Position numbers and translations under genes: made by a program
Origin: an uncultured Clostridia bacterium
GTDB taxonomy: Bacteria > Bacillota > Clostridia > Christensenellales > Borkfalkiaceae
Reading direction: 5' to 3'
Length of the DNA stretch: 64,000 bases
Assembly (NCBI GenBank): GCA_947632195.1
Contig: CANROE010000005.1
Coordinates: forward strand, 1-64,000
In this document: positions 1-64,000 of the stretch, in pieces
Numbering within the stretch: the first letter of the stretch is position 1
Layout of the letters: every line of letters starts with the position of its first letter
Notes under the pieces: model-generated
Databases searched by the model: none
Told to the model about the DNA's origin: nothing
Seen by the model: the letters and a program-made list of their open reading frames with translations, nothing else

Positions 1-71
1 ACCTGCAACTACAAGGACGGAACAATTCGCATCTCGTTAGAGGAAATCGAGCGTTCGGATTTGTTATCAAA

Positions 72-148
72 TGGTGTGTCCGACAGGAGTCGAACCTGCG
101 GCCTCAAGCTCCGGAGGCTTGCGCTCTATCCAACTGAGCTACGGGCAC
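72..148 (-). tRNA. tRNA-Arg (anticodon CCG)
   Basis: On the minus strand a full cloverleaf can be folded. It has acceptor GTGCCCG/CGGACAC, D stem GCTC/GAGC, anticodon stem CAAGC/GCTTG with loop CTCCGGA (anticodon CCG, reading CGG Arg codons), T arm GCAGG TTCGACT CCTGT, discriminator A and an encoded CCA (72-74 on the plus strand). One acceptor pair is a C4-A69 mismatch. The gene sits alone, divergent from mnmA. Confidence 0.93.
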
Positions 149-167
149 ATTTCTCTCTTGTTTCTCC

Positions 168-173
168 ATTATA
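168..173 (-). promoter_or_regulatory. Probable -10 box of the tRNA-Arg gene
   Basis: The minus strand carries TATAAT ending 20 nt before the tRNA 5' end. No good -35 hexamer is visible at 17 nt. Confidence 0.5.
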
Positions 174-194
174 GCACATTCTTCCGAAAAATGC

Positions 195-223
195 TTTATA
201 TTTTTGCGCGAATATGGTAAAAT
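195..223 (+). promoter_or_regulatory. Candidate sigma-A promoter of mnmA
   Basis: TTTATA (195-200), a 17-nt spacer and TAAAAT (218-223), with an extended -10 TG at 215-216. It lies 30 nt upstream of the GTG start. Confidence 0.5.
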
Positions 224-225
224 AA

Positions 226-2003
<1,778 letters not shown>

Positions 2004-2046
2004 AGTCAAAAAGATTAAGGTATAAAATTTTTTCAACCCGTCAATA

Positions 2047-2070
2047 ACCTCCGCGAAGAAGAGCGGAGGT
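2047..2070 (+). promoter_or_regulatory. Hairpin sequestering the spoIIR Shine-Dalgarno
   Basis: ACCTCCGC (2047-2054) and GCGGAGGT (2063-2070) form a perfect 8-bp stem around the loop GAAGAAGA. The 3' arm contains the GGAGG ribosome binding site, placed 7 nt before the spoIIR ATG at 2077. When folded, it would hide the site. There is no T-run, so it does not look like a terminator. Confidence 0.6.
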
Positions 2071-2076
2071 CGTTTT

Positions 2077-2607
2077 ATGAAAAAAATTGCGGTAATTCTT
2101 TTGTTGGTCGTGTCAATTGCCGTCACCGTGTTTGCGTTTGGCGGGTTCAAGGGACAGGATGGGGAGAACACGTCCTATCTGCGGATACATATCCGCGCCG
2201 ATTCCAACGCGCAGGAGGCGCAGGCGGTCAAGTACAAGGTGCGAGATAAGGTGGTGGAACTCCTCACGCCCATCGTGGCGGAGTGCGAAAGCAAGGAAGA
2301 GGCCATGCAAAAGATCGCCGCCTCCCTCGGAAAGGTGGAGGAAACCGCCGCAGAGGTCCTGCATGCTAACGGATTTTCTTATGGCGCGCGGGCGAGCCTG
2401 AAAAGAGAGGAATTCCCCACACGGGTGTATGAAAACGTCACTTTGGAGGCAGGCGTTTACGACGCGCTCATCTTGGAGCTCGGCTCGGGGAAGGGGGATA
2501 ATTGGTGGTGCGTGGTCTATCCGCCCCTCTGCTTTGCGGGCGGAAACGGAAACATTGTCTATAAAAGCAAGATCGCCGAGATCATCAAAAAGTTTTTCGG
2601 GGAATAA
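2077..2607 (+). CDS. spoIIR: Stage II sporulation protein R (SpoIIR)
   Basis: The 176-aa protein starts with an N-terminal membrane/signal segment (residues 3-21). The conserved SpoIIR core follows: YLRIHIRADSNAQEAQAVKYKVRD and, near the C-terminus, the hallmark GKGDNWWCVVYPPLCF. In Bacillus SpoIIR is made in the forespore and secreted to trigger SpoIIGA cleavage of pro-sigma-E in the mother cell. Here it implies, but does not prove, that the organism sporulates. The gene is monocistronic in appearance: the YjbR gene ends 73 nt upstream and a new promoter follows downstream. No convincing sigma-F promoter was found by eye. Its ribosome binding site lies in a hairpin. Confidence 0.95.
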   Translation: MKKIAVILLLVVSIAVTVFAFGGFKGQDGENTSYLRIHIRADSNAQEAQAVKYKVRDKVVELLTPIVAECESKEEAMQKIAASLGKVEETAAEVLHANGFSYGARASLKREEFPTRVYENVTLEAGVYDALILELGSGKGDNWWCVVYPPLCFAGGNGNIVYKSKIAEIIKKFFGE

Positions 2608-2618
2608 AGAGGGAATTG

Positions 2619-2647
2619 TTGATTTAACAGCAAAACTGTGATATAAT
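2619..2647 (+). promoter_or_regulatory. Promoter of the GIY-YIG gene
   Basis: TTGATT (2619-2624), a 17-nt spacer and TATAAT (2642-2647), with extended -10 TG at 2639-2640. Confidence 0.7.
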
Positions 2648-2670
2648 AAAAATAAACAAAGGAGAAACGT

Positions 2671-3357
2671 ATGGACAACGAGCAAAAAGAACAGGGCGTT
2701 ATCTATATCCTCACAAATCCCTCCTTCCCCGATTATGTTAAAATCGGATATGCGGATAACATCGAAAAGCGGCTTGCGCAACTCAACCGCAGCGAATGCG
2801 TGCCGTTTGCCTTTCGGGTATATGCGGTTTACGGTGTGCAGTCCCGTCTCTCGGATATCGAACTCCATAAGATCATCGACAATTTGAACCCCAACTTGCG
2901 GGCGATCGAAAATTTCGAGGGGAAAAAGCGGGTGCGCGAATTTTACGCCATGAGCGCGGAGGACGCATACGCGCTCCTCGAAGGGATCGCCAAGATCACG
3001 GGAAGCGTAAAACGGTTGCACAAAATCGCGCCGAACAAGGCGGAGCGGGAAGCGGAGGAGCTCGCCGAAGAGATCGAAACAGAAAGCCACGAGCGGCGGG
3101 AAAATTTCTCTTTTGCAAAGTGCGGAATTCCCGTGGGTGCGGAACTTGTATTTGTGCAAGACCCTTCCGTCCGTTGCACCGTAGCCGATGAACGCAGAGT
3201 TTCCTATCAGGGGCAAACTTATTCGATGAGCAGACTTGCAAGAGAATTGCTCCGGAGCAAAGGGCCCGTGCAAGGAACGTTGTATTTTGTCTATGAAGGG
3301 GAGGTCCTCACCGACCGAAGATATCGTCTGGAACGGGAGAACAAGTGGGATAAATAA
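2671..3357 (+). CDS. GIY-YIG nuclease-domain protein with C-terminal RAMA/DUF4357-like domain
   Basis: The 228-aa protein has an N-terminal GIY-YIG/T5orf172-type fold, with VIYILTNPSF (residues 10-19) and YVKIGYADNIEKRLAQLN (22-39). A predicted helical linker follows at about 110-145. The C-terminal segment from about residue 150 (GAELVFVQDPSVRCTVADER, YQGQTYSMSRLARELL) resembles the small domain found in restriction-linked proteins (RAMA/DUF4357 type). It has its own promoter and an AAGGAG site. No methylase or other restriction gene is adjacent. The family includes homing, repair and restriction nucleases; the role here is unknown. Confidence 0.8.
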   Translation: MDNEQKEQGVIYILTNPSFPDYVKIGYADNIEKRLAQLNRSECVPFAFRVYAVYGVQSRLSDIELHKIIDNLNPNLRAIENFEGKKRVREFYAMSAEDAYALLEGIAKITGSVKRLHKIAPNKAEREAEELAEEIETESHERRENFSFAKCGIPVGAELVFVQDPSVRCTVADERRVSYQGQTYSMSRLARELLRSKGPVQGTLYFVYEGEVLTDRRYRLERENKWDK

Positions 3358-3369
3358 AAAACGAAAAAT

Positions 3370-3402
3370 GGCGCCGCCGTTGCGATTCGCAACGGCGGCG
3401 CC
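3370..3402 (-). terminator. Rho-independent terminator of the 53-codon gene
   Basis: A perfect 15-bp stem (GGCGCCGCCGTTGCG / CGCAACGGCGGCGCC) has a 3-nt loop. On the minus strand it is followed by ATTTTTCGTTTTTTATT, a good U-tract. It lies 6 nt past the stop of the small minus-strand gene and could also stop transcripts of the GIY-YIG gene from the other side. Confidence 0.85.
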
Positions 3403-3408
3403 GTGTAC

Positions 3409-3570
3409 TTATTTGTTTTTGCTTGCTTTTTTGGCGGCTTTTTCCGCTTTTTTCCTCTCGTTTGCGGCTTTGAGGTCGCGTGCGCGCGCCGCTTTTGCCT
3501 GCGCTATGGCGCTGTCCGCCCTTGCCTGCGAATATGTCGGGTCGGATTGACCCCATCTGTTCCAATTCAT
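3409..3570 (-). CDS. Small Ala/Lys-rich protein, 53 aa
   Basis: This small gene reads MNWNRWGQSDPTYSQ at its N-terminus and then becomes a charged Ala/Lys/Arg-rich helix ending KKASKNK. Support comes from a strong GGAGGTG ribosome binding site 5 nt before the ATG and a textbook terminator with U-tract directly after the TAA. It faces away from the neighbouring GIY-YIG gene. I do not recognise the family. The basic Ala/Lys tail looks like nucleic-acid-binding tails of histone-like proteins, but this could be simple composition. Confidence 0.75.
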   Translation of the reverse strand: MNWNRWGQSDPTYSQARADSAIAQAKAARARDLKAANERKKAEKAAKKASKNK

Positions 3571-4162
3571 AGTCCCACCTCCGCAGTTTTATTTTCGTTG
3601 CTTTTTTAGAATGAGGTAGAGATTTCTCCACGCGGTCGCGCTGTTCCCTTGGCCGAAATGACAATTTAGGAATGTGCCCCCACCTGTCACCTACGGTGCC
3701 ACCCGCCCCCTTGATAAGGGGGCAGATCTTTTGCCTTCTTGCTGTCCCTGAAAGGGAAAGTGGCATGAGCGCAGCGAATGCCGAAAGGGTTCCAACCCCT
3801 CAGTCACTCACTTAGTGCGTGACAGCTCCCCTCATAGGGGCGCCAAGTTGCCCCCCCCACTTAATTTCCCTCCCAAGGAGGGGGTTCCGCCGAGAGCCGT
3901 AGCGCGAATTCATTTCGCGTTAAATTCCCCAATCACTGCGCGTTGGAAAACCACGTTTTTCCATAAGCGCACACAATTTGCCGCACTCTTACGGCTTAGT
4001 GTTCGATGGAACGAACGAGAGGATAACTAAGTTAAGGCGCACACGCCAATTTCCTCACGGCGTTTATTTTCGACCGACACCCCTTCCGTCACGCGCTATG
4101 CGCGTGACACCCACCCCTCCAAGGCGTGGGCAAGGGGGAGGGAGAAAAGAAACGCGTGAATA
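3571..4162. repeat. Composite intergenic repeat patch
   Basis: This 592-bp stretch has no convincing gene. It contains repeat modules also found elsewhere in the window. A 47-nt module lies at 3619-3665 (copy at 17880-17926). A 110-nt module starting CTTGCTGTCC lies at 3738-3847 (inverted relative to 11951-12055, 17029-17131 and 54395-54513). A third module lies at 4075-4130 (related to 54520-54567) and contains a perfect hairpin at 4088-4108. The rest shows no coding pattern. Confidence 0.8.
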
Positions 4163-4789
4163 TTATATCTTGCTATATCCATACGAATTGACGAGGGCGT
4201 CGATCTTGATCCCCGCGCGGCAGAAAGGACACTCGCTCGCGGGGAACGAACTGTATTTGTGAATATCTTCCACGCCGAAGAGCCGCACCACGGGAATGTT
4301 CTTAAACGAGAAGTTCCCGCCGAATACTGCCGCCGCGCCCACCGTTTCGCCGCCGTAGTAGCGGATCCCTTCGAGCGCGCTCGCAAGGGTGAGGCCCGTC
4401 GTCGCGGTCGCCGTCAAGAGCAGCACCCGCTTGTTTTTCACATAGGGGGAGAGATTGTCCCGTAAGATCATCATGTCGCCCGTCACCTCGGGAGAGACGA
4501 CGGCAATGTCCGCCCCGCGATTGATGCCGCTCTCCGCAAGTTCGCTCGCGAGGAATGCGCCGATCATCTTGGTGCGCTCCAAGGTGATGATGGTGTCGAC
4601 GGGGGAAGAGTAAAAGCTCTCCGCAAACAGCTTTGCCGCCTCCCGTGCCATGTTCATCTCCGATTTCACCGCCGTCATGTCAATGCAGTGGCTCACATGG
4701 GAGTGCTGGGTGGCAAAGTGCCCCTCGATCACGCGGATCTTCACTTTTTTGTTTCTTCTTGCGGTAAGTTCCAAACCTCTGGTCTCCAT
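4163..4789 (-). CDS. Orotate phosphoribosyltransferase-like protein with altered PRPP loop
   Basis: The 208-aa protein has the PyrE-like type I PRTase layout, with TIITLERTKMIGAFLASEL near the middle and GADIAVVSPEVTG before the loop. The PRPP-binding loop, normally two acidic residues before xxTTG, reads VLLLTATATTGLT here, so the acidic pair is replaced by Thr-Ala. The C-terminus has HKYSSFPASECPFCRAG, with a CPFC pair suggesting metal binding. Start chosen at the ATG before ETRGLEL because GGGG precedes it; an ATG 10 codons upstream has no site. It may be a regulator or diverged enzyme rather than a true OPRT. No pyrimidine genes are near. Confidence 0.75.
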   Translation of the reverse strand: METRGLELTARRNKKVKIRVIEGHFATQHSHVSHCIDMTAVKSEMNMAREAAKLFAESFYSSPVDTIITLERTKMIGAFLASELAESGINRGADIAVVSPEVTGDMMILRDNLSPYVKNKRVLLLTATATTGLTLASALEGIRYYGGETVGAAAVFGGNFSFKNIPVVRLFGVEDIHKYSSFPASECPFCRAGIKIDALVNSYGYSKI

Positions 4790-4820
4790 ATTGTTTCCCC
4801 TGAATGAGATCTTTTCCATT

Positions 4821-4849
4821 ATTTTAATACATTTTCGGGGCAAAGTAAA
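4821..4849 (-). promoter_or_regulatory. Promoter of the PRTase-like gene
   Basis: The minus strand reads TTTACT, a 17-nt spacer and TAAAAT. It is back to back with the grpE promoter. Confidence 0.55.
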
Positions 4850-4911
4850 GGGCGGACGGAAAATTTTCCGAAAAAGTTGGAAAAAAACAAAAAAAATTTG
4901 CCCGAAAGCGT

Positions 4912-4940
4912 TTGAACTTTCTCTTTTGGCATTATATTTA
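4912..4940 (+). promoter_or_regulatory. Promoter of grpE-dnaK-dnaJ
   Basis: TTGAAC (4912-4917), a 17-nt spacer and TATTTA (4935-4940). No CIRCE inverted repeat (TTAGCACTC-N9-GAGTGCTAA) is visible between here and the grpE start, and no hrcA gene precedes the operon. Confidence 0.5.
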
Positions 4941-4989
4941 GGTATGGAAAAGCGCAGGTAGCGCGAAAAGACAAAACGGCGGTACAACA

Positions 4990-5535
4990 GTGGACAAGAA
5001 AAAGAAACAAGAAGAGCCCGAGCAGCAGACGGCCGAGCCCGACTGCCGGCCCGCAGCCGAAGAGCCCGCAAAAGCACCCGAGCAACCCGAGCAGCCCGAC
5101 CCGCTCGAAGTCGCAAAGGCGGAGGCGGAAGATTTCAAGCGCAAATGGTATTCGGTGACGGCGGAGTATGAAAATTACCGCAAGCGCACGGCGCGCGAGG
5201 GCGCCCGCCGCTACGAGGAGGGACGCGCGGACGTCGTTGGCAAGCTCTTCCCCATTGCGGACAATCTGGAACGCGCGCTCGCGGTTTGTAGCGACGAGGC
5301 GACCAGGAAAGGGATCTCCATGGTGACGGCGAGCTTTGAAAATCTGCTCAAAGAGGAGAAGATCGAAATCATCGATCCCTTGGGCAAAGAGTTCGACGCC
5401 GAGGAGTGCGAAGCGATCATGGCGGTCGACCCCGAAGAGGGGGAAGTGAGCGGAACCGTAAAACAGGTGTACCGGAAAGGATACAAACAGAGCGGCAAGG
5501 TGCTCCGCTACGCGCAAGTCGTCGTGATCAGATAA
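4990..5535 (+). CDS. grpE: GrpE nucleotide exchange factor
   Basis: The 181-aa protein is the exchange factor that releases ADP from DnaK. It has an acidic/Pro-rich disordered N-terminus (residues 1-38) and a long coiled-coil helix from VAKAEAEDFKRKWYSVTAEYENYRKR. The C-terminal beta domain follows, with FDAEECEAIMAVDPEEGEVSGTVKQVYRKGYK and a final VLRYAQVVVIR. The start is GTG with only a weak upstream purine stretch. It heads the chaperone operon, 48 nt before dnaK. The usual Clostridia partner hrcA is absent from its upstream position. Confidence 0.96.
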   Translation: MDKKKKQEEPEQQTAEPDCRPAAEEPAKAPEQPEQPDPLEVAKAEAEDFKRKWYSVTAEYENYRKRTAREGARRYEEGRADVVGKLFPIADNLERALAVCSDEATRKGISMVTASFENLLKEEKIEIIDPLGKEFDAEECEAIMAVDPEEGEVSGTVKQVYRKGYKQSGKVLRYAQVVVIR

Positions 5536-5583
5536 ATCAATCAAAAATAAAAATTTGTCAATTAAAAGAGAGGAATAAAGAAT

Positions 5584-7383
5584 ATGTCTAAAACGATCGG
5601 TATTGATTTGGGAACAACCAACTCCTGCGTGGCAGTCATGGAGGGCGGCGAGCCCGTCGTCATCGCCAACGCAGAGGGCAGCAGAACGACCCCGTCCGTC
5701 GTGGCATTCCAAAAGGACGGCTCCCGTGTTGTCGGGCAGGTGGCGAAGCGCCAGGCGGTCGCCAATCCCGACAAGACGGTCAGCTCCATCAAACGGAAGA
5801 TGGGATCGGACTATAAAGTAAAGATCGACGAAAAGTCCTATTCGCCGCAGGAGATCTCCGCCATGATTTTGAGCAAGCTCAAAGCGGACGCGGAGGCCTA
5901 TCTCGGCAGCAAGGTGACGGACGCCGTCATCACTTGCCCCGCCTACTTCACCGACGCGCAGCGCCAGGCGACCAAGGACGCGGGCAAGATCGCGGGGCTC
6001 AACGTTCTGCGTATCATCAACGAACCCACGGCTGCCGCCCTTTCCTACGGGCTCGACAAGGACAAAGAGAGCAGCAAGGTCATGATCTACGACCTCGGCG
6101 GCGGCACCTTCGATGTTTCCATTCTCGAAATTTCGGACGGCGTGTTTGAAGTGCTCGCGACGAACGGCAACAACATGCTCGGCGGCGACGACTTCGATAA
6201 GCGCCTCATGGACTACATGGTGGAAGAATTCAAAAAGAGCCACGGCGTTGACCTTTCCAAGGACAAGATGGCGATGCAGCGTCTCAAAGAGGCGGCCGAA
6301 AAGGCGAAGATCGAGCTCTCGGGCATGACGAGCACCTCCGTCTCCCTGCCCTTCATCTCCATGACGGACGCGGGACCCGCCCACCTCGAACTCGACATCA
6401 CCCGCCAGAAATTCGAGGCGCTCATTTCCGACCTCGTCGAAAAGACGGCCGAGCCCATGCGCCTTGCGATGAAGGACGCAGGTCTTTCCTATAACGACAT
6501 CTCCAAAGTCATTCTTGTGGGCGGCTCCACCCGTGTGCCCGCTGTCGTCGAAAAGGTCAAGCAGATCACGGGCAAGGAACCCTTCAAGGGGATCAACCCC
6601 GACGAATGCGTGGCGGTCGGCGCGGCCATTCAGGGCGGCGTGCTCTCGGGTGAGGTGAAAGACGTGCTCCTTCTCGACGTTATGCCCCTCTCCCTCGGGA
6701 TCGAGACGCTCGGCGGCGTGTTCACCCGCCTCATCGACAGAAATACCACCATTCCCACCCACAAGAGCCAGGTGTTCTCCACGGCGGCGGACAACCAGAC
6801 AACGGTGGAGATCCACGTTCTTCAAGGTGAGCGCGAATTCTGCCGCGACAACAAGACGATGGGCAAGTTCACCTTGACGGGGATCGCACCCGCGCCTCGC
6901 GGCATTCCGCAGATCGAAGTCACCTTCGACGTGGACGCCAACGGCATTGTGCATGTCGAGGCGAAGGACCTCGGCACGGGCAAGAGCACGGACATCACCA
7001 TCACTTCCTCCACCAATCTCTCCGAAGAGGAGATCGACAGGGCGGTGAAGGAGGCGGAACGCTTTGCCGAAGAGGACAAGAAACGCAAGCAGAAGGTGGA
7101 AGAGCACAACAAGCTCGACGGGCTCATCTTCTCGGTGGAACAGACGGTGAAAGAGAGCGGCGACAAGCTCACCGAGGACGACAAGGCGACTTTGAACGCG
7201 GCGGTCGAAGAGGCGAAAAAGGCGCTCGATTCGGACGACGAAGAGAAGTACAAGGCGGCGTTTGAAGAACTCTCGAACAAAGTGCAGCCCGTGTTTGCAA
7301 AGCTGTATCAGCAGGCGGGCGGCGCGCAGGGCGCACCCGATCCCAACGGCGCGAACAGCGGGGACGAAGAGTTCCACCAGTAA
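5584..7383 (+). CDS. dnaK: Chaperone DnaK (Hsp70)
   Basis: The 599-aa Hsp70 is slightly short for the family. ATPase motifs are [19 protein letters not shown] (residues 5-23), [29 protein letters not shown] and [13 protein letters not shown]. The N-terminal region lacks the insertion of proteobacterial DnaK, as expected for a Gram-positive. The substrate-binding domain includes [17 protein letters not shown] and a helical lid. The tail is GA-rich, ending DEEFHQ. GAGAGG lies before the ATG. It works with GrpE upstream and DnaJ downstream to refold proteins in the cytoplasm. Confidence 0.99.
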
Positions 7384-7424
7384 CGGCCGGATAAAACTTA
7401 AAACCATCTTTTTCGGAGAAACTC

Positions 7425-7457
7425 CGCCCGCCCGCGCGCGTTAAGTGCGGGCGGGCG
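7425..7457 (+). promoter_or_regulatory. GC-rich hairpin between dnaK and dnaJ
   Basis: CGCCCGCCCGC (7425-7435) and GCGGGCGGGCG (7447-7457) form a perfect 11-bp stem with an 11-nt loop, ending 17 nt before the dnaJ ATG. There is no clean U-tract (ATCTTTTGT follows at a distance). It may lower dnaJ output or protect dnaK mRNA; this is inference. Confidence 0.6.
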
Positions 7458-7474
7458 AGGCAATCTTTTGTATT

Positions 7475-8599
7475 ATGGCTGAGAAAAAAAATTATTACGA
7501 AGTCCTCGGCGTCGCTAAGAATGCGACCGAGGAAGAGATCAAATCGGCATACAGAAAGCTCGCAAAGCAGTATCACCCCGATCTTCACCCCGGAGATGCG
7601 GCTGCGGCGGAGAAATTCAAGGAGATCAACGAGGCAAACGAGACCCTTTCCGACAAGCAGAAACGCGCCGCATACGACTATGAGCTCGAACATCCCGGTA
7701 TGGGCGGCATGGGCGGCATGGGCGGTTTTGAAGGCGCGGGTTTCAGCGGTTTCGGGGATATTTTCGAGTCGATCTTCCAGGGATTCGGCGGCGGCACGGC
7801 GCACAGGGACGACACGGGAGACGACATCCAGATCGAGATGAAACTCTCCTTCATGGACGCCGTAAAGGGGTGCGTCAAAGATCTTACCTACATGCGCAAC
7901 GAGCCCTGCGCGGCCTGTAAAGGCACGGGCGCGAAGGGCGGCACGGCCCAAAAACCCTGTTCCAAATGCGGCGGCAGGGGACAAGTGCGTTTCGCGCAGG
8001 ACACCCTCTTCGGCAGAACGGTGCGGGTGGGTCCCTGTCCCGACTGCGGCGGCACGGGCAATATCATTCTAGAAAAATGCCCGGACTGCAAGGGCAAGGG
8101 CTATGTCCGCAGAGAGACGACCGTCTCTTTGAATATTCCCGCAGGCGTGGACACCAATTCTTACATCCGTAAGCGCGGCTTTGGACAGGCGGGCAAAAAC
8201 GGCGCGGCGGCGGGCGATCTTCTCGTCGTGTTCCGCGTGGAGCCGCATAAACTGTTCAAGCGGGATAAGAACGATCTGTATCTCGATCTGCCCATTCCTT
8301 TTTCGGTCGCGGCGCTCGGCGGCACGGTCAAAGTCCCCGATGTAGACGATACGTTCGAGTATAACATTCCCGAAGGCACGCAGAGCGGCACGACCTTTAC
8401 CGTGCGCGGCAAGGGGTTGAAAACGAGGACGGGCACGGGCAATCTCTACCTCAAAGTGTTCGTGGAAGTGCCGACGCGGCTCTCCAAGGAGCAGAAAAAG
8501 AAACTCGAAGAAGCAACTTCGTTCGACATCAGGCAATACGACAAAGCCAAAAAATTTGCCGATAACGTCTCAGCCCTCTACGGCAAAGATCCCTACTGA
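7475..8599 (+). CDS. dnaJ: Co-chaperone DnaJ (Hsp40)
   Basis: The 374-aa type I J-protein stimulates DnaK ATP hydrolysis and delivers substrates. The J domain ([23 protein letters not shown]) carries the essential HPD in [10 protein letters not shown] short Gly/Phe region ([20 protein letters not shown]) follows. All four zinc-finger repeats are present: [24 protein letters not shown] and CPDCKGKG. C-terminal substrate domains complete it. The start was set at [12 protein letters not shown], because 10 in-frame codons upstream run into the intergenic hairpin. GAGG (7457-7460), partly in the hairpin, is the best ribosome site. It ends the operon at a terminator. Confidence 0.98.
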
Positions 8600-8602
8600 A
8601 AC

Positions 8603-8624
8603 AACTCCCTTCGGGGAGTTTTTT
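8603..8624 (+). terminator. Terminator of the dnaJ operon
   Basis: AACTCCC TTCG GGGAGTT followed by a T-run. The stem is 7 bp with a stable UUCG loop. Confidence 0.9.
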
Positions 8625-8681
8625 CGGCGCTATTTTCACGGAACATTTACAAACGTCATAGGAAATTATGATTGCGAGCGC

Positions 8682-8711
8682 TTGTCAATTTCCCCTCGGG
8701 CGTGATATAAT
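8682..8711 (+). promoter_or_regulatory. Promoter of the ABC/FtsX exporter
   Basis: TTGTCA (8682-8687), an 18-nt spacer and TATAAT (8706-8711), with extended -10 TG at 8703-8704. Confidence 0.7.
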
Positions 8712-8752
8712 ACAGAGAAAGAAAACAGAGAGGAAAGTCATCGGAGAAGTCA

Positions 8753-9448
8753 ATGGAAGGGTTAAAAGTAAGCGATCTGAAAAAAACATACGGGAGCGGG
8801 CAGCGCACGGTGAAAGCGCTCGGCGGCGTCTCTTTTGAAATCTCCGCAGGCGAGTTCACCGTCATTTTAGGGCCGAGCGGCTCGGGCAAGAGCACGCTTT
8901 TGAACGTGCTGGGCGGTATGGACAGGGCGGACGGCGGCTCTGCGCTCGTGTTCGGCAAGGACATCACCTCCTATAATGCGAAACAGCTCGTCTCCTACCG
9001 CCGCCGCGACATCGGATTTGTCTTTCAGTTTTATAATCTCATGCCCAATTTAACGGCACGGGAGAACGTTGCGATCGCCCGCTGCGCAGGGAGTATGGAG
9101 GAGAGCGAGGCACTGGAAAGAGTCGGGCTCTCCGAGCGGGGGAACAACTTCCCCTCCCAGCTCTCGGGCGGCGAACAGCAGCGCGTTGCGATCGCCCGCG
9201 CCATCGTGAAAAAACCGCCCCTCCTTCTTTGCGACGAGCCCACGGGCGCGCTCGATTCCAAGACGGGGCGCAAGATCGTGGCTCTTCTGCGCGAGCTGAA
9301 AAGGGAATACGGCACCACGGTCATCGTCGTGACCCACAATGCGAAACTTGCACAGGTCGCAGACCGTGTGATCACCCTTTCGGACGGAAAGGCGGTAGGA
9401 AACGTCGTAAACGAACATCCCGTCGAGGCAGGTGAGATAGAGTGGTAA
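8753..9448 (+). CDS. ABC transporter ATP-binding protein (MacB/LolD/BceA type)
   Basis: The 231-aa ATPase energises the permease encoded next to it. Walker A is GPSGSGKST (about residues 43-51), the signature is LSGGEQQRVAIARA and Walker B is LLLCDEPTGALD, with the family-specific TGALD ending. The D-loop and switch His (VIVVTHN) are intact. GGAGAAG precedes the ATG. The stop overlaps the permease GTG start by 7 nt (9442-9448), so translation is coupled. Relatives export lipoproteins or peptides, or sense antimicrobials. No two-component system is beside it, so a BceAB-style role is not indicated. Confidence 0.93.
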   Translation: MEGLKVSDLKKTYGSGQRTVKALGGVSFEISAGEFTVILGPSGSGKSTLLNVLGGMDRADGGSALVFGKDITSYNAKQLVSYRRRDIGFVFQFYNLMPNLTARENVAIARCAGSMEESEALERVGLSERGNNFPSQLSGGEQQRVAIARAIVKKPPLLLCDEPTGALDSKTGRKIVALLRELKREYGTTVIVVTHNAKLAQVADRVITLSDGKAVGNVVNEHPVEAGEIEW

Positions 9449-11916
9449 ACAGGCTCATGCTCAAACTCATGGTGCGCGAGCTCTTCCGGAATTGGTTCCA
9501 ATATCTCTCGATGTTTGTGATCACCGCGCTCGCCGTCACGCTGTTTTTGGGGTTCATCTCGAACACCCAAACACTCCGCGTGCGCTCCGAACGCTACCTC
9601 GATGAGTCCAACCTCGCCGATCTCATCGTGCAGGTGACGACGTTTGAAGAGGGGGACGAAGAATATCTTGCGGGGCTCGATACGGAGCGGCTCGAATACC
9701 GCGTCTATTCGGACGGGGAATTTTCCCGATTGGGCGACGCGGGCGTGCACAACATCGCCAAGATCTTCGTCGCGGACGGCGAGATCAACAAGCCCTACAT
9801 CGTCGAGGGACAGAGAGGGTTTCTCATCGACAAGACGGTTGCCAATCTCTACGGATACGGGGTGGGGGACAGCCTCACCGTGGAATTTACGGCGTTCAAG
9901 GAATTTGCGGAGCAGATAAGTGAAGAGGTCACCGCTCAGTTTGCCGCCTACGGGGAACAGTACGGCGCGTTCGTGCCCGAACTTAAAGATATAAAAGTCA
10001 CGGTGCCCTCCTCCTACACCTTTACGGTGACGGGCCTCATGCACTCGGTGGAGGGGGTGAACATCTACTCCAACTCTCCCGTCTTTCTTGCGACCGATAC
10101 GGTCGCGCAGACGATCGCGGAGGAAGTCATCTCCCAACTGCCCATGGAAAACGGGCTGTTCAAGAGCATTGTCACCGAGGAGAAGGTGCTCGCGCGGGTG
10201 AAAGAGATCCTCTCGATGTGCCGCAACCAGGCGCTCATTTCCTCCGAAAACTTCGCGGAGCAAAAGGAGGAGATCAGAGACCGTTTCGCCGACGCCGGCA
10301 ACGGCAATCTTCTCTTTGTGTACGATCGCGACACGATGGAGTCCGTCGTCATCCTCGATAACGAGGTGGAGCAGAGCAAAAATATGCTCTATATCTTCCC
10401 CGTCATCTTCTTTCTCGTCTCCATACTCGTCATCATGACGAGTATCAGCCGCCTCATTCTCCGCGAGCGGATCAATATCGGCACCTTGAAAGCGCTCGGC
10501 ATGACGAACGGGCGCATCGTGTTCCATTACGCGTTCATGAGTGCAGCCGTCACTTTCTTCGGATGCGTGCTCGGGGCGATCATAGGCCCGCTTATCGTGC
10601 CCGCCGTCATGACGGTGAAATACGGGCTCATCTTCTCGATGCCCAAGATCGTTGGCACCGTTTACAGCATGCCGTGGACATTCGGTCTGACTGCGATCGT
10701 CTGTATTCTCGCCCTCCTCATCGGCGTATGGGCGGCGCGCTCGGTCATGAAGGAGAACCCCGCCGAGTGCATGCGTCCCAAGCAGATCACCTACACGCCG
10801 AAAGTGATGAGGGGAACGGGACGGAGCAAAGAATCACGGCACCTTCTCCTCTCCTGCCGCATGGCGCTCCGCAATATCCGCATCAATTGGGGAAGGTCGC
10901 TCATGACGGTCATCGGCGTCATGGGGTGCGCGGCCCTTCTCGTCACGAGTTTCGGCATCGGCGACACCATGACGAATTCCGTGGAGAACGACTACGGCGT
11001 CCTCTGCTATTACGACGTCACAAGTCCCTATGCTGCCGCGCAGGAGGAGGAATTCTTCTCCCTTCTTGAAAAGATGAAAGGGGAGGGGACGATCGAGACC
11101 TACGAACGGGTGCGTACCTATGTCGCCACTGCGCACACAGGCACGCAGAGCAAGGATATTACCGTGTATGTGCTGCCCGAAAACTCTCAGATGTCGGCGA
11201 TCACGCGGGGCGGGAGCACGCTCTCGCGCATTACGGCGGACGTTTTGAAAATCGGGGAGGGGGAGGACCTTTCCTTTACGCTCGGCGCCTGCACCGCCGA
11301 TTATTCGGTGGAGGATGTCGTGGAAACGTCCACCTGGAACGGGTTCTTTACGACGGTCAATCATTTTTCGGAGGACTGCTACTTTCAGGAGAACGTTTGG
11401 GTCAAGACGGCCAGCCCCGACGAGGTGCGCGATCAGCTCAACGAGATCAACGGAACGGGCACCGCAAAGACGATGGGGGACCGCAGGGCGGAGATCGAAA
11501 ATCTCATCTCCTCCACCAACGCCATGAAATACACGCTCATGGTCTTTGCCATTCTGCTCTCCGTCGTGGTGCTGTACAATCTTTCGCTGCTCAACGTCAA
11601 AGAGCGCACGCGGGATATGGCAACGTTGAAAGTGCTGGGGTTCACCCATTTCCAGGTGAGTTTTGCGCTCATCGTGGAGATCATGCTGCTCACCCTCATC
11701 GGCACGGCGTGCGGCGCCTTTTTGGGGTATCCGCTGATGTATCTCGTGATGAAACTCAACGAAATGGCAACAATGGCGTTTGTGTATGCCATTACGCCGC
11801 TTTCGTATGTGCTGTCGGTGGCGGTCGCGCTCGGCACGGCGATCTTTATCAACTTTATTTTCGGACTGTCCATCTCCCGTATCAGTATGACGGAGTCGCT
11901 GAAAAGTGTGGAGTAG
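9442..11916 (+). CDS. FtsX-like ABC transporter permease, two FtsX domains
   Basis: The 824-aa membrane protein has an N-terminal TM helix (about residues 15-38) and a large extracytoplasmic domain (about 40-310). A first FtsX block of three TM segments follows (about 315-435), then a linker and another TM helix near 480. A second soluble domain and a final FtsX block at about 690-815 complete it. The typical FtsX phrase occurs twice (NIGTLKALGMTNGRIVFHYA and DMATLKVLGFTHFQVSFALI). The start is GTG inside the ATPase gene. It forms one exporter with that ATPase; the substrate is unknown. The gene ends at a repeat-filled gap with no clean terminator. Confidence 0.92.
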   Translation: MVNRLMLKLMVRELFRNWFQYLSMFVITALAVTLFLGFISNTQTLRVRSERYLDESNLADLIVQVTTFEEGDEEYLAGLDTERLEYRVYSDGEFSRLGDAGVHNIAKIFVADGEINKPYIVEGQRGFLIDKTVANLYGYGVGDSLTVEFTAFKEFAEQISEEVTAQFAAYGEQYGAFVPELKDIKVTVPSSYTFTVTGLMHSVEGVNIYSNSPVFLATDTVAQTIAEEVISQLPMENGLFKSIVTEEKVLARVKEILSMCRNQALISSENFAEQKEEIRDRFADAGNGNLLFVYDRDTMESVVILDNEVEQSKNMLYIFPVIFFLVSILVIMTSISRLILRERINIGTLKALGMTNGRIVFHYAFMSAAVTFFGCVLGAIIGPLIVPAVMTVKYGLIFSMPKIVGTVYSMPWTFGLTAIVCILALLIGVWAARSVMKENPAECMRPKQITYTPKVMRGTGRSKESRHLLLSCRMALRNIRINWGRSLMTVIGVMGCAALLVTSFGIGDTMTNSVENDYGVLCYYDVTSPYAAAQEEEFFSLLEKMKGEGTIETYERVRTYVATAHTGTQSKDITVYVLPENSQMSAITRGGSTLSRITADVLKIGEGEDLSFTLGACTADYSVEDVVETSTWNGFFTTVNHFSEDCYFQENVWVKTASPDEVRDQLNEINGTGTAKTMGDRRAEIENLISSTNAMKYTLMVFAILLSVVVLYNLSLLNVKERTRDMATLKVLGFTHFQVSFALIVEIMLLTLIGTACGAFLGYPLMYLVMKLNEMATMAFVYAITPLSYVLSVAVALGTAIFINFIFGLSISRISMTESLKSVE

Positions 11917-12381
11917 AGTATTTCGCACAATTCTTTTCTCCTTCCACCCCCTTGGCCCCCCTTGAGGGGGAGCTGTCACCAAAGGTGACTGAGGGGTTTT
12001 AGAAACCCTTTCCCCCTCGCTACGTTCGGGTACTTTCCCTTTCAGGGACAGCAAGAGGAATTAGTATCGCGCGTAAGCGCGTCATTCCGAGCCGAACTCA
12101 AATAACGAAGTCCGACATGGAAAGTCTCCGAGGGAATCTTGTTACGTCCCAAGTACGATTAAAACCAAACCCAAACGTACCAAGATGCCTTCGCGGACTT
12201 GCTAAAACGGACTGCGTGTATACATTACGGCTCAGCATGACGCATGGTACACACAGATTGCGTACCCCACGTTTCGGCTACATCGCACTGCGTGCTCGTG
12301 CCGCCCTTCGGCAACATAGAACGTGCGGGCGGGGCAGCATGACGCATGACGAAATACTACCACCAACTCAACGAGGTATCT
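11917..12381. repeat. Intergenic repeat patch
   Basis: No gene is supported in this 465-bp gap. A 105-nt copy of the dispersed module (CTTGGC... to GGGACAGCAAG) lies at 11951-12055. Degenerate stretches resembling CGCTCAGCATGACG repeats follow at about 12190-12245 and 12325-12350. Open frames here have repeat composition, not protein composition. Confidence 0.7.
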
Positions 12382-12651
12382 ATGAAAAACAAAAAGACAA
12401 CGGTCTATGAGGATCGGGAAGAAAAGCAGAGAAAGTATCTCGAAGAGCACACCGTGCTCTGTCCCCATTGCGGGGCGGAGGTCCTCGACCATATGACGGA
12501 ATGCCCGCGCTGTAAACAGCCCTTGAAACCCAAGGGCTATACTCCGCTCACCGATAAACAGATCAAAAAGATCAAGATCATCACCTTCTCCGTCGGCATG
12601 GTCATTGCGATCGCCGTGATCGTCTGCTGGTATCTCTTCTGGAAATCATAA
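12382..12651 (+). CDS. Small zinc-ribbon membrane protein, 89 aa
   Basis: A charged N-terminus (EDREEKQRKYLEEH) is followed by a four-cysteine zinc ribbon, CPHCGAEVLDHMTECPRCKQPL (about residues 25-46). A single TM helix near the C-terminus (about 65-86) ends in FWKS. The start was set at MKNKKTTVYED because GAGG lies 6-9 nt upstream. The 12-codon longer frame begins in repeat sequence. A strong terminator follows. The family is not recognised beyond the zinc ribbon; such proteins are common and uncharacterised in Clostridia. Confidence 0.85.
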   Translation: MKNKKTTVYEDREEKQRKYLEEHTVLCPHCGAEVLDHMTECPRCKQPLKPKGYTPLTDKQIKKIKIITFSVGMVIAIAVIVCWYLFWKS

Positions 12652-12659
12652 AAAAGGCG

Positions 12660-12687
12660 GCTCTACTCTGAGTAGAGCTCTTTTTTT
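12660..12687 (+). terminator. Terminator of the zinc-ribbon gene
   Basis: GCTCTACT CTG AGTAGAGC, an 8-bp stem with a 3-nt loop, followed by TCTTTTTTT. Confidence 0.92.
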
Positions 12688-12758
12688 GTCGGTAGAATTC
12701 AAAATTTTTAAGGAGAATTTAAAAAATCAAGCGGAGAGCCGCAATCACAAGCGGTAGG

Positions 12759-12787
12759 TTTCCTTTTGCCGAAAAAACGGGTATACT
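12759..12787 (+). promoter_or_regulatory. Candidate promoter of the hemolysin III gene
   Basis: A weak TTTCCT -35, a 17-nt spacer and TATACT (12782-12787), 22 nt before the ATG. Confidence 0.4.
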
Positions 12788-12809
12788 GATAGTATCAAAG
12801 GAGAACGTT

Positions 12810-13472
12810 ATGGAAATGACATCGGCAAAGAGGGGGTTCCGCTCCTTTTACACACGCGGCGAGGAGATCTTCAACGCCGTCTCGCATATCGTGGGCGGCG
12901 CGCTGGGACTTGCGATCTTCGCGCTCGGGCTCGTATTCGCCTACCCCTCGGGCGCAAACATGGCGGCGATGGCGGTATTCGGCGTCTGCGTCATCATTTT
13001 ATATACGATGAGCGCGCTCTACCACTTTCTTCCCGACGGCAGGGCGAAGGGGGTATTCCGCATCTTCGACCACTGCACCATCTTTCTGCTCATCGCGGGT
13101 ACCTATACGCCCGTCTGCGTGATCGCGCTCGGGGCCACCCCCGTAGGGATCGGCGTCCTCATGGGCGAATGGGTGTGCGCGGCGGGCGGGATCACGATGA
13201 ACGCCATCGCGATGAAGAACAAGGTGATAAAGGGGCTTTCGATGGCGCTCTATTTCGTCATGGGTTGGGCGGCGCTCGCCATTCTGCCCTTCGTGCTCGG
13301 GAAAGTCCCCGCCGTCTTTTTATGGCTCCTGCTCGCGGGCGGAGTTGCCTATACGGGCGGCATTATCTTCTTCGCTTTCGGCAAACGGGTGCGCTATTTC
13401 CACTCCGTCTGGCACCTCTTCGACCTCGCGGGGACGGCCCTCCAATTCTTAGGCATTCTCTTCCTGCTCTGA
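12810..13472 (+). CDS. Hemolysin III / PAQR family membrane protein (YqfA/TrhA-like)
   Basis: The 220-aa, seven-helix membrane protein has the family motifs EEIFNAVSHIVGGALGL (residues 15-31), SALYHF at about 70, FDHCTIFLLIAGTYTPVC at about 85-102 and HSVWHLFDLAGTALQF near the C-terminus. The conserved Ser, His, Asp and His residues are likely metal ligands, as in PAQR receptors. Despite the name, most members are not proven haemolysins; roles in membrane lipid or energetic homeostasis have been proposed. AAGGAG precedes the ATG. The next promoter starts 11 nt past the stop, so the gene appears monocistronic. Confidence 0.93.
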   Translation: MEMTSAKRGFRSFYTRGEEIFNAVSHIVGGALGLAIFALGLVFAYPSGANMAAMAVFGVCVIILYTMSALYHFLPDGRAKGVFRIFDHCTIFLLIAGTYTPVCVIALGATPVGIGVLMGEWVCAAGGITMNAIAMKNKVIKGLSMALYFVMGWAALAILPFVLGKVPAVFLWLLLAGGVAYTGGIIFFAFGKRVRYFHSVWHLFDLAGTALQFLGILFLL

Positions 13473-13482
13473 AATTTCGCTC

Positions 13483-13511
13483 TTGACAGCGCGGGAAAAT
13501 GCGTTTATAAT
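13483..13511 (+). promoter_or_regulatory. Consensus promoter of the flavoprotein-hydrogenase operon
   Basis: TTGACA (13483-13488), 17 nt, TATAAT (13506-13511): a perfect sigma-A consensus. Confidence 0.88.
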
Positions 13512-13531
13512 AGAGCTCGGAGGTGGAAAGA

Positions 13532-14152
13532 ATGAAAGTATTGATGATAAACGGCAGCCCCAACGAAAAGGGCTGCACCTACACGGCGCTCAGCGAGATC
13601 GCAAATACCCTCAAAGAGGAGGGCGTGGAGAGCGAGATCGTCTGGCTCGGCAAGCAGCCCGTTGCGGGGTGCATCGCCTGCGGGCATTGCAGAGAGCAGG
13701 GCGGGTGCGTTTTCAAAGATAAAGTCAACGAGGTACTCGCCCGTCTCGACGAGATCGATGCCCTCATTGTCGGCTCCCCCGTCTATTACGCGGGTCCGAG
13801 CGGACAGATCACGGCGTTTTTGGACCGTCTCTTCTATGTAGGCGGCAGACGGATGGCGGGAAAGCCAGGCGCGGCGGTCGTCAGCTGCAGAAGAGGGGGC
13901 GCGAGCGCGGCGTTCGACCGTCTCAACAAATATTTCATGATGAACAGAATGCCCGTCGTCTCCTCCCAATATTGGAACCAGGTGCACGGCAACACTCCCG
14001 AAGAGGTAAAGGAGGACGGCGAGGGCTTGCAGACGATGCGCACGCTTGCCCGCGAGACGGCGTGGCTCCTCAAAAACATCGAGGCGGGGAAGAACGCAGG
14101 GGTAAAGCGGCCCGTTGACGAGCCGCGTATCCGCACGAACTTTATCAGATAA
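13532..14152 (+). CDS. Iron-sulfur flavoprotein / NAD(P)H-dependent FMN reductase family
   Basis: The 206-aa flavodoxin-fold protein has the FMN phosphate loop in INGSPNEKGCTYTA (residues 6-19). A compact cluster motif CIACGHCREQGGC gives Cys47, 50, 53 and 59 (CX2CX2CX5C), the pattern of Methanosarcina-type Isf proteins that carry FMN and a 4Fe-4S cluster. VGSPVYYAGPSGQITAFLDRL is the second flavin loop. The start was set at the ATG after GGAGGT (13519-13524), giving MKVLMINGSP. It likely shuttles electrons from ferredoxin. It leads an operon that includes an [FeFe] hydrogenase, so coupling to hydrogen metabolism is plausible inference. Confidence 0.9.
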   Translation: MKVLMINGSPNEKGCTYTALSEIANTLKEEGVESEIVWLGKQPVAGCIACGHCREQGGCVFKDKVNEVLARLDEIDALIVGSPVYYAGPSGQITAFLDRLFYVGGRRMAGKPGAAVVSCRRGGASAAFDRLNKYFMMNRMPVVSSQYWNQVHGNTPEEVKEDGEGLQTMRTLARETAWLLKNIEAGKNAGVKRPVDEPRIRTNFIR

Positions 14153-14164
14153 ATCGGAGCGCAC

Positions 14165-14896
14165 ATGGAGATCATCGCAAAGCGAAAGGACAAGGTCATC
14201 TGCCGCGACGGGGACAAGCTCATCAAGATGTTCGACGAGAATTACTCGAAGTCGGACATTCTCAACGAGGCGATCAACCAGGCGCGCGTTGCCGAAACGG
14301 GGCTCAGAATTCCCCGTTTCCGCGAAGTGACGGTCATCGACGGCAAGTCGGCGATCGTCATGGACTACATAGAGGGGGAGACGTTCGCCGCACTCATGGA
14401 GCGGTATCCCGAAAAGAGAGCGGAATTTTTGCGCATGTTCGTCTCCATCCAGCGGGACGTGCACTCCCGCAAGCATTTGCTGCTCACAAAGTACATCGAC
14501 AAACTCAAAATGAAGATATTGAGCTCGGAGCTGAGCGCCTCCACCCGCTATGATCTGTCCATACGTTTAGACGGCATGCGGCGGCACACCCACATTTTAC
14601 ACGGCGACTTTCTTCCGAGCAACATTATTCTCGCCTCGGACGGGCCCTATATCCTCGACTGGTCGCATGCGAGCCAGGGAAATTCCACGGCGGACGCGGT
14701 GAAGAGCTATCTTCTGTTCCGTCTTTCGGGTGCGGACGGGTTCGCGGAGGACTATCTCGACGAATTCAACTTACAGGCGGGCGGGAGCCGCGAATATGCC
14801 ATGGAGTGGGTGCCCCTCATTGCGGCGGCGCAGCTCGCGCGGGCGACTGACCCCGTGAAAAAAGCCAAACTTCTGCAATGGACGATCGAGGAGTGA
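14165..14896 (+). CDS. Aminoglycoside phosphotransferase / choline kinase-like protein
   Basis: The 243-aa kinase-fold protein has the catalytic Brenner motif HILHGDFLPSNIIL (about residues 142-155) and a metal-binding Asp in YILDWSHAS (the family's D[FW] position). An N-lobe includes IVMDYIEGETF. It is shorter than typical APH enzymes (about 260-300 aa), with a slim N-lobe and no clear Gly-rich loop. GGAG lies 6 nt before the ATG. The gene starts 12 nt after the flavoprotein gene and ends 2 nt before the hydrogenase start. The substrate is unknown; drug resistance is not implied. Confidence 0.82.
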   Translation: MEIIAKRKDKVICRDGDKLIKMFDENYSKSDILNEAINQARVAETGLRIPRFREVTVIDGKSAIVMDYIEGETFAALMERYPEKRAEFLRMFVSIQRDVHSRKHLLLTKYIDKLKMKILSSELSASTRYDLSIRLDGMRRHTHILHGDFLPSNIILASDGPYILDWSHASQGNSTADAVKSYLLFRLSGADGFAEDYLDEFNLQAGGSREYAMEWVPLIAAAQLARATDPVKKAKLLQWTIEE

Positions 14897-14898
14897 GT

Positions 14899-16323
14899 AT
14901 GCACAAGTTCGACACCAAAGTACAACTGCTCAAATATAAGGTGCTGAGGGAAGTGGCGCGGCTCTCGTGGACGGACAACCTTCTCGAAAACGTCACTGAG
15001 ATCCCCAAGATCATCGCGCCCGAAAAGGTGCCCACCATGCGCTGCTGTATCTATAAAGAGCGCGCCATTTTGAGCGAGCGCGTGCGGCTCGCCATCGGCG
15101 GGAACAGACATAACCGCAAGGTGATACAGGTCATCGACATCGCCTGCGAGGACTGTCCCACGGGCGGCTACGAAGTGACGAGCGCCTGCCGTGGCTGTCT
15201 TGCCCACCGCTGCGAGGAGGCGTGCAGGCGGGACGCGATCTCCTTCGACCACAAACAGAAGGCGTTCATCGACAAGACGAAGTGCGTGGAGTGCGGCGCA
15301 TGCGCCAAGGCGTGCCCCTATTCGGCCATACATAACTACAAACGCCCCTGCGAGCAGAGCTGCAAGGTCAAGGCGATCTCGGTGGGGAGCGAAAAAGAGG
15401 CGGTCATCGACTATGAAAAGTGTATCGCCTGCGGGGCGTGCGTGTACGCCTGTCCCTTCGGCGCCATCACCGACCGCTCCTACATTTTAGACGTCATCGA
15501 CCTCATTCTCAAAAGCGAAAACAATACCCGTTATAAGGTTTACGCCCTTGTCGCGCCCTCCATCGCGGGGCAGTTTGCCTATGCAAAGCTCGGGCAGGTG
15601 ATCACGGCGGTCAAGGAGCTCGGCTTTTACGGGGTCGCGGAGGTCGCCCTCGGCGCGGACGCGGTCGCTAAAAAAGAGGCGGAGGAGCTTGAAGAAAAGG
15701 GTTTCCTCACTTCCTCCTGCTGCCCTGCGTTCGTCTCCTATATCGAAAAGAATTTCCCGAACCTCAAAGAGCGCATTTCCCACAATCTCTCCCCCGCAGG
15801 GACGATTGCCCGCATGCTCAAAGAGCGGGACGGGACGTGCAAGACGGTGTTCATCGGCCCCTGTACTGCCAAAAAAGTCGAATTCCAGCGGGAGGAGTAT
15901 CGCGGCCTTTTGGACAGCGTCATCACCTTCGAGGAATTGCAGGCGCTCATCGACAGCCGCGACATTCCCGTTGCCGATCTCCCCGAAACGCCGCTTGCCG
16001 ACGCGTCGCCCTTCGGCAGGGGATTCGCGTGCGCGGGCGGAGTTGCGGAGGCAGTCGCGCAGGCATTGAGAGAGAGGGGGAGCGATTTTCCGTTCGATCC
16101 CGTCTCTTGCAGCGGCATTGACGAGTGCCGCGCCGCGCTCACCAAGGCGAACAGGGGAATGTTGCAAAATAACTTCATCGAGGGAATGGTGTGTGCGGGC
16201 GGCTGCGTTGGGGGCGCGGGGTGCCTTACCCACGGCGAAACGGGAAAAAGCGAAACGGAGCGCTATGCAAGCGAGGCGGCATACGCCGAGATCGCTCTCG
16301 CGCTCGGAGAGTTTGAAAAATGA
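14899..16323 (+). CDS. [FeFe] hydrogenase, group B-like, monomeric
   Basis: The 474-aa protein has extra N-terminal cysteines (C83, C86, C97, C100, C105, C109). Two ferredoxin-type 4Fe-4S motifs follow, CVECGACAKACP (129-140) and CIACGACVYACP (175-186). The H-cluster domain has all three signatures: L1 TSSCCPA (271-277), L2 GPCTAKK (320-326) and L3 EGMVCAGGCVGG (428-439). The Met that precedes the L2 Pro-Cys in group A enzymes is Gly here, as in group B-type relatives. GAGGAG lies before the ATG. The maturases HydE, HydF and HydG are not in this window. The substrate is hydrogen/protons; the direction cannot be judged. Confidence 0.93.
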   Translation: MHKFDTKVQLLKYKVLREVARLSWTDNLLENVTEIPKIIAPEKVPTMRCCIYKERAILSERVRLAIGGNRHNRKVIQVIDIACEDCPTGGYEVTSACRGCLAHRCEEACRRDAISFDHKQKAFIDKTKCVECGACAKACPYSAIHNYKRPCEQSCKVKAISVGSEKEAVIDYEKCIACGACVYACPFGAITDRSYILDVIDLILKSENNTRYKVYALVAPSIAGQFAYAKLGQVITAVKELGFYGVAEVALGADAVAKKEAEELEEKGFLTSSCCPAFVSYIEKNFPNLKERISHNLSPAGTIARMLKERDGTCKTVFIGPCTAKKVEFQREEYRGLLDSVITFEELQALIDSRDIPVADLPETPLADASPFGRGFACAGGVAEAVAQALRERGSDFPFDPVSCSGIDECRAALTKANRGMLQNNFIEGMVCAGGCVGGAGCLTHGETGKSETERYASEAAYAEIALALGEFEK

Positions 16324-16982
16324 TCCTCGTTATCGCGGACATCGGCGGAATATCGCCCGTGCTCGTGCAGAGCGCGCTGGGCATGCTCCCTTCCGCGCGG
16401 CGGGAAGAGATCTGCCGTTTGCAAGGGGAGACGGCGCGGGCACAAAAGGTCGTCGGCGAGACGCTCGTGCGGCTCTTCGCCCTTAAAAAATTCGGCCTGT
16501 CCCAACCCGTTTTTCTGCGCGGGGAAAAAGGGAAACCGTACTTAAAGGAAGTCCCCGATTTTTGTTTTAACCTCTCCCATTCGGGGGAGACGGTCGTATT
16601 CGCGGCGGCGGAATTGCCCGTCGGCGTGGACGTGGAACAAGTTGTTCCGCGCGCGTTCTCCGCAGTTGCGGCGCGCTGTTTTTCGGAAGAAGAGCAAAAA
16701 AAAATCGCCGCGTCGGCGGCGCCGCTTTTGGAATTTTACCGCGTCTGGACGGCGCGGGAAAGCATTGTCAAACGTCGCGGCGAAGGGGCGGCGGCGATGC
16801 GCGGGTTAAACCTTTCGGACGATCGGGTGCGCTCTTATGCGCTCGCGGGGGGGAAACTTTTCCCCTTCGGTGAATGCACCGCGCCGCAGTATCTGCTCTC
16901 CGTCTGCACGTCGGAGGGGGAAAACAGCGACATGTCCGTGCATTTTTGCTCCGCAGAAGAGGTGCTGTGCGGGTTAAAATAA
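16320..16982 (+). CDS. 4'-phosphopantetheinyl transferase (Sfp-type)
   Basis: The 220-aa protein fits the Sfp superfamily, which moves phosphopantetheine from CoA to a carrier protein serine. Motifs are FNLSHSGETVVFA (about residues 82-94), GVDVEQV (Mg-binding D and E) and FYRVWTARESIVKRRGEG. In the last, Arg-Glu replaces the usual Lys-Glu and the next Lys is kept. Its start overlaps the hydrogenase stop (ATGA), so it is translated with it. No acyl carrier or NRPS/PKS gene is near. The target may be the fatty-acid ACP. Its place in a hydrogenase operon is odd. Confidence 0.88.
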   Translation: MILVIADIGGISPVLVQSALGMLPSARREEICRLQGETARAQKVVGETLVRLFALKKFGLSQPVFLRGEKGKPYLKEVPDFCFNLSHSGETVVFAAAELPVGVDVEQVVPRAFSAVAARCFSEEEQKKIAASAAPLLEFYRVWTARESIVKRRGEGAAAMRGLNLSDDRVRSYALAGGKLFPFGECTAPQYLLSVCTSEGENSDMSVHFCSAEEVLCGLK

Positions 16983-17200
16983 GGTGAACGACCCCCTCCT
17001 CGGGAGGGGAAATCAAGGGGGTAGGGTACTTGGCGCCCCTTATAGGGGAGCTGTCGCGCTTGCTCGACTGAGGGGTTTTCGAGAACCCTTTCCCCCGCTG
17101 CGCGGGTACTTTCCCTAAAAGGGACAGCAAGGGGTTGGGCGAAATGCCGTTCCAAAATGTCATGTCGAGCGTAGTCGAGACATCTCTACCTTATTCCCGC
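16983..17200. repeat. Intergenic repeat patch between convergent genes
   Basis: A 103-nt copy of the dispersed module lies at 17029-17131. A 28-nt module GTCATGTCGAGCGTAGTCGA... lies at 17159-17186 and is identical to 17963-17990. A hairpin CCCCTCC/GGAGGGG is at 16993-17009. No gene is supported here. Confidence 0.8.
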
Positions 17201-17845
17201 TCACCAAATAAATTTTGCGTCGGAGCTCTCGCCGTTGTCGATGACAATGTCCTGCGCCGTCATCGATTTGTTTATCACCGCAACAAAATACGTCCATTCG
17301 GCGATCTCTTCGGGGGTCGCCCATTTTTTTAAGGGGGTGAGCGCCATGATCTGCGCCCACATCATTTCATCTTCCATCACATGGCGGTTGAGCGCCGTCG
17401 TCACGCCGCCGGGAGAGAGACTGTTCGCGGTCGCTCCCCACGGCGCAACGCGCAGGGCGACGTTTTTCATATAGGCGACAAGCCCGCCCTTGCTCGCCGT
17501 ATATTCGGGAAATTCCGCCCCCGTCGAGGCGCTCGCCGAGGCGATGAACACAACGCTCTTGATGTTCGGCTGCACGCCGTACTTCTCGGTGACGCGGATC
17601 GCCCCCTTCAAATTGACGTCGATGTCTTGCCCGCTGTCCTGCACGCCCGCGTTGTTGACGAGGATCTCCACATTTTCAACGTCGGGGAGCTTTCCCGTCA
17701 CGTCCGAAAGAAAGTGCGTGTAATTTTTCTCGGCGAAAGGGGAGGGAAGGAGGTCGAGCCCCACGACTTCATGTCCCGTTTTGAGAAATTTTTCGGCGAT
17801 CGCCTTTCCGATTCCCCGACCCGTGCCCGTGATGAGAACTTTCAT
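17201..17845 (-). CDS. Short-chain dehydrogenase/reductase (SDR)
   Basis: The 214-aa classical SDR has the NAD(P)-binding loop GTGRGIGKA (residues 7-15), Asp after VVGL at the end of beta-2 (suggesting NAD preference), and NNAG at about 74-77. The catalytic region has Ser in FIASASA and the Tyr/Lys pair in YTASKGG. SPGGV follows the catalytic site. It is a little short for the family (about 250 aa). The start follows GGAGGA on the minus strand. The substrate is unknown; many relatives reduce 3-oxoacyl or sugar substrates. Both ends are flanked by dispersed repeats. Confidence 0.93.
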   Translation of the reverse strand: MKVLITGTGRGIGKAIAEKFLKTGHEVVGLDLLPSPFAEKNYTHFLSDVTGKLPDVENVEILVNNAGVQDSGQDIDVNLKGAIRVTEKYGVQPNIKSVVFIASASASTGAEFPEYTASKGGLVAYMKNVALRVAPWGATANSLSPGGVTTALNRHVMEDEMMWAQIMALTPLKKWATPEEIAEWTYFVAVINKSMTAQDIVIDNGESSDAKFIW

Positions 17846-17988
17846 GCGATTCCTCCTTGTTTTGTCGTTAAAATAGTATGAGATTTCTCCACGCGGTCGC
17901 TCCGCTTCCTTGGTCGAAATGACAATGGAAAGAACGGGGATAACGACCCCCATTCTTAAATCGTCATGTCGAGCGTAGTCGAGACATC
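17846..17988. repeat. Repeat modules between SDR and transporter
   Basis: A 47-nt module lies at 17880-17926 (copy at 3619-3665). A 28-nt module lies at 17963-17990 (copy at 17159-17186); its end overlaps the stop codon of the transporter gene. Confidence 0.8.
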
Positions 17989-18738
17989 TCATCTTTGTTT
18001 TGCGCTCAGGAAGTCGAAATATTCCCGCCCGACGCCCCGTTTTTTCCATACGTTGCAAATTTTATAGCCGAGAGGGGAGAATACCGCCTCGATGAGAAGT
18101 TCCGCGACCATGCCCGTTGCGGCGCAGGTGAGGCACTGCAAGGGCGTCCAGCCGAAGAAGAAAAAGCTGACGAGAAAGGCGAATACGAGGTTGTCGCAGA
18201 ACTGCCCGACCGCCGTCGAGAGATAGGTGCGGCAGGCATAGGCGAGAAAGCCGTCGGGATTTTTCTTGAAAAGTTTTCCGACCCCCCAATTCGAGAAATT
18301 GTTGACGACCGCCGATACGATAAACGCCGCCGTGGAACCGAGAAGAACATACCACGCGCCGCCGATCGTCGAATCGAGCGCGGAATTGACGATCGGTTCT
18401 TCCCCGAAATCGTAAAAAGCGCCCCAAGTACCCGGGATGAGGCTCGCAAGCCAAAGGATCAAACAGGCACACAGATTGATGAGGATCGCAAAGACGGAAA
18501 TGATCGTCGCCGCTCTCGGCCCGTAATGTTTGGTGAGCACGTCCATACAGAGGAAGGCCACCCAAGAGACGATGATGCCGCAGTCGAGCGCGAGCCAATC
18601 GAGGGGGATATTCAAGCTCTTGTTTGCGAGCAGGTTCATTGCGAAAACGGCGAGCAGGAAGAGTGCAAAAGTGAGCGGGGAGAGGGAACGCAGCAAAACG
18701 CCGCATTCGGAGAAAAAGTCCGAAATCTTTTGTTTCAT
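17989..18738 (-). CDS. Queuosine precursor transporter (VUT/YhhQ family)
   Basis: The 249-aa membrane protein of the VUT/COG1738 family has about six TM segments. Typical phrases are SWVAFLCMDVLTKHYGPRAA (about residues 57-76), the NNFSNWGVG segment and STAVGQFCDNLVFAFL. Homologues import preQ0/preQ1 or related queuine precursors for tRNA modification. AAGGAG lies 7-8 nt before the ATG. The promoter lies about 95 nt upstream, leaving a leader long enough for a small riboswitch, but I cannot match a preQ1 class by eye. No queuosine biosynthesis genes are in the window, which fits precursor salvage. Confidence 0.88.
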   Translation of the reverse strand: MKQKISDFFSECGVLLRSLSPLTFALFLLAVFAMNLLANKSLNIPLDWLALDCGIIVSWVAFLCMDVLTKHYGPRAATIISVFAILINLCACLILWLASLIPGTWGAFYDFGEEPIVNSALDSTIGGAWYVLLGSTAAFIVSAVVNNFSNWGVGKLFKKNPDGFLAYACRTYLSTAVGQFCDNLVFAFLVSFFFFGWTPLQCLTCAATGMVAELLIEAVFSPLGYKICNVWKKRGVGREYFDFLSAKQR

Positions 18739-18833
18739 AAAAAAACTCCTTGTTTTTTATTGCACGAAAGTGCCTTTCCTTGCGGAACGCGGCGCGGATG
18801 GTTTGTCAAGGCGAACATCCCGTCGCGTATTCT

Positions 18834-18862
18834 ATTATAGCGCGGCAAGGAGCGCAAGTAAA
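18834..18862 (-). promoter_or_regulatory. Promoter of the queuosine-precursor transporter
   Basis: The minus strand reads TTTACT, a 17-nt spacer and TATAAT (18834-18839). The predicted leader is about 90 nt. Confidence 0.65.
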
Positions 18863-18944
18863 GCGATTTCCGGAACAAAACCCGAGAGGACCGCTAAAAA
18901 TACAAACAATAAGCAACGCTTATATCAGATATTCAACAGATTAT

Positions 18945-18973
18945 TTGACATTTTCGGCAACATATAGTATAAT
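18945..18973 (+). promoter_or_regulatory. Consensus promoter of the giant lipoprotein gene
   Basis: TTGACA (18945-18950), 17 nt, TATAAT (18968-18973): a perfect match. Confidence 0.88.
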
Positions 18974-19004
18974 AATGCAAAATTTTTATAAAAGAGGAGA
19001 TCGT

Positions 19005-22000
19005 ATGAAAAAAACACGCTTTTTGATTGCGCTGCTGTGCATGGTGCTTGGCGTGGGGCTGCTTTGCTTTGCGGCATGCGCACCCGACGAACCCGCGCCC
19101 GTAGAGCAGACGGCAAAACTCACGCTCTCTGCGGGGGAGGGCGGCTCTCTTGCGCAAACGGATTACGAAGTAAAAGTAGGAACGCCGCTTGCGGAATTTG
19201 TCAAAGACATTGCTCCCACGCCCGAGGCGGACCTGACGTTCGCGGGCTGGTACAACGGGAGCGCTCTGTTGTCGGACGAGATCATGCCGCAGGAGGATAT
19301 GACGCTCGTCGCAAAGTATACGGCGACATACAGCCTTTCCCTCTACCTCGAAGGGGTGGACGGAACGTACGGCGCGGCGCAGACGGCTACGGGCACGGCG
19401 ATCTACGGCGAGCCCCTTACCTGCGAGGCGAAACAAGAGCATTACTCTCTCGACGATACGCATGAGAATGTTCTCTCCACGAGCAAGTTGGGGAAGAAGG
19501 ACACCTTTACGGCCTATCTCAAACGGGATACATACAGTATTCATTACTACCTCAATGCGCCGCAGTCGGCAGGGGACGCGACATTTGAAGGGGATATTCC
19601 CTCCGTCAGCGCGCGTTACGAGGCGAAAACAACGCTCTCCGGCGGCGAAGGATTCACCGTCTCCGATTGGTTCCGTTTCGGAGGCTGGGCGGTCGAGGCG
19701 AACGCGGCTCCTACTTATCAGGCGGGCGAAGAGATCTCGCTTGAAAAAGATCTCTTCCTCTATGCCGTCTGGGATAAGGCCTATTTCGACCGTTTCGGCG
19801 GCGGAGATTTCCTCTTCTTCCCGCAGAATGAAGAGGGCGTTGCCATTATGAAACGCGCGGGCACGGAATATCGCGGCACCTGCGAAGGGGATACATTTAC
19901 CTTCAAAGAGGGAGAAAACGAGATCGTGCACGGCAAAAAGAATTCGGACGGCACCTTTGTGTATTACCGCGAAGGCGTGGAAGGGGTGGTCTATCATCAT
20001 GCAAACGCCTATACGAGGAAGCTGGATGAGGATCATGCGACGATCGAGTTCGACGGTTACAACAATATCACCTATACCGTCGGGACGGAGGTAAAACACG
20101 GCGAGGTGTCCTACGATCCCGATGATATGCGTTATACGTTTACGGGCGGGGAGGAATCTTTCGACTTTTTGCTCACCGATATTTACTCCGTCGGTCCCGA
20201 CGGGGAAATTTCCTCCGAGAAGGTGTTCCTTTCGGTGGGCGCCGAGACGGGCGCCTATCTCGCCTACCGATTCGTCTATAAAGCGCCTTCGATCAAGGCG
20301 GATACTCTCTGTGGTTTCGTGCTGAACGGACTGGGCTATATATACGGTTTGGACATCGAGACCGAAGAGATCCTCTTTGAAGGGACTTACATGCCCGTGA
20401 CCGACAGCGGCGTGATCACCATGACGCTCTCCTATACGGATGGCGAACAGGCATCTTTCAACGCCAAACTCCTCGATTACATGGACGGGATAAAGGTCAT
20501 CCTGTTTGAGGACGACTGTGCGGGAGAATATACGGACGCGGCGGGCAACAAACTCACTCTCGACGGGTTCAGCGGCACGGCAAACAGCGCCGTCTGGACT
20601 TCCGCAGACGGACAGACTACGGAAGAGGGCATGTACGCTCTCGATGATTCCCCCCTGGGTCTGATTTTGCGCTTGCAGGGAGAGAGCGGCAAGGTGAGCA
20701 GATCTTACCGTCTTTCGGACGGCACGTTCTCGGAGCTCGGCGACGGGAGCTATTCGGAGTACGTTATTTTCTACGGAAGGTCCTTAGGCCGTGCCGTTCT
20801 CGTGCCCGGGAATGAGACTACGACCCTCTATCCGGACACCGACAAACCCAACGAAAAGATCGAGGGCAGGACGACGGAAGTGGAGGGCAAGAAAGATCTT
20901 TTGCTGTTCACCTCAACCGACGGCAACACGGTCTTTGAGTACAAACTTTTCAGCGATTATCTGATCGCCGGCAGCATATCGATCTATTACAATTTCTTCA
21001 CCTACTATCCCGTATTTGACGAAGAAAACAAAAATATGCAGGTGTTAAAGACGGCTGACGGCGCAGAGGAGCTGTTGCTCGACAATCAGAATTTCGCGGC
21101 AGTCTACACCTCGGGAGATACTTCTATCGTCGGCAGTTTTGGTTGGCTCGAAGGTTGGGTGCCCGGTCACACCTATATCGAATTTTTCAACTACGAATCG
21201 GGCAGATATGTATATTTCGAGTATCTTAGCGGAGCGACGCCTTCCTTTGCCGAGCTCGGAGAGCTCACGGATATTTATTATTGGTACAATCCGCGCAGCT
21301 ACTCCGCAGATCCGACGTATGAGTTGATCATCTTCGACGGAGAGGAAAAGATAGCGTTTTATCGTTGGTGGATAGAAGAAGAACAGGCCTATGGTCAAAC
21401 GTATGGCTCCTTTACCTACGACGAAAGTACCTCTCGCGGCGTGTTTACCTCCGATTCGCAAATCGATCCTCCTTATTCTATGCGTTTTACATTGGGGGTG
21501 GACGGTGAAGGGTATAACGTATTCTTCTCATTCAACGGATTGCCCGAGGAAGATATGACTTTTGCGGGCGAGACCCCGCTCATGCTTGACGCATACGGGT
21601 TCGCCGTATATGAGGGGAAGGAAGGATACTATTTCCTTTCGCAGCAATTGAGCGAAGATGTCTACCGTATCTATGCCATTTTCCCTGTCGATGGAGAGTA
21701 TGGTTATGAATACTACTTTGACATTGACCTCGGGGAAAAGACTTACATCGAGTGCGACAATGCGATCGGTTCGTTTTATGAGGATGTAACCAGAGAGGAG
21801 ATCCTCGAATTCGACGGCCGAGGACATGTCACCTATAAGAATATCGACAACGAAACGGTCGAGGGGACCTATACGGTCATAGGCTATGACGAAGAGGACA
21901 GATTGGTCGTCAGCGTCAAGCTCGGCGAAGAGAGCTATCGTGTCCGCTGCTATTATTTGTTGGACGATGAGGGAGATCTCATCGGTCACTATACCAAGGA

Positions 22001-24956
22001 AGTCGGCAGCGCGGGCTCCTATACGGGCGACAAGTGGGAATACCTCACCATCGATACGTTCGGAGATGCAGTCTACACCGACAAATACGGTATCAGCTAC
22101 AAGGGTGAAGTGGCGCAGATCAGCGAGCATGTCGTCGAGTTTGCGGATGAGTACGGCACATATGACATTTATTGCGTGCTCGGCGAAAACAACACCTTCA
22201 CCACGCCCGAAGACGGGATGATCATCGACGGCGATACCCTCGTGAAGTACCTCAGCGGCGCCGAAACGGAGATCAAAATTCCGAACGGGGTGAAAAAGAT
22301 CGCGCCGTGCGCCTTCTCCGAGCCGCTTTACGGCTCTGCCTATATCGGTGCGGAGATCACTTCCCTCGATCTGAACGAGGTGGAGGAGATCGGCGCCAAC
22401 GCCTTTAACGGCTGTTGGTTCTTGGTTTCGGTCAAGGGTGCAAAACTCAAAAAAGTGGGCAAGAACGCCTTCTATGATTGCATCGAGCTTTCCTCGCTCG
22501 ATCTTCCCGCGCTCGAAGAGATCGGCGAAATGGCGTTTTATCTCTGCGAATCTCTTACAAACGTGAAACTTAACTCGGCAAAGATCATCTATGCCGCAGC
22601 GTTCAGTTATTGTTATGAACTCACCGAAATCTCCCTTCCCGCAGCGGAAATGCTGTATGAGGGCGTGTTCTATGATTGCTTTGCGCTCGAACTCGTCACG
22701 CTCGGGGAACATCTCACCAAAATCGGCACCCCCGATGACCCTGTCACGGGCGTGTTTGAACGGAGTTTGACGCTCGCACAGTCTCCGCTCAAAGTGAAAT
22801 TGCTCTCAAAAAAGGTTCCCGTAATCGGATATGATCTGTTTGCGGGAGTGACTTCGTACACTGTTGTCGTGCCCGATATCGCGACCGTCAAGTTGTTCTA
22901 CCTTGCGGACAGTTGGGAGGAGTACAACGCCCACGTCGGCTGCGAGAGTGAATACGACGGGACGTATTATAACTATCGTTACGGTGTGTATGCTTTCGTT
23001 CTGGACGGCACTTTGCGCGAGATCAACGGCAGAGTGATCTCTCATGGCGCATACGAAGTGCGCGATGGTTCGGTTTACACCCTTAAATTCGATCCGACAA
23101 AAGAGGGCAAGTACCAAGAGGCCGCAACTCCGCTCTTTAAGTTCAATGATGCGGGAAATATCGTTTACGCCCCCTATAATTACGAGGATGAAGCATATGC
23201 CTACATTTACTTCAAAGCGGGCGAAGAAATAACGATTGCTCTCAGCTATTCCGAGGATACGATCGCTTTCACTCCCGTACCGATCACCGTTTATTCGTCG
23301 GGAATTGTTTACGAGGTTCCCGCCGTCTGGACGAAAGACGGTGTGGAAAAAGCGGCAAAGGTGCAGCTGTCGTACGATAACAGCTTTACTGCCACCATGT
23401 ACCTCAAAGCGGACGGGAATCGCTATGCGATAAATTCTCTCTACACAGAATCCGGTAAAGTCAGTGCCTCTCTCGGCGAAGAGGAGTTCGATCCCATCAT
23501 TTCCACCTATAACGCCGAGGATGGGAGCTACCTCGCCATTTCGCAGAACGATAAAGCGGGGACAGACATCACCGTATCCTTTGTGTTGTCGGCGCTGCGA
23601 GATGAGTACGACGAGCCAATCGCCATGAATAATGTTTCCGCCGAAAAGAGCGCGGACGGCCAAACGTATACCACAAAGCAACCGTGTATCTTTGCTGGGT
23701 ACAGTTATGTACTCACATTTACCGTTACGGGAGAGGGAATGTTCTCCTATTCGTATGTGAGCGAGCGGCAGATCGTCGTCATCTCCGACGACGGTTCGGC
23801 GCAGGTTGTTCTCTATCAATCTGCCTCCGGCGAGATCACAAGCGTGACCTTGTATGTGAACAGTTACGGTTCTTGGACGGACGTTGCGGCACGCACTCAA
23901 AATTACACGCTTATCGAAGAGGACAGCAAGGTCTATCATTGGTTGGTGTACGAGTACAGTTACGCGGGTGACTTCACGCTTACCCTCACGGGCGAGGGCG
24001 AGGCGCTCACGGGCAACCTTTCCGTGGGTACGGTCGTCAAAGGCTATCTTAACGGCGTGTATGTCACCGCTTTCTACGAGGGTGACACGCGTACGGCGCT
24101 CTATATGTGCGAAACGGATGGGGTGTACGGCAAAGTAGAGGCCAGTGCTGTTACGGAGAACGACGGGTATCTCACCGTTGAATTCAAAGAAAACACCTAC
24201 TATGTCACGCTCGATCTTGAAAGCAAAACTGCGACGATCGTCTTTGCTGATATGACCTATGAGAGCAACAGTTGGGATGATATAAAGGGTAGCGTGCGCG
24301 TGATAAAAGCCCCCGACGGCACGACAACGGGAATGACTCTCACCATGGACGAGAAAGAATATAATCAGTATACCGAATATCAGGGTGATTACAGATCCTA
24401 CTACATCTTTACGGACGGAACGCAATACTATTATGTGACCCTCTCCACGAGCAACTGCTCTATTTCGGCACTTAGCGCTAAGACTTTCGCCAGCGGAGAT
24501 TTCAACATTACTCTTCTTGTTCAGTCCAATGACACCGTTGCGGGCGTTGCTTCCGCCACCTATCAAGGGCAACTCGTAGAAGTGACTTTCGAGGCTCTTT
24601 ATACGGGTGGAAAGGATTATGCTTCACTTACGTTTACGGTTAACGGCGCAACCAAGAACTATCTTGCGAACATCACCGATACAACTATGAGCGAGCTTAC
24701 CGAGCACGTTCTTGAAACAGCCGACAAGAAGTACCGTGTTACTGTGCTGGCGAGTGAAAACGATTTCGTGTTTGAAGTTACGAAGTTTGAAGAAAGCATC
24801 GACGGCAAATATGTAGCGCATGAAATCAATTGGCAGGGACATGAGCAAGGAGACGGGTACAACTACGACCTCGGCGACGAAAACTACACGGGCTACCGTT
24901 TGAAATTCGAGAATGAAAACGGCACTTGGAAAGTAACCCTGTATCAAAAGTATTAA
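19005..24956 (+). CDS. Giant surface lipoprotein, 1983 aa, with InlB-type and BspA-type repeats
   Basis: The start was set at the ATG after GAGGAG. The upstream open frame covers the promoter. A lipoprotein signal ends in LLCFAAC (Cys near residue 25). An InlB/Flg_new-type repeat follows (about 35-105: KLTLSAGEGG... FAGWYNG). Many acidic, Tyr-rich beta modules of about 80-110 residues contain phrases such as EGTYTVIGYDEEDRL. A BspA-like LRR_5 block (about 1088-1260) has repeats like EIGANAFNGCWFLVSV. More beta modules run to the end. It is anchored to the membrane and exposed. The role may be adhesion or binding. The gene stands alone between a consensus promoter and a strong terminator. Confidence 0.9.
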   Translation: MKKTRFLIALLCMVLGVGLLCFAACAPDEPAPVEQTAKLTLSAGEGGSLAQTDYEVKVGTPLAEFVKDIAPTPEADLTFAGWYNGSALLSDEIMPQEDMTLVAKYTATYSLSLYLEGVDGTYGAAQTATGTAIYGEPLTCEAKQEHYSLDDTHENVLSTSKLGKKDTFTAYLKRDTYSIHYYLNAPQSAGDATFEGDIPSVSARYEAKTTLSGGEGFTVSDWFRFGGWAVEANAAPTYQAGEEISLEKDLFLYAVWDKAYFDRFGGGDFLFFPQNEEGVAIMKRAGTEYRGTCEGDTFTFKEGENEIVHGKKNSDGTFVYYREGVEGVVYHHANAYTRKLDEDHATIEFDGYNNITYTVGTEVKHGEVSYDPDDMRYTFTGGEESFDFLLTDIYSVGPDGEISSEKVFLSVGAETGAYLAYRFVYKAPSIKADTLCGFVLNGLGYIYGLDIETEEILFEGTYMPVTDSGVITMTLSYTDGEQASFNAKLLDYMDGIKVILFEDDCAGEYTDAAGNKLTLDGFSGTANSAVWTSADGQTTEEGMYALDDSPLGLILRLQGESGKVSRSYRLSDGTFSELGDGSYSEYVIFYGRSLGRAVLVPGNETTTLYPDTDKPNEKIEGRTTEVEGKKDLLLFTSTDGNTVFEYKLFSDYLIAGSISIYYNFFTYYPVFDEENKNMQVLKTADGAEELLLDNQNFAAVYTSGDTSIVGSFGWLEGWVPGHTYIEFFNYESGRYVYFEYLSGATPSFAELGELTDIYYWYNPRSYSADPTYELIIFDGEEKIAFYRWWIEEEQAYGQTYGSFTYDESTSRGVFTSDSQIDPPYSMRFTLGVDGEGYNVFFSFNGLPEEDMTFAGETPLMLDAYGFAVYEGKEGYYFLSQQLSEDVYRIYAIFPVDGEYGYEYYFDIDLGEKTYIECDNAIGSFYEDVTREEILEFDGRGHVTYKNIDNETVEGTYTVIGYDEEDRLVVSVKLGEESYRVRCYYLLDDEGDLIGHYTKEVGSAGSYTGDKWEYLTIDTFGDAVYTDKYGISYKGEVAQISEHVVEFADEYGTYDIYCVLGENNTFTTPEDGMIIDGDTLVKYLSGAETEIKIPNGVKKIAPCAFSEPLYGSAYIGAEITSLDLNEVEEIGANAFNGCWFLVSVKGAKLKKVGKNAFYDCIELSSLDLPALEEIGEMAFYLCESLTNVKLNSAKIIYAAAFSYCYELTEISLPAAEMLYEGVFYDCFALELVTLGEHLTKIGTPDDPVTGVFERSLTLAQSPLKVKLLSKKVPVIGYDLFAGVTSYTVVVPDIATVKLFYLADSWEEYNAHVGCESEYDGTYYNYRYGVYAFVLDGTLREINGRVISHGAYEVRDGSVYTLKFDPTKEGKYQEAATPLFKFNDAGNIVYAPYNYEDEAYAYIYFKAGEEITIALSYSEDTIAFTPVPITVYSSGIVYEVPAVWTKDGVEKAAKVQLSYDNSFTATMYLKADGNRYAINSLYTESGKVSASLGEEEFDPIISTYNAEDGSYLAISQNDKAGTDITVSFVLSALRDEYDEPIAMNNVSAEKSADGQTYTTKQPCIFAGYSYVLTFTVTGEGMFSYSYVSERQIVVISDDGSAQVVLYQSASGEITSVTLYVNSYGSWTDVAARTQNYTLIEEDSKVYHWLVYEYSYAGDFTLTLTGEGEALTGNLSVGTVVKGYLNGVYVTAFYEGDTRTALYMCETDGVYGKVEASAVTENDGYLTVEFKENTYYVTLDLESKTATIVFADMTYESNSWDDIKGSVRVIKAPDGTTTGMTLTMDEKEYNQYTEYQGDYRSYYIFTDGTQYYYVTLSTSNCSISALSAKTFASGDFNITLLVQSNDTVAGVASATYQGQLVEVTFEALYTGGKDYASLTFTVNGATKNYLANITDTTMSELTEHVLETADKKYRVTVLASENDFVFEVTKFEESIDGKYVAHEINWQGHEQGDGYNYDLGDENYTGYRLKFENENGTWKVTLYQKY

Positions 24957-24967
24957 CCGAATAAAGG

Positions 24968-25003
24968 GGCGCCCCCGTTGCGAATGCAACGGGGGCGCCT
25001 TTT
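24968..25003 (+). terminator. Terminator after the giant lipoprotein gene
   Basis: GGCGCCCCCGTTGC / GCAACGGGGGCGCC is a 14-bp perfect stem with loop GAAT, followed by TTTTG. It lies between two convergent genes and may also serve ligD from the other strand. Confidence 0.9.
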
Positions 25004-25022
25004 GCTCTTTCCAAAAAACGTC

Positions 25023-27386
25023 TTATTTCAGCGTCTGTTTTCGCTTGATTTTGAAAAAGTCCGCCCACGGGTCGGGCTTTTCCAACCGTTTGAGCGCGCC
25101 TTTTAAACTTATCCCGTTCGGAGTAACGCGCGAGATCTCCTCCCACGCAATGGGCATGGAGACGGGCGCGCCGTCGCGGGCGCGCAGAGAGTAGGGAGCG
25201 ACGCTCGTTGCGCTTTGGGTATTCCTCTGCCAATCGAGGAAGATTTTCCCCGTCCGCGCCTTTTTGGAGATGTTCGCGGTAAAATCGTCCGGAAACCGCT
25301 CTTCCATGAGCATGGCAACTTGCTTTGAAAACGCCTTCACGCTCTCCCCGTCCGCGTGCGGGCGAAGAGGCACAACGATGTGGTACCCTTTGCCGCCGCT
25401 CGTCTTTAAAAAAGACGTAAGCCCCAACGTTTCAAGCGTCCTTTTGAGTTCGCGTGCTCCTTTCCGCACCTTGGCAAGGGGAAGTCCCTCGTCGGGGTCG
25501 AGGTCAAAGACCATCACATCCGGCTTTTCCGTCCCCGTTTTTGTGCCCTGTACATGCAGTTCCACGGCGTTGTACTGCGCGAGGGAGAGAATGCCTTTTT
25601 CGCTCTTGACGAAAAAGCCGTTTTCCTGCGGGAGAAACCCCACGCCCGCAAATGTTCCTTCGAGGCGGCGACGGAAAAAGTTCTCCCCGCCGATCCCCGC
25701 AGGACAGCACACCAAACTCAAAAGCCTGTCTTTGAGAAAGGGGAGCATGCGCGGAGCGACGGCGGCGTAGTACTGTGCGACGTCGCCCTTTGTGATCCCC
25801 TGCGCGGGGAACATGACCTTTTCGGGGTGGGTAATGTTTACGCCGAGCACCGCTGTGCCTCCCGTTTTCGGGGAACGTGTGCGCTTTTTGGCGGGACGGG
25901 AAGGTTCGGCGGTCATCTCCTCGGGCGGCTTGTCCTCCCTCAGTCCGCAAAAACTCGCCTGCCGCAAGAGCCCTGCCGCCGTGCGCTCGGCAAATTCCAC
26001 CTGCGCCGCCGTTTTCGGTTCCAGCCAAACGGCGTTCTTTTCTTTCGGCGGGGGAAGGAAGGGGGAAGTCTTTCGCACGAGAGGGCGGAACGTTTGCAGA
26101 AGTTCGGACTTTGTTTGCTCCGAAAAGCCGCTCCCTACCCGCCCCGCAAAGGTGAGCGTCTTGCCGTAGTAGCAGCCCACAAGCAGAGATCTGGGCAAGC
26201 CGTCCTCTCCCGCCGTGTAGCCGCCGATTACAAATTCCTGCGTGTTGCGGAATTTAAGTTTGAGCCAATCGCCGTTTTTGCCCGCCGTATAAGGAGAGTC
26301 GGCGCGTTTGATCACGATCCCCTCAAAGCCCTCTTCTTTCAGCGTTTTCAGCTGTGTTTTTGTCATACGTTCGGCGTGTTCGCTGTATTTGAGAAGGGCG
26401 GGCGCGTCGCGGAGAAGGGCTTTCAGCTTTTGTTTGCGCTCGCTGAGCGGACGGCCTCTCAGATCGTTTCCGTCGAGAGCGAGCAGATCGAAGAGCACAT
26501 AGCGCAGCCCCTTTTGGTGCGACGAATAGGATTGCAGCGCGCCGAAGTCGGAATGCCCGTCCTCGCCGACTGCGATCATCTCCCCGTCGAGAACGGCGGC
26601 GCGCCCGTTCATGAGCGTCTCCACCGCTTCTGCGGCAGGCGCGAACTTTTGGGTACAGTCGTACCCGTTTCGCGTTTTGAGCGTCGTTTTGCCCTCTTCG
26701 GAGAATGCGAGCGTGCGGTGGCCGTCGTATTTGAGCTCGAAAAACCAGCCCGCCGTTTGGGGGAGACGGTCCGTAAGGCGGGCAAGCATGACTTCCGCTT
26801 CGGAAAAGGGATTTTCGCTCCCGCCGCGCGCGATCTCCTCCATGCTCTTGCCCGAGCGCACGCTGCGGGTAAAGCGCGAGATCCCCGCCGTGTCCTTGGC
26901 ATAGGCGTCCTTTTCCTTGATGAGCAGCCACGGCTCCCCGCGCTCCCTGCTGTTTTTGAGTTTGACGAGCGCCCAATTCCCTTTGAGCCGCTCCCCGAAG
27001 AGAGTAAATTTGAGCGACCCGCTTTCGAGCCCTTTCCGAAAGTCATAACGGGGGACATATTCGCCCTCGTCCCAGAGCATGACCGTGCCGCCGCCGTATT
27101 CTCCTGCGGGAATTGTCCCCTCAAAGGACATATAGTCCACGGGATGATCCTCCACCCGCATGGCGAGCCGCTTGTCGAGCACGGAGAAAGAGGGGCCCTT
27201 CGGCACCGCCCAGCTCAGCGCCACGCCCTCCCATTCGAGGCGGAAATCGTAGTGATCCGCGCGTGCGATGTGGTGCTGTACGCAAAATTTCAAGCGCCCG
27301 CAGCTCTTTCTTACTTCGCCCTCGGGCTCGTCCGTCACCGCAAAGTCGCGCTTGCTTTGATAGGTTTTCAGCTTATTTTCTTCCAT
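25023..27386 (-). CDS. ligD: Multifunctional ATP-dependent DNA ligase LigD (PE-LIG-POL)
   Basis: The 787-aa enzyme repairs double-strand breaks with Ku by non-homologous end joining. The N-terminal 3'-phosphoesterase domain has HHIARADHYDFRLEWEG (about residues 40-56). The ligase domain has the lysine motif ELKYDGHR, DGEMIAV, FEGIVIKR and WLKLKFR. The C-terminal primase/polymerase domain has VFDLDPDEG (metal aspartates) and TSGGKGYHIVVPL. This PE-LIG-POL order is that of Pseudomonas; Mycobacterium is POL-PE-LIG and Bacillus lacks PE. The start ATG (MEENKLKTY) lies 90 nt from the divergent ku start. Confidence 0.96.
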   Translation of the reverse strand: MEENKLKTYQSKRDFAVTDEPEGEVRKSCGRLKFCVQHHIARADHYDFRLEWEGVALSWAVPKGPSFSVLDKRLAMRVEDHPVDYMSFEGTIPAGEYGGGTVMLWDEGEYVPRYDFRKGLESGSLKFTLFGERLKGNWALVKLKNSRERGEPWLLIKEKDAYAKDTAGISRFTRSVRSGKSMEEIARGGSENPFSEAEVMLARLTDRLPQTAGWFFELKYDGHRTLAFSEEGKTTLKTRNGYDCTQKFAPAAEAVETLMNGRAAVLDGEMIAVGEDGHSDFGALQSYSSHQKGLRYVLFDLLALDGNDLRGRPLSERKQKLKALLRDAPALLKYSEHAERMTKTQLKTLKEEGFEGIVIKRADSPYTAGKNGDWLKLKFRNTQEFVIGGYTAGEDGLPRSLLVGCYYGKTLTFAGRVGSGFSEQTKSELLQTFRPLVRKTSPFLPPPKEKNAVWLEPKTAAQVEFAERTAAGLLRQASFCGLREDKPPEEMTAEPSRPAKKRTRSPKTGGTAVLGVNITHPEKVMFPAQGITKGDVAQYYAAVAPRMLPFLKDRLLSLVCCPAGIGGENFFRRRLEGTFAGVGFLPQENGFFVKSEKGILSLAQYNAVELHVQGTKTGTEKPDVMVFDLDPDEGLPLAKVRKGARELKRTLETLGLTSFLKTSGGKGYHIVVPLRPHADGESVKAFSKQVAMLMEERFPDDFTANISKKARTGKIFLDWQRNTQSATSVAPYSLRARDGAPVSMPIAWEEISRVTPNGISLKGALKRLEKPDPWADFFKIKRKQTLK

Positions 27387-27476
27387 GGTTTCAGTTTGCT
27401 CGGTCGTGCCGAAATTATGGGCGGGCGGCGGATATTCCCTCACGGATTGCAAATAATCGTTAAAAAGGAGGCATTT

Positions 27477-28298
27477 ATGGCGGTCGTACAAAAAGGGGCG
27501 ATCTCCTTTGGGCTCGTGTATATCCCCGTCAGCCTGTATACGGCGACGCAGGACAGCGACATCACCTTCAACCAGCTCCACAAGGCGGATAAGTCCCGCA
27601 TCCGCTACAAAAAGGTATGCGCACATTGCGGAAAAGAGGTGGAGGCGAAGGACATCGTGCGCGGCTATGAATATGCCAAAGACAAATATGTGATCGTCAC
27701 GGACGAGGAGATCGAGGCGCTCAAAACGGAAAAAGACCGCACGATCACCATTTTAAGTTTTACCGCATTGGACGAGATCAGCCCCGTCTATTACGACAGG
27801 GCGTATCATGTGGTCCCGCAAAAGGGCGGAGGAAAGGCGCTCGAACTTCTTCGGCAGGCGATGATGCAAATGCAGCGGGCGGCGCTCGGCAAAACGGTGC
27901 TCGGGAATTCGGAAAAATTGCTCGTCATTCTGCCCCAAAAGGACGGGATCCTCATCCAGACCCTGCTCTATCAGGATGACATCAAGGAACTGCCCGTAGA
28001 TTACGACCGTCCCGCCGTGACCGAGGCGGAGCGGAATATGGCGGAGCAGCTCATCAAGAGCATGGAGGCGCCGTTCACCCCCGAACGTTATAAAGATGAG
28101 TTTCGCGAAAAACTGCGCGCGCTCATTGCGGACAAGATCGCGGGACGGGAAACCGTCGCGCCCAAAGAGGAACGGGCGGGTCAGGTGCTCGACCTCATGG
28201 AGGCGCTCAAAGCGAGCGTAAAGCGTGCAGAGAAAAAACCCGCCAAAAAAGCTGCCGCGCCTTCCGTACGGCCTTCGGGGAAGAAAAAGGAGGCATAA
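27477..28298 (+). CDS. ku: Ku protein for non-homologous end joining
   Basis: The 273-aa bacterial Ku core starts at MAVVQKGAISFGLVYIPVSL after a strong AAGGAGG. Features are the CAHCGKEV pair (about residues 46-53), VRGYEYAKDKYVIVTDEEIEAL and a Lys/Ala-rich basic tail (EKKPAKKAAAP... GKKKEA) typical of Ku extensions that bind DNA. Ku encircles broken ends and recruits LigD. The upstream in-frame extension is the antisense of ligD and is not used. In sporulating Bacillus the pair is under forespore sigma-G; a clear sigma-G or sigma-A promoter is not visible in the 90-nt spacer here. Confidence 0.96.
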   Translation: MAVVQKGAISFGLVYIPVSLYTATQDSDITFNQLHKADKSRIRYKKVCAHCGKEVEAKDIVRGYEYAKDKYVIVTDEEIEALKTEKDRTITILSFTALDEISPVYYDRAYHVVPQKGGGKALELLRQAMMQMQRAALGKTVLGNSEKLLVILPQKDGILIQTLLYQDDIKELPVDYDRPAVTEAERNMAEQLIKSMEAPFTPERYKDEFREKLRALIADKIAGRETVAPKEERAGQVLDLMEALKASVKRAEKKPAKKAAAPSVRPSGKKKEA

Positions 28299-28303
28299 AA
28301 GGA

Positions 28304-28328
28304 GCGGCCCGACAAAATGCCGAGCCGC
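28304..28328 (-). terminator. Terminator of the 929-aa surface protein gene
   Basis: On the minus strand GCGGCTCG / CGGGCCGC pair with one G-U, with loop GCATTTTGT, followed by TCCTTTTATG. It sits just past the convergent ku stop. Confidence 0.6.
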
Positions 28329-28342
28329 TTCATGCAACGGAG

Positions 28343-31132
28343 TTATTTGCGGCGTTTGATGACAATGACCGCTGTGGGAACGCAGATGATCGCAGCGCCG
28401 CATACGGTGGCGATCACGATCCACATCCATGCGCTGCTCTCGTCCGTCTCCTCAATGGGGGAGAGGCTCTGCGCGATCTCGCCGTTATTGACGAGGGAGG
28501 CGTTCCCGTGCTGTTCATCGGTTTCGGACGCAACGGGACCTGTTGCGGGCTGTTCAACCGTCTCGGGAGCGGGAGCCGCCGGCATCTTGGGCGCGAGCTC
28601 GGTTTGGGGCAGCTGTACGGGAGGTTCAGACGTTGCGGATCCGTTCCTGGGCAGTTTTTCGGGCAATACCTGCGGAACTTGGGGCGCGGGTGCGGCCTCT
28701 TTTTGCGGCTCCGGAAGTGTTTCGGATTCTGCGGGTTCTACCGTCTCGGGTTCGTCAACTTCGGGTTCGTTCTCGACGACTTCGGGCGCGGGCGCAACTT
28801 CGGGCTCATTCTCGGGCTCGATAACCTCGGGTTCGTCAACTTCGGGCTCTACCGGAACAAGCTCTGCGGGAGGGTTCGTCTCCTCGGGTGCGGGAAGTTC
28901 CTCTTCGGACTTGACGGGAAGTTCCTCTTTGGTTTCGGGGAGTTCTTCTTCGGGTGCGGGAAGTTCTTCTTCGGTTTCGGGAAGTTCCTCTTTGGTTTCG
29001 GGAAGTTCTTCTTTTTGCTCGTCAACTTCGGGAGCTGCAATTTCGGGCTCCGCCGTTTGAGGTTCGTCCTCGGGTTCGGGCAGAGGCTCTACGGGCGCAG
29101 GTTCTGCGGGAACGGGCTCTGCGGGTGCATGTTCTGCGGGCGCGGGTTCTGTGGGCGCGGGTTCTACGGGCGCGGGATCTGCTTGCGGGGCGGGCGCTAC
29201 CGCCACTTTGCTCTTTTCTTCATACTTGTGGCACAGGACGCAGTAACGGTAGGTGATCTTATAGCCGTCCTCTGTCTTTTCCAGCCAAACCGACCAATCA
29301 TGGGCGTTCGGGTCAACGGAGATCTTTTCGCTCTTTATCCACGCGCCGCAGTCTGCGCAGTAAACATTGTAAGTACCGTTTTCAATGCAGGTGGCCTTTT
29401 TCACACGGACGTGCTCGCCTTCGGTATGGCCCGTGGCTCTTTGGGTGATCACTGTTTGCACGTCGCCGCACGCGGAGCAAACTTTCTCGGTGTAACCGTC
29501 CTTCGTGCAGGTCGCGGCGTGTTTTGTCTCTTTGTAGCGGTGTCCCGTGGCGGGAATGATCTCCGTCTCCTTGACGGCACGGCAGAGCTTGCAGTGCACG
29601 GACTTCTGTCCCGCCTCCGTGCAGGTGGGAGCAACGTCCACGGTAGGGGAGCTCTCCCAGGTGTGTACGGCGACGTCTGTCGTTTCAACTTGCGTTTCGC
29701 CGCATCTCGTGCAGGTCTTGGTAATGACGGTGCCGTCGCAACCCGCTTTTGTCTCTTCGCTCCACTGATGGCCGAGCGCGCTGCCCGGATGGTCGGTGCG
29801 GGTCTTTTCGCCGCACTTGACGCACACTTCTACGGTATAGCCGTCCTCCGTGCAGGTGGCGGGGACTTCATAGGAAACGTTATCGTGTCCCTGTGCCTCG
29901 GTCGTCACGATCTTTTCCTGTTGGCAGGCGGTGCAGGTGTATTTCACCACATAGTCTGTGGTGCACGCGCCCCACTGTCCGCTCACGACTTTACCGTTAT
30001 TATAATAGTGCGAAGCGGTCGCATACGTTTCATATGTCTCTTCCCCGAAAGTGAATTCGACGCCAACCTTTTCGTCGTACGGAAGGTTGTTTTTGAATTC
30101 ATTCTTTACGGTGACGGTCGCGACCGTCTTATCTTTGGAGACAGTCAGATGAAAGTGTTCCGCGCCGCTTGTCAATTTCCAGCCCATGTTATCGGGGAGG
30201 AGCTTATTTTTCGAGTCGAAAGTTGCGGTAAAGGTATGGGAGCCGAGGTTGGGGTCGAACGTGCGGCCGCCTCCCGTGAGCCCCTTGAATTCTGCGGGTT
30301 TGCTCGCGCCGCCCGCCTCGGTAATGTCGTCGTAGATCGCATAGAGGCGGAGCACAGGCTCGTATTTATCGGGCGTGTAAGGGGTTTCGAGCATTTCTGC
30401 CGCATAATCGGTATCAAACACAAATTGTTTGCCGTTGGCGTCTACCCAGCCCTTGAAATCGTGCCCCTGCCACGGTGCCCATCTGTCGAGGGGAAGGCGG
30501 GCGAATTTGCCGCCGTATTCAAAGCCCGTGCTTCTGCCGGTGGAGGCATATTCGGTATCATGGATATTTTTCCAGCCGTTGCTGTACCAATAGACGGTGA
30601 TGTTTTTGGGATCGTACATCGCATAGAGGGTGGAACCTGCCGACACCACATCGCCTTCGTGCACCAATTTGCCCTTTGTGGCATTTTGCAACCCGAGGGA
30701 ATGCTCGATCCAGCGGGCGTTTTTCCAATCGTAGCCCGCATCGTCGGCATAGCGGGGATCGGGAGTCTCTCCCTTATTATACCATTCAATGGACCTGCCG
30801 TTGAGGTAGGTATAGCCTGTGTTGCTGTACTTCGCTTTGAGCGTTTCCCATCTTTCGCCGCTCTCGTCGCCCCAGAATTCGACATCGACGGGCGCCGTGA
30901 ACCAACCCACAAAGTCATAGCCTTCGCGCTCGGGGGTGGGAAGCTCGGGCAGTTTGCCGTTCTCCGTCACGACGGTCATCGTCTTGTCGCCGTCATAGGT
31001 CACGAGGGTGACAGTGTTTGCTTCGTCGGCGGATGCGACGAGCGAGCCTGCGTGAAACGCAAGCGGGATCTGGGACAATGCGAACACAGCCGCGCAGCCC
31101 AAGCCGAAAATTCTTTTACGCATCTTTGTCAT
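28343..31132 (-). CDS. Membrane-anchored surface protein, 929 aa, with InlB-type and Cys-pair repeats
   Basis: An N-terminal signal peptide (about residues 6-35) is followed by InlB/Flg_new-type modules (YDFVGWFTAPV and HDFKGWVDANG). About five repeats with paired CxxC follow (about 395-640; CTEDGYTVEVCVKCGEKT, ATCTKDGYTEKVCSACGDV). A long Pro/Glu/Ala/Val stalk comes next, including 7-residue ELPETKE-like repeats. A C-terminal TM helix (WMWIVIATVCGAAIICVPTA) ends in KRRK. There is no LPxTG, so anchoring is by the TM helix. GAAGGAG lies before the ATG. The function is unknown; adhesion is likely. Confidence 0.88.
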   Translation of the reverse strand: MTKMRKRIFGLGCAAVFALSQIPLAFHAGSLVASADEANTVTLVTYDGDKTMTVVTENGKLPELPTPEREGYDFVGWFTAPVDVEFWGDESGERWETLKAKYSNTGYTYLNGRSIEWYNKGETPDPRYADDAGYDWKNARWIEHSLGLQNATKGKLVHEGDVVSAGSTLYAMYDPKNITVYWYSNGWKNIHDTEYASTGRSTGFEYGGKFARLPLDRWAPWQGHDFKGWVDANGKQFVFDTDYAAEMLETPYTPDKYEPVLRLYAIYDDITEAGGASKPAEFKGLTGGGRTFDPNLGSHTFTATFDSKNKLLPDNMGWKLTSGAEHFHLTVSKDKTVATVTVKNEFKNNLPYDEKVGVEFTFGEETYETYATASHYYNNGKVVSGQWGACTTDYVVKYTCTACQQEKIVTTEAQGHDNVSYEVPATCTEDGYTVEVCVKCGEKTRTDHPGSALGHQWSEETKAGCDGTVITKTCTRCGETQVETTDVAVHTWESSPTVDVAPTCTEAGQKSVHCKLCRAVKETEIIPATGHRYKETKHAATCTKDGYTEKVCSACGDVQTVITQRATGHTEGEHVRVKKATCIENGTYNVYCADCGAWIKSEKISVDPNAHDWSVWLEKTEDGYKITYRYCVLCHKYEEKSKVAVAPAPQADPAPVEPAPTEPAPAEHAPAEPVPAEPAPVEPLPEPEDEPQTAEPEIAAPEVDEQKEELPETKEELPETEEELPAPEEELPETKEELPVKSEEELPAPEETNPPAELVPVEPEVDEPEVIEPENEPEVAPAPEVVENEPEVDEPETVEPAESETLPEPQKEAAPAPQVPQVLPEKLPRNGSATSEPPVQLPQTELAPKMPAAPAPETVEQPATGPVASETDEQHGNASLVNNGEIAQSLSPIEETDESSAWMWIVIATVCGAAIICVPTAVIVIKRRK
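28893..29012 (-). repeat. Tandem 21-bp repeats in the stalk of the surface protein
   Basis: Units of the form GGGAAGTTCYTCTTYGGNTTC recur at 28917, 28938, 28959, 28980 and 29001 after a 24-nt variant at 28893. They encode ELPETKE/ELPAPEE heptads and are candidates for length variation. Confidence 0.8.
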
Positions 31133-31180
31133 AGTGCGCTCCTTCTCCGCGCATCGCGCGCGGATATTAAAGTCTACTAT

Positions 31181-31208
31181 ATTATATCATCGGTTTTTGA
31201 AATTGCAA
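31181..31208 (-). promoter_or_regulatory. Promoter of the 929-aa surface protein gene
   Basis: The minus strand reads TTGCAA, a 16-nt spacer and TATAAT (31181-31186), with an extended -10 TG. Confidence 0.65.
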
Positions 31209-31301
31209 CCCCTTTTCAATAAAAAATTAAGCTCCTTGAACTATTTTTTTGCATACGTTTTGCGTTTTAGCACAGTTCATTGAACATTTTAAGATTTCTG
31301 T

Positions 31302-31329
31302 AAAAAAACGCGGAGCCGTAAGCTCCGCG
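31302..31329 (-). terminator. Terminator of the acyltransferase-YfcC operon
   Basis: On the minus strand CGCGGAGC TTACG GCTCCGCG is followed by TTTTTTT. It lies 20 nt past the transporter stop. Confidence 0.92.
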
Positions 31330-31348
31330 CCGCTGAATGTCTATGCCG

Positions 31349-32830
31349 TCAATATCCGATCTGTACGCCGATGAAGAGCATGAGAACGGTCACCGCAAAT
31401 ACGGCAAGCTGGAACCACCAGGTAAAGCGGAACCACTTCCCGTAGGAGACTTCCGCCATCGAAAGCCCGATGAGCAGGACGGGATTGGTGGGCAGAATGA
31501 CGTCGGTGAAACCATCCGCCATGCAGTAGGTGAGAATGACGAGATTCGCCGAGAGCCCGAGCGGTGCGCTCAGTTGCAGCAGAATGGGCAAAATCAAAAA
31601 GATCTTTGCCGATGCAGAGCCGATGAAAATCTGCAAAAAGAGAATGAGCGCATAGAGCAGGAGAATGACCTCGAAGGGGGATCTGTTTTTCAGCGTCTCC
31701 ACGACGTTATAGAGGATCGTGCCGAGGATCCCGCCCTCGTCCATGATGAGTTTCACGGAAGAGGCAAGGGCGATCATGACGACGGCGGGGAGCATGGAGA
31801 GCATGCCCTGCCCGAGCCATTTCAGCACGCGCAAAAAGTTTTTCGAGAGGATCCCGCCTGCGATGAGGCCGCCGATGAGGAAGGTGACGGAGAGAATGGG
31901 AATGGCATAGTCGGAGATGACGGGCACCGTGGCGACAACGAGCAGAACGGCAAGCTGCGCCGCAAAAAAGATAACGTATGTCAAAAAGACCTTTCTGTCC
32001 GTCTCTCCGCCGTCTACGGAAAGCGTCGCGCGCTTTTCGCAGTCCGTTTGATAGGTCAGCGACTTTCGGGGGTCGCGGGAGATCCTGCGGTAGTGCAGAA
32101 GCAGGAACCCGCATACCATCGCGTAAATAACGACGAACAGGACCACGCGCATATACATGCCGTCCGCCACCGTGATCCCCGCCTGTTCGGAGGCGAGCCC
32201 CACCGAGAAGGGATTGGTGATCGCCGCCGAGAAACCGAAACAGGCCGCCATCATACACATGCCGAGCCCCATGAGGGAATCGAACCCGAGCGAAAGGGCG
32301 AGTATCACCACGAGGGGCAGGAGGGTAACGAGCTCTTCAAACATACCAAAGAGGCTCCCGAACGCCATAAAGAGAAGGACAAGCAGGCAGAGGATAACTT
32401 TTTTCCGCGCGGAAAATTTCTTCACGGCGGCGCCGATGATCGCTTTGATCCCGCCCGTCTTTTCGATGATCAGAAATACGCCGCTCATGACGAGCAGGAA
32501 GATGCTGATCATGATCACGCGCAGTCCGTCGCTCGATGCGAACACGCGGAAGGGCGCGGTGATCACCCGCCAGAAGGCGATGCCGTGTATCTCGCCCGCC
32601 GTATAGACCGGCAGACCGTCCACCATTTCATAAGTCCCCTGCGGGATAAACAGGGTGAGAATGGCGCTCGCCGCGATGATGAGAATGAGCATAGCAAGCA
32701 CCAGCAAAAAGGCGCGGAGGTTGATGTGTAAAAAAGATTTTTCCTTTGCCCTTACGTCCGTTCCGGGGAGATAGGCGTCGGAGCGCGGCTCGGGGGACCC
32801 CAAATCCTTATTTTCTTTCTTTTCTCTCAT
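31349..32830 (-). CDS. YfcC family transporter (COG1288, arginine/ornithine antiporter-like)
   Basis: The 493-aa membrane protein has a 35-residue hydrophilic N-terminus and about 12 TM segments. The family phrases are FGSLFGMFEELVTLLPLVVILALSLGFD, CFGFSAAITNPFSVGLASEQAG and, near the end, GSASAKIFLILPILLQLSAPLG and PTNPVLLIGLSM. The two NPF/PTNP-type hairpins are typical of the ion-transporter fold. Relatives are annotated as C4-dicarboxylate or basic amino acid exchangers; the substrate is not decidable here. The start follows AAGGA on the minus strand, 13 nt after the upstream acyltransferase gene, so it is the second gene of an operon. Confidence 0.9.
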   Translation of the reverse strand: MREKKENKDLGSPEPRSDAYLPGTDVRAKEKSFLHINLRAFLLVLAMLILIIAASAILTLFIPQGTYEMVDGLPVYTAGEIHGIAFWRVITAPFRVFASSDGLRVIMISIFLLVMSGVFLIIEKTGGIKAIIGAAVKKFSARKKVILCLLVLLFMAFGSLFGMFEELVTLLPLVVILALSLGFDSLMGLGMCMMAACFGFSAAITNPFSVGLASEQAGITVADGMYMRVVLFVVIYAMVCGFLLLHYRRISRDPRKSLTYQTDCEKRATLSVDGGETDRKVFLTYVIFFAAQLAVLLVVATVPVISDYAIPILSVTFLIGGLIAGGILSKNFLRVLKWLGQGMLSMLPAVVMIALASSVKLIMDEGGILGTILYNVVETLKNRSPFEVILLLYALILFLQIFIGSASAKIFLILPILLQLSAPLGLSANLVILTYCMADGFTDVILPTNPVLLIGLSMAEVSYGKWFRFTWWFQLAVFAVTVLMLFIGVQIGY

Positions 32831-32843
32831 AAGTTGTCCTTCG

Positions 32844-34757
32844 TTACTCTTTGAAATATTCTTTGAGGGCAATGCTGCATTGGTACCACTTGACGCAGAG
32901 CCGTTTGTTTTCGGGAACGAAATAATAGATCTCTTTTCCGACGTAAAGCTCAAAATCTTCGTTTACGCCGAAGAGCAGGCGGTAAACCTGGTTTCCGTTG
33001 AAGTGCACGCTTACTTCTTCCCCGTCGTCCGTGCCCTCATAGGTGAGCCCGCTGCGGTCGAGACGGCACACGCCCTCTCCCGCGTGGCGCAGGCAGGTCT
33101 TGCCGTCTTTCGAGGAGTGTTTGAGCTCCACTTTGCTTTCGAGGCGGTATTCCGCATCCGCCGTAATCTCCTTGTCAAGCACTTCCTGCTGCCAATCGTA
33201 CCAATCGCGCAGGTCGTTGAAAGGCCCTTCGCGGAAGGCGTATCTGTCGCCGAGATGTACCTCGTTTCCGCAAACGGTACACCGTAGCGTGCGTTTTTGG
33301 GTCTCTCCCGCGCCCTCGGCCCCGCAGCAGGGACACTTATAGAGAATGCCCTCCAATCCTTCCGCAAGCCGCTTGTCGCGGTACTTTATTTCGGGACGGG
33401 TAGCGAGCCATTCGTATTCGTCGTAGTCCATCGCTCGGTCGAGCTTTCCGGTAAACGCCTCGTAGTCCATCGAAGAGAGCTCCTCTGAGGAACAGAGGCG
33501 GTCGAGCGTACACTCCACGGGGGAGCGGCGGCGCGGGCCGTTGCCCCACTTGGGCCTTGCGAAGTAATTTCCGTGGATCTTGAAGAGATAGACGTCGGCG
33601 CCCGACTTGTAGATGAATTTCGACGTCGCGTTCTGGATGCCCTCGTATCTTCCCACGGTGGAGAGCCGTGCCTCGGGCATCATCAGCAGCATTCCCTTCC
33701 GCTGCTTGACGGCGCGCACGCAGTTCTTCGCGCTTTCCAGATCGGCGGTAAACATGCTCTTGGGGATCACGCCGCCCATCTTCATGAGCGTGCCCATCGT
33801 CTTGTGATAGAAGTACATGCGCGCGCAAATGATGTTGGGGTAGTATTTTTTGAGGTATCTTCCCGAGAAGAGAAAGTCGACAAACGTCCCGTGGTTTACG
33901 AGGACGATGGACGGGCGGTTGAGCTTTCCCGTCAGGTTTTTGTACTTCACCTTGAAGTTCAGGCGGACATAGACGCCTGCGAGGAAGAAGAAAAGACGGA
34001 AGAGGACCTTGTGCGTATCCCGCAGCTCGTAGTCGGAGGTGTAGGGGGTCGCGCGACGTTTGAGATAGGCGTTGAGTTTGGCGGCAAGCGCATTTCTCTT
34101 CAAGAACAGCACGAGCAATATGGCGAGAAGCACGGCAAAGACCGCCGCCGCCCAGATGAGACTTGCGGTGATGGCGAGATTCCCGAGCCCGACGCCGATG
34201 AGCACGGAGGGGAGCGCTCCCAACCCCGTGAGCAGAAGATAGCGCGGATATTTGAGCCCCATGCTCGCGGCGAAAAAGCAGATCATGCCGTAGGGAATGG
34301 CGGGCAAAATGTAGAGCACGAGCACGATGAGCGAGACGCTGCGCGTCGTCTTTGCGCTGCTCCAATCGATGTCGATCTTTTTGGAGTAATATTCGCTCAG
34401 GCGGGTGCCGAAAATTTTATAGGCGATGTAGATGAGGGTATTGCCGACGAGCACGCCGATCTCGCACACGAGAATGCCGAACCACAGGCCGTAGCTCACG
34501 CCTGCGATCACCTGCACGGGCTCTGCGGGCAGGAACATGAACACCACCTGCAACATGGACAAAAGTCCTATGGAGACGACGCCCCGCCAGCCGAAACGCT
34601 GCGCGTTTTCGCGGATCTCCTCCTGGGTGATCCCCTTGCGGAAAAACGCCTTGAACACCTCTATGTTTTCGCCGGCAAAGAGAAACACGAGAATGGCGGC
34701 AAGGAGCAACAGTCCCGCCACCGCCACGATGATCTTGATCTTCTTTCCTTTTCCCAT
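32844..34757 (-). CDS. Fusion: VTT (DedA/TVP38) membrane domain + PlsC-like acyltransferase + zinc ribbon
   Basis: The 637-aa protein has an N-terminal VTT domain (about residues 8-220) with TM helices, the MFLPAEPVQVIAGVSYG segment and ILPAIPYGMICFFAASMGL. A PlsC-type acyltransferase follows (about 280-410), with the catalytic H-x4-D in NHGTFVD (H289, D294) and MPEARLSTVGR at about 360. A zinc ribbon (CPCC... CTVCG, 475-496) and a beta-rich C-terminal domain complete it. VTT proteins can scramble or flip lipids; PlsC members acylate lysophosphatidate-type lipids. Joining them suggests membrane lipid remodelling. GGAG precedes the chosen ATG. Confidence 0.87.
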   Translation of the reverse strand: MGKGKKIKIIVAVAGLLLLAAILVFLFAGENIEVFKAFFRKGITQEEIRENAQRFGWRGVVSIGLLSMLQVVFMFLPAEPVQVIAGVSYGLWFGILVCEIGVLVGNTLIYIAYKIFGTRLSEYYSKKIDIDWSSAKTTRSVSLIVLVLYILPAIPYGMICFFAASMGLKYPRYLLLTGLGALPSVLIGVGLGNLAITASLIWAAAVFAVLLAILLVLFLKRNALAAKLNAYLKRRATPYTSDYELRDTHKVLFRLFFFLAGVYVRLNFKVKYKNLTGKLNRPSIVLVNHGTFVDFLFSGRYLKKYYPNIICARMYFYHKTMGTLMKMGGVIPKSMFTADLESAKNCVRAVKQRKGMLLMMPEARLSTVGRYEGIQNATSKFIYKSGADVYLFKIHGNYFARPKWGNGPRRRSPVECTLDRLCSSEELSSMDYEAFTGKLDRAMDYDEYEWLATRPEIKYRDKRLAEGLEGILYKCPCCGAEGAGETQKRTLRCTVCGNEVHLGDRYAFREGPFNDLRDWYDWQQEVLDKEITADAEYRLESKVELKHSSKDGKTCLRHAGEGVCRLDRSGLTYEGTDDGEEVSVHFNGNQVYRLLFGVNEDFELYVGKEIYYFVPENKRLCVKWYQCSIALKEYFKE

Positions 34758-34785
34758 CTCTCTCTCCGTTACTTTTTCGCATTTC

Positions 34786-34814
34786 ATTATAGCCGAAAAA
34801 AACGGGAATTGCAA
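34786..34814 (-). promoter_or_regulatory. Promoter of the VTT-acyltransferase/YfcC operon
   Basis: The minus strand reads TTGCAA, 17 nt, TATAAT (34786-34791). Confidence 0.75.
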
Positions 34815-34884
34815 GAACTTCCGCCGATATTTGTCAATTTTTTACACAGCGGAGAAAAAACGGCGTAAAGCGGCCGCAGAAGAG

Positions 34885-34925
34885 CCGCCGCCAAAAGGCG
34901 TTCGGCGTTGCGTGCGGCGGTTTTT
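34885..34925 (+). terminator. Terminator-like hairpin with no assigned gene
   Basis: CCGCCGC (34885-34891) and GCGGCGG (34914-34920) pair, followed by TTTTT on the plus strand. No plus-strand gene precedes it; the region 34815-35012 is otherwise empty. It may end a short RNA or be debris. Confidence 0.35.
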
Positions 34926-35012
34926 ACCTTAAAAATGCAAAACCTTTTCATCGCGGCGGGGAAACCGTATGAATTTTGCAGAAATTAAATCATTTTTTGT
35001 TACAGCTTTTCA

Positions 35013-35041
35013 TTGACAAAGAAAATTTCTTGCATTATAAT
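35013..35041 (+). promoter_or_regulatory. Consensus promoter of the deo/nuclease operon
   Basis: TTGACA (35013-35018), 17 nt, TATAAT (35036-35041): a perfect match. No clear DeoR- or CytR-type operator is recognised. Confidence 0.9.
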
Positions 35042-35072
35042 ATATGGGAACTCATCAAAAGCGAGGAAACAA

Positions 35073-35732
35073 ATGGACATCCGTGAAATTTTAAGCAAAT
35101 GCGACCACACCCAACTCTCCGTCACGGCGACGTGGCAGGACATCAAGACGCTCATCGACGACGGAATAAAATATCAAACCGCGTCCGTGTGCATTCCGCC
35201 CTGCTATGTGGGCGAGGCGAAAAAATATGCGGGCGACAGGCTCGCCATCTGCACCGTCATCGGTTTCCCCAACGGCTACAACAGCAAGGAAGTAAAGGTA
35301 TTCGAGACCCGCGACGCCGTCGCGGCGGGCGCGGACGAGATCGACATGGTCATCAACATCGGCGACCTGAAAGCGGGCCTTTATGACAAGATCCTCGACG
35401 AGATCAAGGCGATCAAAGAGGCGTGCGGCGGTAAGATCTTAAAAGTCATCATCGAGACCTGCCTCCTTTCCGAAGAGGAGAAGATCGAGATGTGCAGGAT
35501 CGTCACCGAGGCAAAGGCGGACTTCATCAAGACGTCCACGGGCTTTTCCAAGGCGGGCGCGACAAGAGAGGACGTGGCGCTCTTCAAAAAATATGTCGGC
35601 AAAGACGTGAAGATCAAGGCGGCAGGGGGAATTTCCTCCGTCAAGGACGCGGAGGACTTCGTTGCCCTCGGCGCAGAGCGGCTCGGCACGTCCCGCATTG
35701 TAAAGATCGTCAAGGAGGAACACCTGTTATGA
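35073..35732 (+). CDS. deoC: Deoxyribose-phosphate aldolase DeoC
   Basis: The 219-aa class I aldolase splits 2-deoxyribose 5-phosphate into glyceraldehyde 3-phosphate and acetaldehyde. The Schiff-base lysine is in [15 protein letters not shown], and the second catalytic lysine is in [25 protein letters not shown] near the N-terminus and [17 protein letters not shown] also fit. The start is the ATG after GAGGA; a 20-codon longer frame would overlap the promoter. It is the first gene of the operon and the exit point of deoxyribose catabolism into glycolysis. It overlaps deoD by ATGA. Confidence 0.98.
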
Positions 35733-36448
35733 GCGAACATCCCAACATTCCCACCCCCCACATCGCCGCAAAGTACGGCGACTTTGCAAAGACCGTTTTA
35801 ATGCCCGGCGACCCCCTCCGCGCAAAGTTCATCGCGGAGAACTTCTTCGAGAACCCCGTCCTCGTCAACAACGTGCGCGGGGTCAACGGCTTTACGGGAA
35901 CGTATAAGGGCAAAAAAGTGTCCGTCATGGCGTCTGGCATGGGCCAGCCCGCCATCGGCATCTATTCCTACGAACTTTTCAATTTCTACGGCGTAGAGCA
36001 GATCATCCGCGTCGGTTCCTGCGGCACGTTTGACAAAGACCTGCATGTGCGCGACCTCATTCTCGCGCAGGGCGCCTGCACCAACGGCAACTATGCCGCT
36101 CAATACAACCTTCCCGGCACCTTCTGCCCGATCGCCGATTTCGGACTTCTGAAACGGGCGGCGGAGCTCTGCGAAGAGGCGGGCGTGCGCTATAAAGTGG
36201 GCAACATCTTCTCCTCCGACATGTTCTATGACGACGCAAACAGCGGCATGCAGTGGGCGAAGATGGGGGTGCTCGGCGTGGAGATGGAGAGCGCGGCGCT
36301 CTATTGCAACGCCGCCCGCGCGGGTAAAAAGGCGCTCTGTATCTGCACCGTGAGCGACAGTTTCATCCATCCCGAGGAGAACACGACCGCCGAAGAGCGG
36401 CAGAACTCCTTCACCGCGATGATGAAGATCGCGCTCGAATTGGCATAA
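35729..36448 (+). CDS. deoD: Purine-nucleoside phosphorylase, DeoD type
   Basis: The 239-aa protein is of the hexameric NP-I family, which cleaves purine (deoxy)ribonucleosides with phosphate to give the base and (deoxy)ribose 1-phosphate. Motifs are [15 protein letters not shown] (phosphate loop), [33 protein letters not shown] (ribose-binding Met-Glu) and [10 protein letters not shown] (catalytic Asp). The start ATG overlaps the deoC stop; the longer upstream frame is deoC in another register. Products go to DeoB encoded next. Confidence 0.98.
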
Positions 36449-36462
36449 CGCGGAGGCAAAAC

Positions 36463-37626
36463 GTGGCAAAGAGATTTTTCCTGATCGTACTCGACAGTTT
36501 CGGCGTGGGGGAGCTCCCCGACGCCTACCTTTGGCATGACGAGGGGAGCAATACCCTCGGCGCCATCCGGAATCATCCGAATTTTCACTGCCCCGAGCTC
36601 GAAGCGTTCGGGCTGTTCAACATCGACGGCGTGGGCGGCGGCGTGTCCGCTCCCAAGGCGAGCTATGCGAAGATGGCGGAAAAGTCGATGGGGAAGGACA
36701 CCACCATCGGACATTGGGAGATCGCGGGCATTATCTCGCCCGAACCCCTCCCCACTTACCCCGAGGGGTTCCCCAAGGAGCTCATCGAAGAATTCGAGCA
36801 AAAGACGGGGAGAAAGGTCATCTGCAATAAACCCTATTCGGGGACCGAGGTCATCAAGGACTACGGCGAGGAACATGTCAAGACGGGGGCGCTCATCGTG
36901 TACACCTCCGCAGACAGCGTGTTCCAGATCGCCGCGCACGAGGACGTCGTGCCCGTCAAAGAGCTCTACCGCTATTGCGAGATTGCGCGGGAGATGCTCG
37001 TGCCGCCGCACAACGTGGGCAGGGTCATTGCCCGTCCTTTCAACGGCGAATATCCATTCACACGCACGTCCAACCGTCACGACTTTTCCCTCGTGCCCCC
37101 CTCTGACACCATGCTCAACCTCCTGCAAAAGGCGGGGTACGACACCATTTCGGTCGGCAAAATTTACGACATTTTCGCGGGGAGCGGCGTCTCGGAGAGC
37201 AACCGCACCGTCTCCAACACCCATGGCATGCAGGTCACAAAGGAGATCGAGGGGAGAGACTTTAACGGGCTTTGCTTTGTCAACCTCGTCGACTTCGATA
37301 TGAAGTACGGCCACAGAAACGACGTCGCGGGCTATGCTGCGGCGGCGACAGAGTTCGACGGCTTTTTGAGTGAATTCATCAAGGACATGCGGGAGGACGA
37401 CGTTCTCCTCATCACCGCCGACCACGGCTGCGACCCCGCGACCCCGTCTACCGACCATTCCCGCGAATATACACCCATGCTCATCTACGGGCAGAAGATC
37501 AGAAACGGCGTCAACCTCGGCGTCCGCCCGAGCTTTGCGGATATCTCTGCGACCGTGCTCGATTTCTTCGGCGTTCCGCAGGAAAATACGAGCGGTAAGA
37601 GCTTTTTGAAGGAAGTTACAAAATGA
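36463..37626 (+). CDS. deoB: Phosphopentomutase DeoB
   Basis: The 387-aa, Mn-dependent alkaline-phosphatase-superfamily enzyme converts (deoxy)ribose 1-phosphate to 5-phosphate. The metal motif FFLIVLDSFGVGELPDA begins at residue 5. The phospho-acceptor threonine lies in KDTTIGHWEI (about 85), and ITADHGCDP holds late metal ligands. The start is GTG after GGAGG. It takes the products of DeoD and Pdp and hands them to DeoC. The stop overlaps the cdd start (ATGA). Confidence 0.98.
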   Translation: MAKRFFLIVLDSFGVGELPDAYLWHDEGSNTLGAIRNHPNFHCPELEAFGLFNIDGVGGGVSAPKASYAKMAEKSMGKDTTIGHWEIAGIISPEPLPTYPEGFPKELIEEFEQKTGRKVICNKPYSGTEVIKDYGEEHVKTGALIVYTSADSVFQIAAHEDVVPVKELYRYCEIAREMLVPPHNVGRVIARPFNGEYPFTRTSNRHDFSLVPPSDTMLNLLQKAGYDTISVGKIYDIFAGSGVSESNRTVSNTHGMQVTKEIEGRDFNGLCFVNLVDFDMKYGHRNDVAGYAAAATEFDGFLSEFIKDMREDDVLLITADHGCDPATPSTDHSREYTPMLIYGQKIRNGVNLGVRPSFADISATVLDFFGVPQENTSGKSFLKEVTK

Positions 37627-38027
37627 TCGACGATAAAACTTTGATGGAAGAGGCGCAGAGGGCGCGCGGACGCTCCTATTCGCCCTATTCTCATTTCCGC
37701 GTGGGGGCGGCGCTCCTCACAAAGAGCGGAAAACTTTACACGGGCTGCAACATCGAAAACGCGGCGTATTCCGCGACCGTCTGCGCCGAGCGCACCGCCT
37801 TTTTCAAGGCGGTGAGCGAGGGGGAACGGGAATTCGAGGCGCTCGCCATCGTGGGCGGAAAGGAGGGGGAGACCTCCGACTTCTGCGCTCCTTGCGGGGT
37901 ATGCCGTCAGGTGATCGCCGAGTTCTGCCCGAGAAATTTCAAAATTCTGCTCGGGAACCCCGAAAAATTCGAGGCGTACACCCTGGAAGCATTGCTCCCG
38001 TTCTCGTTCACCGAAAAAGACCTTTGA
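37623..38027 (+). CDS. cdd: Cytidine deaminase
   Basis: The 134-aa, homotetramer-type Cdd deaminates cytidine and deoxycytidine to uridine and deoxyuridine. Zinc and catalytic motifs are VCAERTAFFKA (Cys and the general-acid Glu) and APCGVCRQ (two Cys). CNIENAAYSAT is the substrate-binding loop. It feeds the pyrimidine phosphorylase encoded two genes later. The start overlaps deoB. Five nt separate it from the nucleotidase gene. Confidence 0.97.
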   Translation: MIDDKTLMEEAQRARGRSYSPYSHFRVGAALLTKSGKLYTGCNIENAAYSATVCAERTAFFKAVSEGEREFEALAIVGGKEGETSDFCAPCGVCRQVIAEFCPRNFKILLGNPEKFEAYTLEALLPFSFTEKDL

Positions 38028-38031
38028 GCTT

Positions 38032-39522
38032 ATGAAAAAACGGCTTTTGAAAATTTCTGCTCCCTTCTTTGCCCTGCTCTTTGTCGGTGCGGGGTTTGCG
38101 GGTTGCGCTCCTCCGGACTTGTTGAAACCCACGCCCCCGACGCCCTCGTCGGACGGAACAGCGGCGCTTTCCTTTTTTGCCGTCAACGACCTGCACGGGA
38201 AGTTTATGGACACGGACGGCCAGCCCGGCGTGGACGAATTCACGACCTATTTGAAAGACTTATATGCCGACGACGCGCGCGAGGAAATTCTGCTCTCCTC
38301 GGGGGACATGTGGCAGGGGACGGTGGAGTCCTCCTCAAACCGAGGGCAGCTCATGACGGAGTGGATGAACGAAGTCGGGTTTGTCTCCATGACTCTCGGC
38401 AACCATGAGTTCGACTGGGGACCCGCCGTGCTCGACCCCAACAGCGAGCTCGCGGAGTTTCCCTTCCTCGGGATCAACGTGACCTACCGGGGCGGGCCCA
38501 CAAGCTATTGCAAGCCCTCCGTCGTTGTGGAAAAGAGCGGCGTCAAGATCGGCGTCATCGGCGCAATCGGCGATTGCCTTTCTTCCATCTCGGGCGAGTT
38601 TCAGACGGGGCTCCACTTCGCAACGGGCGGGGAGCTCACTTCCCTCGTCAAAAAAGAGTCCACGCGGCTGAGGAACGAAGAGGGGTGCGATTTCATCGTC
38701 TATTCCATTCACGACGGCGGCGACAGCTTTTCCTCCTCGGGCGTCAACGATGTTAAAAACAGCGATATGTCCTACTACGACACCGCGCTTTCGGACGGCT
38801 ATGTCGACCTCGTGTTCGAGGGACATACCCATTCGCAGTATATCCTCAAAGACGAGTACGGCGTCTATCATTTGCAGGGCGGCGGCGAGAACAAGGCGAT
38901 CAGCTGCGCCGACGTCTCAATCGACACGAAGACGGGGGAATTCACCGTCACCCCCAAACTGATCAAGAACAGCGAATACGCAAAGAGCAGTCTTTCGGAC
39001 GACCCCGTAGTAGATGCGCTCTACGACAAATATTTCCCCGAAAGTGACCCCTATACGACGGTGCTCGGGAAGAACTCCTCTAAGTGGGGTTCCTCCGACA
39101 TTGCCGACAAGGTCGCCGAACTTTACTATAAGAAGGGCGTGGAAGTCTGGGGGGACAAGTACGAGATCGCGCTCGGCGGCGGCTACCTCAAAACGCGCAG
39201 CCCTTACGACCTTGCAAGGGGAGAAGTCACCTATGCAGACCTCTTCTCCCTCCTGCCCTTCGACAACGCCATTGTCCTCGGCAGTATCAAGGGCAAGGAC
39301 CTCAAAAGCAACTTCCTGTCCGCAAAAAAGAATTACCACACCTATACGAGCGGCCTCCGTGCAAGCGATGTAGACGATAATAAAGTTTATTATATCATCG
39401 TGGACAGCTACACTTCCACCTATGCGCCCAACCACATCACCGAAGTGAAACGGCTCACCGAATATATCTATGCACGCGACCTCGTGGCGGACTACATCGC
39501 CGACGGCAGAAGAGGGAACTGA
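38032..39522 (+). CDS. 5'-nucleotidase / UshA-like metallophosphatase lipoprotein
   Basis: The 496-aa protein has a lipoprotein signal ending GAGFAGC (Cys at about residue 24). The calcineurin-type metallophosphatase domain has NDLHG, SSGDMWQGT, LGNHEFDWG and FEGHTHSQ. The C-terminal 5'-nucleotidase domain (about 320-490) has DLARGEVTYADLFSLLPFDN. UshA relatives remove phosphate from nucleoside monophosphates outside the cell. Its position between cdd and pdp suggests that it supplies nucleosides for uptake. It is anchored to the outer face of the membrane. Confidence 0.92.
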   Translation: MKKRLLKISAPFFALLFVGAGFAGCAPPDLLKPTPPTPSSDGTAALSFFAVNDLHGKFMDTDGQPGVDEFTTYLKDLYADDAREEILLSSGDMWQGTVESSSNRGQLMTEWMNEVGFVSMTLGNHEFDWGPAVLDPNSELAEFPFLGINVTYRGGPTSYCKPSVVVEKSGVKIGVIGAIGDCLSSISGEFQTGLHFATGGELTSLVKKESTRLRNEEGCDFIVYSIHDGGDSFSSSGVNDVKNSDMSYYDTALSDGYVDLVFEGHTHSQYILKDEYGVYHLQGGGENKAISCADVSIDTKTGEFTVTPKLIKNSEYAKSSLSDDPVVDALYDKYFPESDPYTTVLGKNSSKWGSSDIADKVAELYYKKGVEVWGDKYEIALGGGYLKTRSPYDLARGEVTYADLFSLLPFDNAIVLGSIKGKDLKSNFLSAKKNYHTYTSGLRASDVDDNKVYYIIVDSYTSTYAPNHITEVKRLTEYIYARDLVADYIADGRRGN

Positions 39523-39545
39523 TCGCAAATAAGGAGAAAACAGAT

Positions 39546-40847
39546 ATGAGAATGTACGACATCATCAAGAAAAAACGGGACGGCGGAGAGCTTACCACCG
39601 AGGAGATCAACTTCTTCATCGAAGGGGTGACGGACGGCAGCATTCCCGACTACCAGATCACCGCTCTCCTCATGGCGATCTACTATCGCGGCATGAATGT
39701 GCGGGAGACCTGCGATCTCACCTTTGCCGTGCGCGATTCGGGGGAAAAGCTCGACTTCTCCGTCATCGACGGCATTCGGGTAGACAAGCACTCCACGGGC
39801 GGCGTGGGGGATAAAACCAGCCTCGTCGTCGCGCCCATCGTCGCCTCGTTCGGCGTGAAGGTCGCCAAAATGAGCGGAAGAGGCCTTGGGCACACGGGCG
39901 GCACCGTGGATAAACTCGAAGCGATCGAAGGATTCCGCACCACTCTTTCGGAGGAGGAATTCATCGCACAGGTGAATCGGATCGGGATCGCCATCGTGGG
40001 GCAGTCGCGGCAGTTCGCGCCTGCGGATAAAAAGCTCTACGCCCTGCGCGACGTCACGGCGACGGTGGACAGCATGCCCCTCATCGCCGCGAGTATCATG
40101 GGCAAAAAGCTCGCCGCCGATGACGACTGTATCGTGCTCGACGTCAAAACGGGGAGCGGGTCGTTCATGAAAACGGCGGAAAACAGCAAGGAGCTTGCGC
40201 GGCTGATGGTGGACATCGGCAAGAACGCGGGCAAAAAGATGGTCGCGCTCATCACCAACATGGACCGTCCCTTGGGATATGCCATCGGGAACTCGCTCGA
40301 AGTCATCGAGGCGGTGGAGACGTTGAAGGGCAGAGGCCCTGCCGATCTCACCGAAGTGTGCATGACCCTTGCGGCATATATGCTCTCCCTCGCGGGCAAG
40401 GGAACGCCCGAAGAGTGCAGAAAACTTGCCGAGCGGTCGATCGCCGACGGCAGCGCGCTTGAAAAGCTTCTCCAAACGGTCAAAGCGCAGGGCGGGAACG
40501 CCGCGCTCATCGAAGATACCGAAAATTTCGCAAAAGCAAAATATTCTCACGCCGTAAAGAGCGTGAGGAAGGGATATATCGTCAAAGCGGATACCGAGGC
40601 GTACGGGCTTGCGAGCCTCACCCTCGGCGCGGGACGCAATACGGCGGAGGACCCCATCGATTACAGCGCGGGCATTCTCCTTTGCAAAAAGACGGGCGAT
40701 CTTGTCTCGGAGGGCGAGGTGATCGCGACCCTCTTCTCGAACGATCCCTCTTCCTTTGCGGCGGCGGAGGAAAAGCTCCTCGCTGCGACCGTCATCGAGA
40801 GTGAAAAGCCCGCAGACGAACCTCTCGTATATGACATAATAGAATAA
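39546..40847 (+). CDS. pdp: Pyrimidine-nucleoside phosphorylase
   Basis: The 433-aa NP-II family enzyme phosphorolyses uridine, deoxyuridine and thymidine. The family signature SGRGLGHTGGTVDKLEAI lies at about residue 108-125. The phosphate-binding KHSTGGVGDKTSLVVAP and LDVKTGSGSFMK are intact. The C-terminal domain has the GAGR motif. It may be called deoA if thymidine-specific; Gram-positive enzymes usually accept both. GGAG lies before the ATG. It sits between the nucleotidase lipoprotein and thymidine kinase genes. Confidence 0.96.
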   Translation: MRMYDIIKKKRDGGELTTEEINFFIEGVTDGSIPDYQITALLMAIYYRGMNVRETCDLTFAVRDSGEKLDFSVIDGIRVDKHSTGGVGDKTSLVVAPIVASFGVKVAKMSGRGLGHTGGTVDKLEAIEGFRTTLSEEEFIAQVNRIGIAIVGQSRQFAPADKKLYALRDVTATVDSMPLIAASIMGKKLAADDDCIVLDVKTGSGSFMKTAENSKELARLMVDIGKNAGKKMVALITNMDRPLGYAIGNSLEVIEAVETLKGRGPADLTEVCMTLAAYMLSLAGKGTPEECRKLAERSIADGSALEKLLQTVKAQGGNAALIEDTENFAKAKYSHAVKSVRKGYIVKADTEAYGLASLTLGAGRNTAEDPIDYSAGILLCKKTGDLVSEGEVIATLFSNDPSSFAAAEEKLLAATVIESEKPADEPLVYDIIE

Positions 40848-40865
40848 TCACATTCGGGAAAAGGT

Positions 40866-41444
40866 ATGGCAAAGCTGTATTTTAAGTTCGGAGCAATGGG
40901 TTCTTCCAAGACGGCCCAGGCGCTCATCACCAAGTTCAACTATGAAGAGCGGGACATGAAGGTGCTGCTGTTAAAGCCCGCCATGGATACGCGGGACGGC
41001 GATACCGTCGTAAGGTCCCGTATCGGGCTCCGACAGGACGCCATCGCGGTGGGCGAGGAAGAGGACCTTTACAAGCTCTATCTTGAAAAGTACGCCGACC
41101 GCAACGTCATCATCGTGGACGAGTGCCAGTTTCTCACCCCGAAACAGGTGGACCAGCTCGCCGACATCGTCATACAAAGGGACGTCCCCGTGCTCTGTTT
41201 CGGGCTCGCCACCGACTTTACCACCCACCTCTTCCCGGGGAGCAAGCGGCTGTTCGAGATCGCCGAATCCATCAGCGAGATCAAGTCGGTGTGCACCTGC
41301 GGGGCAAAGGCGACGGTGAACGCGCGGATCGGCGACGACGGCAAGATCGTAACGGAGGGCTCGCAGGTCCTCCTCGGCGGCAACGACAGGTATGTCGCCA
41401 TGTGCAGAAAGTGCTGGCTGAAACAGCTGGCGGCGCAAAAGTAA
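40866..41444 (+). CDS. tdk: Thymidine kinase (type II)
   Basis: The 192-aa type II TK phosphorylates imported thymidine to dTMP. The P-loop reads FKFGAMGSSKTAQAL (the family usually has GPMFSGKT). Catalytic Glu is in VDECQFL, and the zinc site has CTCGAK and CRKC. The lasso region is present. The P-loop variant is unusual but keeps the GxxxSKT pattern. Its presence beside Pdp means thymidine can be salvaged or degraded. Confidence 0.95.
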   Translation: MAKLYFKFGAMGSSKTAQALITKFNYEERDMKVLLLKPAMDTRDGDTVVRSRIGLRQDAIAVGEEEDLYKLYLEKYADRNVIIVDECQFLTPKQVDQLADIVIQRDVPVLCFGLATDFTTHLFPGSKRLFEIAESISEIKSVCTCGAKATVNARIGDDGKIVTEGSQVLLGGNDRYVAMCRKCWLKQLAAQK

Positions 41445-41461
41445 CTTCATCGGAGAAAAGC

Positions 41462-42583
41462 ATGCAACGGAAATTCGGAAAAATTTTATCTCTGTCTCTT
41501 GCGGGACTGCTGCTATGCGGCGTCCTTTCGGCGGGCGGCGCCGTCCTTCCCGCGTATGCCGAAGAGGACTATTACGCCCCCATCACCGCAACGAAGGGCG
41601 AGGAACTCCTGGGCCAGATCCATGACCTCATCACGACCACGCATGGGCATTACACAACGTATGCTGATTGCAGGGATTACGGTCATACCACCGATTATGC
41701 GGAGGGGGGCAAGATGAGCATCATCGAGTTCTATACGCATGAAACGATTGTGGAATACACACAGAACGGGAGCGACGCGGGCAGGTGGAATCGCGAGCAT
41801 GTATGGCCTAAGGCTTGTTCAAACAATCTTTGGAAAAAAATAAGCAACTCAGAGCGCGGCGGCGGAGCAGATCTTCATCATATCCGTCCTACGGAAGTAA
41901 AGATGAATAGCGCACGCGAAGACGATAAATACGGAGAAACACTAAACGGCAGTCCCGTCTATTCCAAGACGATAAGCGGTACCGATTCGCAGATCGGCGG
42001 CTACCATGCGGGTGGCGTGTTCGAGCCCCTCGACAATGTGAAGGGGGACGTTGCACGCATTCTCTTCTATGTGTACACCCATTATAATACCTATTCCAAC
42101 GTGCACGGCACGACGAACGGTAACACCGACAGTCAGACGGCGAACTATTTCGGAACGCTGAAATTCACAAACGTCATGGCGGCGAGCTCCGAAGAGGCGG
42201 CTATCGAGCTGCTCCTCAAATGGAATGAGCTCGACCCTGTGGACGACATCGAAACGACGCGCAACAAGGAAGTTTTCAAAATACAGGGCAACCGCAACCC
42301 GTTTATCGACCATCCCGAATATGCGGATATGATCTGGAACCCCCCTGCGGAACCTGAGCCTGAACCCAAGCCCGAACCTGTTGAGCCCGAACCCACAGAA
42401 CCCGAGCCCACAGAACCCGAGCCCACAGAACCGAAACCCACGGAGCCCGAACCCTCGAACCCTTCGGACGGCGGGGAGAAAAACCACGCCGCTCTCATCG
42501 GCGGGATCGTCGGCGGCGTGTGCGGCGCGGCCGTCATCGTCGCGGTCATCGTGTTTGTTGTACTCCGCCGCAAGCGGAAATAG
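41462..42583 (+). CDS. Secreted, membrane-anchored endonuclease I family nuclease
   Basis: The 373-aa protein has a signal peptide (residues 6-33, cleavage after AYA). The endonuclease I (EndA/Vvn-like, beta-beta-alpha-metal) domain follows, with RWNREHVWPKACS (catalytic His113) and GADLHHIRPTEVKMN (137-149). A Pro/Glu/Thr stalk with 15-bp DNA repeats comes next. A C-terminal TM helix (about 342-368) ends RRKRK. There is no LPxTG. The nuclease domain would face outward. It is last in the deo operon and should cut extracellular nucleic acids into substrates for the pathway. The upstream in-frame extension overlaps tdk and is not used. Confidence 0.92.
   Translation: MQRKFGKILSLSLAGLLLCGVLSAGGAVLPAYAEEDYYAPITATKGEELLGQIHDLITTTHGHYTTYADCRDYGHTTDYAEGGKMSIIEFYTHETIVEYTQNGSDAGRWNREHVWPKACSNNLWKKISNSERGGGADLHHIRPTEVKMNSAREDDKYGETLNGSPVYSKTISGTDSQIGGYHAGGVFEPLDNVKGDVARILFYVYTHYNTYSNVHGTTNGNTDSQTANYFGTLKFTNVMAASSEEAAIELLLKWNELDPVDDIETTRNKEVFKIQGNRNPFIDHPEYADMIWNPPAEPEPEPKPEPVEPEPTEPEPTEPEPTEPKPTEPEPSNPSDGGEKNHAALIGGIVGGVCGAAVIVAVIVFVVLRRKRK
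42389..42448 (+). repeat. Four 15-bp tandem repeats in the nuclease stalk
   Basis: Units GARCCCACAGAACCC at 42389, 42404 and 42419, plus a diverged unit at 42434, encode EPTEP repeats. Confidence 0.85.
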
Positions 42584-42637
42584 GCGGGAAGGCCGCGCGT
42601 CTTTCACGGCCCCTGCGGCCATGGAACAAGGGGGAGA

Positions 42638-42664
42638 CAGCCTTGACAAAAAAGGTTGTTTTTT
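42638..42664 (+). terminator. Terminator of the deo/nuclease operon
   Basis: CAGCCTT GACAAAA AAGGTTG (one G-U) followed by TTTTTT. Confidence 0.8.
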
Positions 42665-42688
42665 GTAGAAAAAATATCGGCTATAAGA

Positions 42689-42717
42689 TTGACATCTCGG
42701 CCATAAAATGATATAAT
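42689..42717 (+). promoter_or_regulatory. Consensus promoter of the CUT1 transporter operon
   Basis: TTGACA (42689-42694), 17 nt, TATAAT (42712-42717): a perfect match. Confidence 0.88.
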
Positions 42718-42807
42718 TTTGACGTAGTGAAACACATTGCATGAAAAAGGGCGAGAGCTCTTTATCCGGAAAACGATTTTTCTTACAACGTTCATAATGG
42801 AGGGAAT

Positions 42808-43107
42808 ATGTTTGATTTGCTGGCACTGAATAAACTCGGCTCGGCGGACATTGTTTTTTTCATCGTACTTGCGGCAATCATCGTACTCTGCATCGGAGTT
42901 TATTTTTTAATTCCCGTGATCAACAAAAAGCAGTATAAAGAATTGCGCGACAATCTTAAAAAACGTGAGCTTGCATTTAAATCAAATGTCCGGCGTACCG
43001 ACGGAACTACGACCGTAGCGAGCGATCTGCCCGTCGCGTCCGACGAGCAGGAGCCGGACGCTTTCGACGATACGCCGGCCGATTCGACGAACGATGAAGA
43101 AAAGTAG
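42808..43107 (+). CDS. Small single-TM protein, 99 aa, unknown
   Basis: A TM helix (about residues 14-38: DIVFFIVLAAIIVLCIGVYF) is followed by a basic stretch (NKKQYKELRDNLKKRE) and an acidic, disordered tail ending NDEEK. GGAGGG precedes the ATG. It overlaps the next gene by 14 nt and leads the transporter operon. I do not recognise the family. It may be an accessory subunit or regulator of the transporter. Confidence 0.8.
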   Translation: MFDLLALNKLGSADIVFFIVLAAIIVLCIGVYFLIPVINKKQYKELRDNLKKRELAFKSNVRRTDGTTTVASDLPVASDEQEPDAFDDTPADSTNDEEK

Positions 43108-44386
43108 GATCTTTGCTACCGTAGTCTATTTTATCTTCACGTTCGGGATCGGCGTGCTGTTTTCATTGACCCTGCCCGGGTATTTCGCCACCTTTACGGT
43201 TCCGGCGGAAATGATTTCGGAGGCGCTCCTCGGCGGCGATTTTGTCACCTGTCTCGTCTTGACGGAGCCGATCGCATTTTACAGAAAACCCGTACTGAGC
43301 GGCAAGTTTGAAAAGGGCGGGGTGTTCTTGTACGAGACCGTGATGGAAGTCTACGACAGAGACTCTGCGGAAAACGCGGGGGAGGGCTCGGACAAGCTTG
43401 CGCGCGGCATGCTGTACAAGTGCTATACGGGGTATATTTACGGCGACGGCTATGACGTATATGCTGAGGAAAACAACGGAACGTGCTTGAAAATAACGAC
43501 CGCCGACGGGAAGGAAGAGACGCTCCCCCTTCTCGATTACGACGCGAACGGGGACGGCAAATACGACGGCGTGTCGACTTACACGCAGAGCGGATTTATC
43601 GTATTGGAACTGCGCGAAAGCGAAGTATCCTCCATCAAAAAACTGAGTTTTACCGACCGTACGGGCACGGAGGTCTTTACGGCCGAGGCGGAAGAGGCGC
43701 TCCGATTCCAAAGTGATTTTTTCGGCTGTTTCGGCGATATCGCGGAATATAACGAGCTCGTCGCTGCGGCGAACAGAGAGGGGATCTCCTCTGCGGAGTC
43801 CAAGGAGATCAACAGCGCGCGCAACGCCTATGTCGATACGGTCATCGAACGGGTAGAAAAAACTTCCGATTGCGCGATCACCGCGCGCTCCGCAGAGTAT
43901 CAGGCGGCGTCCGAGGCGGTGGGCAAGCGCGCAAACAGCAAGGCGATCCCGTTCATCATCATTTACTTTGTGGCGATCTACATCATTGCGGACTTTTTGC
44001 TCGGAACCCACTACATCATCAAATTTTTCTCGTGGTTCTTGTTCAAGGTGTGCAAGATCCCGCGCAAGAAAAAGAAGGCTCCTGCAAACGAGGACGTATT
44101 CGGCCACGATTATTACAGTTCCGTCACACTCAGATTGGATCTTTCGGAAGTTCCCGAGTTTAGCGGCAGCGTGGAGATCAAGTACACCGCAGACGGGGAA
44201 GAGTTCGTGTTTACCCTGTTGAAGGCGGACGGGTATGCGGCGACGGTGCGCATGAAAGCGGGCGTTTACGTCAACCCGTTTATCGACATCGACAGAGCCT
44301 ATGCCCCCGTCGATCTGCCCGATAACCTGATCGTGGAAGGGTATCAATCGGAAACCATCATCAAGATAGTAAAGCGCGAGGTTTAA
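43094..44386 (+). CDS. Membrane protein of unknown function, 430 aa, linked to ABC transporter
   Basis: An N-terminal TM helix (about residues 6-28) is followed by an extracytoplasmic region (about 30-285) with beta-rich and helical parts. A second TM helix comes at about 288-310 (IPFIIIYFVAIYIIADFLLG). A basic segment (PRKKKKAPANED) and a soluble, probably cytoplasmic domain (about 335-430) with SVTLRLDLSEVPEFSGSVEIKY complete it. I do not recognise it. It ends 5 nt before the ATPase gene, so it is expressed with the transporter. Its two-TM, two-domain shape could pass a signal across the membrane; that is a guess. Confidence 0.8.
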   Translation: MKKSRIFATVVYFIFTFGIGVLFSLTLPGYFATFTVPAEMISEALLGGDFVTCLVLTEPIAFYRKPVLSGKFEKGGVFLYETVMEVYDRDSAENAGEGSDKLARGMLYKCYTGYIYGDGYDVYAEENNGTCLKITTADGKEETLPLLDYDANGDGKYDGVSTYTQSGFIVLELRESEVSSIKKLSFTDRTGTEVFTAEAEEALRFQSDFFGCFGDIAEYNELVAAANREGISSAESKEINSARNAYVDTVIERVEKTSDCAITARSAEYQAASEAVGKRANSKAIPFIIIYFVAIYIIADFLLGTHYIIKFFSWFLFKVCKIPRKKKKAPANEDVFGHDYYSSVTLRLDLSEVPEFSGSVEIKYTADGEEFVFTLLKADGYAATVRMKAGVYVNPFIDIDRAYAPVDLPDNLIVEGYQSETIIKIVKREV

Positions 44387-44391
44387 CGCTT

Positions 44392-45465
44392 ATGAAAATA
44401 TCCATTCAGCACTTAACCAAGATCTTTCCCAGCCGTACCAAGGGCGGCAAAGCGGTGCACGCCGTAGAGGACATGAACATCGAGATTCCCTCCGGCCAGC
44501 TCGTGGGGTTGCTCGGTCCGTCCGGCTGCGGGAAGTCTACCACGCTCTTCATGCTGAGCGGTTTGGAGAGCCCGTCCTCCGGCAAGATCTTCTTTGACGA
44601 CCAGGACGTCACAACGCTTGCCGCCGAAAAACGCGGTATCGGGCTGGTGTTCCAGAACTATGCGCTGTATCCGCACATGACGGTGGAGCAGAACATCCGT
44701 TTCCCGCTTGATAATATGCGTATCAAGAAGGAAGAGGGGAACGCCCGTGCGCTCGACGCCGCAAGATTGGTGCAGATCGAGGACCTCATGGCGCGCAAGC
44801 CTCATGAGCTCTCCGGCGGCCAGCAGCAGCGCGTCGCCATCGCCCGCGCACTCGTCAAAATGCCGAACGTGTTGCTTCTCGACGAGCCCTTGTCCAATTT
44901 GGACGCCCGTCTCCGCCTGCAAACGCGGGAAGAGATCAAGCGCATCCAGCGCACCACGGGCATTACCACGGTGTTCGTCACGCACGACCAGGAAGAGGCG
45001 ATGAGCATCTGCGATACGATGGTGGTGATGAAACTCGGCGTCGTGCAGCAGATCGGCGCGCCGCAGGACATCTACGACGATCCCAACAATCTGTTCGTTG
45101 CGAACTTCCTCGGCACCCCGCCCATCAACATTTTCAAGGGAAGGATCGAGGGCGGAAAGGTCTATATCGGCGACGAAGTCATCACCCGTACCTCCTTCGA
45201 CGACCGCGAAGTCTTTGTCGGGATCCGTCCCGAAGGATTCATCTATGACAGAGCGGGGGTATTCACCCTCAATGTGGACCATATCGAGGTCATGGGCAGA
45301 GACAAATCGGTCGTTTCCACGCATGAAAGTTCCACGAAGCCGACCGTACGCTGCATTATCGACAGCGACGTAGCGCTGCCTCCGGACGCCGAAAAACTGA
45401 AATTCAATATCAAACCCTATAAGCTATTCCTGTTTGACGCAGAGACGGAAGAGAGGTTGAGATAA
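44392..45465 (+). CDS. CUT1 ABC transporter ATP-binding protein (MsmK/UgpC/MalK type)
   Basis: The 357-aa ATPase has Walker A GPSGCGKST (about residues 37-45), signature LSGGQQQRVAIARAL, Walker B LLLDEPLSNLD and switch His in VFVTHDQEEAM. A C-terminal OB-type regulatory domain (about 240-357) includes GIRPEGFIYD, typical of MalK/MsmK. It powers the two permeases encoded next. The stop and the following start share one base (TAATG), so translation is coupled. CUT1 members usually import oligosaccharides, glycerol phosphates or related compounds. Confidence 0.96.
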   Translation: MKISIQHLTKIFPSRTKGGKAVHAVEDMNIEIPSGQLVGLLGPSGCGKSTTLFMLSGLESPSSGKIFFDDQDVTTLAAEKRGIGLVFQNYALYPHMTVEQNIRFPLDNMRIKKEEGNARALDAARLVQIEDLMARKPHELSGGQQQRVAIARALVKMPNVLLLDEPLSNLDARLRLQTREEIKRIQRTTGITTVFVTHDQEEAMSICDTMVVMKLGVVQQIGAPQDIYDDPNNLFVANFLGTPPINIFKGRIEGGKVYIGDEVITRTSFDDREVFVGIRPEGFIYDRAGVFTLNVDHIEVMGRDKSVVSTHESSTKPTVRCIIDSDVALPPDAEKLKFNIKPYKLFLFDAETEERLR

Positions 45466-46640
45466 TGGAAGAGAACAAGGACAACATCGATTCGATGCCG
45501 GAAACGCCTCCGAAAAAGCACAACAGGTTTGTTCAATACTTTATCGATCTGGGCGCCCGCATCAAGGGTTGGTTTGTGGACAAGTACACGGCGGTGAAAG
45601 ATTTCTTCGTCGGACTGTTCCAAAAGAAACCCAAAGAAGAACTTGTGCCCGAAGGGCCGCAGCTGAGCCGTGGGGAAAAGATCCGCCGTGGGCTCAAATC
45701 GCAGAGCGGTTGGCTTTTTGTTGCGCCTGCTCTCATTTTGATGGCGGTGTTTACATTTTATCCGATCATTGCCGCATTTATCAATTCGTTCAAACAGGGC
45801 TATTCGGGCATGACGGGAAGATTTAACGGATGGGGCTTTGACAACTTCGTCCGCGTTCTGAAAGGCGACACGGGGACAGGAGGCGCCAACTTTGTTCAGT
45901 GTTTGGTGAACACGTTGGTCCTTACGTTTATCTCCGTGCCTCTTTCGACTTTGCTGGCTCTTCTCATCAGCGTCGCGCTGAATTCCATCAAAAAGGTGCA
46001 GAAAGCCTATCAGACGATCCTCTTTTTGCCCTACCTCACCAACGCGCTTGCAATGGGCGCCGTGTTCGCGACCTTCTTCAAGATCATCGGCACGGCGAGC
46101 AATACCGAAACGGTCGGTATCGTCAACATCATTCTCGGTTGGTTCGGGATCGATCCCGTCGACTGGGTGGGACTCAATTCGCCCCATTGGCAGATCGGCA
46201 GTCTGAGTATCCCATGGGCGAAGTACATTGTCGCGATCATTTATGAGATATGGTCGGGACTTCCGTTCAAGATCCTCATCCTGTTCAGCGCGATGCAGTC
46301 CATCAACAAGCAGTATTACGACGCCGCGAAGGTGGACGGCGCAAGCCGTTGGACGATCCTCTGGCACATCACCGCGCCGATGATCATGCCCCAGATCAGT
46401 TACCTTCTCGTAACGGGTATCATGGGCGGCATGAAACAATATTCGGCGATCGTCGGTCTGTTCGGCGTCACGATGGGGCAGGACTACGACATGGGCACGA
46501 TGGTCGGGTATCTTTACAACTACATCGAACTCGGACAGACAGGTTACGCGTTTGCAGGATCGTTGATGCTCTTTATCATCATCATGATCATCACATGGAT
46601 CAACAACAAAGTCACCAAAAAACGTACGACTTACAGATAA
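45465..46640 (+). CDS. CUT1 ABC transporter permease (MalF/UgpA type)
   Basis: The 391-aa permease has a long hydrophilic N-terminus (about 1-80) and six to seven TM segments from WLFVAPALILMAVFTFYPIIAAFINSF. The EAA loop that contacts the ATPase reads YDAAKVDGASRWTILWHITAPMIMP. It ends in a basic tail (KVTKKRTTYR). It pairs with the MalG-type permease encoded 12 nt downstream. The substrate is not revealed by sequence. Confidence 0.95.
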   Translation: MEENKDNIDSMPETPPKKHNRFVQYFIDLGARIKGWFVDKYTAVKDFFVGLFQKKPKEELVPEGPQLSRGEKIRRGLKSQSGWLFVAPALILMAVFTFYPIIAAFINSFKQGYSGMTGRFNGWGFDNFVRVLKGDTGTGGANFVQCLVNTLVLTFISVPLSTLLALLISVALNSIKKVQKAYQTILFLPYLTNALAMGAVFATFFKIIGTASNTETVGIVNIILGWFGIDPVDWVGLNSPHWQIGSLSIPWAKYIVAIIYEIWSGLPFKILILFSAMQSINKQYYDAAKVDGASRWTILWHITAPMIMPQISYLLVTGIMGGMKQYSAIVGLFGVTMGQDYDMGTMVGYLYNYIELGQTGYAFAGSLMLFIIIMIITWINNKVTKKRTTYR

Positions 46641-46652
46641 GGAGGAGAGAAG

Positions 46653-47651
46653 ATGCCGAAATTTTTCAAAAAGAACAATGCGTCCGAGGCTGTCGTCGGC
46701 AAATGGGATCTCTCCGCAGGCGACGAGGGGTTCGACGCAGAGAAAGCGAAAAAACGGGACAAAGTAAAGCACATCGTCAAAGAAGTTCTCGTCTATGTCT
46801 TTTTGACGCTGTGCGCACTGCTCGCATTCGTGCCGTTCTATTGGATGCTCATGTCCTCCGTCAAGACGGAGATGGAATTCCGCGAGTCCGTTCCCACCTT
46901 CTTCCCGCATGAATTCCAGTGGAAGAACTATTGGATGATCTTCCATCAAGTGACGAGTACGACGAGCGGAGGCGCCTCGTTCGGGCAGATCCTCATCAAT
47001 ACCCTTGTGGTCGGGATCATGTCCACCCTTTTGGGACTTGTCATCATCATTATCACGGCTTATGCTTTGGCGCGGATGGAATTCAAGGGGAAAAACATTC
47101 TCTTCGCCATCATGCTTGCGACCATGATGATCCCGGGCGAACTGTTCACGGTTTCCAACTATATCACGGTTGCCAAGCTGCACATGAACAACTCCTACAC
47201 GGTGCTCATTTTGCCCTTCCTCGTCAGCGTGTATTACATCTATCTGCTGCGGAACAACTTCATGCAGATCCCGAACTCGCTGTACCAGGCGGCAAAGGTA
47301 GACGGATTGAGCGATATGGGCTATCTCATCAAGGTGATGATCCCGCTCACCGCTCCCACCCTGATCTCCATTACCCTTCTCCGCTTTATCGGCACATGGA
47401 ACAGCTACATCTGGCCCCGTCTCGTCAACACGCAGCCGTGGCAGATGATCACCAACTGGGTGACGGGCGGCTTTGTGGATAGAATGCAACCCGACGGGTT
47501 CTCCCTCTATGGCGGCTACTTCGGCTCGACCCCGCTCGATTCCCTCAAAATGGCGGCGGTCTGCATGGTCAGTTTGCCCTTGCTTATCCTGTTCATCTTC
47601 TGCCGCAAATACATCATGCGCGGCGTATCCAAGAGCGGCACAAAGGGTTAA
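46653..47651 (+). CDS. CUT1 ABC transporter permease (MalG/UgpE type)
   Basis: The 332-aa permease has six TM segments, beginning with VLVYVFLTLCALLAFVPFYWMLMSSVKT. The EAA loop reads YQAAKVDGLSDMGYLIKVMIPLTAPTL. A charged N-terminal cytoplasmic region precedes the TM part. GGAGGAG lies before the ATG. It completes the membrane pore with the MalF-type permease. The binding-protein gene follows after 74 nt that hold a hairpin. Confidence 0.95.
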   Translation: MPKFFKKNNASEAVVGKWDLSAGDEGFDAEKAKKRDKVKHIVKEVLVYVFLTLCALLAFVPFYWMLMSSVKTEMEFRESVPTFFPHEFQWKNYWMIFHQVTSTTSGGASFGQILINTLVVGIMSTLLGLVIIIITAYALARMEFKGKNILFAIMLATMMIPGELFTVSNYITVAKLHMNNSYTVLILPFLVSVYYIYLLRNNFMQIPNSLYQAAKVDGLSDMGYLIKVMIPLTAPTLISITLLRFIGTWNSYIWPRLVNTQPWQMITNWVTGGFVDRMQPDGFSLYGGYFGSTPLDSLKMAAVCMVSLPLLILFIFCRKYIMRGVSKSGTKG

Positions 47652-47674
47652 TCGCTCATTATTTACGGTTTCTT

Positions 47675-47695
47675 TCGCGCTCCAAAGGGGCGCGA
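47675..47695 (+). promoter_or_regulatory. Hairpin upstream of the binding-protein gene
   Basis: TCGCGCTCC AAA GGGGCGCGA is a 9-bp stem with one G-U and no U-tract. Such hairpins between permease and binding-protein genes often stabilise the downstream mRNA, giving excess binding protein; this is inference here. Confidence 0.55.
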
Positions 47696-47725
47696 TTGGG
47701 ATAAAATCAAAAAAAGGAGAACAAC

Positions 47726-49168
47726 ATGAAGAAGATTTTAACTGTTGCGTTGGCGAGCTGTTTCGCTCTGACGGGCTGCCTTGCTCTCGGCGCATGCGAC
47801 CAGGGAACGGACTACGATCACACGATCGTGTTCTATTCCTCGCAGGGGCAAGATCTTGTGCCGGTAACAGACACAGCGATCGAGGCGTTCGAGGAAAAGT
47901 ATCCCGGATGGAAAGTCGAGCATTCGCAACCGGGCGGATACGACGAAGTGCTGAGCAAGGTGCGTACCGATCTCACGGCGGGGCTCCAACCCGATCTTGC
48001 TTACTGCTATGCCGACCACGTTGCGCAGTACCTCGAATCGGGTACGGTCATCGACATGAACAAGTTCCTTAAAAGCGGCGAATCGTTCACTTACAGCGCA
48101 GGCGGACAGGAAGGCAAGGTCGACCGCATTGGGTTCACCGAAGCGGATGTTGCAAGCTTTGTCACCGGTTACTTCGAGGAAGGCTATGCCAAGAACTTCA
48201 CGGGGTATGCGGAAGCGGGCCTCACTGCCGACTCGCTCATCACTCTTCCCTTCGTCAAATCCACCGAAGTGCTTTTCTACAATCCCGACTCGCTCTTGAC
48301 CCTCGGCTATAAAGACGAGGCCGGAAAGCCGGTGCCTCCCACAACCTGGGACGAACTTTGGGCAATGTGCGAAAAGGCAAAGCAGCAGTGGCCCACCTGT
48401 ACGCCTCTCGGCTACGACAGTGAGGCGAACTGGTTCATCACCATGTCCGAGCAGCTCGATTTCGGTTACACGAGCGTAGATCCCAACAACCATTTCCTCT
48501 TCAATAACGAAAAGGCGCAAACCTGGCTCCAAGAGATGGCCGGTTATTATGAAAAGGGATATATCACCACGCAGGAGATCTACGGCAGCTACACGAGTTC
48601 TCTGTTCACCAAGGGTCCGGAAGAAGGCGGCCTCGTATTCTGCATCGGCTCCTCGGGCGGCGCAAGCCACCAGGCAGGCACCGGGTTCACGACCGAAGTC
48701 TCTCCCATCCCCGGAATTGACGATACCCACAACCAGTGCATCAGCCAGGGTCCTTCCCTTGTCATGCTCTCGGGCGGCAACGGCGCCAGCAATCCTGACG
48801 AGAAACAGATCATGACCTTCCAGTTCATCAAAGAACTCCTCAGCGTCAGTTTCCAGGCGAAGTTCTCGCGGGCAAGCGGTTACGCTCCCATGCGCACGGA
48901 CGTGTACGACAACGAGGACTTCAAGTTGTTTGTCGACGGCAAGGATGAAGACGGCAAGGGCCTTACGGGCACCAATCTTGTCATTTCCAAGTGCGTGAAA
49001 GCGAGCAGTAACGACGAGTTCAACACGCGTCTGTTCACTTCCCCCGCGTTCGTCGGTTCGTCCACGGCGCGCCAGCAGATGACGAGCGTAGTCCAATACG
49101 TTTTGCTTGGACAAAAGACGCCCGAACAAGCGTTGAGAGACGCCTATAAAGCATGCGGCGGTAAATAA
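47726..49168 (+). CDS. CUT1 extracellular solute-binding lipoprotein (family 1)
   Basis: The 480-aa protein has a signal peptide with two possible lipoboxes, ALTGC (Cys18) and ALGAC (Cys24); the second is followed by a flexible DQGTDYD. The family 1 binding-protein pattern is clear: AIEAFEEKYPGWKVE, KVRTDLTAGLQPDLAYCYADHVAQYL, PPTTWDELWAMCEKAK and VMLSGG. It captures the substrate outside and delivers it to the permeases. AAGGAG precedes the ATG. It is followed within 14 nt by a nuclease-domain lipoprotein, which bears on what it may bind. Confidence 0.95.
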   Translation: MKKILTVALASCFALTGCLALGACDQGTDYDHTIVFYSSQGQDLVPVTDTAIEAFEEKYPGWKVEHSQPGGYDEVLSKVRTDLTAGLQPDLAYCYADHVAQYLESGTVIDMNKFLKSGESFTYSAGGQEGKVDRIGFTEADVASFVTGYFEEGYAKNFTGYAEAGLTADSLITLPFVKSTEVLFYNPDSLLTLGYKDEAGKPVPPTTWDELWAMCEKAKQQWPTCTPLGYDSEANWFITMSEQLDFGYTSVDPNNHFLFNNEKAQTWLQEMAGYYEKGYITTQEIYGSYTSSLFTKGPEEGGLVFCIGSSGGASHQAGTGFTTEVSPIPGIDDTHNQCISQGPSLVMLSGGNGASNPDEKQIMTFQFIKELLSVSFQAKFSRASGYAPMRTDVYDNEDFKLFVDGKDEDGKGLTGTNLVISKCVKASSNDEFNTRLFTSPAFVGSSTARQQMTSVVQYVLLGQKTPEQALRDAYKACGGK

Positions 49169-49182
49169 GATTGAAAACCGAG

Positions 49183-50433
49183 ATGAAAAAATTATTTGTA
49201 GTTTTTGCGGCCGCAGTGCTCGCGGTGTGCTGTGCATTCACGGCGTGCGGCAATAAAATTGCCGACAACACCGAGCACTTCGATTCGATCACCAAAACGC
49301 TCAAACTCACCAAGAGTTATGAGGGCAAAAAGCTCATGAGCGAAGACGGCATCGGCGCGGCGACCTTGAACGGCAACACCACCGACGGCGACACCACCAA
49401 CTTCAAACTGAACGAAGGCGGTTATGTCACGGTGCGTTATCAGGGCGTCAACACGCCCGAAAGCACCGCCGGCGTAGAGAAGTGGGGCAAGGCGGCGAGC
49501 AATTTCACCAACGAGCGGCTGCACGAAGCAACCGAGATCGTCATTGAATCGGCGAGCGGCGGCATTCCCGAAAAGGACTCCGTCGGCCAGCGCTCTCTGT
49601 GCTATGTGTGGTATAAGACCGCCAAGGACGATTTCAAGCTGCTCAACCTCGAACTCGTGGAAAACGGCTATTCCCCGAACAAGGAGAATGCGGACAACGC
49701 CTATTACAGCTATTTCCAGAAGGCGGAGAAATTCGCGCGCAGCATTGAGCTCCGTTTGTTCTCCAAATTGGAGGACCCGCTGTTCGATACGGCGATACAG
49801 GACCTCTCCCTCAAAGCGATCAACGAAGATTCCTCCAAGTTCAGCGAGAACATGAAGGTCAAACTTGACGCCTATGTGTGCGACAGATATGTCGCCTCCT
49901 CGGGCGCGGTGACGCTCACGATCGCGCAGTACGACGATGAGACGGGCAAGGTCTATACCCTCAACCTGTATGCGGGGCACACGAGTTCTACGGGCGCCAT
50001 GCAGATCGGCGATCTGTATCACATCGCAGGCACCCTGCAAAAGTATGACGGAAATTGGCAGATCTCGGGCGTCACGGTAGACAACGACCAAAAGGGCAAG
50101 GATGAAAAGTCCTGGCGTTCGCAGCGCGGCTATTATCTCATGTTTGACGCCGCGAGCGAGTTGTTCGTCAACTATGTGACGAACAACTGTTACGGCAACG
50201 TCACGGTGACCTCCGCAACGCTCGACGGCACGATGCTCACATTCGAGGGCACGGCATTAGAGCCCGGTGAAGACGGTGAAACCGCAAACTTCACCTTCAT
50301 GGTCACTGTTCCCGAGGGGTATAACGGCGCGATCAAGGAGGGGAGCACGCTCACGATTTCCGCCGGCTACCAGTTTGAGGCAAATTCGGGTAAAGTCACC
50401 ATTCCCGATTATTCCAAAATCACGATCAAATAA
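49183..50433 (+). CDS. Lipoprotein with staphylococcal nuclease-like domain and OB-like segment
   Basis: The 416-aa protein has a lipobox ending FTAC (Cys22). An SNase domain (about 40-165) has the DGDT motif (68-71), R85, E93 and R137. The R-to-E and R-to-R spacings (8 and 52) equal those of R35, E43 and R87 in Staphylococcus nuclease. The metal-site Asp40 equivalent is Asn90. A second segment (about 210-310; LDAYVCDRYVASSGAVTLTI, IGDLYHIAGTLQKYDGNWQI) looks like an OB-type nucleic-acid-binding fold. Start set at ATG (MKKLFVV); a TTG 12 nt upstream is possible. It should be exposed at the surface beside the CUT1 binding protein. Confidence 0.85.
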   Translation: MKKLFVVFAAAVLAVCCAFTACGNKIADNTEHFDSITKTLKLTKSYEGKKLMSEDGIGAATLNGNTTDGDTTNFKLNEGGYVTVRYQGVNTPESTAGVEKWGKAASNFTNERLHEATEIVIESASGGIPEKDSVGQRSLCYVWYKTAKDDFKLLNLELVENGYSPNKENADNAYYSYFQKAEKFARSIELRLFSKLEDPLFDTAIQDLSLKAINEDSSKFSENMKVKLDAYVCDRYVASSGAVTLTIAQYDDETGKVYTLNLYAGHTSSTGAMQIGDLYHIAGTLQKYDGNWQISGVTVDNDQKGKDEKSWRSQRGYYLMFDAASELFVNYVTNNCYGNVTVTSATLDGTMLTFEGTALEPGEDGETANFTFMVTVPEGYNGAIKEGSTLTISAGYQFEANSGKVTIPDYSKITIK

Positions 50434-50450
50434 AAATAAGGAGATACGTT

Positions 50451-53400
50451 ATGAGAATCAAGAAGAAACCGGCGCTCATCTTATTGATGATAGTGTCAAT
50501 GCTTTGCCTTATTTTCGGCGCAGTTGCCTGCGGCGGAACTTCGGCGAAGGACGCGATCGAGAAGTACATTCTTCCGCAGAACGAAACTCTCGTAGACGCA
50601 GATTTCACCTTGCCCAAGACGATCGGTACCGGCATTGAGGTAAAGTGGCAGTCGAGCAACACCGACGTCATCGCGATCGAGGACAGCGGCGATAAATACA
50701 CCGCCAAAGTCACTCTTCCCACCGAAGTCACCACGGTCACCCTCACCATTTCGTCGGGCGAGCACTCCAAGAACTTCACGGTGCGCGTCGATGAATTCAG
50801 CGTCTTCACCTTCATCAAGAACTACAAGTTCGCCCAGAAGAACACCGCCGTCAAGGAGGACTTCAAGCTCGAAACCAAGACGACGTACCAGGGCAAAGAG
50901 GCAACGATCGAGTGGAGTATCGACGAAAAGTACAACGCTTGGATCAACCTCAACGCGGCGAAGGACACCGTTCTCGTCACTCCCGCCGAAGAGGTCAAGC
51001 CCGTAGAGATCGCGGCGAAGTTCACCTATGCAGGAGAGAGCGCAACGCAGAAATATTCCTTCTCCGTAACGCCCATTCTCGACCACAGACAGATCGTCAA
51101 GAACATGTATTCGCAGGAAGATTACGCGCTCGAACTCAGCGGTTACATTGTTCATGTCTATCAGGCGCTCATTCATGAGAAGTACGGTCCCGAGGCGACC
51201 TTCTACATGATCGACGACGATTTTTGCAGCGGTTATTATCTCTACAACGTCGAGATCCAGGAGGACCAGGTAGATAAGTATGTTGCAGGTGCGCATGTCA
51301 CCGTTACGGGCGCTACCGGCACGAGCTACAACGGCCTTTGGGAGAACAAGAGCAACAGCGGTCTTGCAGTCATCGACGACAAGGATCCGATCGACCCGAG
51401 AGAAAAGGTCTATGCGATCGACACCGACCTCCTTGCGGGCGCACCTTCCCTGTTGTGGCATGAATCGACCTTTGTCAGCCTCAGCGGTTGGAAAGTGCTC
51501 CACAAGGGCAACTATAATTCCACCTCCAAGACATACGAAAAGCCCACCGGCGCCGATCAGAACCTCTTCACGCTCGAAAAGAACGGCACGGAGATCGTCG
51601 TCCGCATTTCCAAGTATATGAATCGGACGGATGACGAACTTGCCGCGCTCGTCGCAGTCTATGACGACGTAAACGAGGGTGAATTCATCAACGTCACGGG
51701 TATTCTCGGCAACTATAAGGGATTCCAGATCCAGCCCATCGTCGCAAGCGACATTACCAAGGCTACCGCCGAGAGCACGAATACCGACGGCGCCAAGGTC
51801 AAGGCTGCGATCAAGGCGGTAAATGACGCCGTTGCGGCAAACTTCTCTTCTTTGATTGCCGCACATAAGGAAGTCACGATGCCTACCTCCGCAGAGGGCG
51901 TTACCATTTCCTACAAAGTCGCAGGTGCAACCAATCCCACCGTTACGATCAATGGCGGCACGTTCACGATCGACCCCGTAGACAGTGAAAAGAATTACGA
52001 CATCGAAGTCACCTACAAGATCGGCGACTACGCGGCTTACGATTTCTTCAAACTTCGTAATTTGAAGGCAAGTGCCGCACAGCTTCTTGATTTGGCAAAA
52101 AAGAGTGTCGAAGAGATTGAGCTTTCCGAAGTGAAGGTAGCGGGTACCGTTAAGATTCCCGAAGTCGATCTCTATGGCGCAGAAATCGTTTGGGCTGTGA
52201 AAGATGCACCTACATGGATCACCGTTTCGGGCAACACGCTCACGATCAGCGCTCTTCCCGCCGAGGCGACCACGCTCACGCTCACGGCAACTCTTACGAT
52301 CGGTAGCGAAACCGAAACCGCAGAAATTTCGCTCAGCGTTGCAGCCGCCTCCGCGCTCACCTTCAAGGCGATCGAAGCTCCCGCGGCAGGAGATTACATC
52401 TTCGCCCTCTACCAGGGCTCGCTTGAAAAGTGGCTTTATGCAAACGGCGAGATTTCAACGAACAGCAGCGGTGACTTCGGCGCGACGACCGAAAATCCCG
52501 ACGAGGCTGCAACCTTTACGCTTGCGGCTTCCGGCGAAGGCTGGACGATCAAGCTCAAGAGTAGCGGCAAGTTCCTGGAACTCAACGATAATCACCGTTG
52601 GTGCTATGTAGACGCGTCCACGCAGCCTTGGATGTGGAACACCGAGGCAAAGGTGCTCACGTTCACGGTCAGCGGGACAGTCTACTATCTTGGTACATAT
52701 AGTAATTACCAGACGATCAGCGCAAGTACGATCGACCGCATTACCGGCGAGAATTTGAATGCCTCCGGTCAGTATGTTGCACACTTCGGCACTATGGCGG
52801 CGATTGTGCCCGGCACAGAGGACGCTCCTTATACGGTTGCGGAGGTTCTCGATCTTGCCAAAGATTTAGCCGACGGTAGCTTTTATCAGGTAAACGGCGA
52901 AGATGCGTATATCTATATCAAGGGTTACGTTACAGATGCCGGTAAGATTTACACGAACAAGCAAGGGGTTTCGGTTGTAAGTAGCGTTTATATCGCAGAC
53001 GAAGCAGGCGGCACGACGACGCTTCTTCTCTACACCATCGGCTATGGCGATGCTTTGGGCGAGGCGCCCGCTACGGCTCCCACCGCAAGCCCTCTTTCCG
53101 TCGGCGATTACATTGTTATCCACGGCTGTGTGAAGAGATACGGGGACAAGATCGAAGTCGATAAGACTTCTACGATTACGCCCACACTCACAACGTGGAC
53201 GAAAGCCGGCACCACCCAGCCCGAACCCGAAGAACCCACGCTTCCCGAAGGCGGCACCCAGGATGATCCTTATACTATCGCCGAGGCGCTCACGGTTGCA
53301 AAAGCTCTTGACAAAGGCGCTTATACCGCTACCAAGGTTTACATTACGGGTTATGTCGTAGATGCAGGCTCTTGGAGCGACGATTACAGCAACTGGTCGA

Positions 53401-54308
53401 GCATTTACCTTGCCGACAGCGCAGCGGCGAAAAAGGCAGACGGGATTCAGCTTTACAGGCTCAACCCCGATGACATCTATCTGAAACTTGCCAACGACTT
53501 GGCTGTGGGTGCGACAATTACCGTTTACGGATATCTTCAGAATTACAACGGTACTCTCGAGATCACGAATAACACAACAGTGGACAAACAGGACAAAGTT
53601 ACCGTGATTTCCTACACCGATCCGAGAACGGTCGATCAGAAGATCAAGGCGGCGATCAATGCCGTTACCCTTATCGCAAAGGTGGCGGGAGACATCGATC
53701 TTCCAAAATCTACCGTGACAGGTGTAACGCTTGCATTTACGAGCGATAACACGGCGATTACAGTCGGTACCGACAAACTTACCGTAACGCGCGGCACGGC
53801 AGATGTTTCAGTCAAAATCACCGTTTCCGCAAATGCGGAAGGCGGAACGGCGCAAACCAAGGATTTGACGGTCATCGTAAGAAATTCTTCTGTTTTGCTT
53901 GCTTCACTCTCTTTCGCAAAGAAGAGTGACGGACGTGAATCGCAGACTGATGACGCGCAAGTGTGGAAAAAGAACGGAATTACGTTTACCAACGAAAAAA
54001 GTAGCAGTACGAATAAGGTCGGAGACTATGAAAACCCCGTTCGTGTGTATGCGAAGTCGACCGTGAAAGTTGAATATACCTCGGCGGTACAGGAAATTGT
54101 TTTCCATTGCAATAGCACGAGTTATGCAAGCGATCTTCAAAAATCTCTTAACGGAGTTGAAGGCGTCACGGTAACGGTTTCGGGAAGCGATGTTTATGTG
54201 GTATTTGCAACGGCACAAACCTCGCTTGAGTTTACTGCTTCTGCACAGTTGAGATTTAACTCTATCGAAGTTGTGTATAGCACACCTGCGGCAACGGCAA
54301 ACGCATAA
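50451..54308 (+). CDS. Giant lipoprotein, 1285 aa, with bacterial Ig-like and OB-like modules
   Basis: The lipobox GAVAC (Cys27) follows a TM-like signal. The N-terminal part has repeats resembling atrophied bacterial Ig (aBig) domains (VKWQSSNTDVIAIED; later VTLAFTSDNTAITVG). A lectin- or trefoil-like module lies at about 640-780. Two similar OB-type modules begin YTVAEVLDLAKDL (about 792) and YTIAEALTVAKAL (about 940), with YIKGYVTDAG and YITGYVVDAG cores. Such modules accompany YhcR-type extracellular nucleases, but no nuclease domain is seen here. AAGGAG precedes the ATG. It ends the block at a strong terminator. A nucleic-acid-binding role is inferred. Confidence 0.82.
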   Translation: MRIKKKPALILLMIVSMLCLIFGAVACGGTSAKDAIEKYILPQNETLVDADFTLPKTIGTGIEVKWQSSNTDVIAIEDSGDKYTAKVTLPTEVTTVTLTISSGEHSKNFTVRVDEFSVFTFIKNYKFAQKNTAVKEDFKLETKTTYQGKEATIEWSIDEKYNAWINLNAAKDTVLVTPAEEVKPVEIAAKFTYAGESATQKYSFSVTPILDHRQIVKNMYSQEDYALELSGYIVHVYQALIHEKYGPEATFYMIDDDFCSGYYLYNVEIQEDQVDKYVAGAHVTVTGATGTSYNGLWENKSNSGLAVIDDKDPIDPREKVYAIDTDLLAGAPSLLWHESTFVSLSGWKVLHKGNYNSTSKTYEKPTGADQNLFTLEKNGTEIVVRISKYMNRTDDELAALVAVYDDVNEGEFINVTGILGNYKGFQIQPIVASDITKATAESTNTDGAKVKAAIKAVNDAVAANFSSLIAAHKEVTMPTSAEGVTISYKVAGATNPTVTINGGTFTIDPVDSEKNYDIEVTYKIGDYAAYDFFKLRNLKASAAQLLDLAKKSVEEIELSEVKVAGTVKIPEVDLYGAEIVWAVKDAPTWITVSGNTLTISALPAEATTLTLTATLTIGSETETAEISLSVAAASALTFKAIEAPAAGDYIFALYQGSLEKWLYANGEISTNSSGDFGATTENPDEAATFTLAASGEGWTIKLKSSGKFLELNDNHRWCYVDASTQPWMWNTEAKVLTFTVSGTVYYLGTYSNYQTISASTIDRITGENLNASGQYVAHFGTMAAIVPGTEDAPYTVAEVLDLAKDLADGSFYQVNGEDAYIYIKGYVTDAGKIYTNKQGVSVVSSVYIADEAGGTTTLLLYTIGYGDALGEAPATAPTASPLSVGDYIVIHGCVKRYGDKIEVDKTSTITPTLTTWTKAGTTQPEPEEPTLPEGGTQDDPYTIAEALTVAKALDKGAYTATKVYITGYVVDAGSWSDDYSNWSSIYLADSAAAKKADGIQLYRLNPDDIYLKLANDLAVGATITVYGYLQNYNGTLEITNNTTVDKQDKVTVISYTDPRTVDQKIKAAINAVTLIAKVAGDIDLPKSTVTGVTLAFTSDNTAITVGTDKLTVTRGTADVSVKITVSANAEGGTAQTKDLTVIVRNSSVLLASLSFAKKSDGRESQTDDAQVWKKNGITFTNEKSSSTNKVGDYENPVRVYAKSTVKVEYTSAVQEIVFHCNSTSYASDLQKSLNGVEGVTVTVSGSDVYVVFATAQTSLEFTASAQLRFNSIEVVYSTPAATANA

Positions 54309-54339
54309 ACCGATTTCATCAACCGTAATTCGGTAGACC

Positions 54340-54377
54340 AAAAAACGGACCTTTCCTCTCGGAAAGGCCCGTTTTTT
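54340..54377 (+). terminator. Terminator of the CUT1/lipoprotein block
   Basis: CGGaCCTTTCC TCTC GGAAAGGcCCG has one internal mismatch, is flanked by A-run and T-run, and is followed by TTTTTT. Confidence 0.92.
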
Positions 54378-54704
54378 GTGTGTAAAGGGAAACTCTTGGC
54401 GCCCCTGTAGGGGAGCTGGCGCGCTTGCGCGACTGAGGGGTTTTCCGAGAGCTTGCAGAAACCCTTTCGGCATTCGCTCCGCTCATGCCACTTTCCCTTT
54501 CAGGGACAGCAAGGGCTTGCCCACCCCTTGAGGGGTGGGTGCCGACGGAGGAGGCGGAAGGGGTGTCTGCGCGTCAAAAAACAAAACACCCCCTCAGTCA
54601 CTTCGTGACAGCTCCCCCTCGAGGGGCAGCCAAGGGAAAAAGGAGCCCCTTTTGGAGCGTGCGCGCCACTTTCCCCCGCTCCGCGGGGGACAGCTTTCTC
54701 ACCT
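54378..54704. repeat. Intergenic repeat patch
   Basis: A 119-nt copy of the dispersed module lies at 54395-54513. A second module lies at 54520-54567 (related to 4075-4130). A half copy in opposite orientation lies at 54589-54634. No gene is supported. Confidence 0.8.
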
Positions 54705-55427
54705 TCACCCAACTTTTTTGCTTATTCGCGTGAGGGCCGAAATATCGGTCAAATCGTCGGTAAGGGGGGTCATCGAAATGTGCCCCGTCATGGTGGCGTC
54801 GGTGTCAAGTTCCAAATTCCGCGTGCCCTCGTATAGGCATACAAGGCGGGGCTTTACCATGTCGCCCTCCAAAAAATCAAACGAGTCGCTGTAAATCGCA
54901 GGCCCCATTCTCGTCACGAGGATCTCCTCTCCCTCGGCGGGGAAGTTCACATTCACGATTTGCGCAAAGTCGAACATTCTCCGCCGCCCGATCTCCTCAT
55001 ACACCCTGTCGAGATTTTTCACCGCGTTCTCAAACGAATGAAACGCCGCTGAAAAGGCGATCGAACGGACGCCCTGCTCCGCCGCCTCGAAACACGCCGC
55101 CACAGTGCCCGAATAATGGATATCCGCGCCGAGGTTGGGCCCGCAGTTGACGCCCGAGATCACGAGGTCGAACTGCTTTTTCATGCCGAGAATCGCGACC
55201 CGCACACAGTCGGCAGGGGTGGAGTCGACGCTGTACGCCTCGATCTCGCCGAACAGGTCCCGCTTTTTCACTTCATAATTGTTATGTATTTCAATGGAGC
55301 GGCTCTTGGCGCTCTGCTGCACTTTGGGGGCAAATACGCACACCTCGCCCAGCTTTTTCGCCCAATTTACGAGGATCTGCAATCCCTCGGCCTCGATCCC
55401 GTCGTCGTTTGTCAAAAGAATTCTCAT
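54705..55427 (-). CDS. surE: 5'/3'-nucleotidase SurE
   Basis: The 240-aa protein has the SurE metal motif ILLTNDDGIEAEGL at residues 3-16. VDSTPADCVRVAI and the signature SGVNCGPNLGADIHYSGTVAAC are intact. SurE removes phosphate from nucleoside 5'- and 3'-monophosphates and short polyphosphates in the cytoplasm. The start overlaps the upstream DHH gene stop (ATGA). It is the last gene of a three-gene operon that could turn oligonucleotides into nucleosides. The stop lies at the edge of a repeat patch and no clean terminator is seen. Confidence 0.96.
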   Translation of the reverse strand: MRILLTNDDGIEAEGLQILVNWAKKLGEVCVFAPKVQQSAKSRSIEIHNNYEVKKRDLFGEIEAYSVDSTPADCVRVAILGMKKQFDLVISGVNCGPNLGADIHYSGTVAACFEAAEQGVRSIAFSAAFHSFENAVKNLDRVYEEIGRRRMFDFAQIVNVNFPAEGEEILVTRMGPAIYSDSFDFLEGDMVKPRLVCLYEGTRNLELDTDATMTGHISMTPLTDDLTDISALTRISKKVG

Positions 55428-56404
55428 ATCAGGTCCTCATGCGTCGCTTTATATTCGCCGAGAAGTTTATCGGCGTCCTCTATAAGCGCGTACATCTCCT
55501 CCTCGGAATACACCGTCGCGCCCGCCGCCATGTTGTGCCCGCCGCCGTGATACTTGATGGCGAGGTCGTTGATCCCGAGAAAACGGGAGCGCAGACGCAC
55601 GCGGATATTCTTCTCCTTCATGTTCTCGATGAACGCCACCCAGATGAGACTGCCTTCGATGTCCGAAAGCTCGCCTACCACGCTGCTTGCCTCCTCCAAA
55701 GTGAGGCCGAATTTCTCCTGTGTGGCCTTATCCATGTAGATATAGGCGACTCCGCTCTTGGTGATGGTGAGATTTTCATACACATAGGCTTTGAGCTTGA
55801 ACGCCTCGTACTTTTCCACATAGAGATGGGCGAAGAGGGTCTCATAGTCCACCCCGCAGTCAAGCAGCGCGCCCGCGAGCCGCAACGTCTCGCCCTTCAC
55901 CCCCTCAAAGCGGAACCTGCCGCTGTCCGTCACCATGCCCATGTACACAAACGTCGCGGCCTCGGCGCTCATCTTCAAGCGGTCCTTGAAAGTGAGGTAG
56001 AAGTCGGCGATCATCTCGCATGCCGACGAGCGGAAATCTTCCACCCAATTCAGATCGCCGTAGGGGTCCGCCTCAATGTGGTGGTCGATCTTGATGATCT
56101 CCTTCGCCAAGCCGTATTTGCTGTTGGAAATGCGCTTGCGCGTGCCCGTGTCGATGACGATGAGAAGGGCGTTTTCATAGACTTCGTCCGAAATCGTGTC
56201 CTCGCCGCCGCAGAAGGCGAGATAGTCGGAAAAATCCTCGTCCACGAGATAGATATTCTTGGCGGGGTAAGTATCTTTGAGGAGTTTTACAAAGCCCTTG
56301 GTGGAACCCACTGCGTCGCCGTCGGGGCGGATGTGCCGCGAAACGACGATGGTTTGATAGCTTTCGATCTTTTCTAAAATTTTTAATTTGATTTCTTCGT
56401 TCAT
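55424..56404 (-). CDS. DHH/DHHA1 phosphoesterase, NrnA-like (copy 2)
   Basis: The 326-aa protein has DHH-domain motifs VSRHIRPDGDAVGS (about residues 20-33), VIDTGTRKR, IDHHIEAD and MVTDSGRFRFEG. The DHHA1 domain ends with YHGGGHNMAAGA. NrnA-type enzymes degrade 2-5-nt oligoribonucleotides and dephosphorylate pAp. GGAG precedes the ATG, which overlaps the stop of the first copy. The two copies are clearly paralogous but diverged, so they may differ in substrate (nanoRNA, DNA dinucleotides, pAp or cyclic dinucleotide products). Confidence 0.92.
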   Translation of the reverse strand: MNEEIKLKILEKIESYQTIVVSRHIRPDGDAVGSTKGFVKLLKDTYPAKNIYLVDEDFSDYLAFCGGEDTISDEVYENALLIVIDTGTRKRISNSKYGLAKEIIKIDHHIEADPYGDLNWVEDFRSSACEMIADFYLTFKDRLKMSAEAATFVYMGMVTDSGRFRFEGVKGETLRLAGALLDCGVDYETLFAHLYVEKYEAFKLKAYVYENLTITKSGVAYIYMDKATQEKFGLTLEEASSVVGELSDIEGSLIWVAFIENMKEKNIRVRLRSRFLGINDLAIKYHGGGHNMAAGATVYSEEEMYALIEDADKLLGEYKATHEDLI

Positions 56405-57348
56405 ACCGGCTCCGATGCGCTCAGCGCGTCCAAATCTTTCAAAAGTTCCATGGCGGTCTCCTTGTCGGGAACGGTGCACCCGCTCGCCTTCTTGTGCCCG
56501 CCGCCGCCGTATTTTACGGCAATGGGGTTGATGTTATAGCGGTTGCTCCTGAGCTCCACATGCACGCCGTCGTCTCCCTCGGTGAAGTTCACCCAAATGA
56601 ACACGCCCTTGATGTCGCGCATGAGGCTCACAAGCCCCGAAGAGACCACGGGCGCCGCGTCGCTGCCTTCGGGCAGATCTTCCTTCGCCGTGTAGATGTA
56701 GGCGACGTTGTTGGGCGTAAATTGTATCTTGTGCATGTTGTCCGCCCGCTGAATGATCTCGGGGAAGTCTTCGGCGTAGAGATTGTAGTAGAGGGTGTTG
56801 AGATCGATGGGCTGCGAAAGGAGGAATGCCGCAAGTTCAAAGGTGCGCGCGGTGGTGGAGTCGAAAGAAAATCTGCCGCTGTCCGTCACCATGCCCATGT
56901 AGAGGGAGGTCGCAGAGGCAGGGGAGAGTTTGAGTTTGCAGCACTTTGCAAACATCGTCACCACGCCGCATGCGCTCTCGTAGGAGCTTTCCACAATGTC
57001 GAGATCGGCGATCTGCTCGCAGTAGATGTGATGGTCGAACCGCAGCGTCTTTTCGGCAAGCTTGTAGCGTTCGTCGCAGATGAGGCGGGAAGAACCGCAG
57101 TCGAGGATCACCGCAAGCGCGCCCTTGTAATAGTCGTCGGGGATCTCGTCGAATTGCACCTCCACAAAGGGGAAACGGGTGGCGACGTCGCCCACCATAT
57201 AGACCTCTTTTTCGGGGAAATTGTCCTTGATGAGATGATACAGCCCCATCTGGCTGCCCAGCGCGTCGCCGTCGGGGTGCGCATGGCGGTGAATGATGAT
57301 CCTGTGATATTTTTTGACCAATTTGAGTGCTTCTTTGAACTTTTTCAC
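56401..57348 (-). CDS. DHH/DHHA1 phosphoesterase, NrnA-like (copy 1)
   Basis: The 315-aa protein has IIHRHAHPDGDALGSQMGL (about residues 18-36), VILDCGSSRL, RFDHHIYCE, MVTDSGRFSFD and a C-terminal GGGGHKKASGC. The start is GTG with GGAG 7 nt upstream. It is first in the operon, with a promoter directly upstream on the minus strand. Tandem NrnA-like genes are seen in some Bacillota, but the direct overlap with a second copy and surE is a tidy nucleotide-recycling unit. Confidence 0.92.
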   Translation of the reverse strand: MKKFKEALKLVKKYHRIIIHRHAHPDGDALGSQMGLYHLIKDNFPEKEVYMVGDVATRFPFVEVQFDEIPDDYYKGALAVILDCGSSRLICDERYKLAEKTLRFDHHIYCEQIADLDIVESSYESACGVVTMFAKCCKLKLSPASATSLYMGMVTDSGRFSFDSTTARTFELAAFLLSQPIDLNTLYYNLYAEDFPEIIQRADNMHKIQFTPNNVAYIYTAKEDLPEGSDAAPVVSSGLVSLMRDIKGVFIWVNFTEGDDGVHVELRSNRYNINPIAVKYGGGGHKKASGCTVPDKETAMELLKDLDALSASEPV

Positions 57349-57383
57349 AGACTGCTCCTTTTTTTGTGAGATTCGAGAAAATT

Positions 57384-57412
57384 ATTGTACCACATTTACA
57401 TTCATTTGTCAA
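57384..57412 (-). promoter_or_regulatory. Promoter of the NrnA-NrnA-SurE operon
   Basis: The minus strand reads TTGACA, 17 nt, TACAAT. It is divergent from the promoter of the nucleotidase-kinase fusion, with only 17 nt between the two -35 boxes. Confidence 0.8.
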
Positions 57413-57429
57413 CCTGTTCCCATTCTTAC

Positions 57430-57458
57430 TTGACAAGTTGCCGCGCGGAATGTATAAT
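57430..57458 (+). promoter_or_regulatory. Consensus promoter of the nucleotidase-guanylate kinase fusion
   Basis: TTGACA (57430-57435), 17 nt, TATAAT (57453-57458). Confidence 0.85.
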
Positions 57459-57487
57459 AAAACCATCAAAATGCAAGAGGTCATGTT

Positions 57488-58597
57488 ATGAGAAAATACA
57501 GGATCCGCGTAGGGCTCGATGTGGACGATACCCTCTACGAGTGCAATTCATACGCGGTCGACATCATCAACCGCCGCCACCCCGACGAAGAACCCCTCAA
57601 AATCGAAGAGATCAAGAGCTGGGGAGGGGCAGAGCGGCACGGAGACGAGCGCATTGCGCTCTATTCGGACCCCGAGTTCGTCCGTTCCCAGCCCATTACG
57701 GAGGGCGCGCAGGAGTTTGTGAAGAAATTGTCCGAGATCGCGGATGTGTTCTTCGTCACCGCAGTCCCCGCCCGCTGCATGAGCGCGAGAGCGGAGCGGC
57801 TCGTGCAGGACTTTCCCGAGATCCCGCCCCAAAACATCATGATCGGCACGCGTAAGGACGTGCTTTCCCTCGACATTATGCTCGACGACGGCGCGCACAA
57901 CATTTCGAGTTCCCGCGCCGCCTATCCCGTGCTCTTCCGCAAGCCGTGGAACGCCAATCTGTCGGGGCTGCTCTCGGTGAACAGTTACGACGATTTCCTG
58001 CATTTTTGCGAGATGGTGCGCAATTCCTTCGCCGAACATTTTCCCGTTCTGTCGGATGGGGGCGTGCTCTGTCTTGTCGGCCCGTCGGGCTCTTCAAAAA
58101 CGGAGATTGCAAACGGGCTTACGCAGCTGAAAGGATTTGAAAAGCCGCTCACGTCCACGACCCGTCCCCGCCGCAAAACGGAGGAGAAGGAGGCTTACCG
58201 CTTTATCAGCGAAGAGCAATTTATCCGTGAGATGAAGGAGGGGAGCTACATCGAGACGACGGTTTACAGCGGCTATCACTTCGGGACTTCGGAGAAGGAC
58301 ATCGAGCCCATTGTGGCGCGGGGGAACGTCGCCGTGCTCCCCATCGATATTTGCGGCGCGATCACGCTGAAAAATTTGTACCGCCAGCGCGCCATGCTCG
58401 TATTCACGCGCAGAGACCGCGCCGAGGCCATCAAGAGTATCATCGCGCGGGACATCGATCTCGACGATAAAACGCGGCGGATTATGTCCCTCGACTTTGA
58501 ATACCGCAACAGCGAAGTGTGCGACGTGGAGATCAACGTGGGAAACGACGTCGAGGCGGCGATCAAACGTATCGTCGAACTCGTGCAGCAGAAATAA
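57488..58597 (+). CDS. Fusion of 5'(3')-deoxyribonucleotidase (NT5C, HAD) and guanylate kinase-like domain
   Basis: The 369-aa protein has an N-terminal HAD nucleotidase (1-180) with all four motifs: DVDDT (11-15), FFVTAVP (T91), TRKD (K123) and LDD (133-134). This pattern matches the NT5C family, which dephosphorylates dNMPs. The C-terminal half (about 190-369) is guanylate-kinase-like: P-loop GPSGSSKT (198-205), STTRPRR (223-229), YHFGTS (263-268) and FTRRDRAEAIKSIIARD. The usual GMK P-loop is GxxGxGKS/T; here two serines precede the lysine. AAGAGG lies before the ATG. Opposed activities in one chain suggest nucleotide pool control. Confidence 0.88.
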   Translation: MRKYRIRVGLDVDDTLYECNSYAVDIINRRHPDEEPLKIEEIKSWGGAERHGDERIALYSDPEFVRSQPITEGAQEFVKKLSEIADVFFVTAVPARCMSARAERLVQDFPEIPPQNIMIGTRKDVLSLDIMLDDGAHNISSSRAAYPVLFRKPWNANLSGLLSVNSYDDFLHFCEMVRNSFAEHFPVLSDGGVLCLVGPSGSSKTEIANGLTQLKGFEKPLTSTTRPRRKTEEKEAYRFISEEQFIREMKEGSYIETTVYSGYHFGTSEKDIEPIVARGNVAVLPIDICGAITLKNLYRQRAMLVFTRRDRAEAIKSIIARDIDLDDKTRRIMSLDFEYRNSEVCDVEINVGNDVEAAIKRIVELVQQK

Positions 58598-58603
58598 TCG
58601 AAG

Positions 58604-58647
58604 AGCCGAACGCGGGCGGAAACAAAAGTTTCCGCCCGCGTTCGGCT
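58604..58647. terminator. Shared hairpin between convergent genes
   Basis: A perfect 20-bp stem (AGCCGAACGCGGGCGGAAAC and its complement) has loop AAAA, directly against the stop codon of the GH31 gene. U-tracts are poor on both strands, so termination may be weak; the stem may act as an mRNA 3' cap. Confidence 0.75.
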
Positions 58648-60618
58648 TTATTGCAGTTTTTCAAAGACGGGAATGATTTCGAGCGGGGCGGGAACGGTGA
58701 CCGTTTTGCCGCCTTCCAGGACTTCTCCGCTGTGGATATTTTTCCACTTTCCGTGCGGCAGATACATCTCCCGCTCCGTCATGCCCTGCCAAAGGACGGG
58801 CGCTACGAGATAGCGCGGGCCGAACATATACTGTTCCCTGCACTCCCAGCAGCGTTCGTCGTCGGGGAACTCGAAGAACATTGTCCGCATGACGGGATAG
58901 CCCTTCGCGCTCGCCTCCGCCATGACTTCTTTGAGGTATGCGCGCAGAGAGAGACGGAGTTCGAGGTACTTTTTCAAGATACGGTAGATCTCTTCGCCGA
59001 AGCTCCAAAGTTCGTTCGGTCTCCCCGTCGCAGAGAAGCCGCCGCCGTAGTCGAGGTCGGAGAGCGGGGGAATGTCGTGCGGCCCGCGATCGCCATGCAT
59101 TCGCAGCACGGGGCAGAATACCGAAAACTCGAACCACCGTACGAGCAATTCCCCGAAGTCGGGCGCCGTCACGTCGCCGAAGAAACCGCCCGTGTCCGTC
59201 GTCCACCACGGGATCCCCGCGATCCCGATGTTGAGGCCTGCGGCGAACTGGTCGCGCAGAGTCGCGAAGTTGGAGCGGATGTCCCCCGACCAAACGACGG
59301 CCGCGTATTTTTGGCTGCCCACCCACGCGCTCCGCAAAAGGTTGACAATATCCGTTTGTCCCTCTTCCCGCATTCCTTCGTAAAAGGCCCGCGCATGTTC
59401 TTTGGGATAGAGATTGCCCACTTTGAGCGCAGGACCCGTAAAGTGGCGGAAGTGCTCGTGATCGTATGCCGCGTATTCGGGCTCCGCCTCGTCCAGCCAG
59501 AACATGTCTATGCCGCAGCGGTAATAGTTCTCCTTGATCTTTTCCCAGAGATAGCGGCGCGCTGCGGGATTGAGCGCGTCGTAGATGACGGTATCCCCCT
59601 GAAAATCGAAACATTGCATGGCGCCGCGTTCCGTGCGGATCAACAGTCCCTCGTCGAGCATGGGGGCGAAATTCACGCTCTTGCGGTCCACCGTCGGCCA
59701 AACGGAGACCATGCACCGCGTCCCCATCTTTTTGAGCTCCGTTGCCATCGCGGCAGGATCGGGAAAGTAGAGGGGATCGAAACTCCAATCTCCCTGCCGT
59801 ATCCAATGGAAAAAGTCGATGACGATGACGTCGAGGGGGATCCCTCTTCTGTGGTATTCGCGGGCGACGCTTAAAACTTCCTCCTGCGTGCGGTAGCGCA
59901 GCTTGCATTGCCAAAGTCCCAGCGCATTGTCGGGGAACGCGGGCGCCCGTCCCGTCACGCCGGTATAATTTTCGAGGATCTCTTTTGGCGTATCGCCCGC
60001 AGTGATCCAGTAGTCGATCTCTTCGGAAAGTTTTCCGTGCCATTCGGTGTAGTTTGCGCCGAACACCGCCGTGCCGATCCCGGGATTGTTCCAGAGGAAC
60101 CCGTATCCCTTGCTCGAAAGGCAAAACGGAACGGTCACCTGTGAGTTGCGTTGGGCGAGTTCGAGAATGCAGCCTTTCAGGTCGAAATTCGGCTGCTGGT
60201 ATTGCCCCATGCCGAAGAGTTTTTCCTCCGCTCCTTCAAAGCGCACAAAGATTTCATAGTCGTTACCGCTCACAGGTCTGTATTCGCGCGCGGGGAACTT
60301 CATGCTCGGGCTGTGCTCGTTGGCTTCCCGCCAATCGCGGGAATACTCTTTGAGAAGAAGTTCTTGCCTGCGGAAGAACCGCACAACGCCGCGCGCGGAG
60401 ATCTCGCAGCGGAGGGTTCCGTTTACGATGTGCGCGCCCTCTGTGCCGATGGAGACTTCGCCTCTCCCTGCGGCCCCGTCCAACGCGCCGTTTCCGCCCG
60501 AAAATGCCGCATTCTGGGTCGCTCTTACGCGGAGCGCGTTCACGCCCCATGCCTCGATGAGGAGCGTTTCGTTTCTCTCGCGGGCGATCAGCTTTCCGTT
60601 GTCCTCATAAAATTTCAT
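58648..60618 (-). CDS. Glycoside hydrolase family 31 (alpha-xylosidase/alpha-glucosidase-like)
   Basis: The 656-aa protein has an N-terminal beta-sandwich (1-190), then a TIM barrel with LGLWQCKLRYRTQEEVL and VIVIDFFHW. The catalytic nucleophile Asp is in MFWLDEAEP and the acid/base Asp in VWSGDIRSNF. WWTTDTGGFFGD and RMHGDRGPHDIPP are also conserved. A short C-terminal beta region completes it. No signal peptide is seen, so it acts in the cytoplasm on imported alpha-glycosides. The GEAEP-like region resembles alpha-xylosidases. The start follows GAGGA. No sugar transporter is directly adjacent. Confidence 0.94.
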   Translation of the reverse strand: MKFYEDNGKLIARERNETLLIEAWGVNALRVRATQNAAFSGGNGALDGAAGRGEVSIGTEGAHIVNGTLRCEISARGVVRFFRRQELLLKEYSRDWREANEHSPSMKFPAREYRPVSGNDYEIFVRFEGAEEKLFGMGQYQQPNFDLKGCILELAQRNSQVTVPFCLSSKGYGFLWNNPGIGTAVFGANYTEWHGKLSEEIDYWITAGDTPKEILENYTGVTGRAPAFPDNALGLWQCKLRYRTQEEVLSVAREYHRRGIPLDVIVIDFFHWIRQGDWSFDPLYFPDPAAMATELKKMGTRCMVSVWPTVDRKSVNFAPMLDEGLLIRTERGAMQCFDFQGDTVIYDALNPAARRYLWEKIKENYYRCGIDMFWLDEAEPEYAAYDHEHFRHFTGPALKVGNLYPKEHARAFYEGMREEGQTDIVNLLRSAWVGSQKYAAVVWSGDIRSNFATLRDQFAAGLNIGIAGIPWWTTDTGGFFGDVTAPDFGELLVRWFEFSVFCPVLRMHGDRGPHDIPPLSDLDYGGGFSATGRPNELWSFGEEIYRILKKYLELRLSLRAYLKEVMAEASAKGYPVMRTMFFEFPDDERCWECREQYMFGPRYLVAPVLWQGMTEREMYLPHGKWKNIHSGEVLEGGKTVTVPAPLEIIPVFEKLQ

Positions 60619-60675
60619 CTGTTTCCTCGCGCGTTTTTTTCGGCGGCGGGCAAAAATATCCCGCCCGTCAGCCAC

Positions 60676-60704
60676 AGTATAACACAAACCCCTGCGCAAT
60701 TCCA
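60676..60704 (-). promoter_or_regulatory. Candidate promoter of the GH31 gene
   Basis: The minus strand reads TGGAAT, a 17-nt spacer and TATACT. The leader contains a GGCGGG/CCCGCC hairpin at 60645-60665. Confidence 0.4.
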
Positions 60705-60864
60705 CCCTTTTCTGATTTTCTTTGAAAATTTTGTCATTTTTTTAATTCAAAAAGATGCAATTTTATGATTTATTTGATATATTATTATCTGAAAAAATTG
60801 AATGAGCGGCATGCTTCGGTGCGCCGCGCAGCGAAATATTTACTACGGGAGAAAGGGATCGGCG

Positions 60865-63800
60865 ATGAAAGTTTTTCGTAAATTTTTGTTGTTTTCTCTG
60901 ATGGCGGTTTTATTAGTCTGTATCGCGGGGACGTGGGCGCTCTTGCGGCAACGGACGAGGAATGTATTGGCGGAAGAGGCGGCCATAGGGGGAGCCGTCG
61001 CGGAGGTGACGGCAGGCGGAGAGCCCGTGCAATATGACACGTTCTCGAGGGCATGGGCGGCGGCGACGTCCGCGCCGTCTGCCTGCGTAAAACTTTTGGA
61101 CGACGTTGTTACGGCAAGTTCGCTCAAAATCACGTCGGGCGACAATGTCACGCTCGATCTCAACGGCTACGCACTGAAAAGAGAGGGGCGCGGCAGCGTG
61201 ATCCAGATCGCCGTGGGTGCGCTCACCGTCAAAGACAGCGATCCTAAGGGCCGCACCCACCGCATAGACGATGTCACCGCAGAGGGGAACGGTTTGGCGG
61301 CGGAGATCGCGGGCGGGCTCATTACGGGAGGCAATTCCACGCAAAACGGCGGAGGGATCTATGTGTTGAGCGGCTCATTGACGCTGCTCGGCGGCACGGT
61401 GGCGGGAAATTCCGCAGAGAAGGGCGGCGGGATCTTCGTCAACAGCAGCGCCGCGTTCACGATGACGGGCGGTTCTATCGTTTACAATGCCGCCGGTTCG
61501 CAGGGCGGCGGGATCATGGTAAACAGTAACGAAGTCTCCACCGTTTCGGGCGGCACGATCGCGCATAACACTGCTATTTTCGGCGGTGGGCTGTATGTGG
61601 GTAAAAACACCGTACAGCTCGAAAACACCGTGATCATGGGAAATATCGCCTCGGAAAACGGCGGCGGGATCTATGTCTATAACAGCGGAAGTATCGCCAT
61701 GTCCGGCGGAGAGATCGCGGAGAACAGCGCGAGATACGAGGGCGGCGGCGCGTATGTCGGCGGCGGATCGTTCACGGTGTCCGATGGAGAGATTTGCGGG
61801 AATACCGCAGCGCACGGCGGAGGCGGGATCCTCTTGTGCGAAGGGACGCTGGAAGTTTCGGATGGGGTCTCCATCTGTCAGAACACAACGCGCTTTTTGG
61901 GCGGCGGGCTCTGCATTCTTGCCGAATACGAAACGGAGGTAACGTTGAGCGGCGGTGAAATTTCGGGGAACAGCGCAGAAGTGGGCGGCGGGGTCTATCT
62001 TTTTGGCGGCGATTTCCGCGTCGGCGGGGGCCTCAGGATCTGCGGAAATGCGGCGGGCGATCTCTATTTGGGAAAAGGCAAAATCGCCGTCGGCGGCAAA
62101 CTGACCGAGGGCGCCGAGATCGGCGTCAAGAACGCAAACGGCACGGTCACCGTCGGCTACACCGAGGCGGGCAACGCGGCGGCGGATTGGAACAAATACT
62201 TTTTCGATAACGACGGCCATCCTTGCCGTGGGATCTCGGAGGAGGAAGTTTATTTTGCGGACAGCCATATCCCTTTTGCGGAGTTCTTTGCGGACGAGGT
62301 GTGTCATTGGAAACAATGCGGCGTTTGTTGCGATCGGTTGGAAAGCGCCGCGCACACGTTTGAACCGTCGTTCAGCGGCAGGGCGGGTGAACGGTTGCTC
62401 TTTCTCGAATGCACGGAGACGGACTGTCCCAAACACACGGACGCGGTCGTCGAACCGATGACGCTCGATTCGATCGAGGCGGAAGGCGCGTTGACCGCGA
62501 CCGCATACGACCGCGAATTTTACGGGGAGTTTCTTGTGAAGGCGGCGTTCGGCGATCCTTCGGGAGAGTATTTCTTTTACGACACCGTAGAGGGTGCAAC
62601 GGTCGAAACGCCGTGGGTAACAGCTCCGCGTACGGAGGAATATTATCTCGTCTCGGACAGCTACGTTATGCTGTCTTACGCTGAAAATGGGGTGGAACGG
62701 ACGGCTCGCCTTCCCATTACGGTCGGCGTGTTGCAGGTGGCCGTGCCCAGTGCGGACGGGACGGAATTCTTCTATAACGGCACGGAGCAGACATACCGTC
62801 TTGCGGGAGTAACGCAGGGAAAGGTGAGCGTTTCGGGCAACGTGCAAAAGAACGCGGGCGTTTATCCGGTGACGGCGGCTCTTTCTGACAAACAGAACTG
62901 CGTATGGGCGGGTACGGAGAAGGACACGGCGGACATAACGTTTTCATTCAAGATATCCAAAGCGCCGCTTACGATCAAAGCGAAGGATTCGGAAATCGTC
63001 TACGGCGAGGAGCCCGTCGGGCGGGGCGTGGTATTCGGCGCCTTTGCGGAAGGGGAGAACGAAAGCATGCTCGGCGGTGCAATTGAGTATCGTTTCGGCT
63101 ATGAAACGTTCGGCGACGTCGGGGAATATACCGTTCAGCCGTACGGCTATACGGCGGAAAATTACGAGATCGTCTATCTTTCGGGCGTACTTACGGTCAA
63201 GGCGCGGGAACTCAGATTGCAGCTGACGGCCGAAGATTGCGTCTATACGGGCGAAGAAAAACGCGCCCGTTACACCTTGAAAAATTGCGTCAACGGCGAT
63301 GAAAAGACGCTGCGGGTGTCGCTTTTCTACAACGGTTTGCCTTTTGCGCCTGTAAAGGCGGGCAGCTATCGGGTAACGGCCGCCGTGTCGGGCGGGAAGA
63401 TCGGCAACTATTTTTACGACGAAACTGTACAGGCCGTGTTTGAAATTGCGAAGGCAAAACTGAACTACGGCGGCGGGTCTTTGGAATACGGCTATGTTTT
63501 CCTGCCCGATCAGCCGACGCATCCCTTAAAGCTGGACGAAGAGGATTATCCCACCGCAGTGGACGGCAGCGCGGTTGCGCTGTCCTATGCGTTTGCGACG
63601 TATGACGGCACGGACAACGGATTGATAGAAAAACAGCGGGAATTGTTCGGACGGGTGCAGAAAGGCGACTTGGGCGGCCTCGAAACGGAGGAATGGAAAC
63701 AATACCGAACAGACAATCCCGATTTGAATATTTCATTGCCGAAAGGGTATTGCGTCTTTTTCAAGGCGGAGGCAGAGAACCACGAAACGCTGTACGGTTG

Positions 63801-64000
63801 CTTTTCGGTGCGCGTCGATCCCGCCCTCATTACGCTCCGTTTGAAAAGCGGTGCCGCAGACGGGGAATATGCCGCGCGGGAATACGGAGACGCCGCGCAT
63901 ACGCAGCAAGAGCTTTGGAGCAGGGTGTGCGAAAATATCGCCTCGGCCACCGTGACGGCGGCGGACGGAAAGGAAAACGAACAGCCGCTCGGCAGCGGAT
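60865..64000 (+). CDS. Partial surface protein with right-handed beta-helix and MBG-like domains (runs off window)
   Basis: The open frame runs 1045 codons without a stop to the window edge. The N-terminus has a signal/TM segment (about residues 6-27, LLFSLMAVLLVCIAGTWALL). From about 140 to 410 there are roughly ten beta-helix turns of the type GGGIYVYNSGSIAMSGGEIA with conserved Gly triplets and Asn ladders. From about 620 on come MBG/Ig-like domains (LTIKAKDSEIVYGEEPVG, ELRLQLTAEDCVYTGEE). This layout is typical of large adhesins or polysaccharide-binding proteins. GGGAG lies before the ATG. The C-terminal anchor is outside the window. No good promoter hexamers were found. Confidence 0.85.
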   Translation, partial: MKVFRKFLLFSLMAVLLVCIAGTWALLRQRTRNVLAEEAAIGGAVAEVTAGGEPVQYDTFSRAWAAATSAPSACVKLLDDVVTASSLKITSGDNVTLDLNGYALKREGRGSVIQIAVGALTVKDSDPKGRTHRIDDVTAEGNGLAAEIAGGLITGGNSTQNGGGIYVLSGSLTLLGGTVAGNSAEKGGGIFVNSSAAFTMTGGSIVYNAAGSQGGGIMVNSNEVSTVSGGTIAHNTAIFGGGLYVGKNTVQLENTVIMGNIASENGGGIYVYNSGSIAMSGGEIAENSARYEGGGAYVGGGSFTVSDGEICGNTAAHGGGGILLCEGTLEVSDGVSICQNTTRFLGGGLCILAEYETEVTLSGGEISGNSAEVGGGVYLFGGDFRVGGGLRICGNAAGDLYLGKGKIAVGGKLTEGAEIGVKNANGTVTVGYTEAGNAAADWNKYFFDNDGHPCRGISEEEVYFADSHIPFAEFFADEVCHWKQCGVCCDRLESAAHTFEPSFSGRAGERLLFLECTETDCPKHTDAVVEPMTLDSIEAEGALTATAYDREFYGEFLVKAAFGDPSGEYFFYDTVEGATVETPWVTAPRTEEYYLVSDSYVMLSYAENGVERTARLPITVGVLQVAVPSADGTEFFYNGTEQTYRLAGVTQGKVSVSGNVQKNAGVYPVTAALSDKQNCVWAGTEKDTADITFSFKISKAPLTIKAKDSEIVYGEEPVGRGVVFGAFAEGENESMLGGAIEYRFGYETFGDVGEYTVQPYGYTAENYEIVYLSGVLTVKARELRLQLTAEDCVYTGEEKRARYTLKNCVNGDEKTLRVSLFYNGLPFAPVKAGSYRVTAAVSGGKIGNYFYDETVQAVFEIAKAKLNYGGGSLEYGYVFLPDQPTHPLKLDEEDYPTAVDGSAVALSYAFATYDGTDNGLIEKQRELFGRVQKGDLGGLETEEWKQYRTDNPDLNISLPKGYCVFFKAEAENHETLYGCFSVRVDPALITLRLKSGAADGEYAAREYGDAAHTQQELWSRVCENIASATVTAADGKENEQPLGSG

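Follow-up and report, generated by a model that had tools for sequence, protein, structure and literature searches.

CUT1-type ABC transporters import mostly sugars, and the question raised by this locus is what such a transporter takes up when it is encoded beside surface nucleases and nucleoside-degrading enzymes. In the window, a stretch of 64,000 nucleotides from an uncultured Clostridia bacterium, a Pfam and NCBIfam scan revealed a complete CUT1-type importer at 44392-49168 (features are on the forward strand unless stated otherwise). It comprises a UgpC/MalK-like ATPase (44392..45465; ABC_tran, E 1.3e-37), a first permease of the UgpA/MalF type (45465..46640; BPD_transp_1, E 7.6e-15; UgpA, E 1.5e-12), a second of the UgpE/MalG type (46653..47651; BPD_transp_1, E 4.6e-11; UgpE, E 1.6e-30) and a solute-binding lipoprotein (SBP; 47726..49168; SBP_bac_8, E 1.2e-31). 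Two BPD_transp_1 permeases, an SBP_bac_1/8 lipoprotein and a MalK/UgpC-type ATPase correspond to the CUT1 make-up. The best NCBIfam family of the ATPase was UgpC, at 353.8 bits under the cut-off of 432, and its C-terminal OB_MalK match had an E-value of 7.6e-05 but 23.9 bits against a cut-off of 27. Lipoprotein signals were called by a simple pattern, which in the SBP matched Cys12; the cysteine conserved in the family is Cys24.

The importer is followed by a lipoprotein with a staphylococcal nuclease (SNase) domain (49183..50433) and by a lipoprotein of 1285 aa (50451..54308), in the order and at the positions given by the first-pass annotation. The SNase gene had been placed within 14 nt of the importer, and its ATG at 49183 indeed lies 14 nt past the SBP stop codon; a TTG at 49171 is another possible start. 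The SNase domain was detected by Pfam (E 1.7e-10; 41.8 bits, cut-off 21), and the fold was borne out by an AF2 model and fold search, VIA-align returning SNase rows only among the 50 matches listed. Residue numbers are those of staphylococcal nuclease, in which D40 is a Ca ligand. The equivalents of D19, D21, R35, T41, E43 and R87 were invariant (50/50), and the D40 equivalent was D in 32/50 and N in 18/50, the window protein having Asn. The C-terminal part is beta-rich and OB-like in the model. Foldseek matched the model to the tandem-OB proteins Teb1, POT1, SSB and RPA (E 6e-8 to 5e-5); because the rmsd of these matches was 13-18, a tandem OB structure is predicted as likely and not more firmly. 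Two pieces of the protein gave weak OB support at most in a Pfam scan. The 1285-aa protein, assigned as a lipoprotein by pattern, had been described as carrying OB-like modules. In the whole protein a single OB domain passed its Pfam cut-off (tRNA_anti-codon, 30.5 bits, cut-off 27), together with three aBig_2 stretches and, weakly, a ricin-type trefoil (E 8e-4). When the protein was scanned with Pfam as six pieces, OB support past this one domain was weak: a second OB had an E-value of 0.04 in a piece scanned alone, and the two presumed N-terminal OB segments gave no OB match. The description therefore stands for one module, weakly for a second, and not for the N-terminal candidates. A PDB sequence search with this protein returned nothing relevant.

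The genes upstream form a set for deoxynucleoside catabolism. The first one recognised is deoC, encoding deoxyribose-phosphate aldolase (35013..35732; TIGR00126, 242 bits, cut-off 117.3), followed by purine nucleoside phosphorylase (PNP; 35492..36448; PNP_UDP_1, E 7.6e-37, the domain at about 35792-36415 placing the true start later than the ORF start), phosphopentomutase deoB (36463..37626; TIGR01696, 460.9 bits, cut-off 341.2), cytidine deaminase (CDA; 37623..38027; dCMP_cyt_deam_1, E 1.3e-20), a 5'-nucleotidase/UshA-type lipoprotein (38032..39522; 5_nucleotid_C and Metallophos, lipobox pattern FAGC), pyrimidine-nucleoside phosphorylase (PyNP; 39546..40847; TIGR02644, 575.6 bits, cut-off 409), thymidine kinase (TK; 40866..41444; NF003300, 233.6 bits, cut-off 195) and a secreted endonuclease I with a C-terminal membrane anchor (41462..42583; Endonuclease_1, E 4.3e-37, hydrophobic segments at both ends). 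By position, the importer lies directly behind a nucleoside operon, as had been claimed; however, a promoter-like site and two membrane genes (42808-44386) come between. The first of these genes encodes a small membrane protein (42808..43107) with a relative in 34/80 related loci, and the second a 430-aa protein (43094..44386) whose two hydrophobic regions flank a large domain; it has relatives in 34 of the 66 loci that extend 5.5 kb or more upstream, and no Pfam family above its cut-off. Because of these two genes and the sigma-70-like site with extended -10 at 42689..42717 (12/12), the importer is probably transcribed separately, as a unit that runs up to a terminator-like hairpin at 54350..54367; both sites are consensus matches, of kinds whose total numbers were not clearly above those in shuffled sequences.

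Downstream, the reverse strand encodes a SurE 5'/3'-nucleotidase (54705..55427; SurE, E 6.3e-50; TIGR00087 above cut-off) and two NrnA-like DHH/DHHA1 phosphoesterases (55424..56479 and 56401..57348). Both domains of the latter were above cut-off, and the NrnA model itself, NF053633, scored 235.9 and 237.7 bits, under its cut-off of 350. A fusion of an NT5C deoxyribonucleotidase with a guanylate-kinase domain follows on the forward strand (57488..58597; relative in 14/80 loci). A GH31 gene also lies 4 kb downstream of the importer locus.

The linkage of importer and SNase lipoprotein was conserved among relatives. In 61 genomes searched, SBP and SNase genes adjoined in all 22 that have both, and in a second collection the SNase gene came immediately after the SBP gene in 76/80 loci, at least 10 of these 80 being the same contigs as in the genomes. 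This adjacency is more than chance. The locus also occurs in Anaeroplasma bactoclasticum ATCC 27112 (L118), a cultured species from the rumen. Endonuclease I was found only alongside the locus, as was PyNP within the genus. Relatives in which the transporter occurs with glycosidases and without the lipoproteins had been named as evidence against a role in nucleic-acid uptake. No relative of the window GH31 gene was found at any of the 80 loci. Two loci (L058 and L059) do have the ABC genes, with the same ten pocket residues, and no SNase nearby; a scan of seven of their neighbours revealed no glycosidase.

By sequence profile, Foldseek and VIA-align, the nearest solved relative of the binding protein was a CUT1 dinucleotide-binding protein of Thermus (7c0*), crystallised with UpG; Mycobacterium tuberculosis UgpB (4mfi) tied with it, within 1 on Z. 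The Tyr/Ser quartet that holds phosphate in UgpB-type proteins corresponds to Y72, S179, S309 and Y386, kept in 54, 59, 59 and 59 of 59 family members. Of eight residues mutated in the 7c0* crystal series, six were identical or conservatively replaced in 54-59 of the 59 SBPs, and Y224 and Y246 were lost. The glycerol-hydroxyl contacts of UgpB are Glu89, Gly307 and Arg397 (E. coli numbers). At these positions Gly and Arg were kept in 59/59, and Glu was replaced by Pro (37), Ala (21) or Ser (1); UgpB has Gly at a position where the SBP family and the dinucleotide binder both have Gln. PMC12718374 gives the Phaeobacter equivalents of the glycerol-contact residues and describes binding of small phosphate monoesters by UgpB. 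E. coli MalE and YcjN, used as negative controls, were barely alignable to the local SBP profile; in global hhalign, MalE kept 1 of 6 aligned among ten pocket positions (a weak alignment, probability 72%) and YcjN 2 of 8. In the comparison with sugar binders that had been proposed, the pocket residues thus differed from both, with the MalE alignment weak.

The SNase linkage, the co-occurrence of endonuclease I and PyNP, the dinucleotide-binding relative and the conserved phosphate residues agree with the earlier suggestion of nucleic-acid uptake, and we consider it very probable that the importer takes up some nucleic-acid breakdown product. Dinucleotides or short oligonucleotides are favoured, with moderate confidence, as its main ligand. 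Since the SBP most resembles a binder of two-letter RNA, and its neighbours include surface nucleases and genes for feeding on DNA, this gut bacterium probably imports short DNA or RNA pieces as food, and the best reading of the region is a nucleic-acid utilisation locus. From the observed gene content, conserved linkage, predicted fold and conserved active-site and pocket residues we infer the ligand and every step of the following pathway. Endonuclease I and the SNase lipoprotein would cut extracellular DNA or RNA at the cell surface, possibly helped by the OB-domain lipoproteins. The importer would bring in fragments that still carry phosphate; these are most likely dinucleotides and may include somewhat longer oligonucleotides. 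Breakdown to mononucleotides in the cytoplasm would fall to the NrnA-like DHH enzymes. SurE and NT5C would strip the phosphate, CDA, PyNP, PNP, phosphopentomutase and DeoC would turn nucleosides into bases and central metabolites, and TK would serve salvage.

Alternatively, breakdown may be completed outside the cell by the nucleases and the 5'-nucleotidase lipoprotein, so that the importer carries nucleosides, which CDA, PyNP and TK process. We regard this as unlikely. The 5'-nucleotidase lipoprotein and nucleoside enzymes do adjoin the importer, and PMC12838404 reports a UgpE-type ABC system of M. bovis as a nucleoside importer. No BMP nucleoside-binding protein (PF02608) was matched in the genome itself, which is 90% complete, and the CNT carrier was found in 0/61 genomes. 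Within the genus, BMP occurred in 1/20 locus-positive and 11/17 locus-negative genomes (Fisher p 2e-4). However, on an rpoB tree this avoidance came down to just 3 independent pairs, without significance (36 genomes or loci covered, 27 stretches usable, 25 of the same genus; quick tree, SH-aLRT only), and because it is not independent of the tree we use it as a hint only. In 12 BMP stretches of 6-16 kb, of which one (L172) belongs to a locus-positive genome, no homologue of the window PyNP or TK and no nucleoside, SurE, DHH or endonuclease gene was found (0/12). This control is rough, most of these stretches being shorter than the 80-locus stretches. Nucleoside import would also leave the phosphate-coordinating residues without a role. 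In M. agalactiae, according to PMC12892991, nucleoside uptake has been shown for the BMP/PnrA-type lipoprotein P48, present beside the SNase-linked system. A BMP-type system in the window was rejected, as the SBP lacks the PF02608 mark and belongs to the wrong family, SBP_bac_8.

Import of mononucleotides, such as 3'-nucleotides released by the SNase, appears improbable. It would fit the conserved phosphate residues, the phosphate monoesters bound by UgpB and the nearby SurE, which by its family name strips 3' and 5' phosphates; however, a dinucleotide is bound in the closest structural relative, and the NrnA-like pair would be unneeded. That the transporter is a Ugp-type glycerophosphodiester importer lying beside nucleases by happenstance is harder still to reconcile with the 76/80 linkage and the nucleic-acid genes, with the absence of the glycerol-contact Glu, and with the Gln that the dinucleotide binder also has, and we give it little credence. 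An ordinary oligosaccharide importer with nuclease neighbours by chance, as the family at large and the GH31 gene might suggest, is the least credible reading and, as a plain sugar importer, was rejected on the pocket residues and the lack of any glycosidase linkage found (GH31 at 0/80 loci).

The system was compared with known ones. The Thermus thermophilus binder (PDB 7c0f and mutants) is nearest by fold and sequence, and at the protein level shares 6/8 mutated positions as identical or conservative, but identity is about 19% and two ligand-region tyrosines are lost. UgpB-UgpAEC, the glycerol-3-phosphate importer, is likewise of CUT1 type and shares the phosphate quartet and the Arg; it differs by the lost Glu and by Gly, in place of Gln, preceding Gly307, and in E. 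coli its neighbour is UgpQ, whereas the window importer is linked to nucleases. Bacillus subtilis YhcR carries SNase, OB and 5'-nucleotidase domains; in the window such activities are split over separate lipoproteins adjoining the importer. YhcR is described as a secreted Ca-dependent nuclease that reclaims extracellular DNA (PMC11458576). The DNA-degradation loci of Ca. Izemoplasma resemble the window in gene content, with co-localised secreted nucleases, phosphohydrolases and ABC importers, and include a large nucleic-acid-binding/nuclease/lamin-tail protein; in contrast, a nucleoside/nucleobase transporter was inferred there and a phosphate importer lies in the locus (PMC8289736).

The first-pass annotation knew of no published CUT1 system composed in this way; this did not hold. 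A CUT1 dinucleotide binder is in print (PMC12718374, including the title of its reference 32), and so are Mycoplasma operons with an SNase lipoprotein, a sugar-type ABC importer and a solute-binding lipoprotein (MAG_5030-MAG_5070; MBOVPG45_0307-0311, near which lie deoC and pdp; M. gallisepticum MslA). In PMC3585158 and PMC4045577 these are called a 'nucleotide transporter' and proposed to import nucleic-acid precursors, the annotation being sugar/oligosaccharide importer. The adjoining of the three components is common to both systems, as is, in M. bovis, the proximity of nucleoside genes. Unlike these operons, the window has its ABC genes before the SBP and SNase genes, and adds the aBig_2/OB lipoprotein, two membrane genes, endonuclease I and the deo set. 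Co-transcription was reported for MAG_5040, whereas the window offers spacing and promoter/terminator-like sites. In mollicutes, the order P68-SNase-ATPase-permease-permease was present in 8/20 fetched P68 stretches. Aligned to the SBP family (E 7e-15), the P68 profile preserves the Gln, the Arg and the phosphate residues; judged by these profiles, P68-type binding proteins are homologous to the window SBP, although they are longer, and the mollicute likeness concerns P68, which may correspond to P80/MslA. Among the matches listed from the open-licence PMC literature, PMC12718374 alone concerned the dinucleotide binder and none linked it to the mycoplasma operon. The link of Mycoplasma SNase-ABC operons, dinucleotide binder and clostridial nucleic-acid utilisation locus is new.

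We lean, by a little, towards a widespread family of ABC importers for linear dinucleotides or short oligonucleotides, reaching from gut Clostridia via Anaeroplasma to mycoplasmas and mostly tied to a surface SNase. By the general view, nucleic-acid food enters bacteria in the form of nucleosides or bases or, via the competence machinery, in long single strands. ABC import of dinucleotides, coupled to surface nucleases, would add a third uptake route, in which phosphate is retained. Such importers would then supply the transport within true nucleic-acid utilisation loci, counterparts of the polysaccharide utilisation loci, and gut Clostridia genes annotated as 'UgpB/sugar transporter' would need correction. 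The substrate of the P80/MslA-type 'sugar' transporter of mycoplasmas would be identified, and the nuclease-transporter operon, so far only proposed for nucleotides, would become a directly testable case.

The nucleoside genes of the window, which comes from an assembly of 1.78 Mb in 48 contigs (90% complete), are encoded on the forward strand in the order deoC, PNP, deoB, CDA, 5'-nucleotidase lipoprotein, PyNP, TK and membrane-anchored endonuclease I. After a 224-nt gap containing a promoter-like site (12/12 match) downstream of endonuclease I, the same strand carries two membrane genes, the ATPase, permeases 1 and 2, the solute-binding lipoprotein (SBP, 47726-49168), the SNase lipoprotein and the 1285-aa lipoprotein, followed by a terminator-like hairpin. 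Beyond it lie SurE and two NrnA-like DHH/DHHA1 proteins on the reverse strand, and then an NT5C-guanylate kinase fusion on the forward strand. The two membrane genes (42808-44386) have relatives at 34 loci, Anaeroplasma included; at L160 an RDD-family membrane protein occupies their place. Three ORFs upstream of the deo genes (904, 464 and 431 aa; 28508-34868) had no Pfam match, and no relatives of a GH31 glycosidase downstream of the locus (58648-60705, reverse strand) were found among 80 related loci searched.

In 61 genomes (the source genome, its genus and its order), SNase was detected in 23, SBP in 26 and both in 22, and in all 22 the two genes were neighbours. The SBP of genome G022 is partial, lying at a contig edge. 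G040 has SNase without SBP, while G027, G039, G046 and G052 gave weaker SBP matches only and no SNase. Of the 61 genomes, 20 carry endonuclease I (PF04231), and every one is among the 22; the two lacking it, G022 and G031, are fragmented assemblies. The gene is doubled in tandem at L079 (16051-17947). Within the genus (37 genomes), PyNP was present in 19/20 locus-positive versus 0/17 locus-negative genomes; outside it, PyNP occurred in 15/24 genomes, most of which lack the locus. On an rpoB tree of 25 rows, all from the genus, the locus requires at least four changes, three of them forced by well-supported branches. PyNP agrees with the locus in 25/25 rows, and all three independent pairs point in the same direction, a number too small for significance. 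Genomes G007 and G019 have very similar rpoB and clearly different SBPs (67% and 42% identical to that of the window), a mismatch that suggests contamination or locus exchange.

A scan of 84,980 species genomes revealed relatives encoded on 549 stretches. The best 80 of these, at least 10 of them contigs already in the 61-genome set, were mostly labelled as uncultured Clostridia from rabbit ('Lapin') and ruminant guts, alongside some Bacilli and Anaeroplasmataceae. SBP was followed by SNase at 76/80 loci, and all three ABC genes were present at 66 of the 70 for which 4 kb or more of upstream sequence was available. The linkage of a CUT1 importer to nuclease- and OB-domain lipoproteins (44392-54308) reported by the first-pass annotation is right and, given the adjacency of SBP and SNase in 22/22 genomes and 76/80 loci, more than chance. 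L100, L101, L125 and L149 are exceptions for both SNase and ABC genes; L149 stops at a contig edge after SBP. Among 42 loci with 9 kb on each side, we found DHH genes at 23, SurE at 21, nucleoside-catabolism genes at 17 (L101 by a 26-bit match only) and 5'-nucleotidase at 11. Any of these or endonuclease I was present at 28 and none at 14, counts that are not independent because the loci share descent.

Several relatives were unusual. At L100 (4199-6883; one contig with L056) and L101 (9554-12349), an SBP paralogue flanked by neither ABC genes nor SNase carries a fused metallo-beta-lactamase domain of the ComEC/Rec2 type, scoring under the TIGR00361 cut-off (E 7e-17 and 5e-18). L125 (9299-11281) and L149 (9101-11251) each encode a long SBP that likewise has no ABC neighbours; one carries a List_Bact repeat domain, and the other, truncated by a contig edge, is greatly extended at its N-terminus. 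Distant SBPs at L058 (9599-11170) and L059 (8077-9636) have ABC genes, no SNase found nearby, and 10/10 checked pocket residues. In five relatives (L064:3508-3840, L065:5911-6270, L066:6515-6847, L067:6757-7146, L068:6586-6924), and not in the window, the ATPase and permease 1 genes are separated by a second, stand-alone match to the ATPase C-terminal domain.

The NCBIfam P68 surface lipoprotein model matched 38/59 SBPs at E <=1e-3. In 198 genomes from the class of an Anaeroplasma genome, P68 was matched in 101 at this threshold and above cut-off in 9, from which 20 mollicute stretches around P68 genes were taken. In 8 of these, from 8 genomes, an SNase-like lipoprotein separates P68 from a CUT1-type ATPase and two permeases; this arrangement was not seen in the other 12. 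Pfam backs the SNase in 6/8 (4 above cut-off, 2 just below), and in L203 and L205 it was called by eye from DGDT...DT-E motifs. DHH pairs adjoin in 3/20 stretches, two of them near-identical (L208, L211), with domains confirmed for one gene each in L201 and L208; L201 lacks SNase between P68 and ATPase. A profile of the 8 P68 proteins aligned with clostridial SBPs at E 7e-15 and retains Y, Y, S, S, Q, G, Y and R of the SBP pocket, D97/H98 not being retained. The same gene order is found in the co-transcribed mycoplasma operon of MAG_5030 (SBP), MAG_5040 (SNase) and MAG_5050-5070 (ABC), for which PMC3585158, like the review PMC9740415, proposes import of nucleic-acid precursors. With this SNase-ABC operon in print, the claim that no CUT1 system of this make-up had been described is wrong. 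In M. bovis, PMC4045577 places deoC and pdp near the operon and reports the MslA homologue as a binder of ss and dsDNA.

Import of nucleic-acid breakdown products, as first proposed, is well supported. Outside the cell, endonuclease I and SNase would cut DNA or RNA shorter, OB lipoproteins may hold it, and the SBP, judging from its pocket residues, would grip a di- or short oligonucleotide by the phosphodiester. Inside, DHH enzymes would turn the fragments into NMPs; a Bacillus enzyme of this type degrades 2-5-mer RNA (PMC5593865). SurE and NT5C would then dephosphorylate the NMPs, leaving the final steps to CDA, PyNP, PNP, deoB and deoC. Every step has a candidate gene in the 35.0-58.6 kb interval. 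The rival reading, with nucleosides as the cargo, is kept in play by the adjoining 5'-nucleotidase lipoprotein and by a UgpE-type nucleoside importer reported from M. bovis (PMC12838404); it is weakened by the phosphate residues of the pocket and by M. agalactiae, in which BMP-type P48 does the nucleoside job (PMC12892991). What is new is the chain of homology that joins the clostridial locus with the mycoplasma operon and the dinucleotide binder, and hence a specific, testable ligand.
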